51,515 nt of DNA. Origin: Parafrankia elaeagni. GTDB taxonomy: Bacteria; Actinomycetota; Actinomycetes; Frankiales; Frankiaceae. This document shows, piece by piece, positions 1 to 51,515 of the stretch; position 1 is the first letter of the stretch, and each line of letters begins with the position of its first letter. The stretch covers positions 1 to 51,515 of the forward strand of contig NZ_KB893743.1 of NCBI RefSeq assembly GCF_000374165.1, read 5' to 3'. The position numbers and the translations under genes were made by a program. Under the pieces are notes generated by a model that did no database searches, was not told the DNA's origin, and worked only from the letters and a program-made list of their open reading frames with translations.

Positions 1-424
1 CTAGGGCCTGTTTGGGAAGTCGCTGATCTGTGCTGCTGGTGATCGGCTGGTGTGATCCGGCTTGGATGATCAGTTGTGTGGCGCGGGGTGACCTGACGAA
101 CGAGCAGTGGGCTGTGCTGGAGCCGTTGCTGCCGTCGGAGGCGGATAAGAAGAAACCGGGCCGGCCGGCGACGTGGTCGCGCCGTCAGCTGATCGATGGG
201 ATCCGGTGGCGGACGCGGACCGGGGCGCCGTGGCGGGATGTCCCGGCCCGGTACGGGCATTGGCGCACGGTGTACGGGCTGTTCCGGGACTGGCAGCGTG
301 ACGGGACGTGGAAGCGGGTCCTGACCGCGTTACAGGCCCAGGCGGACGCCGCCGGTCTGATCACCTGGGACGTGTCGGTGGACTCGACGGTGGCGCGGGC
401 GCATCAGCATGCGGCGGGGGCGTC

Positions 425-431
425 AAAAAAG
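425..431 (+). promoter_or_regulatory. A AAA AAG slippery heptamer for -1 frameshifting
   Basis: The ORF A frame reads TCA AAA AAG at 423-431. Slipping back one base continues as GGG GCT GCG CAG into ORF B, which carries the rest of the DDE domain. A_AAA_AAG is the classical -1 slippery motif used by IS elements to make a fused transposase. Without the shift, translation ends at 510-512. Confidence 0.75.
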
Positions 432-870
432 GGGCTGCGCAGCGGCAGTCCCCGGGTGGTGTTGACACCGAACCGGCGGATCATGGGATCGGGAAGTCCC
501 GGGGTGGATTGACAACCAAGCTGCATCTGGCCTGTGAACAGGGGCAGAAGCCGCTGGCGTTGCTGGTCACCGCCGGGCAGCGCGGAGACAGCCCGCAGTT
601 CACCGCGGTGCTGGGCCAGATCCGGGTCCCTCGACCGGGACCGGGCCGGCCGCGGACGTGCCCGGATCGGGTGCTGGCGGACAAGGCGTACAGCTCGAAG
701 GGGAACCGGGCCTACCTGCGCCGGCGCGGGATCCGCACGACCATCCCGGAGAAGAAAGACCAGGCCGCGAACCGCAAGAAGCTCGGCAGCCGCGGCGGGC
801 GGCCGCCCCACTTCGACCCGGAGGCGTACAAGCAGCGCCACGCCGTGGAGAGGAGCAAGCCACGGTGCTG

Positions 871-3078
871 TCATAGCTGTGGCTGTTCGACATCGCCGTC
901 GGTTCCTTTCTCGTCGATGTTGTCGAGGTGTGCTGCCTGATTGGTCAGCCAGGGGCGCCGGTTGTGCTGGCCTCGGGGGACGTGGTGCAGGGCGCGGAGG
1001 CGTTCGACCTCGTCGGGGTCGGCGCGCACGACGGTCAGCCGGGCCTGGGGATGCAGGTATCCGGTGGCCCAGCCGCGGCGGACCCAGGCGTCGAGAGTGG
1101 GTTCGGGCATGTCCAGGTGTTCGGCGAGGTCCCGCAGCCACCACTCGTGGTCATCCAGCTTCGGGCGGGCGTGACGGGCTGGGGTGCGGGTCCGCTGGAT
1201 GCCCAGGGCCCGCAGCAGGTCGTTGACCGCGTTGGGCGTGAAGGTCGCGCTGCGTTTGGGTGGACGAAGACCCTCGGCGTTGAGGCGTTCAGCGATCTGC
1301 CTGGTCGTGTGCCCGGCCTCGACCAGCTCGCGGGCCCGGGCGGCGAGTTGGGGGTAGTAGCTGAGCTGGGTCAGGCAGGCGACCGGGCGGACGATCTGGG
1401 AGCGGGTGTGGTGCCCGCCCGCCCAGATGATCTCGACCTGGACCTGTTCGGTGGTGTCGATCACGGCGACGCGGACCTGTTCGATCAGCTGCCGGATCAG
1501 CTGTTTGCGGTCGGCATCGGTGGTGCTGGGTGCGTGCCAGATGCCAGGGACGTCGGCGGCCAGGGAGCGGATCTGGTCGCGTTCGGCGGCGGTCAAGGTG
1601 CGCGGGCGGGCAGTGGTGAACCGGTCGTATTCCTCGCCGAGGCGTTCCCGTTCGGCGAGCGCGGCTTCCCAGTCGGCCTCCAGCTGCCGCACGACCAGAC
1701 GGTTCTCCGGCTCGGCCAACTGGTACTGGCGCCGGGCCCGGTCTGCCTGGTAGTCGGCCCGTTCCAACCGTTGGCGCCAGATCCGGTCCACCTGTGCCCG
1801 GCGCTGTTCGACCTGGTCGGCCGCGGCGAGGGAGACCTCCAACGCGGCCGGGGTCAGCGCGGCCAACAGCAGGCCGGTCACGTGGGTGTCCAGGCAGTCC
1901 CCGGCCAGCTGCTGGCACTGCCCGGTGCCGTAGTCGGTCTTGTCCCGGGCGCACACGTAGGCCGGGTGCAGCCGTCCTTGCGGCCCGTGCTGGTAGCGCA
2001 CCGTCATCCTCGCCCCGCAGCGGGCGCAGACCACCAGCCCGGCCAGCAGGGCCGGGCCGTCGCGCACCGGGCCCGGGCTCGCGGCCCGGGACTGGTTGGC
2101 CTGCATCCGCTGCATGTTCCGCTCGTACTGCTCGACGCTGATGTAGGACGGCAGCACCCCGGGCAGACAGACGGTCCACTCTGCCCGCTCGGTGCGCACC
2201 CGCCCGGTGAACGGTCTACCCGCCTGGCGCCGTCTTGGGTCCAGCCTGCTGCGGCCGTAGACGTAGATGCCCGCATAGGCCGGGTTGCGCAGCATGTTGT
2301 GCACCACCGCCCGGCTGGGCCGCCGCCAGCTCACCTGCCCACGTCCGGGTTCCGCCCGCTGTCGTATCCCGACCTGGATGCCGTTGTCAGCCAGGAAACA
2401 CAGCACCGCGTTCACCGTGCCGAACCGCTCGAACAGGTCGAAGACCAGCCGGACCACCGCCTGGACCTGCTCGTCCGGGTCCAGGACCACCTCACCCGAC
2501 TCCCGGCGCACGAACCCGATCGGCAACGGCACCGCCAACTCGCCGCGTCGGGCCTTGGCCAGCCGCCCGGACCACATCCGCTGTTTGATCAGATACAGCT
2601 CGGCCTCGCTGATCGTGCCTTTCAACCCCAGTAGCAACCGGTCGTTGTGCTCGGCCGGGTCATAGACCCCGTCCAGGTCCGCCAGCAGGGTTCCCGACAG
2701 GGCACACAACTCCAGAAGCTGATGCCACTCCCGGCCGGACCGGGCCAGCCGGGACATCTCCAGGCCCACCACGATCCCCACATGGTCCAGCCCGACCTCG
2801 AAGACCAGCCGGGCGAACCCCGGCCGGGCCTGCGCACCCGAGGCCGAACACCCGAGATCCTCATCGATCACCAGCACCCGCGACCGCGCCCACCCCAACC
2901 CGACCGCCCGCTCGACCAACCCGTACTGCAACCGGGTCGACTCCTGATGATCAGCAACCTGCTCGGCGGTCGACTGCCGCACATACACCGCCGCCAGACG
3001 ATCACGATGCCACGGCTGAACCTTGCCACCCGCACGCTCCCGCGAATCAGCCGCGACGCTCGTCCCGCTCATCGCCAC
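871..3078 (-). CDS. Large serine recombinase (transposase/integrase)
   Basis: This 735-residue protein has the resolvase N-terminal catalytic domain (about residues 28-170) with the nucleophile Ser in VYVRQSTAEQ (S36) and the conserved EMSRLARSGREWHQLLELC segment. A Recombinase domain follows at about 190-310 (NGIQVGIRQ..., HNMLRNPAYAGIYVYGR). Next comes a zinc ribbon (CARCGARMTVRY...CARDKTDYGTGQCQ) and a coiled-coil/C-terminal DNA-binding region. This is the architecture of large serine integrases and TnpX-type transposases. GTG at 3078 is used as start; ATG at 3072 is an alternative. The gene ends 20 bp inside the left inverted repeat, so it fills the element. It overlaps the 3' end of the small upstream ORF, which suggests translational coupling. 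Confidence 0.9.
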   Translation of the reverse strand: MAMSGTSVAADSRERAGGKVQPWHRDRLAAVYVRQSTAEQVADHQESTRLQYGLVERAVGLGWARSRVLVIDEDLGCSASGAQARPGFARLVFEVGLDHVGIVVGLEMSRLARSGREWHQLLELCALSGTLLADLDGVYDPAEHNDRLLLGLKGTISEAELYLIKQRMWSGRLAKARRGELAVPLPIGFVRRESGEVVLDPDEQVQAVVRLVFDLFERFGTVNAVLCFLADNGIQVGIRQRAEPGRGQVSWRRPSRAVVHNMLRNPAYAGIYVYGRSRLDPRRRQAGRPFTGRVRTERAEWTVCLPGVLPSYISVEQYERNMQRMQANQSRAASPGPVRDGPALLAGLVVCARCGARMTVRYQHGPQGRLHPAYVCARDKTDYGTGQCQQLAGDCLDTHVTGLLLAALTPAALEVSLAAADQVEQRRAQVDRIWRQRLERADYQADRARRQYQLAEPENRLVVRQLEADWEAALAERERLGEEYDRFTTARPRTLTAAERDQIRSLAADVPGIWHAPSTTDADRKQLIRQLIEQVRVAVIDTTEQVQVEIIWAGGHHTRSQIVRPVACLTQLSYYPQLAARARELVEAGHTTRQIAERLNAEGLRPPKRSATFTPNAVNDLLRALGIQRTRTPARHARPKLDDHEWWLRDLAEHLDMPEPTLDAWVRRGWATGYLHPQARLTVVRADPDEVERLRALHHVPRGQHNRRPWLTNQAAHLDNIDEKGTDGDVEQPQL

Positions 3079-3304
3079 ACCGCCCGCTCGCCGGTGTCGG
3101 CAGCACCGTCATCCGCTCCACCAGCAGGCCCAGCAGACGCCGCACCGCCTCCCGGTTCGCCTCCGGGAACGCATCCCACGGCGGCACCACCGCGTCCGCC
3201 AGCGCCACGATCACCCCCGCGCTCCCCGTCAGCCCGCCCCTCCCGCAGCCGCCGAACGACCGCGACCAGCGCCAACAGGCCATCAACCCCAACCACAAGG
3301 GCAT
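3047..3304 (-). CDS. Small companion ORF of the serine-recombinase element
   Basis: This short ORF lies directly upstream of the recombinase and overlaps its start by about 30 bases. The C-terminal part looks protein-like (VIVALADAVVPPWDAFPEAN, then a hydrophobic heptad-like stretch ending in LLGLLVERM). The N-terminal part looks better in the neighbouring frame (VGVDGLLALVAVVRRLREGR). The switch lies near a run of five Gs at about 3205, so the ORF may be frameshifted or may use the frame starting at GTG 3311. I do not recognise a family. Its position suggests an accessory or regulatory factor for the recombinase. Confidence 0.45.
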   Translation of the reverse strand: MPLWLGLMACWRWSRSFGGCGRGGLTGSAGVIVALADAVVPPWDAFPEANREAVRRLLGLLVERMTVLPTPASGRCGDERDERRG

Positions 3305-4539
3305 TCCCCACCCCTGGCTCGCCTATGTGTGCAGTGCGGCTTGCTCCTTGAGTGCGGCATCAACCGGCTCAAACGTCACCGGGCGGTCGCGACCCGCTAC
3401 GACAAACTCGCCGTTCGCTACGAAGCAACAGTCACCATCGCCGCGATCAACGAATGGCTACCCCGATGAACTTCCCAAACAGGCTCTAGGCGGCGCCGAT
3501 CGCGAAACCCTCCTCGCCGCCGAGGTCGGCCAGGGTCGTCAGGATCTTCGCGCGGCCGTTGCCGGAGAGTGTGCCGGGACCGCGCACCAGCAGGGTGCGG
3601 ATCGTGTATTCGGGGTCAGTGGCCCGGCCGCGGCGGTCGCGTAGCTGGTGGGTGACCCGGCGGCGGACATCCCCGACGGCCTTGTTACCCAGCTGCGCGA
3701 CGTGGAACGGGTCGACCGCGATCATCGCGTGCGGGAGCGCGTCGCGGGCGGCGGCCTTGTAGATGGTGGACATGTCGATCGTGACCGCCCGGATGCCCGC
3801 GCGCCAGGCGGCGGGCCGGGCCTTGATCCAGCCGGCTGTGGCTGTCGCCGTCCTGCCCTCGACGGCCCCGAGCAGGCCGTGGCCGCCGGCGGAGTCGAAC
3901 AGCCCGGTCTGCCAGCGGTCGGCGTCGGCGACCCAGCCGTCGGAGATCGGGTCCCGGTGGTAGCGGGGACGGCCCCGGCGGTGGTCGTCGATCCCGAGCA
4001 CCTCGATGCCCGGCAGCGGCCCGGACACCGACCGCACCGGCCGGCCTGCGTCGGGCCCGCAGCCCGCCTCCCCGCCGACGGTGTTCTCCTCGTCTCCGGC
4101 CGGCCCGTCGGGCCCGGTCCCAGCGGTCGGGGCGGTGACCACGATCCCCGCCTCCTCGGCCACCGCGACGAAGCCACGGTGCGCGGTGTGCCAGCTGACT
4201 CCGGCCGCCCCCGCGACGACCCAGTCCCCGACCAGGTGACCCATCGTCTCCTTCGCCGCAGTCGACACCGTCCCCCCGCGGGCGGCCAGCGGCCCACCCT
4301 CGGTGAAAACGACCTGGTCACAGCCCTCGTTATCGCACCAGAACCGGTGCTTGTGCCAGGTCACCGCCATCGGGACCACCGCCAGATGCGCCACCGTCTG
4401 CCCGGCTGCCTCCTTCACCCGCCCCGCCGGCGCGCCGCAACCCGGACAGCACGCCTCGACCCCCACCGCCGTGCGCACATGCACGGTGAACGCCCCGTCC
4501 GCCTCCCGCTCGACCAGCTCGACCTCGACCCCGGCAGGC

Positions 4540-5974
4540 CAGGGCCATTTCGTAGTTGATAGGCCAAGTTGATCATTCTCGGCGTCGACCGATGCATGGC
4601 CTGACCTGGACGGATACCGGCGACACGCCGGAGGTAGATGCGCGGCAGGCACGACCCTCTGCCGATCATGGAGTTCTCGACGCTTCATGTTCGACAGGGA
4701 AGGCCGTGCCCGCCGATGTCATCATCTCCCATCACCGCTGTGATCGACGAACTCGCCGGGCAGATCCCGGACCGGGCCAGCTCACCGGGTTCGGTGACCG
4801 ACAGTGAGTGGACCGGGTTACGCGAGGCGCTCGCGCAGGTACCGGACCCACGCCGACGGCGCGGGGTGCGATACCCCTTCGCCGTGATCCTGACCATCGT
4901 GGTGTGCGCGATGCTCAGTGGCGCCCGGTCGTTCGCGGCGATCGGGGAATGGGTCGCCGACCTGCCCGCGGACACCCGCGCCGGCCTGGGGCTGACCGGA
5001 CGGATCCCGGGCCCGGTGACGATCTGGCGGGTGCTGGTACGTGTGGACCGGGTGGCGTTGGAAGCCGCGGTCGGAGCCTGGATCCGGGCCCGTCTCGACG
5101 CCGTCGACACCGCCGCGCACCAGCCGCCACAGCGCCGACGCCGGGTGCGGCGGGTGCTCGCGGTGGACGGCAAAGCGATGCGCGCCACCCGCCACGGCAC
5201 CCACCCCGTGCACCTGCTCGGTGTCCTCGACCACACCCGCGGCGTGGTCCTGGCACAGGTCGACGTCGACGAGAAGACCAACGAAATCCCTTTGTTCTCC
5301 ACGGCTCTCGATCAGATTCCGGACCTGACCGACGTCCTGATCACCGTCGACGCGATGCACGCGCAGACCGCGCACGCCGACTACCTGCACGCCCGGGGAG
5401 CGCACCTGCTGGTCACCGTGAAACGCAACCAGCCCACCGTGCACACCCGGTTGAAGACACTGCCCTGGAAAGACGTCCCGGTCGGGCACACCACCACCGG
5501 CCGTGGCCACGGCCGGATCGAGACACGCACCCTCAAGGCCGTCACCGTCCCGGCCGGGCTCGGGTTCCCCCACGCGGCCCAGGCCATCCAGATCACCCGC
5601 ACCTCCCGTCCGATCAGCAAGAACAAGAAGAAGACCGAGGGCAAGCGCCGTCAGCGACGTGAGACCGTCTACGCGATCTGCACCCTGCCCGCCGAGGACG
5701 CCCTACCCGCCGAACTGGCCACCTGGATCCGAGGCCACTGGTCCATCGAGGTCCGCCTGCACTGGGTCCGTGACGTCACACTGGGTGAGGACCTCCACCA
5801 GGCTCGTACCGGCAGCGGACCCCAGGTCATGGCTGCTCTCCGCAACCTGGTGATCAGCCTGCTCCGGTTCGCCGGCTTCACCAACATCGCCCGAGCCCTA
5901 CGCCACCACGCCCGCCATCCCGACCAGGCAATCACCCTCGTGACCAGCACAAACACGACTTTGCAATGACCCTG
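4540..5974. mobile_element. ISAs1-family insertion sequence
   Basis: The element is 1,435 bp with one transposase gene. The left end starts CAGGGCCATTTCGTAG (4540), and the reverse complement of the right end starts CAGGGTCATTGCAAAG (5974), so the termini are inverted repeats with a few mismatches. The 10-bp target duplication CCCGGCAGGC flanks it at 4530-4539 and 5975-5984. This matches the family's habit of making 8-10 bp duplications. It sits in codon 20 of the ISL3 transposase. Confidence 0.92.
4716..5969 (+). CDS. ISAs1-family transposase
   Basis: This 417-residue protein matches ISAs1-type transposases. It begins with an N-terminal helical domain containing DPRRRRGVRYPFAVILTIVV and CAMLSGARSFAAIGEW. 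The RNase H-like DDE core follows, with VLAVDGKAMRATR (first Asp), ITVDAMHAQTAHADYLHARG (second Asp) and a late RGHWSIEVRLHWVRDVTLGE segment (Glu). ATG 4716 (MSSSPITAV) is chosen because homologues of this family start just upstream of such a segment; an earlier ATG at 4638 is in frame but adds non-typical residues. The gene is full length and uninterrupted, so this copy may be active. It fills its element and ends 5 bp from the right terminus. Confidence 0.9.
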   Translation: MSSSPITAVIDELAGQIPDRASSPGSVTDSEWTGLREALAQVPDPRRRRGVRYPFAVILTIVVCAMLSGARSFAAIGEWVADLPADTRAGLGLTGRIPGPVTIWRVLVRVDRVALEAAVGAWIRARLDAVDTAAHQPPQRRRRVRRVLAVDGKAMRATRHGTHPVHLLGVLDHTRGVVLAQVDVDEKTNEIPLFSTALDQIPDLTDVLITVDAMHAQTAHADYLHARGAHLLVTVKRNQPTVHTRLKTLPWKDVPVGHTTTGRGHGRIETRTLKAVTVPAGLGFPHAAQAIQITRTSRPISKNKKKTEGKRRQRRETVYAICTLPAEDALPAELATWIRGHWSIEVRLHWVRDVTLGEDLHQARTGSGPQVMAALRNLVISLLRFAGFTNIARALRHHARHPDQAITLVTSTNTTLQ

Positions 5975-6208
5975 CCCGGCAGGCAGCCCCAGCAACCCAC
6001 CCAACGCACAGCCTCTACCCTTGGACACACGCACCCGTCCGCTTGATGATCTCTTCTCTGGTAAGAGCGATCATTTCAGTGGGCGGGTGTCCCGCTTTCC
6101 CGAACCACACCGTGACTACGTTCCGTCACCCCAGGCCGTCACGCACGGCTCATGGCCGGACACACTCTCCAGCCCACTGCGGAGAGCCGCCAAAGTTCGT
6201 AGTCAGCC

Positions 6209-7483
6209 TCATGAGGTCCAGTGCAGGTGTTGGGTGCACTCAACGTCGGGTACTGCCACCTTACCGCTCCGGAAGATCGGCTGGGTCTGTTCCAGGTCAA
6301 CGCCCGTATTCCCGGTGGTGGCCGGGTCGGGAGCGGTGGATCCCGAGGCGTCACGACGATCTTTCGAGGGAAACTTTCCGTTGAAGACCATACGAAGAAA
6401 CTTGGATCTGAGAATGATGAAATGGTGGATCGCCAGCGTCACACAGAAAGTGAGGACCGTGATCAGGAGCATGTATGGCGTGGAAAGGGTCGGATCCAGC
6501 GAGAGCAGGGTCGCAAATATGTAGATCCAAAGGAAATGGAACAGATATACCGTGTACGAAGCATCGGCGAGATACCGCCAGGCGGGCCGCGGGCGGGAAA
6601 CAAGACGAGCCGAGGCGGCGAAGATCGTGGCCAGCAGAGGAATCGTGAAGATTGTCTCTGTCATCACCAGGCCGGTACCCACCGAGAGCGCCCCCACCCA
6701 TTCCTGCTTGGACGCAAGGAGAGCAAGACCGGTCACTGCGAGGAAGATCGGTGCGGGGCGCTGGAAGGATGGCAGAAGCCGCTGCCGGTCCAGATAGAGG
6801 AGCACGCCGAGCAGGAAATACGGCAGGAAATCCAGCGTGTGCTTCAGAAGGACCGCGTGGACTCCGGTGCCGACCACGGGTTCCACCACTGCGCGGTGTC
6901 CGCCACGGATGACGATCGTGATCACAAGAACAAAAAGCGTGATCGTCGTCATGCACCGAATACGGTTTGCGGTGGCCCACTGGTAAGGGGAGCCGGAAGT
7001 GAGGCGTGAGAGCAGGCTCACCGCGGCCGGTGCGCACAACGCATAGACCAGGAGGGCGATCAGGAACCACAGGTGCAGATACCAGCTCAACTCGCCCGCC
7101 GGGGAGGGAATGGTGTTCCCTCGCACGTAGTCCAGGAGCGAGATACCCGGATCATTGTGAAAGTTGTAGATCAGCCAGAGCGCGGGAGGGTTCAACAGCA
7201 CCAGTGTGATCAGGAGCGGAGTTCCCACTGCGGCAAATCGGCGGCGTATGGTACGGCCCGAGCCATACTTTCCGACAAGCATCGCGGACAGGAATCCGGA
7301 GATCAGAAAGAAGCCCTCCATCCGGAACAGGCTTGAGGAGTAGGCGATGCCGTCGAAGATCGGGTCGTCGCCAAGCGTCGCCGTATGCACGAAAACGCCG
7401 ACCATCATGAACACGCCCCGCAGCGCGTCCATGTGATGGTAGTGCACCACCCCCAGAGCGGACGGTGCTTTCTGCTCTTCCAC
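6209..7483 (-). CDS. Acyltransferase-3 family integral membrane protein
   Basis: This 424-residue protein has about ten hydrophobic segments and the acyltransferase_3 signature near the N-terminus (HHMDALRGVFMMVGVFVHTA, residues about 15-34), including the conserved R and H. FFLISGFLSAML and the later ASYTVYLFHFLWIYIF segment are also typical. Members transfer acyl groups (often O-acetyl or succinyl) to exported sugars, glucans or cell-wall polymers. The substrate cannot be read from sequence. The C-terminus is a polar cytoplasmic tail. It stands alone between the ISL3 remnant and a gene-poor stretch, and it is slightly less GC-rich than its neighbours. Confidence 0.85.
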   Translation of the reverse strand: MEEQKAPSALGVVHYHHMDALRGVFMMVGVFVHTATLGDDPIFDGIAYSSSLFRMEGFFLISGFLSAMLVGKYGSGRTIRRRFAAVGTPLLITLVLLNPPALWLIYNFHNDPGISLLDYVRGNTIPSPAGELSWYLHLWFLIALLVYALCAPAAVSLLSRLTSGSPYQWATANRIRCMTTITLFVLVITIVIRGGHRAVVEPVVGTGVHAVLLKHTLDFLPYFLLGVLLYLDRQRLLPSFQRPAPIFLAVTGLALLASKQEWVGALSVGTGLVMTETIFTIPLLATIFAASARLVSRPRPAWRYLADASYTVYLFHFLWIYIFATLLSLDPTLSTPYMLLITVLTFCVTLAIHHFIILRSKFLRMVFNGKFPSKDRRDASGSTAPDPATTGNTGVDLEQTQPIFRSGKVAVPDVECTQHLHWTS

Positions 7484-8216
7484 TGCGTCTCCCCCAACCC
7501 AGGCCGGCCGCTACGGAGGGTACTTCCGCATCCGGCCCCTTTGGAAGGATATTACCTTTTCACACCGAACGTCGACTGAGGGGTACTGAGGGGTGCCGTG
7601 GAGGCGTAGACACGTTCGCCGTTTCCAGGCGGTGAGGACACGGCTCCATATGGGCAGGTAGAGGTACCCCTCGGGGCCGATTGCGTCGCGCGTAGTCTCG
7701 GGGCGGTAACTGGTGATGCCTGTCCGTCCGGCCACGGTGATGTCGGGTCGGCCTGATACTCCCCTTCTGCTGGGCAGCCGGCCTCGAACACGGCAGTCGG
7801 AACCTCGGCGACGTGCCCGTCGCGCCCAAGGCATCCGTCGAGAGCAGCCCGGAAGAACTACCCCGCCCTCCGTTCCAGCGTTTAGTGGTTCGCCCGTCAT
7901 CCCGGCACAGCCGCCAGATGCCGTCGGATGGGCAGCTCTGCGCCCGAAGCCAGGCCGTGACCATCCGGCCCGCCCGACCCGGGCCCGCCTGACAGACGGT
8001 GACACGTCAGCGACCTACCCGGGGCGAGGTTCCGGGGAGCCATCGGGCCGCGCTGAAGGATTATGCCCCGCTACCAACCTCGGCGCTTCAACGTGTTGCC
8101 CTCATCACGTCATGCATCACCGTGCATGGTTCCTACGCGGGCCGTAGGCAGGTGGCTGCTCTGAGTGTGAGACGATGGATCAACTGTCAGGGGGACAGCC
8201 TCCAGGGAGCGAACCC
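7484..8216. other. Gene-poor intergenic stretch
   Basis: Several frames stay open here on both strands, but none has recognisable domains, a convincing ribosome-binding site or balanced composition (all are Arg/Pro-rich). I see no gene. The last part carries the leader of the small ORF that starts at 8217. Confidence 0.5.
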
Positions 8217-8348
8217 GTGAATGATCTTCTGAAGATTCTCCTCGGCACAGCCATAGTGATGGCAATCAGTATGGCGCTCGGATTTGTGCTGTTCGAGATG
8301 GAGCCCTACCGGCCCCAGGATCCCGTCTCGAGCGGGTCTTCGAAATAG
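8217..8348 (+). CDS. Possible small single-pass membrane protein
   Basis: GTG at 8217 opens a 43-residue ORF beginning VNDLLKILLGTAIVMAISMA and ending in a short polar tail (YRPQDPVSSGSSK). It has one strong hydrophobic segment of about 22 residues. A purine-rich CAGGGAGC element lies 9-10 bases upstream as a possible ribosome-binding site. The amino-acid mix (Ile, Met, Leu) is unlike the Arg/Pro-rich spurious frames around it, which is why I keep it. I know of no assigned function. Confidence 0.5.
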   Translation: MNDLLKILLGTAIVMAISMALGFVLFEMEPYRPQDPVSSGSSK

Positions 8349-8468
8349 GGATATTTCTCGATCGAGCTCGAAATCCCGGTCGTGCGTTCGAGCTCACGGA
8401 CTTCGCGTTCTTTCACCGAGCACTCGGCGCGTTGTTCCCCGGGTAGTCGCCGATTCCCCGCGGTGTTG

Positions 8469-8900
8469 TCAGCCGATTCTGGTGCCATAGACGTGCTCGA
8501 CGGTGATCGTGATGAGCACCCTGCGGTCGGAGACCATCACCGAGCGGTATTCGTTCCAGTCGGGGTGTTCGCCGGCGGCGCTGCGGTAGTAGGTCACCAG
8601 GGCCTGGACCTCGGGTCCGTGGGGGTCGATGCCTGGCCCGGTGAGTGCGGCCGTGCCCTCGGCGGTGGCCCACGCACGGCCGTCGGCGCTGGTGACCTCC
8701 AGGGTGGCTCGCGGGTCCCGGCGGAGGTTCGCCGTCTTGACCAGGCCCTCTCGTGTCGAGATGAGGATGGTCCCGGCGTCCGGGTCGTAGAAGGGCGTGA
8801 CGGGCGAGAGCTGGGGGCGGCCGTCGGACTTGATGGTGGCGAGAACACCGAGGCGGCTTTCGGCGAGCAGCGTCCGTGGGTTGAACGGTGTGGCGGTCAT
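8469..8900 (-). CDS. PPOX-class (F420-dependent type) oxidoreductase
   Basis: From ATG 8900 this is a 143-residue split-barrel protein. It opens MTATPFNPRTLLAESRLGVL and continues with the pattern ATIKSDGRPQLSPVTPFYDP typical of pyridoxamine-phosphate-oxidase-like enzymes. LISTREGLVKTANLRRDPRA matches the flavin/F420-binding strand-turn seen in actinobacterial FDOR proteins. The length is right for the family. Such enzymes reduce varied substrates with F420H2 or flavin; the substrate here is unknown. An in-frame extension to 9017 is Arg/Gly-rich and not family-like, so it is left out. No operon partner is close. Confidence 0.85.
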   Translation of the reverse strand: MTATPFNPRTLLAESRLGVLATIKSDGRPQLSPVTPFYDPDAGTILISTREGLVKTANLRRDPRATLEVTSADGRAWATAEGTAALTGPGIDPHGPEVQALVTYYRSAAGEHPDWNEYRSVMVSDRRVLITITVEHVYGTRIG

Positions 8901-9360
8901 GGCATCATCATCGACGTTCAGATCGAAGCGAAGGTCGCGGATGCGGGTTCGTGTTGATCGGGGAGCTGAACCCGCAGGCCGAGGCCCACCCGCACCCGCT
9001 GCGCCACGACGGCTCACGGCCTGCTCGCAGCCGGCCGCAGCCGTGACGGCTACCGCGGATCACGCCGACGACCCTCGACCCTCGCCGGGGCCCGCGTCTG
9101 TCGCTGTCCTGGCCGCCGATGGGTCTGCTGGCGGGCGTCGAGCAGATCGTGGACCGGCGGAGGCGCCGCAAGCGTTGCCGGCAATGCCGGCGCTGTCCGA
9201 GGACCGGCCGAGCCCGGCAGGAAGACGGCAACCGGACCGTAGGGCGTTGGGGTCTATGCGACCGAGCGCCTGATTTACGTTATTCCGTTTTGCATCGTTT
9301 ATGCGTCCGGTGGGGCACTCCGCTCCGGCGGACCACCCGGCCAGGCCGCCGCCAACCCGC
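8901..9360. other. Intergenic stretch without a supported gene
   Basis: Open frames here are Arg/Pro/Gly-rich. A short Cys/Arg-rich run on the plus strand (near 9150-9215) resembles no family I know. I see no gene or clear signal. Confidence 0.4.
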
Positions 9361-9618
9361 CTACCTGACCAAGGCGCGCTGACCACTACTCTGCAGGGCT
9401 TCCGATCCTGTCGAGCGAATCGCCGCCGATAGCCGGAGGCCGTCGTTCGCGGCGTCGCTGACCAGGAACTTCCAGAGTTCCTGGTGCGGAGAAAGGGTGC
9501 TGGTGCAGGTGTTCTCCCCAGGTTCGTTGCCGCGGCAGGCCGAACCGGTCACACAACACATGTCGTGGTCACGCCCGTCCGGTCCTCGCCGGTTCGGGCG
9601 AGTCCGCATCGGGATCAT
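9361..9618 (-). CDS. Small hypothetical protein, uncertain
   Basis: An 85-residue frame from ATG 9618 contains a Cys-rich start (CCVTGSACRG, NTCTSTL) and a helix-like middle (HQELWKFLVSDAANDGLRLS). The Trp/Phe/Asp content differs from the surrounding Arg/Pro-rich spurious frames and resembles short actinobacterial proteins of unknown function. The frame stays open far upstream, the start is unclear, and no good ribosome-binding site is visible. Confidence 0.3.
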   Translation of the reverse strand: MIPMRTRPNRRGPDGRDHDMCCVTGSACRGNEPGENTCTSTLSPHQELWKFLVSDAANDGLRLSAAIRSTGSEALQSSGQRALVR

Positions 9619-9743
9619 CGCCGCCGGACTCGGCGGACTCGCGCTGGCTGGCGGGGAGACGCCGGAGCAGGCAACCACCTGAGCATGTCGACATCCGCCT
9701 GAGCGTTTCGAGAACGGGGAGCGGCGGACCCGCAGAGGCGGTG

Positions 9744-9778
9744 GACGGGCGACGGGCGACGGGCGACGGGCGACGGGC
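9744..9778. repeat. Five tandem copies of a 7-bp repeat (GACGGGC)
   Basis: Five perfect GACGGGC units end 35 bp before the NUDIX gene start, so they lie in its leader or promoter region. A 7-bp unit would change promoter spacing by a non-helical step if the copy number changed. Confidence 0.9.
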
Positions 9779-9813
9779 GGTGCTGCGGGGCGAGTGTCGC
9801 GTTTGCTATTACG

Positions 9814-10323
9814 GTGGTTCCTGTGGAGACGACCGCTGACTCGTCCGCGCTGGAATGGCGGCGCGGTCTCCCCCGCAAACGCATGGCGGCGGCGTGCGTC
9901 ATCGTCGACGACAACGACGACGGACAGGTGCTCCTGGTCCGTCCGACCTATCGGCCCGGGTGGGATCTGCCGGGCGGTGTCGTCGAGCAGGACGAGGCCC
10001 CGCTCGCGGCGGCCCGGCGCGAGCTCGCGGAGGAGCTGGGCCTGGACCGGGCGCCGGGCCGGCTGCTGGCGGTGGACTGGGTGCCGCCCTCGCCGCAGCG
10101 CACCGAGGGGCTGATCGTGGTGTTCGACGGCGGCCGGCTCACACGGGAGGAGGCCGGCCGCATCCGGCTGTCCGCCGACGAGCTGGCCGCCTGGTCGTTC
10201 GCCGCCGCCGACCAGCTGCCCGACCTCATGGCGCCCCTGCTGGCCCACCGGGTCGCCGCCTGCCTGGCGGCGCGGGCGGCCGGCACGACGGTCTACCTGG
10301 AGGACGGCGTGTTGCCGGGCTGA
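9814..10323 (+). CDS. NUDIX hydrolase
   Basis: This 169-residue protein carries a complete Nudix box at about residues 54-76: GGVVEQDEAPLAAARRELAE followed by ELGL, matching Gx5Ex7REUxEExGU. NUDIX enzymes cleave nucleoside diphosphates linked to another moiety. The short, generic sequence around the box does not allow a substrate call. Upstream residues (RKRMAAACVIVDDNDDGQVL) form the expected first strand. GTG 9814 is used as start. Its last 31 bases overlap the 3' end of the convergent UvrD-like helicase gene, so the two transcripts run into each other. A five-unit 7-bp repeat sits just upstream. Confidence 0.88.
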   Translation: MVPVETTADSSALEWRRGLPRKRMAAACVIVDDNDDGQVLLVRPTYRPGWDLPGGVVEQDEAPLAAARRELAEELGLDRAPGRLLAVDWVPPSPQRTEGLIVVFDGGRLTREEAGRIRLSADELAAWSFAAADQLPDLMAPLLAHRVAACLAARAAGTTVYLEDGVLPG

Positions 10324-12455
10324 CGTTGCCGCGGATCGGGGAGGAGAGGGGTGAGGAACGGGCTCTGGCCGCCGTGCCAGGAGACGAAGAGCTCCTCCCG
10401 CGCTCTGGTGCAGGCCACGAAGAGCAGGCAGCGCTCACGCTGGACGTCTCTGGCGTGCGCGACGTCGTCCTCGGCGGCTGGCGTGACCGCTCCCGAGGCC
10501 GGGACGTGTCCGTCGGTGACGCCGACGACGGCCACGCAGCGGAACTCGAGGCCCTTCATGCGGTGCATGGTGCCGACAGCGACGGCTGGTTCCGTGGGTG
10601 CGGCCTGTGCGGGTCTCTCCGTCGGCCGGGACAGGAGCCGGGCGGGGATGCCGAGCCGGTGCAGGGCGGGCAGCAGCGACTCGGCGAGCGTCCTGGAGCG
10701 CACAGCCACGCCGATCTCGTCGAGGGCGATCCCGGCACGCTGCCAGGCGCGCACCTGCTCGGCGGCGTCCCGCATCTCGTCGGCCCAGGTGGCGGCGCCG
10801 CGCAGGCGGGGCGTGAGGCCGTGGATCTCCGAGCGGCAGCCGGCCGCCGAGTCGAGGCCGCCGTCGATGTCGTCGATGGGTTCGCCGCGGAGCATGCCGA
10901 GGCTCCAGGCGAGGATCTCCGCGGTCGTCCGGTAGTTCACCGTGAGCCGGGTGGATCGGCCGACCACCGGGATGCCGAGTTCGCGCAGGCTGACCCGGTT
11001 GTTGTAGATGCGCTGGTGGGCGTCGCCGGCCACGAAGATGTCGTCCGTGCCCGGTTCGACCGCCGCGCGCAGGAGGCGCCACTGCACCGGGCTCAGGTCC
11101 TGTGCCTCGTCGATCACGGCATGCCGGTAGGGGCGCTGCGGCGTCCGTTCGAGGATGCGCGCGGCCTCGACGCAGATCATCTCGTGGGTCCATCGACGGG
11201 ATGCCCGCAGTTCTCGGTCGAACCGCTGCCAGGCGGCCCACACCTGGGCCCGCTGGCGTGGCCCGAGCGGGCGGCTCCGGCCGGCCCGGCGCGCCTGCTG
11301 GTAGGCGTGCTCGGTGGTGATCTCCTGTGCCAGGATGACCTGCCGCCACTCCTCCGACAGGAACGTCTCGGAGAAGGGAAGAGCGAGGGTGTGCACGACC
11401 GTGCGCCACACCGCACGTTCCTCGGTGTCGGTCAGGATGGCCGGCTGCGGGTTCCCGGTCCGGAAGATCTCGTACGCGATCTTGTTGACGGTCGCGACGG
11501 TGACGCGTTCCCGCAGGCTCGGGTCGGGCACCAGCAGGTCGAGGTCGGTGGCGAGGGAGGCGGCCATCGTCGAGGTGAAGGTCGTCAGGAGCACCTGGCC
11601 GGTGCCCTGCGCGGCGAGGTGGTGCGCCCGGTGCAGCGCGACGACGGTCTTGCCTGTCCCCGGCCCACCGGTCACCCGGGCGGGGCCGCGGAACCTGGCC
11701 TGCGCGAGGCGGCGCTGGGTCGGGTGCAGGTACACCCGCCACAGGGCGAACGGGTGCCGGAACACCTCGAGCAGCTCGTCCGGCCCGTCGACGAGGACGA
11801 CCCGGTCAGTGCTGCGTTCGACCGCGGCCGCCACGTCGTCGGCGTCGATGGAAGCCCGCTCGGCCTCGGACACCGCGCCGATCTCCGCCCACACCTCTTC
11901 CGGTGTCAGGCCCGCGGCCAGGCCGAACAGCGCGTCCCACTGGTTGGGTGGGAGGAAACCGCGCGCCATCTCCAGCTGTCGGACGTCGGTGAGCACGCGG
12001 GCGAAGGCGAGTGTCTGCTCGTCGACGCCGAGGCGGCGAAGGTCCTTGTCCGCGACGAGCGTGAAGAGCCGGTCCGGGGCCTGCTCCGCCACCGCGGCCA
12101 GCGCCGGGAGGGTGGCGTCGATCGCGACAACGTCGCGGATCTCGATGCGTCCGGTGGCCGCGTTGACGGAGGCACGGCGGCGCTGGGCCCAGGCGTAGGC
12201 GTCGTCGTGCGGGAGCACCTTCAGCAGGGTGTAGGTGTCGCCGCTGTCCGGTGCGAGGATGATGCCGCGCCAGAACCTGTCGATGCGGATCGATCGGAAC
12301 CGGTCGTCCCGGGCGTTGCCGATCTTCTCCAGGTGCAGGCCGGTGTGGGTGGCCGCCTCGAACCTGGCGAAGACGTCGAGCACCCGGTTCTGTACCTGCT
12401 TCTCCAACGCCGCGAAGCCGAGCAGGAAGTCCTTGTCGATCCCCAGTCGCGCCAT
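10293..12455 (-). CDS. UvrD/Rep-type superfamily 1 helicase with RelE/ParE-like N-terminus
   Basis: From ATG 12455 (preceded by GGTGGGAGGGAC, a strong ribosome-binding site) this is 720 residues. The first ~100 residues (MARLGIDKDFLLGF, FRSIRIDRFWRGIILAPDSG, VLPHDDAYAWAQRR) resemble the RelE/ParE-like fold found fused to some helicases. After a ~100-residue linker the SF1 core follows: Walker A VTGGPGTGKTVVALHRAHHL, motif II VIDEAQDLSPVQWRLL, motif III-like FVAGDAHQRIYN, GTMHRMKGLEFRCVAVVG and motif VI ACTRAREELFVS. It is the last gene of the drmABC operon, 88 bp after the kinase. A role in unwinding or resecting invading DNA is inferred. The N-terminal domain may bind RNA or the ribosome, or may only be a structural relic. 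Confidence 0.85.
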   Translation of the reverse strand: MARLGIDKDFLLGFAALEKQVQNRVLDVFARFEAATHTGLHLEKIGNARDDRFRSIRIDRFWRGIILAPDSGDTYTLLKVLPHDDAYAWAQRRRASVNAATGRIEIRDVVAIDATLPALAAVAEQAPDRLFTLVADKDLRRLGVDEQTLAFARVLTDVRQLEMARGFLPPNQWDALFGLAAGLTPEEVWAEIGAVSEAERASIDADDVAAAVERSTDRVVLVDGPDELLEVFRHPFALWRVYLHPTQRRLAQARFRGPARVTGGPGTGKTVVALHRAHHLAAQGTGQVLLTTFTSTMAASLATDLDLLVPDPSLRERVTVATVNKIAYEIFRTGNPQPAILTDTEERAVWRTVVHTLALPFSETFLSEEWRQVILAQEITTEHAYQQARRAGRSRPLGPRQRAQVWAAWQRFDRELRASRRWTHEMICVEAARILERTPQRPYRHAVIDEAQDLSPVQWRLLRAAVEPGTDDIFVAGDAHQRIYNNRVSLRELGIPVVGRSTRLTVNYRTTAEILAWSLGMLRGEPIDDIDGGLDSAAGCRSEIHGLTPRLRGAATWADEMRDAAEQVRAWQRAGIALDEIGVAVRSRTLAESLLPALHRLGIPARLLSRPTERPAQAAPTEPAVAVGTMHRMKGLEFRCVAVVGVTDGHVPASGAVTPAAEDDVAHARDVQRERCLLFVACTRAREELFVSWHGGQSPFLTPLLPDPRQRQPGNTPSSR

Positions 12456-12543
12456 GTCGTCCCTCCCACCGTGTCCCCGGGTTCGAAGCCCCGGAGTTCG
12501 TGAGCCCCGGGGCTCGTGAGCCCCGACGTGCGTGAGCTCCGTG

Positions 12544-14145
12544 TCAGGTCTGGCTGCCCACCGCCGCGCCGTCGGCACCTGCGAGCAGCTCGCGGACCAC
12601 GGGCACCAGGGGATGGTCCGGCCCCCAGACCCGCTGCAGGTCGGCCAGCAGCGCGGCGAGGGTCTGCGCGGCGGCCGCCCGCTGACCGGCGCCCAGCTGC
12701 AGCAGGCCGATCTGGCGGCGCAGTTCCAGGACCCGCGGGTCGTCCGCGCCGAACGCCCGGGTCTCGTCGGCCAGCAGCGCGCCGAGCTGTTCCAGTGCCC
12801 GTGCCGTGTCGCCGATCAGAGCCCGGCAGGTCGCCTCCCGCAGACGTGCGAGCAGCAGCCGTTCGCTGTCGCGACCATCCCGGCGGGTGAGATCGGTGAC
12901 GAGCCCCGCATACTCGTCGACGGCCCGGCGGAAGTCACCTCCCTCGAACATCAGCTCGGCGAGCTCGAGGCGCAGCGAGAGCACATCGGCGTTGTCGGCG
13001 CCCAGCGCCCGGCCGGCCCGGTCGACCGCCTCGGCCAGGATCGCGGCGGCCTGGCTGTGACGGGAGGATCGGGCGAGGGAGCGGGCCTCGTCCCGGATCT
13101 GGCGAAGTTCGGCCTGGTCGATGCCACCGTCGGCCGGCGGGGCAGTCGCGGGTGAGGCAGTCGCGGGTGAGGCAGTAACGGGCGACGTGGTGGCGGGCGA
13201 CGTGGTGGCGGGCGGGGCAGTGGCGGGCGGGTGCACGCGGGCAGTGATCCTGCTGTACATCCGCACGGTGTTGTCCGCGGCGGGGTCGACGAAACCGGGG
13301 AGCGCGGCCAGGTCGTCCGCCCAGCCGGTCAGGGCCTCGTACACGGCCTCGGCGCTGGCCGGCCGTTCCTCCGGCACCTTGCGCAGCAGGTCGGCGACCA
13401 GTTCGTCGAGGTCGGCGGGAACGTCGACGCGCAGGGCGCTGACCCGCACCGGGACCTCCTCGACCTGCTGGTGCATCACCGAGTAGGACGACGAACCGGC
13501 GAAGACCCGGCCGCCGGTCAGCATCTCGAACAGGGTGGCGCCCAGTGCGTACAGGTCGGTGGCCGGTGCGCTGATGCCGGCGAGCACCTGCTCCGGGGCC
13601 ATGTAGGCGGGGCTGCCGAGATGCTGCCCGGTCACGGTGATTCTCGACAGGTCGGTGCGGTCGAGTGCGACCGCGAGGCCGAAGTCGAGGACCTTGACGG
13701 TGCCGTCCGGCTCCAGCATCAGGTTGCCCGGTTTGAGATCACGGTGGACCAGGGACGCCCGGTGCGCGACGGCCAGCACCGAGGCGGCCTGCGCCGCGAT
13801 GGCGGCCGCCCACCCGACGGGCAGTGCTCCCTGCTCGGCGACGAGATCGGCGACGCTGATGCCGTGCACCCGCTGCATGACCAGATAGGGGCGACCGTCG
13901 TGCGTTCCGGCGTCATAGACCGCGGGCACCCCCGGATGTACCAGCCGGGCGGTGATGCGCGACTCCCGGATGAAACGACGAACAAGTTCCTCGTCGGGCC
14001 GGCCGTCCGGAAATCGGACGAACTTGACCGCGATCTCCCGGTCGAGTTTCACGTCACGACCGACCCAGACCTCGCCCATTCCGCCTCTGGCGAGCGGCAG
14101 GGACTCCAGCTCATATCTCCGGTCGATCATCCAGCGACCTGCCAT
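12544..14145 (-). CDS. Cytoplasmic Ser/Thr protein kinase with TPR-like C-terminus
   Basis: This 533-residue protein has a complete Hanks-type kinase domain at about residues 10-275: Gly loop LARGGMGEVWVGRD, Lys in IAVKFVRF, HRDLKPGN, VLDFGLAVALD and SPAYMAPEQ. An Ala/Pro/Thr linker of repeated PATA/PATTS units follows (about 13,140-13,230). The rest is about 190 residues of helical repeats (SRHSQAAAILAEAVDRAGRA, RRAVDEYAGLVTDLTR, TARALEQLGALLADETRAFG) of tetratricopeptide type. No membrane segment is visible, so it should be cytoplasmic. GTG 14148 directly precedes ATG 14145; either may be used. It lies 84 bp after the methylase in the drmABC operon. A kinase here may sense infection or control the system, as PglW does in Pgl; that is inference. 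Confidence 0.88.
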   Translation of the reverse strand: MAGRWMIDRRYELESLPLARGGMGEVWVGRDVKLDREIAVKFVRFPDGRPDEELVRRFIRESRITARLVHPGVPAVYDAGTHDGRPYLVMQRVHGISVADLVAEQGALPVGWAAAIAAQAASVLAVAHRASLVHRDLKPGNLMLEPDGTVKVLDFGLAVALDRTDLSRITVTGQHLGSPAYMAPEQVLAGISAPATDLYALGATLFEMLTGGRVFAGSSSYSVMHQQVEEVPVRVSALRVDVPADLDELVADLLRKVPEERPASAEAVYEALTGWADDLAALPGFVDPAADNTVRMYSRITARVHPPATAPPATTSPATTSPVTASPATASPATAPPADGGIDQAELRQIRDEARSLARSSRHSQAAAILAEAVDRAGRALGADNADVLSLRLELAELMFEGGDFRRAVDEYAGLVTDLTRRDGRDSERLLLARLREATCRALIGDTARALEQLGALLADETRAFGADDPRVLELRRQIGLLQLGAGQRAAAAQTLAALLADLQRVWGPDHPLVPVVRELLAGADGAAVGSQT

Positions 14146-14229
14146 CACACCCCCGTGCAGCTGCCCCTGTCGGACGACCCGAAATGATACGTCAGTCGGT
14201 AAAAATCCCGGCTCCCGAACCTGGAATTG

Positions 14230-16344
14230 TCAGGACCGGGTACGGTCTCCGGGCCTGCGCCGGCTGTCGACCGCACCGAGGTATCCGATCTGGATGATCT
14301 CGGCGCCCAGTTCGGAGACCTGGCGCACCGCCTTCTCCAGCTGTCCGAGCCGGTGGAAGTCCGCCGCCAGTTCCCGCTGGTCGGCGAGCTCCAGCGCGGG
14401 TATCGGGATCCGCCGCAGGTCCGGCAGTGACAGCGTCCCGGCCGGGCGGCCGCGATCCGGGTCATCGTCGCCTCGGCCGTGCGCCGCGGCCGGCCGGGAG
14501 CCCGCGGCCCGCAGACTTCCGGCCAGGAAATGAGGATCGAGGCGGTCGGGGTCGACACGCAGGAGCGCGACCTTCGGTCCGAGCACGGCGCCGGCCTCCT
14601 CGATCACCGTCGCCGCGATGCCGCCGTCCGTCGTCACGCAGACCACGTCGCCGGCCTGAAGCCGCAGCATTCCGGCACGGTCACCTGTCCGTCCGGTCGG
14701 GCCGCGGTCGTGCCGCACATCACCAGCGGTGAACATCGGCAGATCACCGCCGTCGGCTCTGGTCTGCAGGGACGCCGTCAGCATTGCCAGCGCCCCTTCT
14801 TTCGTCAGCTCACCCACCGTGTTCCAGGCGGACGGGGCTACCCTGCCCGTTTCGGGGGAGGCTGCCGATGCCGCGACAGAAGTGGGCTCACCGGCAGAAA
14901 CCGAAAGGGCCGGCGGCGACATACTCGCCGTGAGCGCGGACAGTGACGACAATGCCGTCCGGAGTTTCTCGCGCACCGCCGGAAAACCGCGCTCGGCACC
15001 GTCTGCCGGAAGCACGGCGACGCGCGGGCGCGGGCTGAGGTCGACCTGGTCGTCGAGCAGGTCGGCGACGGGAACTCGCCGGTATCCGGGTGATGGTTCC
15101 GCGCTGACCGTGCGCAGGTCCGCGCCGGCCAGGCCCATGAGTACCCGGGGGTCGGGTGGCCGGCCGTCGGGCACCCGCAGCACCCAGAGGTCGGGTGTGG
15201 AACCGGCGCCGAACACGTCGGGTGGCAGTTCGAGCACGGCACGCAGCGCCCCGGCACGCAGCAGGTTCGCCCTGATCCGCCGCCCGGCGGGGCGGGAGGC
15301 GGCGGCTGCCGGCAGGACGAGGAGCACCGCGGCACCGGGCCGGCCGTGCGCGAGGCAGTGCTGCAGCCAGGCCAGTTCCGGTTCGCCGCGGGGTGGGACG
15401 CCGTAGCGCCACCAGGGCGACCCGAGCAGGTCCTCGTGTCCCCAGGAGCGCTGACCGGAGGGAGGCGCGCACAGCACGACGTCGGCCTGTTCCCCGGTGA
15501 AGGCATCCGCGAGCAGGGAGTCCGCCGCGGCGATCCGGGCGTCGGCACCGTGGAGCAGCAGGCCCGCGGCGGTGATCCGCGCCGCTGTCGGGTCGACGTC
15601 CTGGCCGAGCAGCCGGCCCGCGCCGGCGGCCCGCGCCGCGTCGAGCAGGCCGCCGACCCCGCAGGCCGGGTCGAGAACGGTGAGCTCTTCGGCGCCGCGC
15701 CGCACACCCGCGAGCCGGACCATGAGGTCCGCGACTGCGGCCGGGGGCCCGCCGACCTGCCGGGAGTACACCTCGCGATAGCGCTGACGCAGGACCTCGA
15801 AGAGAGCGGGATACCCGGCCTGGTCGGCGGCGGTGGCGGCGGTCCGGGCGACCGGCACCCAGCTCGCCTCCCATCCGGAGGAGGGAGCGGCACCGGGCGA
15901 CCGGTGCGGCAGCTCGGACGCGGCCCGGTCGATCGCGGGCCCCAGCAGGCGGGCGGCGACGTCGTCGGGCTCACCGAGCGTTACGTCCGCCGCCTCCCGC
16001 TCGCGCTGGCGGTAGAGCAGGAAGCCGCCGAGGTGTCCGACGAGTTCGCCCAGGTGCGGGTCGTCGACGGTGCCGCGGATCTGCTGCCACACCCGGTCGC
16101 CGGCCTCGACTTGGAACGGGCGGCCATGCCGGTCGAACCAGGTCTCCACCGCGGCGAGCGCGAACAGCGGGCTGCTGGAGGTGCCGGCGACCGGGGTCGG
16201 GAAGTCGTCGAACCGGCGCCTCCAGTTGCTGACGGCCGCCCGCCCGACGCCGGCGATGCGCGCGATGTCCGACGCGGTGACCGTGGCGGTGACCGGCGCG
16301 GTGGTCGGGGCGGTGGTCGGCGCGGGAGCGTTCCGATCGGGCAT
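14230..16344 (-). CDS. HsdM-like N6-adenine methylase fused to an HsdS-like region, motif IV altered
   Basis: This 704-residue protein starts at ATG 16344, three bases after the drmC stop. Residues ~22-70 form an HTH (ASDIARIAGVGRAAVSNWRR). The methyltransferase core follows, with SAM-binding motif I LDPACGVGGLLDAAR (Asp225) and a motif II-like LGQDVDP. Motif IV, normally NPPY/F, reads CAPPSG (residues 292-297), so the Asn and aromatic residue needed for N6 methylation are both replaced. The C-terminal ~150 residues resemble a type I specificity half (GDVVCVTTDGGIAATVIEEA, LSLPDLRRIPIPALELADQR, then a long helix). It could bind specific DNA without methylating it, or have unusual chemistry. 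Position marks it as part of the drmABC operon, where DISARM normally has a true methylase. Confidence 0.82.
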   Translation of the reverse strand: MPDRNAPAPTTAPTTAPVTATVTASDIARIAGVGRAAVSNWRRRFDDFPTPVAGTSSSPLFALAAVETWFDRHGRPFQVEAGDRVWQQIRGTVDDPHLGELVGHLGGFLLYRQREREAADVTLGEPDDVAARLLGPAIDRAASELPHRSPGAAPSSGWEASWVPVARTAATAADQAGYPALFEVLRQRYREVYSRQVGGPPAAVADLMVRLAGVRRGAEELTVLDPACGVGGLLDAARAAGAGRLLGQDVDPTAARITAAGLLLHGADARIAAADSLLADAFTGEQADVVLCAPPSGQRSWGHEDLLGSPWWRYGVPPRGEPELAWLQHCLAHGRPGAAVLLVLPAAAASRPAGRRIRANLLRAGALRAVLELPPDVFGAGSTPDLWVLRVPDGRPPDPRVLMGLAGADLRTVSAEPSPGYRRVPVADLLDDQVDLSPRPRVAVLPADGAERGFPAVREKLRTALSSLSALTASMSPPALSVSAGEPTSVAASAASPETGRVAPSAWNTVGELTKEGALAMLTASLQTRADGGDLPMFTAGDVRHDRGPTGRTGDRAGMLRLQAGDVVCVTTDGGIAATVIEEAGAVLGPKVALLRVDPDRLDPHFLAGSLRAAGSRPAAAHGRGDDDPDRGRPAGTLSLPDLRRIPIPALELADQRELAADFHRLGQLEKAVRQVSELGAEIIQIGYLGAVDSRRRPGDRTRS

Positions 16345-16347
16345 CGT

Positions 16348-17223
16348 TCAGCCTCCGTCCGCCCGCTCGGCGCCGACGGGCAGGCGGGTGAGCACGCCGC
16401 TGGTCCGCAGCGCGGCGAGATGCTCCGCGGCCCGGCGCGGTGGTGCCCCGCCGCGGACGAGCAGGCCGGCTTCGATGTTCTCCTCGACGCCCGTGGAGGT
16501 GAGGTTGGCGCTCGACACCAGCAGCGCCCGCCGGTCCGCGACGGCGATCTTGGCGTGCATGCGGGCACCGGGATGACCGCGGCGGGCGGTGGGCCAGTGC
16601 CACAGTTCGACCCCACGCACCCCGGCGAACGCGGCTGCCGGCTCGCTGCCCGCCAGCCCGCCGCCGGCCCCCTGCAGGGTCTCGACGACGACGCTGACCG
16701 CGACCCCTCGCGCCGTCGCGGCGCCGAGCGCGGCCAGCAGCGGCGGGTAGGGGCGTGCCGCGTAGGTGGCGAGCATCAGTTCCGTGGTGGCCTCGGCGAC
16801 CAGGTCGACCAGTACCCGGGCGGTCGCCCGCACTGGCACCGAGCTGCTGCCCGGCCCGCTCCACACCGACTCCACCCGGGTCTCGGTGGCCCGTCGCGCA
16901 TACCCGGCGCTGACCCCGCGCAGGTAGGCGGCCGCCTCGGCCGGGGGAACGCCCTCGGCACGGCGAGCGCGCAGCACCGCCCGGACGGTGTCGCGCGCCG
17001 CGGGGCCGGCGACCGTCGCGACCAGTGCGTCGTCCCACCCGGCCCCCGCCACGGCCTCCCGGGGCAGCGCAGGTCGCGTCCCGGCCCGGTCGACGAGTTC
17101 GTCCGCGAGTGTTCTGAGCCGGGACGGACCCAGCGCGCTCACCGCCGCCTCGACGGTCGCGGCGAACAGACCGCCGGGCTCGTGGTCGGACCCCACCATG
17201 CCTGCGTCACCCACGTCCATCAC
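16348..17223 (-). CDS. drmC: DISARM-associated phospholipase D-like protein DrmC
   Basis: This 291-residue protein contains one PLD motif at about residues 223-242 (HAKIAVADRRALLVSSANLT, HxK(x)4D with the following Ser/Asn). A partner strand is seen in LMLATYAARPYPPLLAALGA. Single-motif members normally dimerise to build the active site and include nucleases such as Nuc. An N-terminal helical domain precedes it. In DISARM, DrmC is the PLD protein encoded after drmA and drmB, the same order as here. It lies 20 bp after drmB and 3 bp before the methylase. DrmC is reported to be dispensable for protection in the first characterised DISARM systems, so its role here is open. Confidence 0.85.
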   Translation of the reverse strand: MMDVGDAGMVGSDHEPGGLFAATVEAAVSALGPSRLRTLADELVDRAGTRPALPREAVAGAGWDDALVATVAGPAARDTVRAVLRARRAEGVPPAEAAAYLRGVSAGYARRATETRVESVWSGPGSSSVPVRATARVLVDLVAEATTELMLATYAARPYPPLLAALGAATARGVAVSVVVETLQGAGGGLAGSEPAAAFAGVRGVELWHWPTARRGHPGARMHAKIAVADRRALLVSSANLTSTGVEENIEAGLLVRGGAPPRRAAEHLAALRTSGVLTRLPVGAERADGG

Positions 17224-17243
17224 CGGGTCACCACGTCACCGCG

Positions 17244-19190
17244 TCACGGGAGCTCGGGGAAGAGGGCGAGGTCGCGATGCTCCGGGCCGTCGCCGAGGGG
17301 GACGACGAAGCGCCGGTCGAGGAACCGGTTGCCGCGCTCACAGGTCGTCTCGGAGACGAACAGGCAGACGTGGCAGGCGGCGCCGTGCAGGAAGTCGGCG
17401 GGGGCGGCCGGCAGGCGTTCGGCGCACAGCGGGTCGGAGGAGCAGTGCCGGGCGTCGGCCAGCGCCCGGCGGGTGAGCCGCAGCAGCTGGTCGGGTTCGG
17501 CCAGTGACACCAGCCCGCCGAGGGTGCCCTCGGCGTCGGGCACGGCGGTGTAGATGAGGATGCCGTCACGCGGGTCGTCGTCGGTGCCGGCGTAGATCCG
17601 TTCGCTCAGGCTGGCCGAGCTGTACCCGCATTCCAGGGCGATGGTGCGGATCAGCAGGTGGGACAGCGAGTGCAGCGCCAGGAAGCGCACACCGGGCCAG
17701 CCGCGCATGGGGTCGAACTCGACGGCGCCGGCGAGGCGGTCCGAGTACCGGTTCACGCGGAAGCGGCTGTAGGCGTCGCGGTGCTCGCGTATCTCCGTGG
17801 TGTCGGTGACCCCCGCCTCCCACGGCCCGAGGATCTCCTCGGACACCCGCAGGAAGATGCCCTCGCCGCGAACCTCGGTGGCCGGCACCCAGGTGGCCGG
17901 CCCGCGGGTCAGCGGTGCCCGCACGACGAGCTCCGGGTCGTCCGGGTCGGGTGCGTCGAGGCGGGTGAAGCCGGTCAGCGCCCGGACCTCGCGCAGCCGT
18001 TCGGCCTGCACGACGTCCGCGTAGAAGCGGGTCAGCCGGGGCGGCACGCCGTCCGGGTCGCGGCGCAGCGCGAAGTCGTCGGTGGCGTCGGGCAGCACCG
18101 ACGCGGAGAAGATCTCCCACTCGGGGGTCCGCAGATCCGGGTAGCCGTGTTCGTCCCCGGTGTCGGTGTCGGTGCCGTCGCCGGGTGCGGTGTTCAGGGC
18201 CGCCCGGTGATGGTCGATCGCCGACCAGATCTCGGCGTCGGTCCACCGTTCCAGCTGGCGGAACACCGGCATCACCGACCGGGAGAAGCCCATCAGCTCC
18301 GCGCCGGGGATCTGGCTGAGCTGTTCCCAGTTCTGTTCGACCTTGCTCGCCAGCTCACTGGCCCCGGTGCGGGGAACGGAGAGCACGGACAGTCCCTGGG
18401 CGAACCACTGGTTGGAGGCCCCGACCACGAGCAGGCGGGCGTCGGCGTGGCAGCCGCCGTCCGCGAACGTGCCCAGGTGCGGGTGCCGGCCGCGGCAGCG
18501 GGGCAGGTTCTCGGCGCCGCGGCGGCCTGTCGCCTCACGGATGTTGCGCCGCTGGTCGCAGTTCACGCACCGGATCTCGACGTTGGCACCGAGGTTCCCG
18601 CCCCGGTCCTCCATTCGCAGCCGCGGGTGACTGGCCTTCGCGCACCCGCCGCCACGGTGGACGAACGCCACGTAGGGGAAGTCGTCGAGGTGGCCGGCGG
18701 TGCAGGCGAGGACGAAGCGGGCGGCCACGGCCAACGGCCGCCGGCCCGACCGCTTGCGGGAGCATTCTCCGTGGAAGAAGCGCGCGTCCTGGGGACGGAA
18801 CTGCCACTGGTTCTCGAAGGCGAAGGCCGGGGAGGAGATCAGGTCGAGCTCGTTGCAGGCGGTGCAGCGCAGCCAGTTGGGGAACGGCACCGTCGGGACG
18901 CCGATCGGGGTGCCCGGAGCGCCCCGGCCCCCGGGGCCGCTGACGCCGGTGTCCGACCAGGGCGCCGGCCGCAGCTCGGTGACGTTGCGGTCGTACACGC
19001 GGCGCACGGCGGTGAGCAGCCGGGGCTCGGCGATCGGCTCGTAGTCGGGGACGTTGCGGTAGTCCCAGTCGTCGAGCCCGCGGACCAGCGTGGAGAAGCT
19101 GGGGAGGTCAACGAGGGCGCCGACCCCGCTGGTGAACATCAGATGGCTCGGCCGGACGGCGCCGACGCGCCGGTGGTGTCGCCCGCGCAT
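17244..19190 (-). CDS. drmB: DISARM protein DrmB (DUF1998)
   Basis: From ATG 19190 this is 648 residues starting MRGRHHRRVGAVRPSHLMFT, the typical DrmB opening. It carries Zn-binding Cys clusters (RCTACNELD and CVNCDQRRNIREA). The DUF1998 C-terminus has CGYSSASLSERIY and a conserved cluster (HCSSDPLCAERLP, GAACHVCLFVSETTCERGN, then LDRRF). The start overlaps the drmA stop by one base (TGATG), so translation is coupled. Known work places DrmA and DrmB in one complex that binds DNA ends or ssDNA. An in-frame extension to 19370 is Arg/Pro-rich and lies inside drmA, so it is rejected. Confidence 0.92.
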   Translation of the reverse strand: MRGRHHRRVGAVRPSHLMFTSGVGALVDLPSFSTLVRGLDDWDYRNVPDYEPIAEPRLLTAVRRVYDRNVTELRPAPWSDTGVSGPGGRGAPGTPIGVPTVPFPNWLRCTACNELDLISSPAFAFENQWQFRPQDARFFHGECSRKRSGRRPLAVAARFVLACTAGHLDDFPYVAFVHRGGGCAKASHPRLRMEDRGGNLGANVEIRCVNCDQRRNIREATGRRGAENLPRCRGRHPHLGTFADGGCHADARLLVVGASNQWFAQGLSVLSVPRTGASELASKVEQNWEQLSQIPGAELMGFSRSVMPVFRQLERWTDAEIWSAIDHHRAALNTAPGDGTDTDTGDEHGYPDLRTPEWEIFSASVLPDATDDFALRRDPDGVPPRLTRFYADVVQAERLREVRALTGFTRLDAPDPDDPELVVRAPLTRGPATWVPATEVRGEGIFLRVSEEILGPWEAGVTDTTEIREHRDAYSRFRVNRYSDRLAGAVEFDPMRGWPGVRFLALHSLSHLLIRTIALECGYSSASLSERIYAGTDDDPRDGILIYTAVPDAEGTLGGLVSLAEPDQLLRLTRRALADARHCSSDPLCAERLPAAPADFLHGAACHVCLFVSETTCERGNRFLDRRFVVPLGDGPEHRDLALFPELP

Positions 19191-22100
19191 CAGGCACCTC
19201 TCCTCTGCCGGGGCCGGGCCGGACCGGCCAGCCGGGTCTCCCCGAGCTCGTCGCCGACCGGCGCGTCCTCGTCGTCCAGGTCGGGCCCGCCGGCGGCGGC
19301 TGCCGGTCCGCCGGCGGCGGCCGGCGCGGCAGGGGCAGCGGCGGGGCTGGCCGGGGTGCCGAAACTCCACGGCGGATCGACGAGGTTGTGGTTGTAGAGC
19401 TCCTCGCCGGCGGGGACGAGGAGGCTGATCTCGTGTTCGGTCTCGCGCATCGACTGGGCGACGGTGAGGACCTCCCAGCGGCCGTGGCCGGCCGGTTCCA
19501 GCAGGCCGGTGAGTCGTTGCTGGCCCGCGCCCGCGCCGCCGCCGCGCTCGGTGTAGCCGAGCCGGGCCGGACCGGTGCGCATCAGCTGCCAGCGGTCGAC
19601 GAGTTCGCGGAGCCGTTCACCGAGGTACTCGGCGCCGCGCGGGCCGGCGACGGCCTCCGCCCGGGCCAGCAGCCGGCCGATCAGCCGGGTGGCGACGGGG
19701 CCGGTGAGGTCGACGTCGTGCGCGTCGATGTTGCGGGTGTTCGCGTCGTCGAGGTGGCGCAGCGCGGCGACGAACGCACCGGTGGCCGTGCGGTCGAGGG
19801 AGCGCCGGGTGAACGGGGTGACCGACAGTGCCTCGACCTGCCGGTAGAAGCTGGCGTGGTAGGGCTCGAAGTCCTCGTAGTGGGCGAGGTCGCGGGGCCG
19901 CGCCCAGTTGTAGAGGGTGACGACGAGCCCGGGGCGCGCCGCGTCCCGGCCGACCCGGGAGGACGCCTGGATGTACTCGGCGGTGTTCTTCGGCTGCCCG
20001 ACGACGGCCATCAGCCCGAACCGGGAGACGTCGACACCGACCTGCAGCATCGACGTCGCCAGGACGACGTCGACCGGCCGGCGGGCCTCCCGGGCACGCC
20101 ACTGTTCGGCGACCGGATGTGCGGGGGGCCGTTCCCGGGTGCGGCTGTCCCGGATGCTGAGCGTTTCCCGCCAGGTGTCGGCGATCGCGTGGCGCCGGAC
20201 GGAGGTGTCCAGCTCGGCGTCGAACGCGATCTCCAGGCGCTTCAGGACGTCGCTGATGTCGGCGGAGGAGACCCGGGAGGTCAGCTCGCTGATGGTGAGC
20301 ATCGCCGCGCTGGGGCCGAGCCGGTTCGACAGCCCCTTGCGCGTGCCGTGGGTGCGTACCCGGGTGGTGACGTCGTCGTCGAGGTAGCGGCGCATGCCGG
20401 CGAGTTCGCGGGTGGCGTTGAAGTAGCCGACGAGTGTCTGGTACGGCTCGGCGGCCTCGCCGTGCCGGTCGAAGAGGGTCTGCCCGGCCAGCAGCAGGAT
20501 CTCGGCGAGCCGGATCTGGGCGGACTTCATCCGGGTGCCGTGGGCGCAGATGCCCAGATAGCGCCGCCCGGGGTTCTGCGGGCTGACGGGGACCTGGCGG
20601 GAGAAGAACGTGTCGGTGACGTCGACGACCTGCGGCGGGAAGACGGCCAGCCGGCGGCCGAACACGCCGAGGACCTGGTCCCGCGCCCGCTTGGTGGTGG
20701 CGGTGGAGGCGACGATCTTCGGCCCGGCCAGGGCGGGAGCGCCCGTGTCACCGGCGATCCCGTCACCGGCACCGGAGGGCAGCGGCCAGGAGCACAGTTC
20801 GTCCACCGCGGCCTCGAACAGGCCGACGGTGGTACCGAGCGCGCCGGAGATGAGATGCAGCTCGTCCTGGATGATCAGGTCGGGTGGGCGCAGCCGGCGC
20901 ACCGGTTCGCTCGTCACCTTCGGCAGGTCGCCGCGGCGCTGGTGGCTGGACCCGCAGCCGGTCCGCGCGTCGAGGTCGTCGTGGCGGTAGCCGTGCCGCG
21001 GGCAGCGCTGGCGCACCCGGCCGAACAGGATGCCCGCCTCGCCGCGCCACGGCAGCTGGGCGAGCTTGTCGACGGTGGCGATGACGAGGCTGGGGGCGTA
21101 CCGGTAGATCTCCTCGTCGACGGTGAGCACCGGCAGGCCCTCCCCCGGTGCGAGCCGCTGGGAGAACGGACAGGCGTCGGAACCCTCGCCGTTCGGGCAG
21201 TAGAGCAGCACGCGGCGCAGGTTCTCGTCGGGGTGGGCGTCGCGGTGGGCGGCGAGCACCGTGCCGCACCACGGGCAGCTCAGCGTCTGCAGGACGTTGG
21301 CCCGCTTGCCGTCCCCCACCTCACGGGCCTGGCTGATCTGGTCGGCGGCGTCCTTGAAGTTGTTCGGGGAGACGCCGCTGCCCACCCACAGGCCGATCCG
21401 GAACCGTTCCGCCCCCCAGGTGGCCTCGTCGGCGCGGCGCAGCACCTCCGTGGCGCAGACGAGGGCGGCCGCCCGCTGGAACTGCTGGGCGGTCAGCAGC
21501 CGCAGGGTGTAGCGCATGAGGACGGCGACCCCGGCCTCGCCGGAACGTGCGTCGGCCCCGGTGCCGACGGTGCCCTGCAGCCGGCGGATCGCGAAGGTGT
21601 ACGCGGTCAGCCCCAGGTAGGCCTCGGTCTTCCCACCGCCGGTGGGAAAGAACAGCAGGTCGACGAGAGCGTCAGCGTCGGCGGCCCGCTCCGGGTGCGC
21701 CGGGTCGGTCAGCGCCGGCAGGTTGAGCAGGACGAACCCGAGCTGGAACGGCCGCCAGGACGCCGCCGCCGCGCCCTGTGCCTCCACCCGGGCCTTCGCC
21801 TCGGCGTAGGTCAGGCCGTGCTCGTCGCGGAACCGGGCGATCGCGGTGTGCCGGCGCTGCGCCGCCATGGCCTGGTTGGCGAAACGGAAGGCCGCCAGCG
21901 CCTGCGCGTGGTGCGGCCGCGCCGGATCCGTGAGCAGGGTGATCCCGGCGCGGATGCGGGCGGCCGCTCCCCTCGCCTCGCCGATGGCGATGCGGGCGGT
22001 GGGCCGCAGCCGCGGCGGCAGGCCTGGCAGCTGCTCGTTCTCACGCTCGTCGAGCCAGGCGTGGTAGCCGTCGGCGAGCGGTGTCAGCCCGCGGTGCAGC

Positions 22101-23248
22101 TGCGCCGCGTCGGCGGCCGCGAGCGCGTCCATCGACAGCTCCACACCCGCCAGCGGCGTACCGGCGCCCGCCGGCGCGATGGTCGACGGGACGTCGTAGC
22201 TGGGCAGCCAGGTGGTCTCCAGCCGGTGTGCGCGACGCTCACCGGGCCGGACGGAGGGGTGCACGGCGATGTTGCGGCCGCTGGCGTAGCGCCGCTCCCC
22301 CCGGTAGAGCAGCCGCAGGTGCAGCTCCTCGTGGTCGGAGTGGTCGGCCGCGCCGCCGTCCTCGGGATCGTCGATCGGCAGGAAGACGGCCCGTTCCCCG
22401 TCGAGCGCGGTCACGGTCAGCGTGGCCTGGAACAGCCAGGCGGTGTCAGCCCGGGACGGCGGCTCCGGCTGCCCGTTGACGAGCGTCAGCTCGACGATCC
22501 GCCGGCCCGGCCGCTCCCGCAGGACGACGGCGAGGAACACCCCGGTCTCGGCATCGCCGACCAGCGGCACCCGGAAGGCGTCGGCGCCGAGCGAACCATC
22601 CAGGCGGATCTCCCGGTTCGCGTGCACAACCGGCTCCCGGGCCCAGACTGTGAGCGTGCGCCCCTCGTCGTCCTCGGTCTCCTGCCGGACGTACCGGCCC
22701 CAGCTGGCGGTGACGGCGACGACGTCGACCGCCGCACCGTCCGCGCTGGCCGCGCTGGCCGCGCCGCTCGCTCCGGGCACGCTGGCCGGGACGGCGAACG
22801 ACAGGCCCATCGAGGACGCCCAGATCCGGCCCCGGGCCTGTGGGGTGAGAACCTCGGGCAGGTCGCTGTCGGCGTCGCCCTGCACCGCCGTCTCGGTGTC
22901 GGCGACCGATTCGGCCGCCGCCGCCTCGCGGGCCCCGCGCGGTGCGGGCTTCGGGCCGAGCATCCCGACGAGGTAGCGCTCCCGGGGCCCCATCGCCCGC
23001 GGGTGGAACACCTCGTGCTCCCCGTCCCACGGCCCGAGCAGGTCACGCCGGACGAGTTCGGCGAACGCATCCCGGACCTCGTACGAGGTCGCGGGGACGA
23101 ACTCCCCCGGCCTGTCCAGGATTTCCGTGGGTGACAGGGCGTCCGCGGTACCGGCGCCGCCCGCGCTCGCACCCCCCGATCCGGCGAGCGTGGGCGAGGC
23201 GCCCTTCTCGGCGGGAAACAGCGCGTCCTGACGATCCTGCGTCACCAC
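19190..23248 (-). CDS. drmA: DISARM helicase DrmA
   Basis: This 1,352-residue SF2 helicase begins at GTG 23248 (or 23245) after GGGGGAGATGAGCC. The N-terminal ~530 residues are family-specific. Walker A FFPTGGGKTEAYLGL lies at 533-547. A Cys-rich insertion (CPWCGT...CPNGEGSDACPF) at 658-694 probably binds zinc. Motif II DLIIQDELHLISGALG (DELH, 795-798), motif III TATTKRARDQV, and the C-terminal helicase lobe with ATSMLQVGVDVSRFGLMAVV and YIQASSRVGRD follow. The last ~80 residues are an Ala/Pro-rich tail. DrmA with DrmB is the defining DISARM core. It is the first gene of a six-gene minus-strand operon running to 10,293. A 260-bp divergent spacer to the DUF4190 gene should hold its promoter. 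Confidence 0.93.
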   Translation of the reverse strand: MVTQDRQDALFPAEKGASPTLAGSGGASAGGAGTADALSPTEILDRPGEFVPATSYEVRDAFAELVRRDLLGPWDGEHEVFHPRAMGPRERYLVGMLGPKPAPRGAREAAAAESVADTETAVQGDADSDLPEVLTPQARGRIWASSMGLSFAVPASVPGASGAASAASADGAAVDVVAVTASWGRYVRQETEDDEGRTLTVWAREPVVHANREIRLDGSLGADAFRVPLVGDAETGVFLAVVLRERPGRRIVELTLVNGQPEPPSRADTAWLFQATLTVTALDGERAVFLPIDDPEDGGAADHSDHEELHLRLLYRGERRYASGRNIAVHPSVRPGERRAHRLETTWLPSYDVPSTIAPAGAGTPLAGVELSMDALAAADAAQLHRGLTPLADGYHAWLDERENEQLPGLPPRLRPTARIAIGEARGAAARIRAGITLLTDPARPHHAQALAAFRFANQAMAAQRRHTAIARFRDEHGLTYAEAKARVEAQGAAAASWRPFQLGFVLLNLPALTDPAHPERAADADALVDLLFFPTGGGKTEAYLGLTAYTFAIRRLQGTVGTGADARSGEAGVAVLMRYTLRLLTAQQFQRAAALVCATEVLRRADEATWGAERFRIGLWVGSGVSPNNFKDAADQISQAREVGDGKRANVLQTLSCPWCGTVLAAHRDAHPDENLRRVLLYCPNGEGSDACPFSQRLAPGEGLPVLTVDEEIYRYAPSLVIATVDKLAQLPWRGEAGILFGRVRQRCPRHGYRHDDLDARTGCGSSHQRRGDLPKVTSEPVRRLRPPDLIIQDELHLISGALGTTVGLFEAAVDELCSWPLPSGAGDGIAGDTGAPALAGPKIVASTATTKRARDQVLGVFGRRLAVFPPQVVDVTDTFFSRQVPVSPQNPGRRYLGICAHGTRMKSAQIRLAEILLLAGQTLFDRHGEAAEPYQTLVGYFNATRELAGMRRYLDDDVTTRVRTHGTRKGLSNRLGPSAAMLTISELTSRVSSADISDVLKRLEIAFDAELDTSVRRHAIADTWRETLSIRDSRTRERPPAHPVAEQWRAREARRPVDVVLATSMLQVGVDVSRFGLMAVVGQPKNTAEYIQASSRVGRDAARPGLVVTLYNWARPRDLAHYEDFEPYHASFYRQVEALSVTPFTRRSLDRTATGAFVAALRHLDDANTRNIDAHDVDLTGPVATRLIGRLLARAEAVAGPRGAEYLGERLRELVDRWQLMRTGPARLGYTERGGGAGAGQQRLTGLLEPAGHGRWEVLTVAQSMRETEHEISLLVPAGEELYNHNLVDPPWSFGTPASPAAAPAAPAAAGGPAAAAGGPDLDDEDAPVGDELGETRLAGPARPRQRRGA

Positions 23249-23508
23249 GGCTCATCTCCCCCTCGAAGCAGCCCGGCCGGCGCGTCTCACCCGCAAGCCG
23301 AAAGCTGTGTACCGAGTTCACAGACTACACATTCAGGCCAGCTCGCGTAAGGGCACCATCCCACCCACGCCCGCAGGCGGCTCGGGAGAAGCCAGTCTGC
23401 TCCGCGGCGTCACCCGCGACACGCATAGATGGTTGGATCCGTGACGGGCGCCGCCCGGAAAGCGACAAGCGACAGCAGTACAGCGGGACGAGGGGAGCCG
23501 GACGGCAC

Positions 23509-24099
23509 GTGAGCGACAACATGGGGTTCCCCCCGGGCCCGGACCAGGGCGGATACGGCCAGGGCCACCCGCCCTACCCGAGCCAGCCCGGCCAGGGTGC
23601 AGCAGGTGGCCCCGCATACCCACCGAACCCGGGGTACCCGCCCACAGGCCAGGGCTACCCGCCGGGGCCGGACCAGGGTTACCCGCCCCACAACCAGGGC
23701 TACCCGCCGACCTACGGTCAGGGCTATCCGCCGCCCGGCTACGGCCCCTACGGTGGCGGCCAGCCCCGCAACGGTCTCGGCGTCGCCGCCCTGGTCCTCG
23801 GCGTGGCCGCGATCCTGCTCTCCTGGACCGTCATCGGCGGCATCCTGCTCGGCGTCGGCGCGCTGGTCTGCGGCTTCCTCGGCCGCGGCCGGGTCAATCG
23901 CCGGGAAGCCAACAACGGCGGCATGGCACTGGCCGGCGTCATCACCGGCGCGGTCGGTGTGGTGATCGCGCTGATCGTCCTGGTCGCGTCCATCGCCTTC
24001 CTGGCCTCCGACGAGGGTCGCACCTACGTGAGCTGCCTGGACGACGCCGGCAACAACCAGGTCGAGGTCGACCGGTGCGCCCGGGAGTTCCTCGGCTGA
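23509..24099 (+). CDS. DUF4190 membrane protein with Gly/Pro/Tyr-rich N-terminus
   Basis: From GTG 23509 (GGGGAG about 11 bases upstream; ATG 23521 also in frame) this is 196 residues. The first ~85 residues are repeats of GYPP/QGYPP type, giving a flexible cytoplasmic head. The rest is a DUF4190 region with two hydrophobic segments (LVLGVAAILLSWTVIGGILL and VITGAVGVVIALIVLVASIA) separated by a short basic loop (GRGRVNRREANNGG). A small extracellular tail has two Cys. Such proteins are common in actinomycetes and their function is unknown. It is divergent from drmA and need not belong to the defence operon. Confidence 0.85.
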   Translation: MSDNMGFPPGPDQGGYGQGHPPYPSQPGQGAAGGPAYPPNPGYPPTGQGYPPGPDQGYPPHNQGYPPTYGQGYPPPGYGPYGGGQPRNGLGVAALVLGVAAILLSWTVIGGILLGVGALVCGFLGRGRVNRREANNGGMALAGVITGAVGVVIALIVLVASIAFLASDEGRTYVSCLDDAGNNQVEVDRCAREFLG

Positions 24100-24160
24100 A
24101 GCCGCGGCTGGCGGCAGGAGACCGCCGTCGTCACACCAGACAGAAAGCGTTTGCCCGTAC

Positions 24161-24195
24161 GGCCGCGCCCGCCGCGAGATGACGTGGGCGCGGCC
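24161..24195. terminator. Hairpin between convergent genes (10-bp stem)
   Basis: GGCCGCGCCC (24161-24170) and GGGCGCGGCC (24186-24195) form a perfect 10-bp stem with a 15-base loop. It lies between the convergent DUF4190 and type I R-like genes. No T-run follows, as is common in very GC-rich actinomycetes. Confidence 0.55.
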
Positions 24196-24273
24196 GCGAT
24201 TTCCTTCCCCGGCCAGACCACGCCCCACCGCCCCAGCTGGTGCAGCCCTGCTCACGGCATGCGCGGAGAGCCC

Positions 24274-25497
24274 TCAGGCCGATCGCCCACCCTGACGGTT
24301 CGGGCGGGACTGGGCCAGATCTCGGCGCAGGCGCTTGAGACTGACGAGTCGCCCAGTCGTCGGGTCGGGCGCCTTCCAGAAGTCCCAGCCGTCCGTCGAG
24401 CGGGCGCTCTCCGGCAGATCGGGTCCGACGATGTCCACCTTCGCCGCCGCCCCCGCCGCGCTCAACGAGAGCCGCTGCCCTCCGAAACTGACCATGCCGT
24501 CCGACCGTACCTGCGCCTCCCGCTGCCGGCCGCGGTACACAGCGGTCAGCGCACTGCCAGCCTGCACCAGCCCGGCGGCGAGAAGATCGGTCATACCCAG
24601 ATCCCGTTCCACACGGGTCACCCGGGTGGAATCCGCTGACAGGGGCACAGCCTTCGACGGGTTAGCGCCGGTGGCCGGGGCCGCCGGACGGCCGTTCAGC
24701 TCAGGCGGACCCGAACGGCCTGCCCCTGCCGTTCGCCCCGGTGAAGACGAATCGCTTCCGGAAACATCCGTGGCAGCCGGCAACGCCTCCCGAGGTGCCG
24801 GGACCACGCTGGAGACCAGGCCCGCGGCGGGGAAGTCGAAGGCCGCGCGGACCCGGATCAGCGCGTCCCGTACCTCAGCCTCGTTCAGGCCCGGCGCGCG
24901 GCGGCGGACCAGCGCGGCCAGCTCGGGCGCCGGTTCCCCTCCGTCGAACAGCTCCGTGAGCGCCGACCGGACCTGCCCGTCGACGAACTCCGAACGCCAC
25001 AGGTCCTCGATGCGATCACTGCCCAGCACGTCCTTGCCCAGCAGTTCCAGAACGCGTGCCGCCTCGTCGGTGCTCTCCGCGGGACGGACCGTCCGGTAGA
25101 GCTTCTGCTCGACAGGCACGGGGGCGTGCGCGTTGTAAATGCGCCATTCCGCGCCGTTCGTCAATACCACCCAGCGCACCCCGGCAGCCGAGGCGTAGCT
25201 GAGTATCTGCGTCGCCCACCTCAGCTGGCCGAGATCCTCGCCGAGGCCTTTCGCCTCGATGAAAAGACAGGGCCTGCGCCGCAGCAGCAACGCATAGTCG
25301 ACAGGGTTCGCCGACCCGCCGTACCGATACTCCCGGTTGACCTCGTCAAGATCGTGAATGTCCCATCCCAACGCCTCGATGACGGGCTCGATCAGGCTCG
25401 CCTTCGTGTTCTGCTCACCGATGCGCTGCCCGCCGTACCGTTCCAGTCGCCGGACGCAGTCACCGAGCGTCTCAAGAAGCGTGCGTGCCACTCTCAC
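24274..25497 (-). CDS. Type I restriction R subunit-like nuclease-domain protein
   Basis: This protein of about 407 residues has an HSDR_N-type nuclease domain. NTKASLIEPVIEALGWDIHD leads into a PD-(D/E)xK core: Asp67 in NPVDYALLL, then Glu81 and Lys83 in CLFIEAKGLG, followed by the family's VLTNGAEWRIYNAHAPVPVE. There is no helicase domain, so it is a stand-alone nuclease-like or regulatory member. The C-terminal third contains a Ser/Pro-rich linker and a short domain ending in ARSTDGWDFWKAPDPTTGRL, resembling RAMA/DUF4357-like ends. Start is uncertain: GTG 25497 is chosen before the conserved region, while ATG 25566 is also in frame. It lies next to the drmABC operon but is separated from it by a convergent gene. 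Confidence 0.75.
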   Translation of the reverse strand: MRVARTLLETLGDCVRRLERYGGQRIGEQNTKASLIEPVIEALGWDIHDLDEVNREYRYGGSANPVDYALLLRRRPCLFIEAKGLGEDLGQLRWATQILSYASAAGVRWVVLTNGAEWRIYNAHAPVPVEQKLYRTVRPAESTDEAARVLELLGKDVLGSDRIEDLWRSEFVDGQVRSALTELFDGGEPAPELAALVRRRAPGLNEAEVRDALIRVRAAFDFPAAGLVSSVVPAPREALPAATDVSGSDSSSPGRTAGAGRSGPPELNGRPAAPATGANPSKAVPLSADSTRVTRVERDLGMTDLLAAGLVQAGSALTAVYRGRQREAQVRSDGMVSFGGQRLSLSAAGAAAKVDIVGPDLPESARSTDGWDFWKAPDPTTGRLVSLKRLRRDLAQSRPNRQGGRSA

Positions 25498-25670
25498 CCC
25501 AGTCGCCGGTGTCGTCACCCCGGGCAGCGAACGACAGCAGACCTCGCCACCACCAATCAGTATCATCCGGTTACTCAGTGGCGCCCAGTACGGCAATCAC
25601 CATCGGCGGCTGTTGCCCCAGGCGGAGTACTGACAAGACTCCGTGTCGTCCAAGGATTCGAGGCGCGAGG

Positions 25671-26276
25671 ATGCAGGAGTACCCGAACGGAGCGCCCTCC
25701 ACCGCGTGGGTGACCGTGGTCGACATCGTCCTGTCAGAGGACGACAGCTCTCCGCCAGACCCCGCCGAGCCGCCACCCGTCGCCGGCGAGCATCTACTCT
25801 CCTCCCGGCGACGAGTTGAGGAGGCGGTGGCGGCGGCGCTGGCCGAGCTCCTCCCGCTCTCCCGCTGGCTCACCCTCACCGTCGACGATCCGGACAACGC
25901 CGAGCTGACCCGCGCGCTGCGGTGGGTGGCAGACAGCCCGATCACCCCGACCGAAGCCTGCGCGCAGATGGGCGTGACCGTGCCGGAGCCGGATCTGCCC
26001 GGCTGGATCAGCTCCTGGCCCGTCACGGCACGCGGCCCCCACGGCACGATCACCCACTACGTCTTTCCCGCCACGCCCCCCGCCGACCTTGCGGTCGACC
26101 TCGCCGACTGGCTGCAGACCGTCCTGGCGGACGCCTGGATTTCCGACCCGGCACCGCCCTGCCCCGGCCACCCCCATCCGATGCGCCCCGCCGTGCACGA
26201 CGCCACACCCTGGTGGGAATGTCCTGCAGGCAACCTCGTCCGCCCCTGGCGGCAGGACCCTGCTTCGGCCGGCTGA
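25671..26276 (+). CDS. Hypothetical protein, paralogue of the gene at 38274
   Basis: This 201-residue protein begins MQEYPNGAPSTAWVTVVDIV. It is clearly homologous over its whole length to the protein at 38274-38885, including VDDPDNAELTRALRWVADSP and AVDLADWLQTVLADAWISDP. It also shares a Cys/His-rich end (APPCPGHPHPMRP, WWECPAGNLVRPWR) that could bind zinc. No known domain is recognised. A short purine run (GCGAGG) directly precedes the ATG. Because MQxYPN is conserved in both copies, this start is preferred to later ones. A 12-bp hairpin starts right after the stop codon. Confidence 0.75.
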   Translation: MQEYPNGAPSTAWVTVVDIVLSEDDSSPPDPAEPPPVAGEHLLSSRRRVEEAVAAALAELLPLSRWLTLTVDDPDNAELTRALRWVADSPITPTEACAQMGVTVPEPDLPGWISSWPVTARGPHGTITHYVFPATPPADLAVDLADWLQTVLADAWISDPAPPCPGHPHPMRPAVHDATPWWECPAGNLVRPWRQDPASAG

Positions 26277-26310
26277 CCGCGGCCCTGCGGCGGTGTCAGC
26301 AGGGCCGCGG
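26277..26310. terminator. 12-bp perfect hairpin after the stop codon
   Basis: CCGCGGCCCTGC (26277-26288) pairs perfectly with GCAGGGCCGCGG (26299-26310) around a 10-base loop. It starts at the base after the TGA of the preceding gene and lies before the convergent Fic remnant. This fits a bidirectional terminator without a T-run. Confidence 0.7.
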
Positions 26311-26342
26311 TGCAACCCGACTGCGCCCCTGCTGGCGTTCCT

Positions 26343-26765
26343 TCACGTCAGTCGGCGCCGTAGGGGTCGCGGAGCGGCTGGCTGGTGATCGAAGGCGCGG
26401 ACGGAACGTTCCGCCTGTGCGGCGGTGCCTGCTGCGAGGTAGCGCCGGGTGCGGCCGTGGCCGGTCTCCTCGATCAGACCGGCGGCCCTGAGCGCCTGCA
26501 GGTCGCGGATCGCCTGGTCGCGGGTCAGACCCTCATCACCCATGTAGGTCGTACGGCGCGCTCCCCCGGGCCGGGTCGCCGCGTACACCGCGGCGACGGT
26601 GCGCTCACCGAGCCCGGCCGCCGCGACCTGGTCCGCCAGCGCCCGCCAGACATCCGCCGCGATTTCGAGACGGCGCTGGACCAGCTGGGCCTGCAGATCG
26701 TGGGCCCGCAGGCAGAATCGCAGCCAGTCATGCGCATCGCGCTCCGGCTGGAAGCTCCCGCCCTG
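26343..26765 (-). pseudogene. Fic-family protein remnant (C-terminal part only)
   Basis: The minus strand keeps about 135 codons of the Fic-family C-terminus. FQPERDAHDWLRFCLRAHDL follows the catalytic region in intact proteins. A helical linker (VQRRLEIAADVWRALADQVA) and a winged helix (LTRDQAIRDLQALRAAGLIE, then GHGRTRRYLAAG) come next. The HPFxxGNGR catalytic motif and everything before it are missing. The frame breaks at about 26,765, exactly where a 5'-truncated SNF2 helicase begins on the other strand. This is a deletion or recombination scar joining two gene fragments. The product, if made from an internal GTG, would be a stand-alone winged helix. Confidence 0.75.
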
Positions 26766-28620
26766 CGATCGCGGCCCGGACCCGCGAGGAGCTCCAGGCG
26801 GAGATCTCGACGCTGGATCACCTGGTGGGCATGGCCCGCCGCGTCCGGTCGGCAGACACCGACCGCAAGTGGTCGGAGCTGCGGACGATCCTGCGGGACG
26901 ACCTGCGCACCCGGGACGAGTCCGGCCAGCTCGGCAAGATCATCCTTTTCACCGAGCACCGGGACACGCAGACCTACCTGGTCGAGCGGATCACCACACT
27001 GCTCGGCGACACGGCCGCGGTGGAGTTCATCCACGGTGGGCTTTCCCGTGAGCGCCGCCTCGCGGCCCAGCGGCGTTTCACCTCCGATCCGCGGGCCCGC
27101 GTCCTCGTCGCCACGGACGCCGCCGGTGAGGGTGTGAACCTCCAGGTGGCACATCTGATGGTCAACTACGACCTGCCGTGGAACCCGAACCGGATCGAGC
27201 AGCGGTTCGGCCGCATCCACCGCATCGGGCAGGGCGAGGTGTGCCACCTGTGGAACCCGGTGGCCACCGACACCCGTGAGGGTGACGTGTTCCACCGGCT
27301 GCTGGAGAAGATCGAACAGCAGCACGAGGCCTACTCCGGGAAGGTCTTCGACGTCCTCGGTCAGGCGTTCGCCGACCGGCCGCTGCGGGACCTGCTCATC
27401 GAGGCGATCCGGTACGGCGACAGCCCGGACGTCCGAGGCAGGCTGCACGAGATCATCGACGCGGCGGTCGGCACCGGGCTCGTGGAGCTGCTCGACGAGC
27501 GGGCCCTGCACACGGACGTCCTGGCCGCCGCGCAGGTCGACGGGCTGCGGCGCCGGCACGGGCTGGCGCCGGCGGACGCGGGACACCCGTACCGCGCACA
27601 CCGGTCAGGATGCTGGCGTGTCTCCCGTCCGGCGGGTCGTGCATCCCGGCTACCGGCGGATCACCTTCGGTACCGGGCCCGCCGGCCGCTCCGCACGATC
27701 CGAAGGCACTGCACGGTCCGAAGGCACTGTGCGGCAGGGCTCCGCGGAGCTGCTCGAACCGTCGCATCCGCTCGTCGAGGCGGTCGCCGACGGGGTCCTG
27801 CGCCGGGCCCGTGACGTGCTGCGGGGCGGAACCGTGTTCGTCGACCCGACAGATCCGGGCGGCGTCCCGCGGCTGCTCGCGATCGTCAGCGCCGAGGTCC
27901 GGGACGGTCATCAGCCGGCCGGCGTGGTGTCGCGCCGGATGACGGTGGTGGAGCTGCGCCCGGACGGCACGGCGTCGGTCCGGGAACCCGCGCCGTACCT
28001 GCGCTACCTGGAACTGCACGACCCCCCACGGACGTGGGGACGGCCCCGGGCACGGGCACGGGCACGGGCACGGGCACGGGTGCGTATGCGTATGCGTATG
28101 CGTATGCGTATGCGGTGGGACCGGTGGACGCCGTGCGCGCCGCGGCGCTCGCCGCCCCCGGCCGGGATGCCGCGCCCTGGCTGCGTGAACCGCCGGCGGA
28201 CGTGGTGCGGACCTGGGCGTTCGACCATCTCCTGCCCGCTCACCTGGACGAGGTCCGGGCGCGGGTGCAGGCACCCGCGGAGCGGGCAGGGCGGCTCGTC
28301 GCCGACCGGTTGGGGGCCGAGATCGAGAAGTGGCAGGCCTGGCGGGCCGATGATCCGGGCCCGGCGGGGCGGAGAGGCACGACGCGGGCGACCGGCGACG
28401 CGGTGACACCCGCCTCCCCCGACCGCACGTCCCGTGAGCGCCCTTCCCGTGAGGGCCGCATCAGCGCGGCGACCGCGCGGCAGCGTGCGGAGGCGCTGGA
28501 ATACCGGTTGAACCGCCGGCTCGCGGACATCGAGGCGGATCTGCATCTCGACCAGCCCGAGCCGGTCGTGGAAGCGGTGGGCCTCGTCGTCCCCGCAGGT
28601 CTCGCGACCCGCGCCGGTGT
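26766..28620 (+). pseudogene. drmD: DrmD-like SNF2 helicase, 5'-truncated and frameshifted
   Basis: Only the C-terminal half remains. ARTREELQAEISTLDHLVGM leads into the helicase C lobe: IILFTEHRDTQTYLVERITT, ATDAAGEGVNLQVAHLMVNY and RIEQRFGRIHRIGQGEVCHL. The SNF2 N-terminal ATPase lobe is gone. The frame shifts near 27,610, continues with RRVVHPGYRRITFGTG and HPLVEAVADGVLRRARDVLR, and shifts again at a run of six Cs (28023-28028). It then continues with hexanucleotide-repeat-coded residues and LHLDQPEPVVEAVGLVVPAG. The domain order matches the long SNF2 helicases used as DrmD in class 1 DISARM. The DrmD label is by domain type and closeness to drmABC, not by search. It is on the opposite strand to the drm operon. 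Confidence 0.7.
28049..28110. repeat. Two adjacent hexanucleotide arrays, (GGGCAC)5 and (TGCGTA)5
   Basis: GGGCAC repeats five times at 28049-28078, and TGCGTA five times at 28081-28110, inside the drmD-like remnant. In the frame used downstream they encode Gly-Thr repeats and then Ala-Tyr repeats. Unit length is a multiple of three, so copy changes would not alter the frame. The frame change lies just upstream, at the C6 run. Confidence 0.9.
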
Positions 28621-30886
28621 ACGCCTTCCCGGGCCACCCGCACCGGCCGCGTCGGCGTCCAGGCCCCGTCCCTGGACGCCGCCCCCCGCGCCGTCGAGGC
28701 GGGCAGGGCGCGGATCCGCGGGGAGGTCGAACAGCGGTTCGTGGCACTGCGCGGTCAGATGGTCCGGCGCGACCTGGCGACCATGCCGCTGGCCCGGCTG
28801 CGGGAGGTCACCGGCGAGCGGGTCCGCCTGGGGCCGTTGGAGGGCGCCGGGTTCCGCACCGTGCTGGACGTCCTGAACACGTTCGACACGGGGCCTGCTC
28901 CGGCCCCGCGCATCACCGGTCTCGGGGAACGGTCGATCACGCAGATCGTCGCCGCCGCCCGTCAGCTCTCCGCCGCCACCGAGGACAGCATCCGGTTCCA
29001 CATCGAGCTCGACCCGGCCAACCCCTACAGCACCGGCCTGCTCGTCGCGCTGCATCGGCTCGACCGCGTCCGAACGCACCCTCGCCCAGGTACACGCCGG
29101 CGAGACGGTGGCCACCCTGGCCGAGGAACTACCCGGCCTGGCCCGGGCAGCCGCACCGGCCCGCGGATGGCTACGGCACACGTTCGCCAGCCCGTCCGCG
29201 CGCGAGCAGGCGGTCGGGGCGGTCACCCGCCTCGACGAGCTGCTCGGGCAGGCGACCGGGACCGGCCTGATCACGTTCGGTGGACCGGACGAGATCACCG
29301 GCCCGCTGCGCTCCGCGGGCGAGCTGGTGGACGCACCGGTCGAACCGGCGGCCGTGTGGGCGGACTTCGAGCGACGGGCCCCCGAGTACTACGGCCTGCT
29401 CAGCCAGATCGTCGACCTCGGGCTGGACGTCGCCGCCGCCGAGGGTGGCCTGCCGGCCGAGATCGCCGAGCGGGTGCGGGCCCAGCAGCTCGACGAGTCG
29501 TACCGCCGGGTCTCGCTGCGCGGCTACCAGGCGTTCGGCGCGCGGTTCGCACTCGTCCAACGACGGGTGATCATCGGCGACGAGATGGGGCTGGGCAAGA
29601 CGATCCAGGCCATCGCCGCGCTGGCGCACCTGCGGACGCTCGGCGCCACCCACTTCCTCGTGGTCGCGCCGGCCGCCGTCCTGGTCAACCGGCTGCGGGA
29701 GGTCGAGGCCCGCAGCCTGCTCACCGCCCGCCGCCTGCACGGGCCGGAACGCGCCGGTGAGCTGCGCCGCTGGACGCGCGACGGCGGTGTCGCGGTGACC
29801 ACCTTCGACGTCGCGAGGTCCCTGGCGGTCCCGGCCGACGTCGAGATCGGGATGCTGGTCGTCGACGAGGCGCACTACATCAAGAACCCACAGACCCTGC
29901 GCTCGCAGGCCGTCCGCGGGCTCGCCGACCGGGCCGGGCGGGTGCTGTTCCTCACCGGAACCCCAATGGAGAACCGGGTGGAGGAGTTCCGCGCCCTCGT
30001 CGGCTACCTGCAACCGGATCTGACGACCGACCCGGGCACCGGACCGCTGCGGATGGCCTCCGAGGCGTTCCGACGCGCGGTCGCCCCGGCCTACCTGCGC
30101 CGCAACATCGACGACGTGCTCTCCGAACTGCCCGAACTGATCGAGGTCGAGGAAGCCGAGGACTTCGGCCCGGCCGAGGAGCAGGCCTACCGCCAGGCCG
30201 TGTTGGCCGGCAACTTCATGGCCATGCGCCGCGCCGCCTACCCGGCCCCGGCCGCCCCCGGCAACTCTGGCACCCCTGGCACCCCCGGCGGTCCTGGCGG
30301 GCAGGTCGGCAAGCTGCGGCGACTGCTCGACATCGTCGCCGAGGCGGCGTCCAACCGGCGCAAGGTGGTCGTTTTCTCCTACTTCCTGGACGTCCTCACG
30401 GTGGTGGAGCAGGCGCTCCGGGCCGAGCTGGGTGGCGTGGTGACGGTCGTCGGCCCCCTCGACGGCGGCACGCCGGCCACCGCGCGGCAACGCCTCGTCG
30501 ACGAGTTCAGCTCCGTCACCGGCCCGGCGGTGCTGGTCAGCCAGATCGCGGCCGGCGGCACCGGCCTGAACATGCAGGCGGCGTCCGTGGTGATCCTGTG
30601 TGAGCCGCAGGTGAAACCCACCCTGGAGCAGCAGGCGATCGCCCGGTGCCACCGGATGGGCCAGGTCCGCGGCGTACAGGTGCACCGCCTCGTCAGCACC
30701 GTCGGGGTGGACCAGCGCCTGCGCGAGATCCTCGCCGAGAAGCGGCGGACGTTCGACGCCTTCGCCCGCCGCAGCGCCGTCGCCGAGGGCACCCCCGACG
30801 CCGTGGACGTGTCCGAACAGGAACTGGCCCGCCAGATCGTCGACGCCGAACAGCTCCGCATCGCCACCGAAGCCGCCACCACCTGA
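28621..30886 (+). pseudogene. Second SNF2-family helicase, frameshifted near 29,075
   Basis: The coding signal starts in one frame at about 28,621 (VEAGRARIRGEVEQRFVALR). It includes helix-hairpin-helix-like segments (LEGAGFRTVLDVL, GLGERSITQIVAAARQL), then moves to another frame near 29,075 (ERTLAQVHAGETVATLAEEL). From GTG 29108 a 592-codon frame holds a complete SNF2 engine: IIGDEMGLGKTIQAIAALAH, VVDEAHYIKNPQTL, FLTGTPMENRVEEF, VVVFSYFLDVLTV, VSQIAAGGTGLNMQAASVVI and QAIARCHRMGQVRGV. It could be made as a shorter protein from 29108, or the frameshift could be a sequencing error. It directly follows the drmD-like remnant, with no clear start between them. Both may once have served the DISARM locus. 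Confidence 0.7.
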
Positions 30887-31131
30887 ACCCGCCCGCGTGC
30901 ACCCGCCCATCAGTGGGGCCGGACGCGCGGCCCCCGCCGACGGCGTTCACCGCGTACACGCAGACACGCTCCGGCGGGGCCGGCATACCACGAACGTCTC
31001 GCGTCCTACCAGCGCGAACCCGGAGCCCGCGAGCTCCTCGCCCGCATCGGCCTCCGGCACGCGAAACAGCATGCGATGGCGCTACGCACCTCGTCGCATA
31101 ACCCCTCCGCCCTTTGATCGAGTGGTAGACA

Positions 31132-31148
31132 GTTGCGATTTCGGCAAC
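31132..31148. promoter_or_regulatory. Inverted repeat upstream of the XRE-ImmA gene, possible operator
   Basis: GTTGC (31132-31136) and GCAAC (31144-31148) form a short dyad 20 bases before the GTG start, close to promoter-like TAGACA upstream. XRE proteins of this type usually bind such dyads to regulate their own operon; the assignment is inferred. Confidence 0.35.
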
Positions 31149-31167
31149 CTACGACTACGTTGAGGCG

Positions 31168-32313
31168 GTGGATCCTGAGACTCTTGCTGTCCGGGTGCGG
31201 GAGGCCATCCAACGATCGGGCCTGACCCAGCGGGCCGTGGCGAACGCGGCGGGTCTTGATCCGACTGCCCTGTCGAAGGTACTTGCCGGCCGGCGGCGAC
31301 TGAGTTCGCTGGAGCTGGCGCTCGTCGCCGAGGTGACGGGGGTCCCGGTCGACGAGATCCTCGCCGCCGACGACCGCGAGGATGTTCGGATCGCCGCCCG
31401 GGTACAGCCTGCCGCAAATCCGGCTGTGACCGAGGCTATGCGCCGGGTGGACGAGCTCCTGGAGATCGACGGGCTGTTGTCCGATGTGGGGCTGCCGGCG
31501 CCGCCGAGCCGTTTTCCGATTTCCGTTCCAGATTCTTCCGGTCGCTGGGTCGATCAGGCCGGCGCGCTCGCTGCCGAGGTGCGTGGTCTGGCTGGGATCG
31601 GCGATGGGCCGATCGAGAGTCTGGCCGACTTCTGTGAACAGCGGCTGGGCGTCGACGTCGCCGTGGAGAAGCTGCCGCCAGGGTTGGACGGGCTGAGCAT
31701 CAGCCGTGGCAACTACCGCCTGGCTCTGGTGAGCAGTGCCACTCCGGCGACGCGGCAGCGCTACACCCTCGCTCATGAGCTCGGGCACATAGCTTTCAGC
31801 GACATTCACGGCATACGGCTGGACGAAGACCTTTTCGGCCCGGAGCGGAGTGTGGAGGAGCGCCGCGCCAACAGCTTCGCCGCGGCGTTTCTCATGCCGG
31901 TGCCGGCGTTGCGCAGGGCGCTCGGGCCGGTGGGCACGACCGAGGTCACGATCGGTGCGATGCTCGCCGAGTTCAAGGTCAGCCTGGATGCGCTCGCCTT
32001 CCGTCTCCACAATGTCGAGCTCGTGGATGCCCTCGGCCGGGACCGGGTCCGACAGATGTCGGCGCGGCGGCTTGAACTGCTGGCAGGCCACGCTGGGGAG
32101 TACCAGCGTCAGCTACGCAGCATCGGCGCGCGGCGGGTACCGAGCGGTCTGCTCCAGCGCGCGGTGGATGCGTACAACAACGGCTTGATCGGTGTGCGCG
32201 TACTCGCCCGGCTCATGTGTGTGCCGGAAGGTGCGCTCCTCAGACAGCTGAGTCCCCTCCCACCAATGACGGACGAGGAACTGGCCGACGACGACCCGAC
32301 ACTCGTCCTGTGA
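31168..32313 (+). CDS. XRE-family HTH regulator with ImmA/IrrE metallopeptidase domain
   Basis: This 381-residue protein starts at GTG 31168 (GAGG four bases upstream). Residues 7-65 form an XRE helix-turn-helix (LTQRAVANAAGLDPTALSKV). Residues ~150-250 form an IrrE-type (DUF955) zinc peptidase: HELGH at 203-207 (YTLAHELGHIAFS) and RRANSFAAAFLMP carrying the downstream helix. The C-terminal 130 residues are helical. ImmA-type enzymes cleave a repressor after a signal, and here repressor and peptidase are one chain. The PIN-like gene starts 32 bases after its stop, an arrangement like toxin-antitoxin modules with an HTH-DUF955 antitoxin. The GTTGC/GCAAC dyad upstream may be its operator. Confidence 0.88.
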   Translation: MDPETLAVRVREAIQRSGLTQRAVANAAGLDPTALSKVLAGRRRLSSLELALVAEVTGVPVDEILAADDREDVRIAARVQPAANPAVTEAMRRVDELLEIDGLLSDVGLPAPPSRFPISVPDSSGRWVDQAGALAAEVRGLAGIGDGPIESLADFCEQRLGVDVAVEKLPPGLDGLSISRGNYRLALVSSATPATRQRYTLAHELGHIAFSDIHGIRLDEDLFGPERSVEERRANSFAAAFLMPVPALRRALGPVGTTEVTIGAMLAEFKVSLDALAFRLHNVELVDALGRDRVRQMSARRLELLAGHAGEYQRQLRSIGARRVPSGLLQRAVDAYNNGLIGVRVLARLMCVPEGALLRQLSPLPPMTDEELADDDPTLVL

Positions 32314-32345
32314 TGTCGTCCGTGGGCCGCTTATAGACTGGTGGC

Positions 32346-32939
32346 GTGAATCCGCGCCTTGGAGATGCACCGGAGTCCGACAGGACTGGCCCTCCGGCAC
32401 GTTCCCTGGTTCTCTTCGACGCCTGTTCGCTGCAGAATTTCTCCGTAGTCGGCGCTTTGCCGATTCTGGAGGCACGGTTCGGCGGTCGGGCCGGGTGGAC
32501 AGAAGGCGTACGATACGAAATCCGCCGTGGCCTGCCGGCCGAGGCGAAGCTGCAGGATGTTCTCAACCTCGAAAACACCTGGCTGGGTCCGGCTCATCGG
32601 CTCGACCAGCCTGGCGACGACGAGGCGGTCGACCTCATCCGTCGCGGCCTGGGTGGCACCCGGTCCACTCCGCTCCAGCATCTCGGCGAAGCCGAGTCGA
32701 TCCGTCTGCTGGAGCGCACGGCCGCCACCGCCCGGGTGTTCGTGACCGACGACGGCCCAGCCGCGGACTTCGCCCGGCACCGCCCCAGCCGCATCCGTGT
32801 CCTCGACGCGGCCGAGGTGCTCGCGGAGGCCCATGCCTTCGGCGAGATCGGGTGCCCGGCCGCCTACAACGTGGTCAAGGCGATGTGGCACTACCCGAGA
32901 GAGGTGCGCCTGCCCTCTCACCACCGGGAGGTCTGCTGA
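32346..32939 (+). CDS. PIN-domain-like protein, probable toxin partner
   Basis: This 197-residue protein shows the acidic residues of a PIN nuclease: Asp25 in LVLFDACSLQNFS, Glu in HLGEAESIRLLE (about 114-116), and Asp135/136 and Asp141 in VFVTDDGPAADFAR. The order and spacing fit VapC-like ribonucleases. The C-terminus (FGEIGCPAAYNVVKAMWHYP) is family-specific. GTG 32346 is used; GTG 32341 is out of frame. It is the second gene of a likely operon with the XRE-ImmA protein. Toxin activity on RNA is inferred from the family. Confidence 0.75.
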   Translation: MNPRLGDAPESDRTGPPARSLVLFDACSLQNFSVVGALPILEARFGGRAGWTEGVRYEIRRGLPAEAKLQDVLNLENTWLGPAHRLDQPGDDEAVDLIRRGLGGTRSTPLQHLGEAESIRLLERTAATARVFVTDDGPAADFARHRPSRIRVLDAAEVLAEAHAFGEIGCPAAYNVVKAMWHYPREVRLPSHHREVC

Positions 32940-33207
32940 TCCGGAAGGCAGATTGCGATGCCATTATCGCATCCGGGCATCGCCGCCGGATGGATCGTGT
33001 CACCGGCATGCTGCGCGGCAGCGCCTACCAGGGCTCGCCGGTGGCGACCGCGCCGCGCGAGGAGATAGCGGCCGTCAGCCGTGCCGCAGGCGACCCCGTC
33101 GCGATCGAGATCGAGGCGGGAGTGGAGTCCAGGGATGTGGCACACAGGCCGCGATCCTCCGGCGACCTGCCGGAGCGGTCCCCCATATTCGCTTGCGGGA
33201 GCGGCGC
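32940..33207. other. Spacer between convergent genes
   Basis: A plus-strand frame continues with plausible residues (CDAIIASGHRRRMDRVTGML, REEIAAVSRAAGDPVAIEIE) and may be a gene remnant, but it has no start and no family I recognise. Nothing else is visible. Confidence 0.3.
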
Positions 33208-34893
33208 CTATCGCCCTCCGTCAATCACGGTGACGCAGTCCGGCTCGCAGAGGAAGCTGTGTCCCGGCCTCCCAGGGAAAAGAGCGTCGACGGTCATGAT
33301 CTTCGGGTACGCCCGCAGGTACTTCTCGGTGATTCCGTGGCCGTCGATGACGTTTCCCGCCACTGCTCCGGCTCCCGCCCAGGTCTCAGTGTTGATCTTC
33401 CGCGGATCGCGATCGAACCACCTGGTCACGAAGTTGGACGCGAGGTCGTAGCATTCCCCTGGCCGACCATGACCACCGACCGAACACCAGTCGGCGAGCG
33501 ACCACCACGCGCCCAGAAGCGGAGCATCGAATCCCAGTCCTTCGCTGCCGCCGTACATCACACCTTGAAGCCCCTGGATCTCCCACACCCAGGCCTTGTC
33601 ATCTCCGTACATGGCATCCGTGAAAAGACGCACGCCTGGTTCCAGCCGATCAGCGGTGACCGGTGGGGCAATGGATGTGGGGCTGGGGCTGCCTGCCGCC
33701 GCCGGCACGGAAGCCCCCTCCTCACCGGCGCTCCCCGCTCCGGACGTCGTGCCCGGAGCGGTCGGGCTGATACTGGCCGTCGAACCGCCCGCTGTCGCTG
33801 ACGACAGGCTCGCGCCGGAACCCTCTCCGCCGAGCACCTTCATCTGAGCGCCAGCAGCGAACGCGGACAGAAGCAGTGCCCCCGCGATCGCGCCCACGAC
33901 TGGTCGACGGCGATGACCGGACAGAACCCGGAGCCGGCGTCGCCGCTCCGGCGGTACCACGTCGGCCGCAGCGGGAAATCCCCCGCCAGTATCGCCTGGT
34001 ACAGCCGGGGGAACGTCAGCGTTCTTCGACCATTCCGCGGCGATTATCCTGGTGACCGCGTCCGACAGGAGCCGCGTGTCGGCCTCGTCGACGTTCACGC
34101 CGTCGTCCTCGGTGCCCACGAGGAGGCTCCGCACAAGCGATGGGCTGTCCGGTCGCCGGGCTGGATCCTTGGTCAGCGCCTGGAAGAGCAGAGGATGGAG
34201 GTCCGCGGGCACCCCTGCGAGATTCGGCGGATCGTGCCGGACCCGGAACAGAACCGCGTCGGTCGGCCCGTCCCCGAACGGGGAGCGTCCAGTGGCCGCA
34301 TAGGCAACCGTGCACGCCCAGGAGAACACGTCCGTCGCCGGCCCGGTGCCATACCCACCCACCTGTTCGGGACTCATGTAGCCGGGGCTTCCGATGGCGG
34401 TACCGACCCGGGTCAACACCGTGACATCCGCCGCCTGCGCGATCCCGAAGTCGACGACCTTCGGACCGGTCGGTGTGAGCAGCACGTTGCCTGGTTTGAG
34501 GTCACGGTGGACCACGCCCGCTTCGTGGATCGCCATGAGCGCCTCGGCCAGCCCCACGGCCAGCGCTCGCACGAGCGTCGGGTTCATCGGGCCGTGGGTG
34601 CGCAGGTGCCGCGTCAGCGTCGGTCCCGAGAGAAACTCGGTGGCGAGATACGGAGGATCGCCGTCAGGATCAGCGGCTACCACTCGAGCCGTGCAGGCTC
34701 CATGGACGCGGCGCATCAGAGTGATCTCCCGGCGGAACCTGGCCCGGAACTCCTCGTCTTCCGCCAGTTCTGCGCGGATGACCTTCACCGCCACCCGCGC
34801 CCCGTCGTACGACCCCTCGTAGACGACGCCCATTCCCCCGGCACCGATCCGCCGGGTCAACTCACAGGGCCCCAGCCGACCCGGCAGATCCAT
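33208..34893 (-). CDS. Membrane Ser/Thr protein kinase with novel extracellular domain
   Basis: From ATG 34893 (GAGGGGGAG upstream) this is 561 residues. The kinase domain (about 8-265) has RRIGAGGMGVVYEG, Lys37 in VAVKVI, HRDLKPGN, VVDFGIAQAADV and SPGYMSPEQ. After a juxtamembrane stretch, one membrane segment (PVVGAIAGALLLSAFAAGA, ~350) is followed by a Ser/Thr/Gly linker. The extracellular domain of ~130 residues (APLLGAWWSLADWCSVGGHG, ITEKYLRAYPKIMTVDALFP) carries several Cys and resembles no sensor domain I know. It is a PknB-type receptor kinase, but no PASTA repeats are present. It is convergent with the PIN gene. The in-frame extension to 34992 lacks support. Confidence 0.9.
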   Translation of the reverse strand: MDLPGRLGPCELTRRIGAGGMGVVYEGSYDGARVAVKVIRAELAEDEEFRARFRREITLMRRVHGACTARVVAADPDGDPPYLATEFLSGPTLTRHLRTHGPMNPTLVRALAVGLAEALMAIHEAGVVHRDLKPGNVLLTPTGPKVVDFGIAQAADVTVLTRVGTAIGSPGYMSPEQVGGYGTGPATDVFSWACTVAYAATGRSPFGDGPTDAVLFRVRHDPPNLAGVPADLHPLLFQALTKDPARRPDSPSLVRSLLVGTEDDGVNVDEADTRLLSDAVTRIIAAEWSKNADVPPAVPGDTGGGFPAAADVVPPERRRRLRVLSGHRRRPVVGAIAGALLLSAFAAGAQMKVLGGEGSGASLSSATAGGSTASISPTAPGTTSGAGSAGEEGASVPAAAGSPSPTSIAPPVTADRLEPGVRLFTDAMYGDDKAWVWEIQGLQGVMYGGSEGLGFDAPLLGAWWSLADWCSVGGHGRPGECYDLASNFVTRWFDRDPRKINTETWAGAGAVAGNVIDGHGITEKYLRAYPKIMTVDALFPGRPGHSFLCEPDCVTVIDGGR

Positions 34894-35320
34894 TCCGCCC
34901 ACTCCCCCTCTTCGAGGGGCGCTGACGGACATGTCGACCTGAGCCGTGGTCATCAGGACGATCGCGGCCACCCCCCGCTGACCGTCGGCCATCCTCGCAG
35001 ATACCGGACCAGCGGCCTTCGGGGGGTGTTCGTCGCATTCGGCCGGCGACAGCGGCAGGCATCAGGTGGACAGCGTCGACGCATGGCGCGCGCCACAGCA
35101 AGTGCCCATCAAGGTTGCGCATCTGTGCTGACTGCCGCTGATACGGACACTCTCGAAGCCGCGTTTCTCCAGGGCCCGACTCCCCGCCGGACAGCACGGG
35201 ACGGGGTCGCATCAGACGACGTCCGTAACGATCGTCAGGACCAACGGAAGACCGCAGGCCAGGCGCGCTGCTCATGGTCGCGGTTGGCCGTGGAGACGAG
35301 CAGCGCTGGATGTCCGTCGG
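34894..35320. other. Intergenic stretch, no gene seen
   Basis: This stretch upstream of the membrane kinase holds its leader and promoter. Open frames are Arg/Pro-rich and unsupported. Confidence 0.4.
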
Positions 35321-36037
35321 CTAACTGACGCAGCCCCGGCCGTCACCGTCACTGTCCAGATCGAACGGGTCGGGCGGGGTGACGCGCAGCGGCCCGCGGA
35401 CGTAGTTCGGGCCGTTTCCGCGCCCGCCCTCACAGTCGTAGTCACCGATGCCCGAGCGCAGGCAGACGTCGGGGTAGGACGGTTCGCATCCGGTGCGCGG
35501 ATTGGCCGCGGGCTGCTGCGCGGGAGGTGCGGCGGGCGGCGGTGCCTGGGCCGCGGCGGGCGGTGCCTGGGCCGCAGCGGGCGGTGCGGCTGCTGCAGGT
35601 GGGTTCGCCGCCGGCGGCTGCCCGGCGGCAGCTGCCGGCGCCTGGACGGTCGGTTGCGCCGCCGGCCGCCCGGCGGCCGTGGTCGGTGGCGCCTGGGGCA
35701 CGGGCGCCTGCGTGGTGGGTGGCGCCGTGGGCGTGACAGCGGTTGGTGTGGGCGTGGCCGTCCCACTCTGGGGCGGGGTTACCGTGACGAGCGGGCTGGG
35801 CCGTGCCGACGGCACAGATGCCGCGGCGACCGCGGCCGTTTCCTCCCCGTCGACTTCGTCCGAGGGCAGGAGCCCGCCACCCACCGCGAAGGCAACCAGT
35901 GCCGCCACCGTGACACCCGCGGCGGTACGGCGGTTGGTTATCCGAGCACGCAGGAACCGGCCGCGTATGAGCGCGATGACGCCCACCACCATGCAGACCA
36001 ACGCACCGATGATCAGAAAACTGGCAAGTACGGTCAC
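35321..36037 (-). CDS. Membrane-anchored protein with Excalibur-like C-terminus
   Basis: From GTG 36037 this is 238 residues. Two N-terminal hydrophobic segments (VTVLASFLIIGALVCMVVGV, and AAGVTVAALVAFAVGGGLLP) are followed by a long Ala/Pro/Gln/Thr-rich linker. A C-terminal Cys/Asp-rich module (GCEPSYPDVCLRSGIGDYDC, then PFDLDSDGDGRGC) closes it, with the DxDxDGxxC pattern of calcium-binding Excalibur domains. Such proteins are displayed on the cell surface. The first ~21 codons of the longer frame from 36100 are Arg/Pro-rich and skipped. A second Excalibur protein lies at 47421-47945. Confidence 0.8.
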   Translation of the reverse strand: MTVLASFLIIGALVCMVVGVIALIRGRFLRARITNRRTAAGVTVAALVAFAVGGGLLPSDEVDGEETAAVAAASVPSARPSPLVTVTPPQSGTATPTPTAVTPTAPPTTQAPVPQAPPTTAAGRPAAQPTVQAPAAAAGQPPAANPPAAAAPPAAAQAPPAAAQAPPPAAPPAQQPAANPRTGCEPSYPDVCLRSGIGDYDCEGGRGNGPNYVRGPLRVTPPDPFDLDSDGDGRGCVS

Positions 36038-36396
36038 AGCTCGGCCCCCACGCGGCGATCGGGCTTCATGCTGAACGGGCGCGGCCCCAGGGCTCGCCAT
36101 CCCTGACCGGACAACCGAGACAACATCATCAAGGCACGATCCCCCCGGATTCGTATTCGGTGACGGGGACGTACGTTAGCGCCCTGGCCTGGGGCTCCAA
36201 CGCCAGGGTCCCGGCACATCCCTCGCGGGGATCCACTCGCCACTCCTCCATCAAGATCGATAGCGTGGTCGCGGTCAGGGTCGTGTACGAGGCCCGACCA
36301 GCCTCTCGCCGGTCCTCGGGAAAGGATGCTCAGCCTGGATGCACCGATCGGATTCCCGCGCTATTCCAGTCGATCCGTAACGGGATATAACTTTTA
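36038..36396. other. Intergenic stretch left of the IS5 copy
   Basis: It includes the leader of the Excalibur gene and then an AT-richer run next to the IS insertion point. No gene is seen. Confidence 0.4.
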
Positions 36397-37521
36397 GTGG
36401 GTGTTCGATCCCGCGGGTTCCGTTTAATTCGGATTCATGTTCCTCGCCAGGTTGGGGTTGATTCGCCGGTGGCGCGGCGGGCCATGAGGTCGATCATCGC
36501 AAGGTGGATCGTGGCTTCGGAGTGGGTGGGGCGGGCTTCGTAGTCGCGGGCGAGGCGCCGGTAGGACATCAGCCAGCCAAAGGTTCGCTCCACAATCCAA
36601 CGGTGTGGAAGGGGGATGAATCCCTTGGTCTTGGGGTCGCGGCGGACGGTTTTGATGTCGATGCCCAGTCTGGCGCCGTGTTCGATGACCGCGGTGCGGT
36701 AGGCGCTGTCAGCCCAGGCTTTGCGGATCGTGGGATGGGCGGTGGCGACGGTGGTCAGCAGTTGGATGCCGGCGGGGCCATCGGGTGTGCTGGCCGTGGT
36801 GACCAGGACCGTGAGTAGCAGTCCGAGGGTGTCGACGATGATGTTGCGTTTTCTGCCGACGATCTTCTTTCCGGGGTCTATGCCCTGTGTGGCAGTCGGA
36901 ACGGTGGGGGCGGTCTTGACGCTCTGGGAGTCGATCACGCAGGCGGTGGGTTCGGGGTTGTGGCCTGCGGCGGTGCGGGCGTGGAGTCGTGTCCGCTCGA
37001 CGAGTTCGTCGAGGACGCCGTCGTTGTGCCAGTGGGTGAAGTAGCCGTAGACGGTTTCCCAGGGCGGGTAGTCGTGGGGAAGGTAGCGCCAAGGGATACC
37101 AGTCCGGTCGACGTACAGGATGGCGTTGAGGATGCTACGTAGGTCATGCGCTGCGGGACGTCCGATACTCAGGCCTTTCTTGTGGCGTTCGGCGCGCCAG
37201 GCGGTCAACACAGGTTCGACCAGGTTCCATCGGGCATCGGACAGATTGCTTGGGTACGGTCGCTGCTCGGTCATGTTTCCGGCTTACCGCAGACTGCGGC
37301 TACCTGCCCGGATTGTCGTAAATTCGTCGCCGGCGATGGCCCCAGAACATCAGACAGCGGGATGAGACAGGATCCTTCGGTTCGAATTCGGCGTCATCAT
37401 AGACGTCATATCGGGTAGAACGGACCAGACCTTGCACGGATTTATGTGAAGGGTGACCGGGCGTGGCCGCCAGACGGGAGATGGACCTGGCAATAGTCCT
37501 GAAGCGGGATCGAACACCCAC
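36397..37521. mobile_element. IS5-family insertion sequence, intact, with TTA duplication
   Basis: The element is 1,125 bp. The ends are perfect 18-bp inverted repeats: GTGGGTGTTCGATCCCGC at 36397-36414 and its reverse complement at 37504-37521. TTA flanks both sides (36394-36396 and 37522-37524), a 3-bp duplication typical of the IS427 group of IS5. It carries one undamaged transposase on the minus strand. Perfect ends and duplication suggest a young insertion. Confidence 0.93.
36435..37274 (-). CDS. IS5-family transposase
   Basis: This 279-residue DDE transposase has an N-terminal DUF4096-like domain (YPSNLSDARWNLVEPVLTAW, GIPWRYLPHDYPPWETVYGY). The catalytic core shows ACVIDSQSVKTAPTV (Asp), KAWADSAYR (Asp) and HRWIVERTFGWLMSYRRLAR (Glu). 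It is a single uninterrupted frame without the ORF A/ORF B frameshift seen in the copy at 66. The two IS5 copies are not close relatives: their termini and transposases differ. Confidence 0.93.
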   Translation of the reverse strand: MTEQRPYPSNLSDARWNLVEPVLTAWRAERHKKGLSIGRPAAHDLRSILNAILYVDRTGIPWRYLPHDYPPWETVYGYFTHWHNDGVLDELVERTRLHARTAAGHNPEPTACVIDSQSVKTAPTVPTATQGIDPGKKIVGRKRNIIVDTLGLLLTVLVTTASTPDGPAGIQLLTTVATAHPTIRKAWADSAYRTAVIEHGARLGIDIKTVRRDPKTKGFIPLPHRWIVERTFGWLMSYRRLARDYEARPTHSEATIHLAMIDLMARRATGESTPTWRGT

Positions 37522-37623
37522 TTAGTAGTTGTTTGTGGGTGTGGCTGGGTGGCTGGGTGGCCGTTCACGGTTCACAAACATCGGCGGACCGCAGCCGCCT
37601 CCCGCCTCACCCACCATGAGCCG

Positions 37624-38100
37624 ATGAGGGAAGATCTTCGGGAGGAGCTGGCGCGGCGGGTGCAGGTCGACCAGCAGGTACGGCGCTCCTGGCTGGCGCA
37701 TGCCACGGCCCCGCTCGGCAACCCCGCCCGCCGCGATGGCGTGGCCCAGGCCGCCGACCACGCCGAGCGTGAGGCCCTGGCTGATCGGATGCGGGCTGTC
37801 GACGAGAACAACACCGCATGGCTGCGGATGGTCATCGCCGAGCAGGGCTGGCCGGGTGAAAAACTGGTCGGGCCGGTCGGAGCGAGCCACGCCTGGCTGA
37901 TCGCCCAGCACGCCGACCGGGACCCGACGTTCCAGGCGGAATGTCTGGAGCTGCTGCGAGCCGCGCTCGTGGCCGGAGATGCCTCCACAGGGCAGCTCGC
38001 CTACCTGACCGATCGGGTGCTGTGTGCCCGCGGCGAGCCGCAGATCTACGGGACCCAGTTCTGGACCGGACCTGACGGCTATGACTCCGCCGAACTCTAG
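37624..38100 (+). CDS. DUF6624-type protein
   Basis: From ATG 37624 this is 158 residues. MREDLREELARRVQVDQQVR and a helix ending EREALADRMRAVDENNTAWL lead into VIAEQGWPGEKLVGPVGASH and AWLIAQHADRDPTFQAECLE. The family end motif follows (LAYLTDRVLCARGEPQIYGT). DUF6624 proteins have no known function and often lie near defence genes. The IS5 element inserted 103 bp upstream and has probably replaced its promoter region. Earlier in-frame codons lie in the IS flank and are rejected. Confidence 0.78.
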   Translation: MREDLREELARRVQVDQQVRRSWLAHATAPLGNPARRDGVAQAADHAEREALADRMRAVDENNTAWLRMVIAEQGWPGEKLVGPVGASHAWLIAQHADRDPTFQAECLELLRAALVAGDASTGQLAYLTDRVLCARGEPQIYGTQFWTGPDGYDSAEL

Positions 38101-38273
38101 ATAGTGACCCATCCTCATGACGATCTGAAGGCGCAGCCGATGGCATGTGAGACGGAGCATCCGCTCACTCTGCGACAGAACCGTCACGGTAGGTACCGAA
38201 AGGATGATCCGGGAGGTAGATTGACAGGCCCGGTCCGCCGCGCGGGTGTCGTCCAGGAAGTTCATGTCGTGGG

Positions 38274-38885
38274 ATGCAGGGGTATCCGAACGAAGGCCTG
38301 TCCGTGGTCTACATGTCCGCGATCGACATCACCTTCTCCGAAGATGTCGATTCCGTGACGGGCGGCGACGCCGGACCGCCACCCATCGCCGCCGCGCGCC
38401 TGCTCTCCGCCCGGCGACGTCTCGAGGAGGCGTTGGCGGCGGCGCTGGCCGAGCTTCTTCCCCTCTCCCGGCGGTTCACCGTCACCGTCGACGACCCGGA
38501 CAACGCCGAACTGGCCCGCGCCCTGCGCTGGGTGGCGGACAGCCCGGTCACGCCGGACGAGGCCTCCGCCCAGCTGGGCGTCACCGTGCCGGAAGCGGAT
38601 CTACCCGGCTGGGTCAGCGCCTGGCCCGTCCGCTCCCGCGACCCTCAGGGCGCCACGACCTTCTTCTTCGCCCACCCCGGGACACCCGCGGCCGAGCTCG
38701 CGGTCGACCTCGCCGACTGGCTGCAGACCACCCTGGCGGACGCCTGGATCTCCGACCCCGCACCACCCTGCCCCGGCCACCCCTACCCCATGCGCCCCGC
38801 CGTCCACAACGCCACACCCTGGTGGAAATGCCCCGCGGGCGGACCCGTCCGCCCCTGGCGGCAGGCTCGTCCCACGACCGGCTGA
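38274..38885 (+). CDS. Hypothetical protein, paralogue of the gene at 25671
   Basis: This 203-residue protein starts MQGYPNEGLSVVYMSAIDIT and aligns end to end with the 25671 product. It shares VDDPDNAELARALRWVADSP, AVDLADWLQTTLADAWISDP, APPCPGHPYPMRP and WWKCPAGGPVRPWR. Similarity is strong also at DNA level in the last ~200 bases. The Cys/His-rich end might bind zinc; no domain is recognised. Both copies are on the plus strand, so they are direct repeats about 12.6 kb apart. Confidence 0.75.
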   Translation: MQGYPNEGLSVVYMSAIDITFSEDVDSVTGGDAGPPPIAAARLLSARRRLEEALAAALAELLPLSRRFTVTVDDPDNAELARALRWVADSPVTPDEASAQLGVTVPEADLPGWVSAWPVRSRDPQGATTFFFAHPGTPAAELAVDLADWLQTTLADAWISDPAPPCPGHPYPMRPAVHNATPWWKCPAGGPVRPWRQARPTTG

Positions 38886-38916
38886 CCACATCACCCAGCA
38901 CCGCGGTACCCACCCA

Positions 38917-38940
38917 GCGCCCGGCCCGCGGGCCGGCGCC
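38917..38940. terminator. GC palindrome downstream of the hypothetical gene
   Basis: CCGGCCCGCGGGCCGG (38921-38936) is a perfect 16-bp palindrome with partly complementary flanks. It lies about 35 bp after the stop codon and could act as a terminator. Confidence 0.45.
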
Positions 38941-39063
38941 GGCAGGCCCGAGAGAGCGCACGCCGGGCGGTGGACTCCGACGCCTCGGCCCGCACGGCCA
39001 GCTTGGACATCGACGGGAACGTACCCGACCAGTCCGCGACGTTGAGGGAGGTAGTAGGCGACC
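38941..39063 (-). pseudogene. Remnant of a winged-helix gene related to that at 44901
   Basis: On the minus strand about 30 codons read ADWSGTFPSMSKLAVRAEAS followed by ESTARRALSRACR. They match SDWSGAFPSMITLAARAEVS and VSSARRAVRGLEAQG of the intact gene at 44901-45779. VAYYLPQ just upstream in a shifted frame matches its VGIAHYVDA. The DNA similarity is also visible by eye. Only the HTH core survives. Confidence 0.6.
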
Positions 39064-39066
39064 GCC

Positions 39067-40323
39067 CTACCTGCGCCGGTCCCCCAGCGGCCCAGTGCCG
39101 CTGTCGTCGGCGGCCTGGTCGACTCCTGCCACCGGGTGCGCGTGCCCGTCAGCACCGCCGGCCGGATCCGCATCCACACGGCGGCCTCCATCCGAATCCT
39201 GGTCAGTAGGTGGAGAAGCGGACACGGGCCCCGCCGGGCTCGTTGGAGAGGCAGCGGAAGGCGTCGGTCGCACGATCCGCGCGAAGTCGTCCAACTGGTG
39301 GTCGCGGAAGACCTCGGCGATCTCGTCGGTGAGCAGCCGTCGCAGCCTCCGGTCCTTGTCCTGGTCCCGCCCCAGGCCTGCCGTGTCCAGCAGCCTCTCC
39401 AGGATGCCGGCAGCCGTCTCCGGCGGCATGTCCGGCGGTCCGGCGAGGATGACGTTCCCCAGATTGTCCGTGTCCCCCAAGTCGTCTGAGCCGCTCGGAT
39501 CGGAGGCCGTCGGCCGCGCCGGGGAATGGTCGAGGCGGTGATACCAGTCCGGCAGGTCGCGGTTGTTCGCGGCGGCGGACAACCGGGCGAGCTTGTGCAG
39601 ATCCCCGACGGCTGTGTCGACCTTGTGGTCGTTACGGGCAAGCCACCACACGACGGTGCTGCCGGTGTCCCTGAGTACGTCGTCCGCGAGGTGCTGACGC
39701 CTGCGCTGATCCGAGCGCCACTGCGCCTGCCAGATCTCCTCGTCCTTGCGCAGGTCCGCAAGTTTTCGCAGACGTTCCTGATCCTCGTGGTCGAGTGCGA
39801 GCTTGATGCCCTCGGCCATCACCATGAGGCTGCCGGAGCGATCAGGCTCCGGATAGCCAAGTGCTCCCCCCAGCTCCTGGGCCGCGAGCGCCACCTGAGC
39901 CGGCGAAATCTTCTCGGTCACCTGCCTGGCACGCTGCATGATCACCTCACACGCGGCGGCGGCCTGGTTGACGAGCGTGGTGACCCGATGCGGATCAGTC
40001 TGCGCCCAGCGTACGGTGGCCGAGAACTGGAAATAGTAGTCGCAGGTGTCACTCGGAACTCTGACGTCATCCAGACGGGTCTCGTTGATCGGCGCCATGG
40101 CCGGCATCGGTGCGGGCGGCGGGAAATGATCGCCCACATCCGCGAACCCGCGATGGCGACGAGCGGGTCTGCGCAGGAGAATCAGCCCGGTGACAGCAGC
40201 GGCCAGTACGAGCAGCACCACCAGCCGTCCCCAGGGCAGCCTGCTCCAGGGAAGGACAAGAACCAGGATCAGCCCTCCGGCGGCGCCGAGTAGGCCGAGA
40301 AAGTATTTACGGCCGAACAGCAC
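39067..40323 (-). CDS. Membrane-anchored hypothetical protein, last gene of the TIR operon
   Basis: From GTG 40323 (AGGGGGG seven bases upstream) this is 418 residues. Two adjacent hydrophobic segments at the N-terminus (VLFGRKYFLGLLGAAGGLIL, GRLVVLLVLAAAVTGLILLR) anchor a cytoplasmic region that is largely helical. DYYFQFSATVRWAQTDPHRV and AAAACEVIMQRARQVTEKIS start a stretch resembling SPFH/coiled-coil scaffolds, and QERLRKLADLRKDEEIWQAQ is strongly charged. The C-terminus is a Pro/Asp-rich tail. No family is recognised. It starts 99 bp after the STAND-like gene on the same strand, so it may belong to the same transcript and bring the system to the membrane. Confidence 0.7.
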   Translation of the reverse strand: MLFGRKYFLGLLGAAGGLILVLVLPWSRLPWGRLVVLLVLAAAVTGLILLRRPARRHRGFADVGDHFPPPAPMPAMAPINETRLDDVRVPSDTCDYYFQFSATVRWAQTDPHRVTTLVNQAAAACEVIMQRARQVTEKISPAQVALAAQELGGALGYPEPDRSGSLMVMAEGIKLALDHEDQERLRKLADLRKDEEIWQAQWRSDQRRRQHLADDVLRDTGSTVVWWLARNDHKVDTAVGDLHKLARLSAAANNRDLPDWYHRLDHSPARPTASDPSGSDDLGDTDNLGNVILAGPPDMPPETAAGILERLLDTAGLGRDQDKDRRLRRLLTDEIAEVFRDHQLDDFARIVRPTPSAASPTSPAGPVSASPPTDQDSDGGRRVDADPAGGADGHAHPVAGVDQAADDSGTGPLGDRRR

Positions 40324-40422
40324 AGCATTTCCCCCCTGCATTGAGGATTTTCCATCGTTGGCGTCGACCCGCGACGATCGCGGTCGACCGAGGTGCAACG
40401 AAACAGGCTCATCATCTGCGAG

Positions 40423-42399
40423 TCATTTCGATATGGGTCTACGCGCTGTACGGATCTTCCGCAGCAGCAGTGTTCTGATCTGGTCACGTGCCGAGGCCTC
40501 GGCGGCGGAGGCGTCCTCGGCCCAGGTACCGGCGACCTCGTACAGAGCCGAGAGAGCGTCGACCTGCCGGTGGCAACCGGCCACCAGCAGATCCAGGACC
40601 GTCTCGCGATGCTGCTCGTCCTTCGTCAACGCCAGCAGCCAACTGCGCAGGCGTCCAGCCCAGACAGCCGGCTCCGTGGTCAGCACACCGCCCCAGCAGA
40701 GAGCGAGATGCTCGCGCACCGCAGGCTCGTCCAGAAGTGGCTCGGCGAGACGGTCATGGGGGTACAGGAGGACCTCGGGCGCGGAAAGGTCCAGGAAGAG
40801 GCCGGTGTCCACAGCCCATCGCGCCCGGTCCGAGCCCATCACCGAGCCGAAGGTCTGCGCGAGCCGGTCGAACATCTGCCGCCGCAGGCCCGGGACCTGT
40901 TCGACGAGTCGCAGCAGCGCCGACCGCGGCTCTGTCAGGTCACGGTGGCGGCGGGTCAGATGGTGCAGCCGGACCAGAGCCTGATCGGGATATCGCTCCG
41001 AGATCACCTCGACGCACATCTCGACCAGAACGTGGGTGAGAGCGGCACTGAGCTTCGGCTCCGTCGACCAGTCGAGGATCTTTCTCCGGAACTGACCGGC
41101 GGCGGCCTCGTTTCGCAGTGCGCAGTCGAGAGCCCGTGACGCCGCGCACGCACTCTGCCCGTAAGGGGACATGGACCCGGCCGTCCATCTCCGCACCTTC
41201 TCCTGGAGTGTGGACAGGTCATCCGGGTGGCGGTTCTGCAGGCACTGCTCGGAAAAGCGGGTGACCAGCTGCATGAGCCCGTCCTGCGTCAGGACGGATG
41301 ACTCGACCACTCGGTCGATCCAGCGGATCAGATAGGGCCGCAGATCGGGCCGATGGTTCCAGTAGTGCAGACGAACGGCCACGTCGAGGCCGAGCCGGGT
41401 GAAGTGGACCTGGCCGGACGCATCCTCGCCGGCATCGATGGTGTCGAGGCACGCCGCGAGATCGTTCCGCAACAGCAGCGGCGTCTCCGTCGGCGGGTGT
41501 TCCGTGACCTGCAACAGCATCTCGGCGGCCGCGTGCACATCGCGCAACGACCCCTCATGAACCATCGCGACCGTCAGCAGAAGCGCCCGTTCGAGACCAC
41601 TGTCGACACCACCGTCGACCTCTCGCAGTATCTCCGCTACCCGAAGCGACTGATCGGCCACGGCAGCCTTGGCGCGTGCGTACCATTGGGCGGCGCCGCC
41701 GGTGGAGTCCCGGTCACGTGCGCGACAGACCAGCGCGGCGAGTTCCGCCACCCACCGCAGGGGAGGAACTCGCCCCGGAGCGGCGGCGAGGTCGGCATCG
41801 AGCTGGGCCTTCTCACCGAGATCAATCTGCGCCGTCCGCAGGTGCCTCAGCAGGACCTCGGTTGCGTCGGGCCGCTCGATCTCGACGAGGATCCGGTCGA
41901 CGTCGCTGGGAACACGTGCCCGCTCCGGGAGAATCACCACCAGATACGCCCTGCGATCCTCCACGGTCGCACGGAGCGCCGGCAGCTCGCCGTTGATCCT
42001 GCGCCAGAGGACGTCATCCGCGGTAGTGAGGTCAAGCCACATCTGGTCACCGGCATCGATACGATCCGGTGGAATCGTCGGGCCGCCATCGTCGGTCTCC
42101 GGTGAAAGGGCATGGAGTGTGCCGGACGGCCTGGCGAGATCATGGAGAAGCATCCGCGCCGTTGTTTGTCGTCCACTGCCAGATTCTCCGCGCAGCAGCA
42201 CGGTTCGATGGACCATCAGGACCCTGCGTGCCTCTCGGTAGCCAGGTGGCTGGACGAACCGGTCATATAGCCAGGTAAGGTCATCCTCGGGAATCCGGTG
42301 CGGGGTCCACGCATCTGCCCGGTTGTCCGCAGATCCGCCGTGGGTGAAGAGGTTGAGAACCCCGGCACCGCCGATGCTGATGTTCGTCTGATCGCTCAT
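40423..42399 (-). CDS. P-loop (STAND-like) NTPase-type protein paired with a TIR protein
   Basis: This 658-residue protein starts at ATG 42399, overlapping the TIR stop by four bases (ATGA). The first ~25 residues (NISIGGAGVLNLFTHGGSAD) are Gly/Asn-rich like the tail of the TIR protein. A P-loop-like motif VLLRGESGSGRQTTARMLLH (about 67-86) has Arg where Lys is standard. A Walker B-like strand LVVILPE and a winged-helix-like region follow. The remaining ~400 residues are all helical and repeat-like (LERALLLTVAMVHEGSLRDV, LVTRFSEQCLQNRHPDDLST), as in NTPase sensors with helical-repeat ligand-binding arms. Function as sensor or regulator of the TIR effector is inferred from gene order and architecture. 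Confidence 0.65.
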   Translation of the reverse strand: MSDQTNISIGGAGVLNLFTHGGSADNRADAWTPHRIPEDDLTWLYDRFVQPPGYREARRVLMVHRTVLLRGESGSGRQTTARMLLHDLARPSGTLHALSPETDDGGPTIPPDRIDAGDQMWLDLTTADDVLWRRINGELPALRATVEDRRAYLVVILPERARVPSDVDRILVEIERPDATEVLLRHLRTAQIDLGEKAQLDADLAAAPGRVPPLRWVAELAALVCRARDRDSTGGAAQWYARAKAAVADQSLRVAEILREVDGGVDSGLERALLLTVAMVHEGSLRDVHAAAEMLLQVTEHPPTETPLLLRNDLAACLDTIDAGEDASGQVHFTRLGLDVAVRLHYWNHRPDLRPYLIRWIDRVVESSVLTQDGLMQLVTRFSEQCLQNRHPDDLSTLQEKVRRWTAGSMSPYGQSACAASRALDCALRNEAAAGQFRRKILDWSTEPKLSAALTHVLVEMCVEVISERYPDQALVRLHHLTRRHRDLTEPRSALLRLVEQVPGLRRQMFDRLAQTFGSVMGSDRARWAVDTGLFLDLSAPEVLLYPHDRLAEPLLDEPAVREHLALCWGGVLTTEPAVWAGRLRSWLLALTKDEQHRETVLDLLVAGCHRQVDALSALYEVAGTWAEDASAAEASARDQIRTLLLRKIRTARRPISK

Positions 42400-43130
42400 T
42401 CCTGCCCCGGTGCCTCCGGCGCGACGGAGAAGCGCTGGTTGATGTCGCCCGTGTGGGAACCCGCCGTGTAGTTGACGCCGTTTCCGGAGAACTGCGGCGA
42501 GTTGTTGTAGAAGTTCCCCGGCCCGACGTTCACCGCCCCACTCGTTCCCTTCACGACGGTTCCCCCGGCGTCACCGTCGGTGACGGTGACGCCGGACAGG
42601 ACTGTGCCGTATGCCTCCCCGACCGAGTTCGTGGCCAGCTGCGGGACCGCCGAGTCCGCCCGGCTGGCGTCGGCGGCGCGCAGGGCCGGGACGAGTTCGC
42701 TCAGCTTGTCGCCGAGGGTGTTGAGGTCACGCCCGATGTTGTGCTCGTCCAGGCGGTAGGACTGGCTGGTGGCGAACCAGTCGAGTTCCGGAGGCAGGTC
42801 GGAGCTGCGCAGCCGGTCCACCTCATGGCCATCCATGACCGCGATGATGGTGTTGTTGTTGCGGTGCGCCTCGAGGAGCTCCCGCCGCACCCAGTCCTGC
42901 GGATCGCGCAACGCCTCGTGCTGCGCCCATTTCGGGCCGATCACGGCAATCAGAACCGCGCACCGCCGCGCGTTGACCAGCAGCTCCTCGGGCCACTGCG
43001 ACCCGAGCGGGATCGACTTCGAAGCCCGGAAGATCCGCTCGCTTCCGAAACGGTGGGAGAGCTCCCGTTCGATCGTGATCGACGTCTTGTTACCGTCGCC
43101 GGTGCGGTAGTTGATGAAGACCTCGGGCAT
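42396..43130 (-). CDS. TIR-domain protein, putative NADase effector
   Basis: This 244-residue protein begins MPEVFINYRTGDGNKTSITI, a TIR/TIR_2 strand A. IFRASKSIPLGSQWPEELLV (BB-loop region), AVLIAVIGPKWAQ and DWVRRELLEAHRNNNTIIAV follow. Glu84 in WVRREL sits where NAD-hydrolysing TIR domains keep the catalytic Glu. The last ~70 residues are Gly/Asn/Thr-rich (VTVTDGDAGGTVVKGTSGAV, NYTAGSHTGDINQRF) and may be an interaction or filament-forming tail. GAGGAGG eight bases upstream is a strong ribosome-binding site overlapping the stop of the preceding regulator gene. NAD depletion as outcome is family knowledge, not shown here. Confidence 0.82.
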   Translation of the reverse strand: MPEVFINYRTGDGNKTSITIERELSHRFGSERIFRASKSIPLGSQWPEELLVNARRCAVLIAVIGPKWAQHEALRDPQDWVRRELLEAHRNNNTIIAVMDGHEVDRLRSSDLPPELDWFATSQSYRLDEHNIGRDLNTLGDKLSELVPALRAADASRADSAVPQLATNSVGEAYGTVLSGVTVTDGDAGGTVVKGTSGAVNVGPGNFYNNSPQFSGNGVNYTAGSHTGDINQRFSVAPEAPGQE

Positions 43131-43140
43131 TGATGCCTCC

Positions 43141-44451
43141 TCAGGGGGTCACGACGGTCAGGGCCGCCGTGAGAATCGGCGCCAGTTCCTGGACTGACGC
43201 ATTCTGGGGATGCCGCTTGAGGGTGCGCAACAGCTCCCGCAGGTCGGCGGCGATGGTCGCGGAACTCACCGCCAGTACGTCGGGGAGCACCCACCTGGCG
43301 AGCTCGCAGGCGTGTTCGATGTCGCCGGCCGTCGCATGGGCCCGCGCCTGGCGGGTGCCGTATCGGGCCCGGGTACGTGCCGCCTCCGCGGGGACCTGGC
43401 GCATCTGCGCGTCCAGCACATCAGCGGCCCGCGCCGGGCGTCCGAGGTCGAGGAGGCACCATCCGGTGATCATCCCGACGGAGTCGCTGAGGTTGGTGCT
43501 GCCGATGACGGGCACGCCTTCGTCGGGCACCGCGGCGGCGAGCAGCTCACGGGCCTGGTCCAGGCACCACATACAGGCGTCGTAGTCGCCGTTGATCGCG
43601 TGTCCCTGCGCTTCCCGCTGCACCGCCAGTCCGCGGATCCGCGGTGGCAGCGCGCCATCGCGCGCCTGCCGGGCAAGCGCCACGGTCTCGTCGCCCTCAT
43701 CCCGGTAGAGAGTGACCAGTGCATGGCGAACCTTCGCGTAGGCAGCGAGCTGCCGGTCGCCTCCGGCGGCGGCCAACTCGACCGCCCGCTGCGTCCACCA
43801 CAGGGCCGCGCTGTCGTCTCCGCGTTCCTGCATCAGCCAACCGACGTACTCCGCGTACCGCGAACCGAGACGGAGCAGCTCACGCCGCACGCGTGGAGCC
43901 GCATGGACGGACAGCTCCCGCAGGGTGTTGGTGTGCGCTATGAGGGCGGGGAGGACAACACCCGGACCGACCGACTGGCCGAGCCGGCGGTAGTTTTCGA
44001 ACAACGTTTGGAAAACCGCCACCGTCGAGCTGTCCGCCAGGTCTGAGCCGGTCGCGGCGGTGCTCGGCGAACCGAGGCCGACAGCCATCGCGGAGGCCAT
44101 TCCGGCTGCTACTATCTGCCGCCTTCCGATCGGCTGGAACCAACTCTCTCCCGCCGGGGAGAACTGCATGATCCAAACCTCCTCCTCGATACTGTCCCCG
44201 CCATCCACTTCCCGCATCAAGGACGGTGAAGAATCAGCGGTTGACAGCATTGCGAGCAGAACACCGCCGGTCCGCAACGCACCGTCGCACAGTTGCGCGA
44301 GCTCACGGTTCGGCGCTTTCGCACCCCGCTCGACCTTGCTGAGATGACCCTTGCTGTAGTGCACGGTTCTTGCCAACACACTGAGCGTGACACCCGCAGC
44401 CAGGCGTAGCTTCCGTAGTTCTCTCCCAAATGTCTGGCCGTCGCCGTGCAC
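43141..44451 (-). CDS. XRE-type HTH regulator with TPR-like C-terminus
   Basis: From GTG 44451 (GGAGG about five bases upstream) this is 436 residues. An XRE HTH (RELRKLRLAAGVTLSVLART, VHYSKGHLSKVERG) lies at residues ~8-65. A hydrophobic segment (RRQIVAAGMASAMAVGLG) and ~250 residues of tetratricopeptide-like helices follow (SAALWWTQRAVELAAAGGDR, LVTLYRDEGDETVALARQAR, DACMWCLDQARELLAAAVPD). This is the layout of actinobacterial XRE-TPR regulators, some of which are peptide-responsive. It is the first gene of the TIR operon, 10 bases before the TIR start. It may keep the operon silent until triggered. Confidence 0.82.
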   Translation of the reverse strand: MHGDGQTFGRELRKLRLAAGVTLSVLARTVHYSKGHLSKVERGAKAPNRELAQLCDGALRTGGVLLAMLSTADSSPSLMREVDGGDSIEEEVWIMQFSPAGESWFQPIGRRQIVAAGMASAMAVGLGSPSTAATGSDLADSSTVAVFQTLFENYRRLGQSVGPGVVLPALIAHTNTLRELSVHAAPRVRRELLRLGSRYAEYVGWLMQERGDDSAALWWTQRAVELAAAGGDRQLAAYAKVRHALVTLYRDEGDETVALARQARDGALPPRIRGLAVQREAQGHAINGDYDACMWCLDQARELLAAAVPDEGVPVIGSTNLSDSVGMITGWCLLDLGRPARAADVLDAQMRQVPAEAARTRARYGTRQARAHATAGDIEHACELARWVLPDVLAVSSATIAADLRELLRTLKRHPQNASVQELAPILTAALTVVTP

Positions 44452-44900
44452 GTGGACCTCCGCCGCTGTCCGAACATCGCCAGTCCGATCAGCCGAGTGT
44501 CCCGCAGTCCGAGTGTGCCAGTTATCGGAACGAACGACATCGGCCGCGGCGCGTTTCCCGTTTCCTCTTGACGGCGACGCCAGCATGCAATGCTGCAGAG
44601 CAAACAAAGGCAGCTTGCTGGGAGGTGGCCGTTCCAGCGCGATCCTGACCGGCTACCCGGCCGGCAGCTCCTGTCGACTGCGGCGCGCCCGGCGGCGTCG
44701 ACGGACCACACCCTTCGCCGCGAAGCGACTACCGGCGGGTGTGAGAGCGCCGCCGGTTGCTCCCCTCAGACCATGGTCTCCCGCCGGGCACGGCCGACGG
44801 CGGCCCGAACCTGTCGATGGCCTCTGGAGCGGCTACCCAGGCCTCGCACCGGCGGGTCCTCGGCCTCCGGAAGCTGCGACAGCAGCACAGCCGCGGCGCG
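44452..44900. other. Intergenic stretch, no gene seen
   Basis: It holds the leader of the XRE-TPR gene (AT-richer near 44,580-44,620) and Arg/Pro-rich frames without support downstream. Confidence 0.4.
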
Positions 44901-45779
44901 TCAGGCCAGTGCGGTACCGATCCGGCCGCGTCTCGCCGCGGCGAGTGCGGCGCGGCAGGCGGCCGCCCCCGCCGCCGCGTCACCGACCGGTGCCGCCGGC
45001 ATGCGCGGCGGTGTGTCGACCGGCGTGGATGGCGGGCGTACCGTGTGCAGACCCGACCAGATGTTCAGCCAGGCTGACCACCACCGGGCCGGATCGACCG
45101 CACGGTGCGCCCGATAGGCCGCTGCGACCATCGCCCCCACACCGGCACGTCTCAGTACGGCCCGCACTGCATCCACCTGCTCCGGCGTCAGGGCGAACGA
45201 CGCCCGGAGCCCCCGGGCGACCAGCGCGTCGGCGAGGGCTCGCAGATCCTCGGGCACTGTCCGGCCTCGCCTTGACGGGCCGGCTGGCCGGCGCGGCTGC
45301 CGCGTACTCCCCCCGGGAGTACGCGAGGTAAATCTCTGGGAGATCGTCGGTCCTGGTGATCTGGCTGCCCGGTCCTCGCTCCGCCGGTAGGGTGCCGATC
45401 TCCGGCCCACCACCGATTCCGCGGGTGTTGGGGCCGCGACGGCTTCCGGTGCCGGTGCCGGTGGACGAACGATGCGGTACCGGTTCGACCGGCGCCCACC
45501 GCCAAGCTCGGTGACCAGAACGCCCTGCGCCTCCAGGCCACGGACCGCGCGACGGGCGGAGGACACCGACACTTCGGCCCGCGCCGCCAGCGTGATCATC
45601 GATGGGAACGCGCCCGACCAGTCCGACGCGTCGACATAGTGGGCTATCCCGACCAGCGTCGAACGCAGCACCCGCACCGACACCACCCGCCCGCTGACAA
45701 CGGCCGGGACCAGCCGAACCGAGCTAACATAGGAGTACAGCCCGGCGACCGCTGAATGCTGTGGGATAGTGTGAGTCAC
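44901..45779 (-). CDS. Winged-helix DNA-binding protein with Pro/Arg-rich linker
   Basis: From GTG 45779 (VTHTIPQHSAVAGLYSYVSS) this is 292 residues. Residues ~20-100 form a helix-turn-helix/winged helix (FPSMITLAARAEVSVSSARR, AVRGLEAQGVLVTELGGGRR, SNRYRIV) of the kind found in replication-initiator-like and GntR-like proteins. A Pro/Arg/Ser linker follows. A helical C-terminus (DLRALADALVARGLRASFAL, VDPARWWSAWLNIWSGLHTV) resembles the end of plasmid or phage replication regulators. No enzyme motif is present. A decayed copy of its HTH core lies at 38941-39063. Residues before the GTG in the longer frame are not helix-like and are rejected. Confidence 0.65.
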   Translation of the reverse strand: MTHTIPQHSAVAGLYSYVSSVRLVPAVVSGRVVSVRVLRSTLVGIAHYVDASDWSGAFPSMITLAARAEVSVSSARRAVRGLEAQGVLVTELGGGRRSNRYRIVRPPAPAPEAVAAPTPAESVVGRRSAPYRRSEDRAARSPGPTISQRFTSRTPGGSTRQPRRPAGPSRRGRTVPEDLRALADALVARGLRASFALTPEQVDAVRAVLRRAGVGAMVAAAYRAHRAVDPARWWSAWLNIWSGLHTVRPPSTPVDTPPRMPAAPVGDAAAGAAACRAALAAARRGRIGTALA

Positions 45780-46194
45780 GGTTCGGGCTCCTGGTGCTAC
45801 AGGGTTCGGATTGAGGCCCCGTTCTGGTGCGCTAACACCGGGCGGGGCCACCCCATCAGGGGGATGATCTACGGTAACTCTCGAAACAGGCCTCCCTCAC
45901 CGCGTTTGCTTCGCGACCACTACCGAGCCACATTCCCCGCAGGCGAATGACGCCGCCACCAGCAATCCACGCTCAATCATTCAACGCAAAGCGAACAGCG
46001 ACCTATACGCCAGCTGGAGGCGGGGGGCAGACTTTCGAAGCTCCTGTTCTTCTGGAGTCACCGACTACCGCCGGACGGCGGCGTCAGGAAAGGCTGCCTC
46101 AGTCAGTGGCGTGGCCGGGGTACGGTACCCGCCCGCGCCGTGCCCGGCGCTCGCCTGGTGGCGGCGGAGCGGTCGCCACCGACCCGCGATCGGT
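45780..46194. other. Intergenic stretch, no gene seen
   Basis: Contains the promoter side of the winged-helix gene. No supported ORF or RNA is visible. Confidence 0.4.
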
Positions 46195-47073
46195 TCAGGA
46201 ACGCACCTCGCCGTGTTCGTCGACGAACAGGACCCCGATCGCGGCCCGGTCGAGACTCACGCGGGTGCGTTCGTGTAGCCGGCGGTAGGTCGGGACGTCG
46301 GGGAGGCCGATGGCCACCTCGTAGTGCGGGAACTCGCCGTGGGTGAGCATCGCCCGCAGGATCGCCTGCCCGTACCAGTGCCGGGCCTGCGTGCCGGGCT
46401 GGGTCGGCTTGACCTCGCCGGCTCGCGCCGGATCCGCATAGGTGCCCCTGGTGGGGAAGCCCTTCACCTCGACGGCCAGGGTCCGCCCGTCCCGGGCGGC
46501 CAGGATGTCGACACCGCGCTCCTTCGTCGCGGTCTCGGCGACCCGCCGGATCTCCCAGCCCTCCCGCACCAGGTGAGCGACGAGCATCCCCTGCACCGAC
46601 GCCTCCGAGAACCCGCCGTCCAATGTGCCCACGCCTGGCGGGGCATCAATGGTCTGCCGCTCGGTTCCCGCAACAGCCCGTGTCCCGGCACTGGCCGGCC
46701 ATTCCGCTTCGCCGACCGGCTCCGTCTTTGCTTCACCGACTGTCTCCGCCTTCGCCGCCGCTGTCCCGGCCGCGGCCGCTTCCGCCGCCTTGCGGGCAGC
46801 ATGGGTGCCGCCGATCGTTCCCCGGGCGAAGACGACTCGGCCGGCGTCCGGATGCACCGACTCGACGTGCCAGCCGGCATCGCGCCAGGCCACCGCCTGC
46901 GTGTGCGAGTTGTTCGCCCACCAGTTGCGGAGCTGCCGCGCGGACGGCGGCAGCTCCCCCACCAGCTTCTCCACCGCCTCGAAGCTCAGCGCCTCGACGG
47001 TCACCTCGGCCGGAAGACCCGCCAGATGGTCCCGCAGCCCGTCGTACTTCCCCACGGTTCCCCCAACCGACAT
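46195..47073 (-). CDS. DUF7662-type domain fused to a PD-(D/E)xK nuclease domain
   Basis: From ATG 47073 this is 292 residues. Residues 9-84 match a DUF7662-like domain: KYDGLRDHLAGLPAEVTVEA, PPSARQLRNWWANNSHTQAV and AWRDAGWHVESVHPDAGRVV. An Ala/Glu linker follows. The C-terminal ~130 residues form a restriction-endonuclease-like fold: FSEASVQGMLVAHLVREGWE, then Asp189 in GVDILAA and Glu202-Val-Lys204 in LAVEVKGFP, followed by QARHWYGQAILRAMLTH. The DUF7662 part is often a stand-alone or nuclease-linked DNA-binding-like module. A defence nuclease is plausible. Upstream codons to 47292 lack family residues. Confidence 0.75.
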   Translation of the reverse strand: MSVGGTVGKYDGLRDHLAGLPAEVTVEALSFEAVEKLVGELPPSARQLRNWWANNSHTQAVAWRDAGWHVESVHPDAGRVVFARGTIGGTHAARKAAEAAAAGTAAAKAETVGEAKTEPVGEAEWPASAGTRAVAGTERQTIDAPPGVGTLDGGFSEASVQGMLVAHLVREGWEIRRVAETATKERGVDILAARDGRTLAVEVKGFPTRGTYADPARAGEVKPTQPGTQARHWYGQAILRAMLTHGEFPHYEVAIGLPDVPTYRRLHERTRVSLDRAAIGVLFVDEHGEVRS

Positions 47074-47420
47074 CCCGCTTCGCTTCTCCGACGAACCGTA
47101 GCGGTCACCGGCAGGCCACTGACGAGCGGAGGGCACACCGCCGCATGCACTGCTATTCCGGTGCAGCGGTGGGACGCACGGTCGGGCTGGTGCTCGCGCT
47201 GCTTCCCAGCAGGGAGACTCGGACGGGGACGGACCTTCGCCTCCCGTGTCGGGATTTCCCGCGGCGAGGCCGGCGGGTCGGGTGCCATGCACCTGGCCGC
47301 CGACCTCGACCGCCGGCTACGCATCCGCCATGGGCGGACTCGTCATCCACACCTGCCGTTCGAGCCTCGGTGCAGTTCCTGCGGCCGAGGTCTCGGCAAG
47401 GTGCCGCGCGCTGCGGCCGA
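47074..47420. other. Intergenic stretch, no gene seen
   Basis: Lies upstream of the nuclease fusion gene and downstream of the lipoprotein gene. No supported ORF or RNA is visible. Confidence 0.4.
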
Positions 47421-47945
47421 TCAGGATTCGCAGGCGACACCGTCATGATCACGATCGAGTTTCGTCGAATAGCCTGGCTGGCCCTCATAGAGCGGGGCCG
47501 CACCGGCGGCGCGGGCTTCGGTGCAGTTCGCGTAGGACACACTCTGTGCGCTGTCGGCCGGAGGCGGGGCGGCGGCCGGAGGCGGGGCGGCGGCCGGAGG
47601 CGGGGCGGCGGCAGCCTGCTGTGGGGCGACCGCCTGTGGGGCAGGTGCCGCCTGCGCGGCCGCAGCCTGCGGTGCTGCCGCCGCAGGAGCGGTCGCCGCC
47701 GGTGGCACGGTGGCGGCGACCACCGGCGGGGCCGTGGTGGCCAGCAGGCTGGTGGCCGACGGGGAAGTGCTCGGGGTCTCCGAGGATGTCACGCTGGCGC
47801 TGGGCGTGACCGACGCCCCGGCGCTCGTGGCGTCATCCGAGGAGCCCGATCCGCATCCGCTCAGCAGACCCGCGGAAAGAAACAGAGCCGCGACGGCGGC
47901 CCGCGAGCCGCCGGTCGGCAGCCCGCGCCGGTTAATGTTCTGCAT
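47421..47945 (-). CDS. Excalibur-domain lipoprotein
   Basis: From ATG 47945 this is 174 residues. A signal peptide ends in a lipobox (AALFLSAGLLSGC), so the mature protein should be lipid-anchored outside the membrane. A Ser/Thr then Ala/Pro linker includes three perfect copies of an 18-bp unit. The C-terminus is an Excalibur calcium-binding module: SYANCTEARAAGAAPLYEGQ and LDRDHDGVACES, with the DxDxDGxxC core. It resembles the 35321 protein in its last module but has a different anchor. Confidence 0.88.
   Translation of the reverse strand: MQNINRRGLPTGGSRAAVAALFLSAGLLSGCGSGSSDDATSAGASVTPSASVTSSETPSTSPSATSLLATTAPPVVAATVPPAATAPAAAAPQAAAAQAAPAPQAVAPQQAAAAPPPAAAPPPAAAPPPADSAQSVSYANCTEARAAGAAPLYEGQPGYSTKLDRDHDGVACES
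47555..47608. repeat. Three perfect copies of an 18-bp repeat in the lipoprotein linker
   Basis: CGGCCGGAGGCGGGGCGG occurs at 47555, 47573 and 47591 without mismatch. It encodes the AAPPPA-type linker, so copy number would change linker length by six residues per unit. Confidence 0.93.
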
Positions 47946-48032
47946 GGTTCCCCCTTGGAACAGGTACACAAACGAAGATCCGAGATTTTCGGGTTCCCGG
48001 CCAGTTCTTTTCGTGGCCTGACCAGAAACCCC

Positions 48033-48905
48033 TCAGCACCACTTGCTCCTGCAGAAGCCTCCGCCCCTGCGACCACCTCCACCGCTGCTCCAGTTCCCAT
48101 CACCCGGAACGTTGTAGTTCTCGTCGTTGCCGTCCAGGTCCGTCGGCCCGCCGCCGTAGGTTTCCGCCGACGAGGGCGGGGGAGGTGCCACGGGTTTCAC
48201 CAGAATGGTGATCAGCCGACCCGGCCGAAGTGGTTGTCCGGCTTCGGGCAGGCTGCCGGCGGTGGTTCCGCCTGATGCGACCTTCAGCCGGTCACGCGGC
48301 CCCCACTCGGATTCGGGTTCGACCGAGGGGTCACCGGGAATGGAGCTGGCGGCGGCAGGGGCACGGTGAGCATCGAGTGCGTGCTCCGGCGCCGTTCCCT
48401 CGGCGTAACGGTACTCGAGAAGCTCCCGGATGTCAGGAAACGAATCGGAGGACTGGTAGATCTCCCCAGCTGGGAGCGCCGGCATCACAGGGTTGGCCTG
48501 GAACCATCTCCACTCCTGGTTGCGCAGGTAGAAGAGGAAGACCTCGTCGTTCTTGAGAATCCTGGTGCCGGCCGGCGGAACCGTCGCGGCGACCGTCCAG
48601 TTGTCCTGGTCGAAAACGCTCCGATCCCGCGGTGAGAGATCCTGTTCCGCATGGTTGGCCGGAGCGGCGGACCGGGCGTCCCGAAGGTTCATCCCCACCA
48701 GGTTCGGCATCAGTACGCTCTCCGGGCCCGCAGGCACTGTGGCCTGCCCGGCCAGCGCGGCGGCCGGCGCCTGACCCGAGGTTCCCTGGTCGCCGGTGTT
48801 GCCCGCGATCATCGCGATGACGAAGACGACGCCGATGCAGCCGCTCAGTCTCGGGTGGCGGGTGATCCAGGAGATGATTCGACGCCCGCGAGAGGAACCG
48901 TTCAC
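48033..48905 (-). CDS. Membrane-anchored PASTA-like protein
   Basis: This 290-residue protein has a short cytoplasmic start (MNGSSRGRRIISWITRHPRL), one membrane segment (GCIGVVFVIAMIAG) and an outside part. A PASTA-type domain follows: MPNLVGMNLRDARSAAPANH and WTVAATVPPAGTRILKNDEV. A second, weaker repeat ends in LRPGRLITILVKPVAPPPPS. The C-terminus is Gly/Arg/Cys-rich (GGGGRRGGGFCRSKWC). PASTA domains bind peptidoglycan fragments. No kinase domain is attached, unlike PknB. GTG 48905 is used as start. Confidence 0.78.
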   Translation of the reverse strand: MNGSSRGRRIISWITRHPRLSGCIGVVFVIAMIAGNTGDQGTSGQAPAAALAGQATVPAGPESVLMPNLVGMNLRDARSAAPANHAEQDLSPRDRSVFDQDNWTVAATVPPAGTRILKNDEVFLFYLRNQEWRWFQANPVMPALPAGEIYQSSDSFPDIRELLEYRYAEGTAPEHALDAHRAPAAASSIPGDPSVEPESEWGPRDRLKVASGGTTAGSLPEAGQPLRPGRLITILVKPVAPPPPSSAETYGGGPTDLDGNDENYNVPGDGNWSSGGGGRRGGGFCRSKWC

Positions 48906-49030
48906 GCGAGCAGCCCACAGAACACGATCACAAGATTTTCCTCCACATACAGCGGTTCACCGCTCCGCGCTCTTCCGGCTACCAGGTCAGTCGCAGGTGG
49001 GAATTCGGGCTCTGGCCCCCGACGAAGGGA

Positions 49031-49411
49031 TCAGAGGGTCACCCAGGTGTAGCTGCCACTGTCGTCCTCCACCGTGATCAGCACGAAGGTTCGCTCGCCG
49101 CCGCCTTCGGCGACGCAACGGAACGTGGAGCCCGCGGACATCGGCGGGTCCACGGGGCAGGACACGGTGACGGAGACACCGGCCTAACGCCTGATCTCGG
49201 CGGCGATGTCCCGCTGCACCCGGTCCTGGTTGAACGCGGCGTTCGAGGTGAGGACGCTGCCGGTCAGGGGCTTGCTGACGACCAGCGCCAGGACCGTGAG
49301 CACCGCGCACAGGCCGAAGGCGGCCCAGGTCACCCACGGGGCCGGGCGGCGGCGAAGTGCCCGCCCGAGCAGATAGGCCCACGCCCCGCGCCGGGTCAGA
49401 AGGCGGGCCAC
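49031..49411 (-). pseudogene. DUF4333-type membrane protein with an in-frame amber codon
   Basis: From ATG 49411 the frame reads a basic start, a membrane segment (VTWAAFGLCAVLTVLALVVS) and VLTSNAAFNQDRVQRDIAAE, then IRR-TAG at 49184-49186. The same frame continues without a break as AGVSVTVSCPVDPPMSAGST, FRCVAEGGGERTFVLITVED and a final VTL-TGA at 49031. SCPxDxxxxxGxTFxC is the DUF4333 core and lies after the amber codon. So either the gene is newly inactivated, the stop is read through, or there is a sequencing error. The ATG overlaps the end of the upstream lipoprotein gene by 16 bases. Confidence 0.75.
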
Positions 49412-49950
49412 TCGGCCAGGCTGGCCGACTGGAACAGGTTCGAGGTGTAGACGAGGTTGCCGTGGGCGACGTCGACGGTCAGGCAGCCCTGGAACCTCTC
49501 CCCCGCCCCGAGGGTCGCCGCGTTGAACGCCGGCTCACAGCCGAACGTCGGCTGCACCCGGGCGCCCTCCGGCGTGCGGACGAAGAAGTCGAACGGGTTG
49601 ACGTCGAAACCGGCCCGCTGCGAGGTGACCGACACCATGAAGGTCGCGAACGACGGGCCGCTGGTCGGTGTACTGACGCCGCTGAAGAACGACGCGACCG
49701 GCTTCGGCTCGGCGACGCTGAGGGTCGCCGCGACCTCGCCGTCCTTGTGGATTTCCAGGACCTCCCCGTACTGGGCCTGCCGGGTACCCTCCGGCGCCGC
49801 GCCCTGCCCGGCCGCTCCGCCTCCGGCGGTGCCCTGCGCCGGCCCGGCGGTTGTCCCGGTCGAGGAGACCGACGTCTCCTCCAGACAGCCGGTCAGCCCG
49901 GCCACCCCAGCGAGCACGCAGGTGACTATAGAAAATCTTACCTTACCCAT
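49396..49950 (-). CDS. DUF4352-like lipoprotein
   Basis: This 184-residue protein has a signal peptide with lipobox (IVTCVLAGVAGLTGC), a Gly/Ala-rich linker and an extracellular beta-rich domain. The domain includes GEVLEIHKDGEVAATLSVAE, ATFMVSVTSQRAGFDVNPFD, FFVRTPEGARVQP and GAGERFQGCLTVDVAHGNLV. The pattern fits DUF4352/telomeric-like immunoglobulin-fold proteins. Its last 16 bases overlap the start of the DUF4333-type gene, so the two were probably one operon. Confidence 0.8.
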   Translation of the reverse strand: MGKVRFSIVTCVLAGVAGLTGCLEETSVSSTGTTAGPAQGTAGGGAAGQGAAPEGTRQAQYGEVLEIHKDGEVAATLSVAEPKPVASFFSGVSTPTSGPSFATFMVSVTSQRAGFDVNPFDFFVRTPEGARVQPTFGCEPAFNAATLGAGERFQGCLTVDVAHGNLVYTSNLFQSASLAEWPAF

Positions 49951-50516
49951 TTCCGAAACCCCCCGTAAAAACCGACGCCGGAACCACTCTTCGGCGGCAT
50001 TGAAAGGCGCCGCTCACGACGCCTGGAAGTGGCGATCCGTGGGGTATGCGCAATATCGCGAGCATTTCCTCACGGTCGCCTCAATGGCCACCTTCCGCCG
50101 GACGTCGACCTGGACCATATCTCCGTTATACTTGTTTGACTTGTGGCCATATTTTGAAGCCGCCGCATAGCTCACCGCAGTTCGTACACGACGACGCGCT
50201 CCCACGCTTCGAGCGTCTTGGCAACGACGACTGGAGGGTATCTTCGAGGCGCTACGGCCGGCAGGTGCGGCGGTGATTCCCGCGGCCGTGATGGCGCCGA
50301 CTCATCGTCCACTCGGAGCGTCGAAGATCACAAATTCGGCGTGATGGCGCGTTACAGCGAGACGCATGATTCCCCCCGAACCAGCTGTATCGAAGACTGT
50401 CCCGGTCTTCGGCGATAGAGTTCAGTCGACGGAAGCGAAGCATGTTCCCGGGATGCCTTCTGCCTATCCTGGCCGCCCGGTCCGAGCCCCTCTCCGACAG
50501 AGTCAAGCGGCACAAG
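49951..50516. other. Intergenic transition to AT-richer DNA
   Basis: No supported gene or RNA. GC content drops visibly towards the right, into the foreign methylase remnant. Confidence 0.45.
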
Positions 50517-51290
50517 CTATAGGTCGAAGAGCGCCGCACCCAGTGACTCCACAGTGGCGGACTCACCCCTGGGTCTTTTCTTTCCGATGCTCTTGTCGTG
50601 TAGCCCTAGAGCAACCTCCTCGTCGTACCGCTTGCGGTTAAGCTCGAGGAGCCGATCGAGCATCTCCTGTTGGGCCCCCGGCCCGATCGTGTAGCGCATG
50701 TATTTCCCGGCCACATGAAACCCGTGATCCAGTCCCCGCTCGATCATGTCATCCCAACCGTAGGCACGAAAGGTAGCTTCGTCGATTTGGCGATGAATCT
50801 CACGAAGTTCAGCAATATCGCGGTCTTTGCAAGACGAATCAAAAACGAGATTATAAATTTTAGTCAGTCCAAGCTGCCGGGCGAGTCTCACGTGCCGAGA
50901 TGTGTCACCTAGAGTCGCACCAAGGCGACGCATCTCGTTTGAGAAATGCGGTACCGCGAGTGTATGAAAGACGTCAGTCTGCGAATAGCTGATATCTGCT
51001 TTCATGGTCGCACTTTGGCTCGACGCCCACCAGTAGTGAGGCGCACTAGAAAGAAGCGCCAACAATGCCGTCTCGTCAGAGACGAACACGACAATCTTCT
51101 GATCGAAGACTTGATCTGCCTCGACCATAACAGGAATTACGGTCCTGCTGACCTTAGCAAGTACGATAATCTTATCGACTTTACGGATCGCCTCGACCAT
51201 CGACGGTCTCTTTTCGGCGTACTGCCACCAATAGGAACTGTAATGAAATAATTTGATTTTCTTGTTCGGTTCGTGATCGGCTTGTGTGAT
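50517..51290 (-). pseudogene. C-terminal remnant of an Eco57I/MmeI-type methyltransferase
   Basis: The frame runs upstream past ATG 51200 (FHYSSYWWQYAEKRPSMVEA). It holds the C-terminal specificity part of class I DNA methylase or type IIL enzymes: YAEKRPSMVEAIRKVDKIIV, then AKVSRTVIPVMVEADQVF and HYWWASSQSATMKADISYSQ. The family's end block is also present (LTKIYNLVFDSSCKDRDIAE, LREIHRQIDEATFRAYGWDD, then LDRLLELNRKRYDEEVA). The SAM-binding and NPPY parts are missing, and the frame meets an ISAzo13-type transposon start near 51,290. The segment is clearly AT-richer than its surroundings, suggesting recent acquisition from a lower-GC donor. Confidence 0.75.
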
Positions 51291-51311
51291 TGCCTGGATA
51301 GAGTCCGGGCT

Positions 51312-51515
51312 GTGGCGGTTGACCGGTCGGTGGAGTTCGCGGCGATGGCCGCACGGCTTGAGGTGCTGTTGCCTCGGTTGAACGAGCGGGACCGGCGGCT
51401 GGCGTTGGGGGCGGAGGCGCGTTCCTGGGGGTATGGGGGCATTGCCGCGGTCGCGCGGGCGACCGGCGTCGCGAAGGGAACGATCGCCAGGGGCCGTGCG
51501 GAGATCGACGCCGAC
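51312..51515 (+). CDS. ISAzo13-type transposase, N-terminus, cut by window end
   Basis: From GTG 51312 (ATG 51345 also possible) 68 codons are visible: VAVDRSVEFAAMAARLEVLL, PRLNERDRRLALGAEARSWG and YGGIAAVARATGVAKGTIAR. This is the HTH-containing start of ISAzo13-family transposases. The rest lies beyond the window. It lies head-to-head with the methylase remnant, and its left terminus should fall between about 51,240 and 51,300. Confidence 0.78.
   Translation, partial: MAVDRSVEFAAMAARLEVLLPRLNERDRRLALGAEARSWGYGGIAAVARATGVAKGTIARGRAEIDAD

Follow-up and report, generated by a model that had tools for sequence, protein, structure and literature searches.

A kinase-bearing clade of class 1 DISARM loci in actinobacteria with a methylase-like protein and a UvrD helicase in its tail

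Results

The locus described here is a class 1 DISARM system followed by a tail of further genes, which encode a methylase-like protein with a type I-like recognition domain (MT), a Ser/Thr kinase (KIN) and a UvrD helicase. In the genomes sampled its kinase is restricted to one clade of DrmA proteins, whose tree is broadly congruent with that of the kinase, and the tail appears to extend a known system in a new way, not to be a separate system. The window, a stretch of 51,515 nucleotides from Parafrankia elaeagni (contig NZ_KB893743.1), carries the following features:

10293..12455 (start ~12455), minus strand: UvrD gene, a UvrD helicase with a weakly RelE/ParE-like N-terminus
12544..14148, minus strand: KIN, a cytoplasmic Ser/Thr kinase with a TPR-like C-terminus
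14230..16344, minus strand: MT, with an HTH, an HsdM-like N6-methylase domain and an HsdS-like recognition domain
16348..17223, minus strand: drmC, a PLD-family nuclease (DISARM_DrmC_I, Pfam PLDc_2)
17244..19190, minus strand: drmB, a DUF1998/MZB protein (DrmB_fam, Pfam MZB)
19190..23248, minus strand: drmA, the DISARM helicase (SF2, YprA type; DrmAS, the short form in NCBIfam)
24274..25596, minus strand: a protein with HSDR_N and RAMA domains (Pfam), with a homologue upstream of drmA in relatives
50517..51231, minus strand: C-terminal part of drmMI (methylase gene of DISARM class 1), truncated by a multi-copy repeat close to where the contig ends
51232..51515, no strand assigned: one end of a multi-copy element adjoining the drmMI fragment

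The six ORFs of the operon are intact and all lie on the minus strand. The ATG of drmB at 19190 falls within a TGATG overlap with drmA, and the intergenic gaps of 20, 3, 84 and 88 bp fit the coordinates, the third of them requiring the kinase ATG at 14145. This agrees with the original prediction, made from the letters of the window, of six closely packed genes. The predicted identities of drmA, drmB and drmC are likewise confirmed by NCBIfam models over their cut-offs: 1363.8 bits for DrmA against NF038325 (DISARM_DrmAS, cut-off 950), with a PADLOC DrmA match as well, 691.4 bits for DrmB against DrmB_fam (cut-off 240) and 239.4 bits for DrmC against DISARM_DrmC_I (cut-off 133). The GGGKT, DELH and STAT motifs of DrmA are all intact, and the DrmC translation shows HxKx4D, while a stricter motif pattern gave no match. 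A homologue of the HSDR_N and RAMA-domain protein lies upstream of drmA at 5 of 7 Frankiaceae loci, the window included; its membership of the system is uncertain.

KIN matches Pkinase at E 5.2e-39 and retains the K, HRD and DFG motifs. Its predicted TPR-like repeats correspond to a TPR_12 match below the cut-off. The UvrD gene product is a Pfam UvrD helicase with intact Walker motifs. The RelE-like part claimed for it is weak by sequence: its N-terminal ~110 residues have RelE3 as their best match in the PDB (E 0.14), and Pfam ParE_like matches 4 of 14 members (best E 0.0023), with the window's own copy below the cut-off. The N-terminal domain is therefore described as weakly RelE/ParE-like. 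A Foldseek search with the UvrD model gave helicase-type proteins in the 50 listed of 259 matches (E <= 0.001), rows that could not bear on the RelE domain.

Assignment to DISARM class 1

DISARM class 1 is defined by five core genes in PADLOC, as presented in PMC9252829, and DrmA, DrmB, DrmC, DrmMI and DrmD are each present. The original prediction held that the gene set matched neither DISARM class, a claim contradicted by drmMI and drmD, both class 1 markers, in genomes of the clade and by part of drmMI in the window itself. A normal drmMI just outside the operon had been named as grounds for giving that reading up, and this is largely what we find, at the right edge of the window and upstream of drmA elsewhere. 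The prediction mentioned neither the DrmMI fragment at 50517-51231 nor the change in motif IV of MT described below.

In the window the drmMI C-terminus shares the strand of drmA and sits 27 kb upstream of it, and the rest of the gene is found, adjacent to a full-length drmD, on another contig (C101) of the same genome. On both contigs the drmMI frame stops at the edge of the multi-copy element, of which the part at 51232..51515 recurs at 99-100% on four further contigs of this genome; diverged copies of the element have their two ends ~1.1 kb apart. From these broken frames drmMI is probably interrupted in the window's strain, and its DISARM copy may consequently not work.

DrmMI matches of >1000 bits and DrmD matches of >1200 bits were obtained in 12 of the 12 genomes searched; because loose searches also matched control genomes (5 of 14 for DrmMI, 12 of 14 for DrmD), score and place decide for DrmMI. 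On every contig that holds both genes, drmMI lies upstream of drmA in the same orientation. All five class 1 genes are clustered in Micromonospora noduli, Kribbella and Pseudonocardia. The first two have the order drmD-drmMI-drmA-drmB-drmC-MT-KIN, and since drmD-drmMI directly precede the remaining genes there, we class the locus as DISARM class 1 with a tail; in Pseudonocardia two ORFs (753 and 129 aa) separate drmD/drmMI from drmA. In four Frankia genomes drmD-drmMI lie 8.7-47 kb away from drmABC. The class 2 proteins DrmE and DrmMII were not among the matches listed for the seven scanned window proteins.

The NPPF motif is present in the eight DrmMI copies scored, a set to which the Pseudonocardia copy (L221) does not belong; that of the window's genome sits on the C101 piece. 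Because DrmMI keeps NPPF, methylation can be supplied other than by MT.

Distribution of the tail

The order drmA-drmB-drmC-MT-KIN recurs in Frankia, Micromonospora, Pseudonocardia, Amycolatopsis and Kribbella. As the original prediction had proposed as a check, the last three genes recur beside drmABC: UvrD directly follows KIN in Frankia (except G309), Amycolatopsis and Kribbella, and lies 3-7 kb further on at two Micromonospora loci. No UvrD gene was found at the Pseudonocardia locus. Spacing in full operons ranges from 4-bp overlaps to ~130 bp, bigger overlaps reflecting start choice, and a GmrSD-like gene comes next at 11 of 15 loci outside Frankiaceae.

Five named non-Frankia loci came from searches with MT as the query and are useless for the rate of MT-drmA co-occurrence, for which only a DrmA-led sample serves. 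Such a survey of 394 genomes gave 17 close and 13 distant DrmA loci, the two groups having >=69% and 52-60% DrmA identity, respectively, across 500 residues. A kinase lies downstream at 15 of the 17 close loci and at 0 of the 13 distant ones (p = 1.8e-6), one of which (G301) ends ~2.9 kb past drmB, too short to reveal a kinase. MT is absent from 5 of the 17 close loci, a downstream UvrD from 6 and the kinase from 2, and the UvrD gene of G318 is apparently truncated. Since MT and UvrD are often missing, the kinase alone is nearly fixed; the view that the whole tail is fixed in the clade was dropped. An earlier phylum sample had 26 other genomes with DrmA; in the 24 of them inspected (L076-L100, all but G195 and G116) no kinase lay near drmA, and one (G023, locus L076) had MT and UvrD near drmA.

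A single branch (support 92) has all 20 kinase-positive DrmA entries to one side of it, and the 22-entry DrmA clade has a support of 98. The kinase tree has broadly the same subgroups; all trees are FastTree or quick trees with long-branch warnings. DISARM-linked MTs occupy three places in the MT tree. The operon position of the methylase-like gene has apparently been refilled; one gain followed by losses could in principle give the same three positions.

The methylase-like protein

The description of MT as HsdM-HsdS-like is upheld by a Pfam N6_Mtase match and by a profile built from the last 200 residues, which has two matches in the PDB at E <= 1 (5ybb and 3okg, ~1e-8), both type I S subunits. 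An active N6-adenine DNA methylase is marked by a [N/D/S]PP[YFW] motif IV. The window's MT retains the SAM motif I, DPACGVGG, and does not match that pattern: its motif IV reads CAPPSG, which has neither the catalytic Asn nor the aromatic residue. Frankiaceae copies have APPS, GPPS or APPF, the catalytic Asn being absent in 7 of 7 with motif I present, and four comparisons between the MT genes of four Frankia genomes give dN/dS values of 0.29-0.43. These values show a protein that has lost motif IV and yet is under purifying selection. The predicted “non-standard methylase” is thus type I-like as proposed, and in Frankiaceae it is probably a pseudo-methylase, unable to methylate.

Other DISARM-linked copies have NPPF (four) or DPP[FY] (four), and loss of catalysis is therefore not general. 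That MT is dead across the whole clade was first suggested because the DISARM-linked copies of the first sample were all from Frankiaceae, and it was dropped, as the Micromonospora, Pseudonocardia and Amycolatopsis copies keep NPPF. A search of 72,556 plasmid records for MT gave 2 matches, both with <60% identity and <44% coverage.

MT-kinase pairs outside DISARM

Relatives of MT were found in genome contigs (at least 597 stretches and at least 555 relatives), and 80 named loci were used. Among those listed, drmABC is present at 8 of 80 and a kinase match at 69 of 80; most thus carry an MT-kinase pair outside DISARM, an observation that runs against our main reading. A PP2C phosphatase is directly divergent from MT at 33 of the 80 named loci listed, 30 of these 33 having a kinase match. 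Related MT genes also adjoin DruE helicases of the Druantia type, one such gene preceding a kinase-DruE fusion, and in Streptosporangium carneum (L107) the MT-kinase-UvrD set stands beside a DruE-type helicase. DruE in L107, L122, L153, L170 and L178 was identified by tblastn alone, and “DruH”, for the large gene beside DruE, is a label given by size and place without a PADLOC match.

Comparison with known systems

Compared with DISARM class 1, the clade has DrmA, DrmB, DrmC, DrmD and DrmMI, in one order where compact. What it adds is MT, the kinase, RelE-UvrD and, at many loci, GmrSD, and the drmD-drmMI pair of Frankiaceae is displaced from drmABC. ARMADA type II has a parallel gene set once drmD and drmMI are counted, the clade's DrmD and DrmMI being its equivalents according to PMC12458937, which also reports that the RelE-UvrD gene is essential for ARMADA type II defence. 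It differs in that the YprA helicase is here the DISARM DrmA, with separate DrmB and DrmC, and in that the type I-like MT and the kinase lie between this helicase and UvrD. By score, the window's DrmA exceeds the DISARM DrmA cut-off and is not assigned to the ARMADA helicase clade. A figure legend of Bell et al. (PMC12458937) refers to many uncharacterised DISARM-like classes, which may include the kinase clade.

Pgl (BREX type 2), an actinobacterial phage defence, likewise combines a methylase-like protein with a Ser/Thr kinase, and Pgl resistance requires PglW kinase activity, as described in PMC4365076. The six window proteins, however, have no PglZ or PglY match in the NCBIfam scan, and the kinase scores 65 bits against BREX_PglW, far under the cut-off of 990. 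MADS, which is known here by family names, appears through PADLOC mad2 (weakly mad1), mad6 and mad8 among the matches of MT, kinase and UvrD, but the NCBIfam scores of these proteins fall far short of the cut-offs, at 23.8 of 720 for MAD2 and 123.4 of 460 for MAD6. MADS, Pgl and ARMADA were therefore rejected as memberships and kept as likenesses. As to Druantia, DruE-type helicases of other actinobacteria have related MT genes beside them, in some cases together with kinase and UvrD, at loci whose Druantia type is doubtful, given the unmatched “DruH”; no DruE was found among the scanned window proteins. We found no description of a DISARM operon with a kinase among the listed titles and abstract beginnings of open-licence papers.

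Discussion

We propose that a DrmA clade of class 1 DISARM has acquired a tail of MT, kinase, RelE-UvrD and, outside Frankiaceae, usually GmrSD, and that MT and the kinase gate the core, a reading to which we give about an even chance. The tail would act as a recognition-and-phosphorylation module. DrmMI would mark self DNA, and DrmAB would load onto foreign DNA at free 5' ends, the behaviour already published for it. MT, probably methylation-dead in Frankiaceae with its SAM-binding motif retained, could serve as a sequence-reading DNA sensor through its HTH and type I-like recognition domain, and on foreign DNA would signal to the kinase. The latter might then phosphorylate DISARM subunits or the tail effectors (RelE-UvrD, GmrSD), licensing attack. 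Co-function, the sensor role, the phosphorylation targets and the effector roles are all inferred. A bolder version, which we hold to be rather unlikely, is that a pseudo-MT keeping its SAM motif and having an exchangeable recognition domain reads phage DNA, and that the Ser/Thr kinase, reversed by PP2C in stand-alone pairs, activates the YprA core and RelE-UvrD/GmrSD. If so, DISARM and Druantia-type systems would both draw on related signalling modules.

Could the tail instead be a defence system in its own right, one that came to lie next to DISARM and functions alone? The MT family mostly occurs without drm genes, its DISARM-linked members sit at three places in their tree, and the S. carneum set next to a DruE-type helicase points the same way. 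Against these stand a kinase that is, in our sample, confined to one DrmA clade and nearly fixed in it, the broad agreement of the DrmA and kinase trees, and the compact Kribbella operon, in which each gene overlaps or abuts the next; we consider this explanation tentative, on the unlikely side. Doubtful to a similar degree is that the locus is decaying in the window's strain, with drmMI interrupted, MT catalysis lost and a 27 kb split. The drmMI frames that end at the multi-copy element on both contigs favour decay, but the six genes are intact and conserved in relatives, drmMI is open in relatives, and a contig break at a repeat could be an assembly artefact.

It is more unlikely still that the kinase controls expression or activity of the operon under stress and does not help to recognise foreign DNA. 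Control of immune operons by a kinase has been published for CapK/CapS (PMC13373217), and the divergent PP2C of related loci suggests a reversible switch; the HTH, however, sits within the MT protein, and an unsystematic look noticed no shared separate regulator gene at DISARM-linked loci. Finally, a new DISARM class with MT replacing DrmMI and without DrmD, the original reading, is very improbable and is refuted as stated: no drmMI, drmMII, drmD or drmE was among the matches listed within 10293..23248, but both DrmMI and DrmD occur in the clade genomes at the high scores and the position given above.

With gating of the core by MT and the kinase as our preferred reading, the clade is of interest because how DISARM is activated, and how DNA is destroyed when DrmC is dispensable, are posed as open questions by Bravo et al. 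2022 (PMC9142583). The near-fixation of a kinase in one DISARM clade offers a direct handle on how DISARM is switched on. MT, exchanged in a fixed operon slot and with its motif lost in one lineage, provides a testable case of a methylase turning into a sensor. The DruE-linked MT-kinase pairs and the RelE-UvrD end shared with ARMADA suggest that control and effector layers are passed between YprA-helicase defence systems. Soil actinobacteria harbour a clade of class 1 DISARM that carries a kinase, a type I-like DNA-recognition protein and a putative toxin-like/helicase fusion.

Results

The window is the entire contig C74, which is 51,515 bases long and one of the 135 contigs that make up a 7.6-Mb genome. 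Six minus-strand ORFs, running from 23248 to 10293, encode DrmA, DrmB, DrmC, a protein with HTH, HsdM-like and HsdS-like parts (MT), a Ser/Thr kinase (KIN) and a UvrD helicase, and their spacing agrees with the figures of the original prediction. According to sequence searches the C-terminus of KIN is TPR-like and the N-terminus of the helicase weakly RelE/ParE-like. For MT, the AlphaFold model (mean pLDDT 84.2) finds its best PDB matches in type I methylase subunits; for the model of the UvrD protein (pLDDT 80.5), the top structural hits among the matches listed are UvrD helicases. MT is 96-98% identical to that of Parafrankia colletiae, the closest named relative in the set searched, and the organism is probably a Parafrankia. 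We refer to the genes downstream of drmC as the tail.

The proposal of a new DISARM class lacking drmMI and drmD was not borne out and is rejected in favor of an extension of class 1 DISARM, as models of DrmMI and DrmD both scored above 1000 bits in 12/12 genomes searched. Because weaker matches also occur in control genomes (DrmMI in 5/14, DrmD in 12/14), these calls rest on score together with place. The gene order is drmD-drmMI-drmA-drmB-drmC-MT-KIN in M. noduli and Kribbella, while a 753-aa gene with no family match and a 129-aa ORF separate drmMI from drmA in Pseudonocardia, and contig ends split drmMI in Amycolatopsis and M. musae. In four Frankiaceae genomes drmMI and drmA share a strand, with drmMI upstream by about 9.2 kb (G305), 8.7 kb (G325), 12.5 kb (G318) and 47 kb (G309); in G297 and G326 they occupy different contigs. 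In the window the C-terminus of drmMI sits at the contig edge, 27 kb upstream of drmA, with the remainder and drmD on contig C101. NPPF is intact in all eight DrmMI copies whose motif was read (M. noduli, Kribbella, six Frankiaceae) and in the C101 piece.

On both contigs the drmMI reading frame of the window strain stops at a repeat. The final 284 bases of the window recur at 99-100% on four other contigs. Bases 24 to about 290 of C101 recur at 100% on five others, plus one copy at 92%. Contigs C13 and C92 carry diverged copies of both repeat ends about 1.1 kb apart, a distance that fits the expectation for one insertion element. The gene is probably interrupted, and an assembly artefact is a possible alternative source of the break. 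The stretch between drmMI and drmA holds further defence-like genes at 33208-44607.

Further genes of the window
871-3078: large serine recombinase, downstream of the operon
3486-4688 and 4638-5969: two transposases, downstream of the operon
24274-25596 (-): HSDR_N + RAMA protein
26825-27814 (+): SNF2-type helicase ORF matching HmaA and DrmD profiles, in the 27-kb stretch
29108-30886 (+): SNF2-type helicase ORF matching DpdE and DrmD profiles, in the 27-kb stretch
33208-34992: second kinase, in the 27-kb stretch
36435-37274: IS transposase, in the 27-kb stretch
40423-42399: nSTAND3 protein, in the 27-kb stretch
42396-43130: TIR-like protein, just under the cut-off, in the 27-kb stretch
43141-44607: HTH protein, in the 27-kb stretch

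The recombinase and transposases at 871-5969 suggest that the region downstream of the operon is mobile or repeatedly invaded. Homologues of the HSDR_N + RAMA protein lie upstream of drmA in 5/7 Frankiaceae loci; with the window protein as query, no homologue turned up in the other DISARM loci examined.

In an MT-led sample of 80 named loci, kept out of at least 555 relatives, a kinase match was present in 69, and drmABC preceded MT in 8, with KIN following MT in all eight; the three Frankiaceae records among these share contigs with G297, G325 and G326. A DrmA-led survey of 394 genomes, which is free of the MT-led sampling bias, gave 17 genomes (7 Frankiaceae, 10 others) whose DrmA reaches 69% identity or more across a 500-aa core. 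Downstream of these we found KIN in 15/17, MT in 12/17 and UvrD in 11/17, the last including a truncated copy in G318; a divergent UvrD in G544 is additional. At 13 loci with a distant DrmA (52-60% identity), one of them (G301) too short downstream, KIN, MT and a same-strand UvrD were each found in 0/13, and UvrD lay on the opposite strand in one. For KIN the two groups differ with a Fisher p of 1.8e-6, a guide only because the loci are related. KIN occurred near drmA in 0/24 other DrmA-positive genomes examined (24 of 26, phylum-wide sample). Further along, 4/5 named and 7/10 other non-Frankia loci have a GmrSD-like protein; it was found in 0/7 Frankiaceae, and the 13 distant-DrmA loci yielded nothing beyond two weak hits. 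Two loci encode an additional protein, of PDC-S68 type with helicase domains in M. noduli and PDC-S37-like in Pseudonocardia. At locus L076 (genome G023, 5232-16730) a more distant drmA, starting at 13587, is accompanied by an MT-like gene, a same-type UvrD helicase and one gene each of the McrBC family and AAA_5.

In the DrmA tree all 20 kinase-positive rows fall to one side of a branch with support 92, enclosed in a 22-row clade (98*) whose other two members are without kinase. Subgrouping in the kinase tree is broadly the same. There the DISARM label requires two changes, with one origin as a possible alternative. Because the 17 DISARM-linked MT copies occupy three positions in the MT tree (FastTree), the MT slot of the operon has probably been refilled.

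Alignment to solved methylases places APPS in motif IV of the window MT where these have NPPF. Across the 17 DISARM-linked copies, NPPF is absent from 7/7 Frankiaceae (APPS in 2, the window and P. colletiae; GPPS in 4; APPF in 1), Kribbella has a gapped CD-PVV, Pseudonocardia, Amycolatopsis and two Micromonospora have NPPF, and the remainder show DPPF (3), DPPY (1) and VPPF (1). The Frankiaceae copies retain motif I. Across four comparisons of four Frankia genomes, simple Nei-Gojobori counting over stop-to-stop frames gives a dN/dS of 0.29-0.43 for MT against 0.18-0.27 for drmA, so that MT is under constraint, though a looser one than drmA; for MT of the window against P. colletiae the value is 0.71, based on few changes. 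Judged by its motifs, the window MT looks catalytically dead, and the Frankiaceae MT is probably a methylase-like protein turned pseudo-enzyme. Both Micromonospora have a second MT gene (motif IV HPPF) upstream of drmD (L231 2738-4678, minus strand; L232 12836-14773, plus strand), and in M. noduli the interval between the second MT and drmD contains an OGG-like glycosylase gene (L222 17872-18738).

Many Streptosporangiaceae and some Thermomonosporaceae also have related MT and kinase genes with no drm genes beside them. In 33/80 loci MT has a directly divergent PP2C-like phosphatase gene as its neighbour, with a kinase match in 30 of the 33; one cluster member was confirmed by Pfam, and all 33 share 50% identity or more with it. 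MT adjoins a DruE-type helicase in L067, L074 and L075 by PADLOC; by tblastn it does so in L107 and, together with UvrD and kinase, in L122, L153 and L170. In L075 (55-8272) the MT-like gene precedes a 2097-aa protein in which a Ser/Thr kinase is fused to a DruE-type YprA helicase and MZB domain. The 1105-1165-aa gene beside DruE, labelled DruH here, had no PADLOC match.

Discussion

ARMADA type II is described as a BrxHII-like helicase, a PglX-like methylase, a YprA helicase and a RelE-UvrD helicase, the first two being common to DISARM class 1 in the account of Bell et al. (PMC12458937). The drmD-drmMI-drmA and RelE-UvrD set parallels this arrangement; however, the helicase here is DISARM DrmA, DrmB and DrmC are separate proteins, and MT and KIN come in addition. 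We consider it very probable that the locus is class 1 DISARM with a clade-specific tail.

Published work describes DrmAB as autoinhibited via a trigger loop and opened by 5'-overhang DNA, with the nuclease and further sensing subunits left open (PMC9142583). The Pgl work reports the kinase as essential and proposes signalling by phosphorylation (PMC4365076), and TerY-P kinase-phosphatase triads are described with other restriction systems (PMC11090510). By analogy with this DISARM, Pgl and TerY-P literature, MT may serve as a sensor, KIN would act as the switch, and RelE-UvrD and GmrSD would be the effectors. We give about even chances to the full explanation with its switch mechanism. The tail itself, with its kinase and methylase-like protein, is real and conserved, and extends class 1 DISARM.
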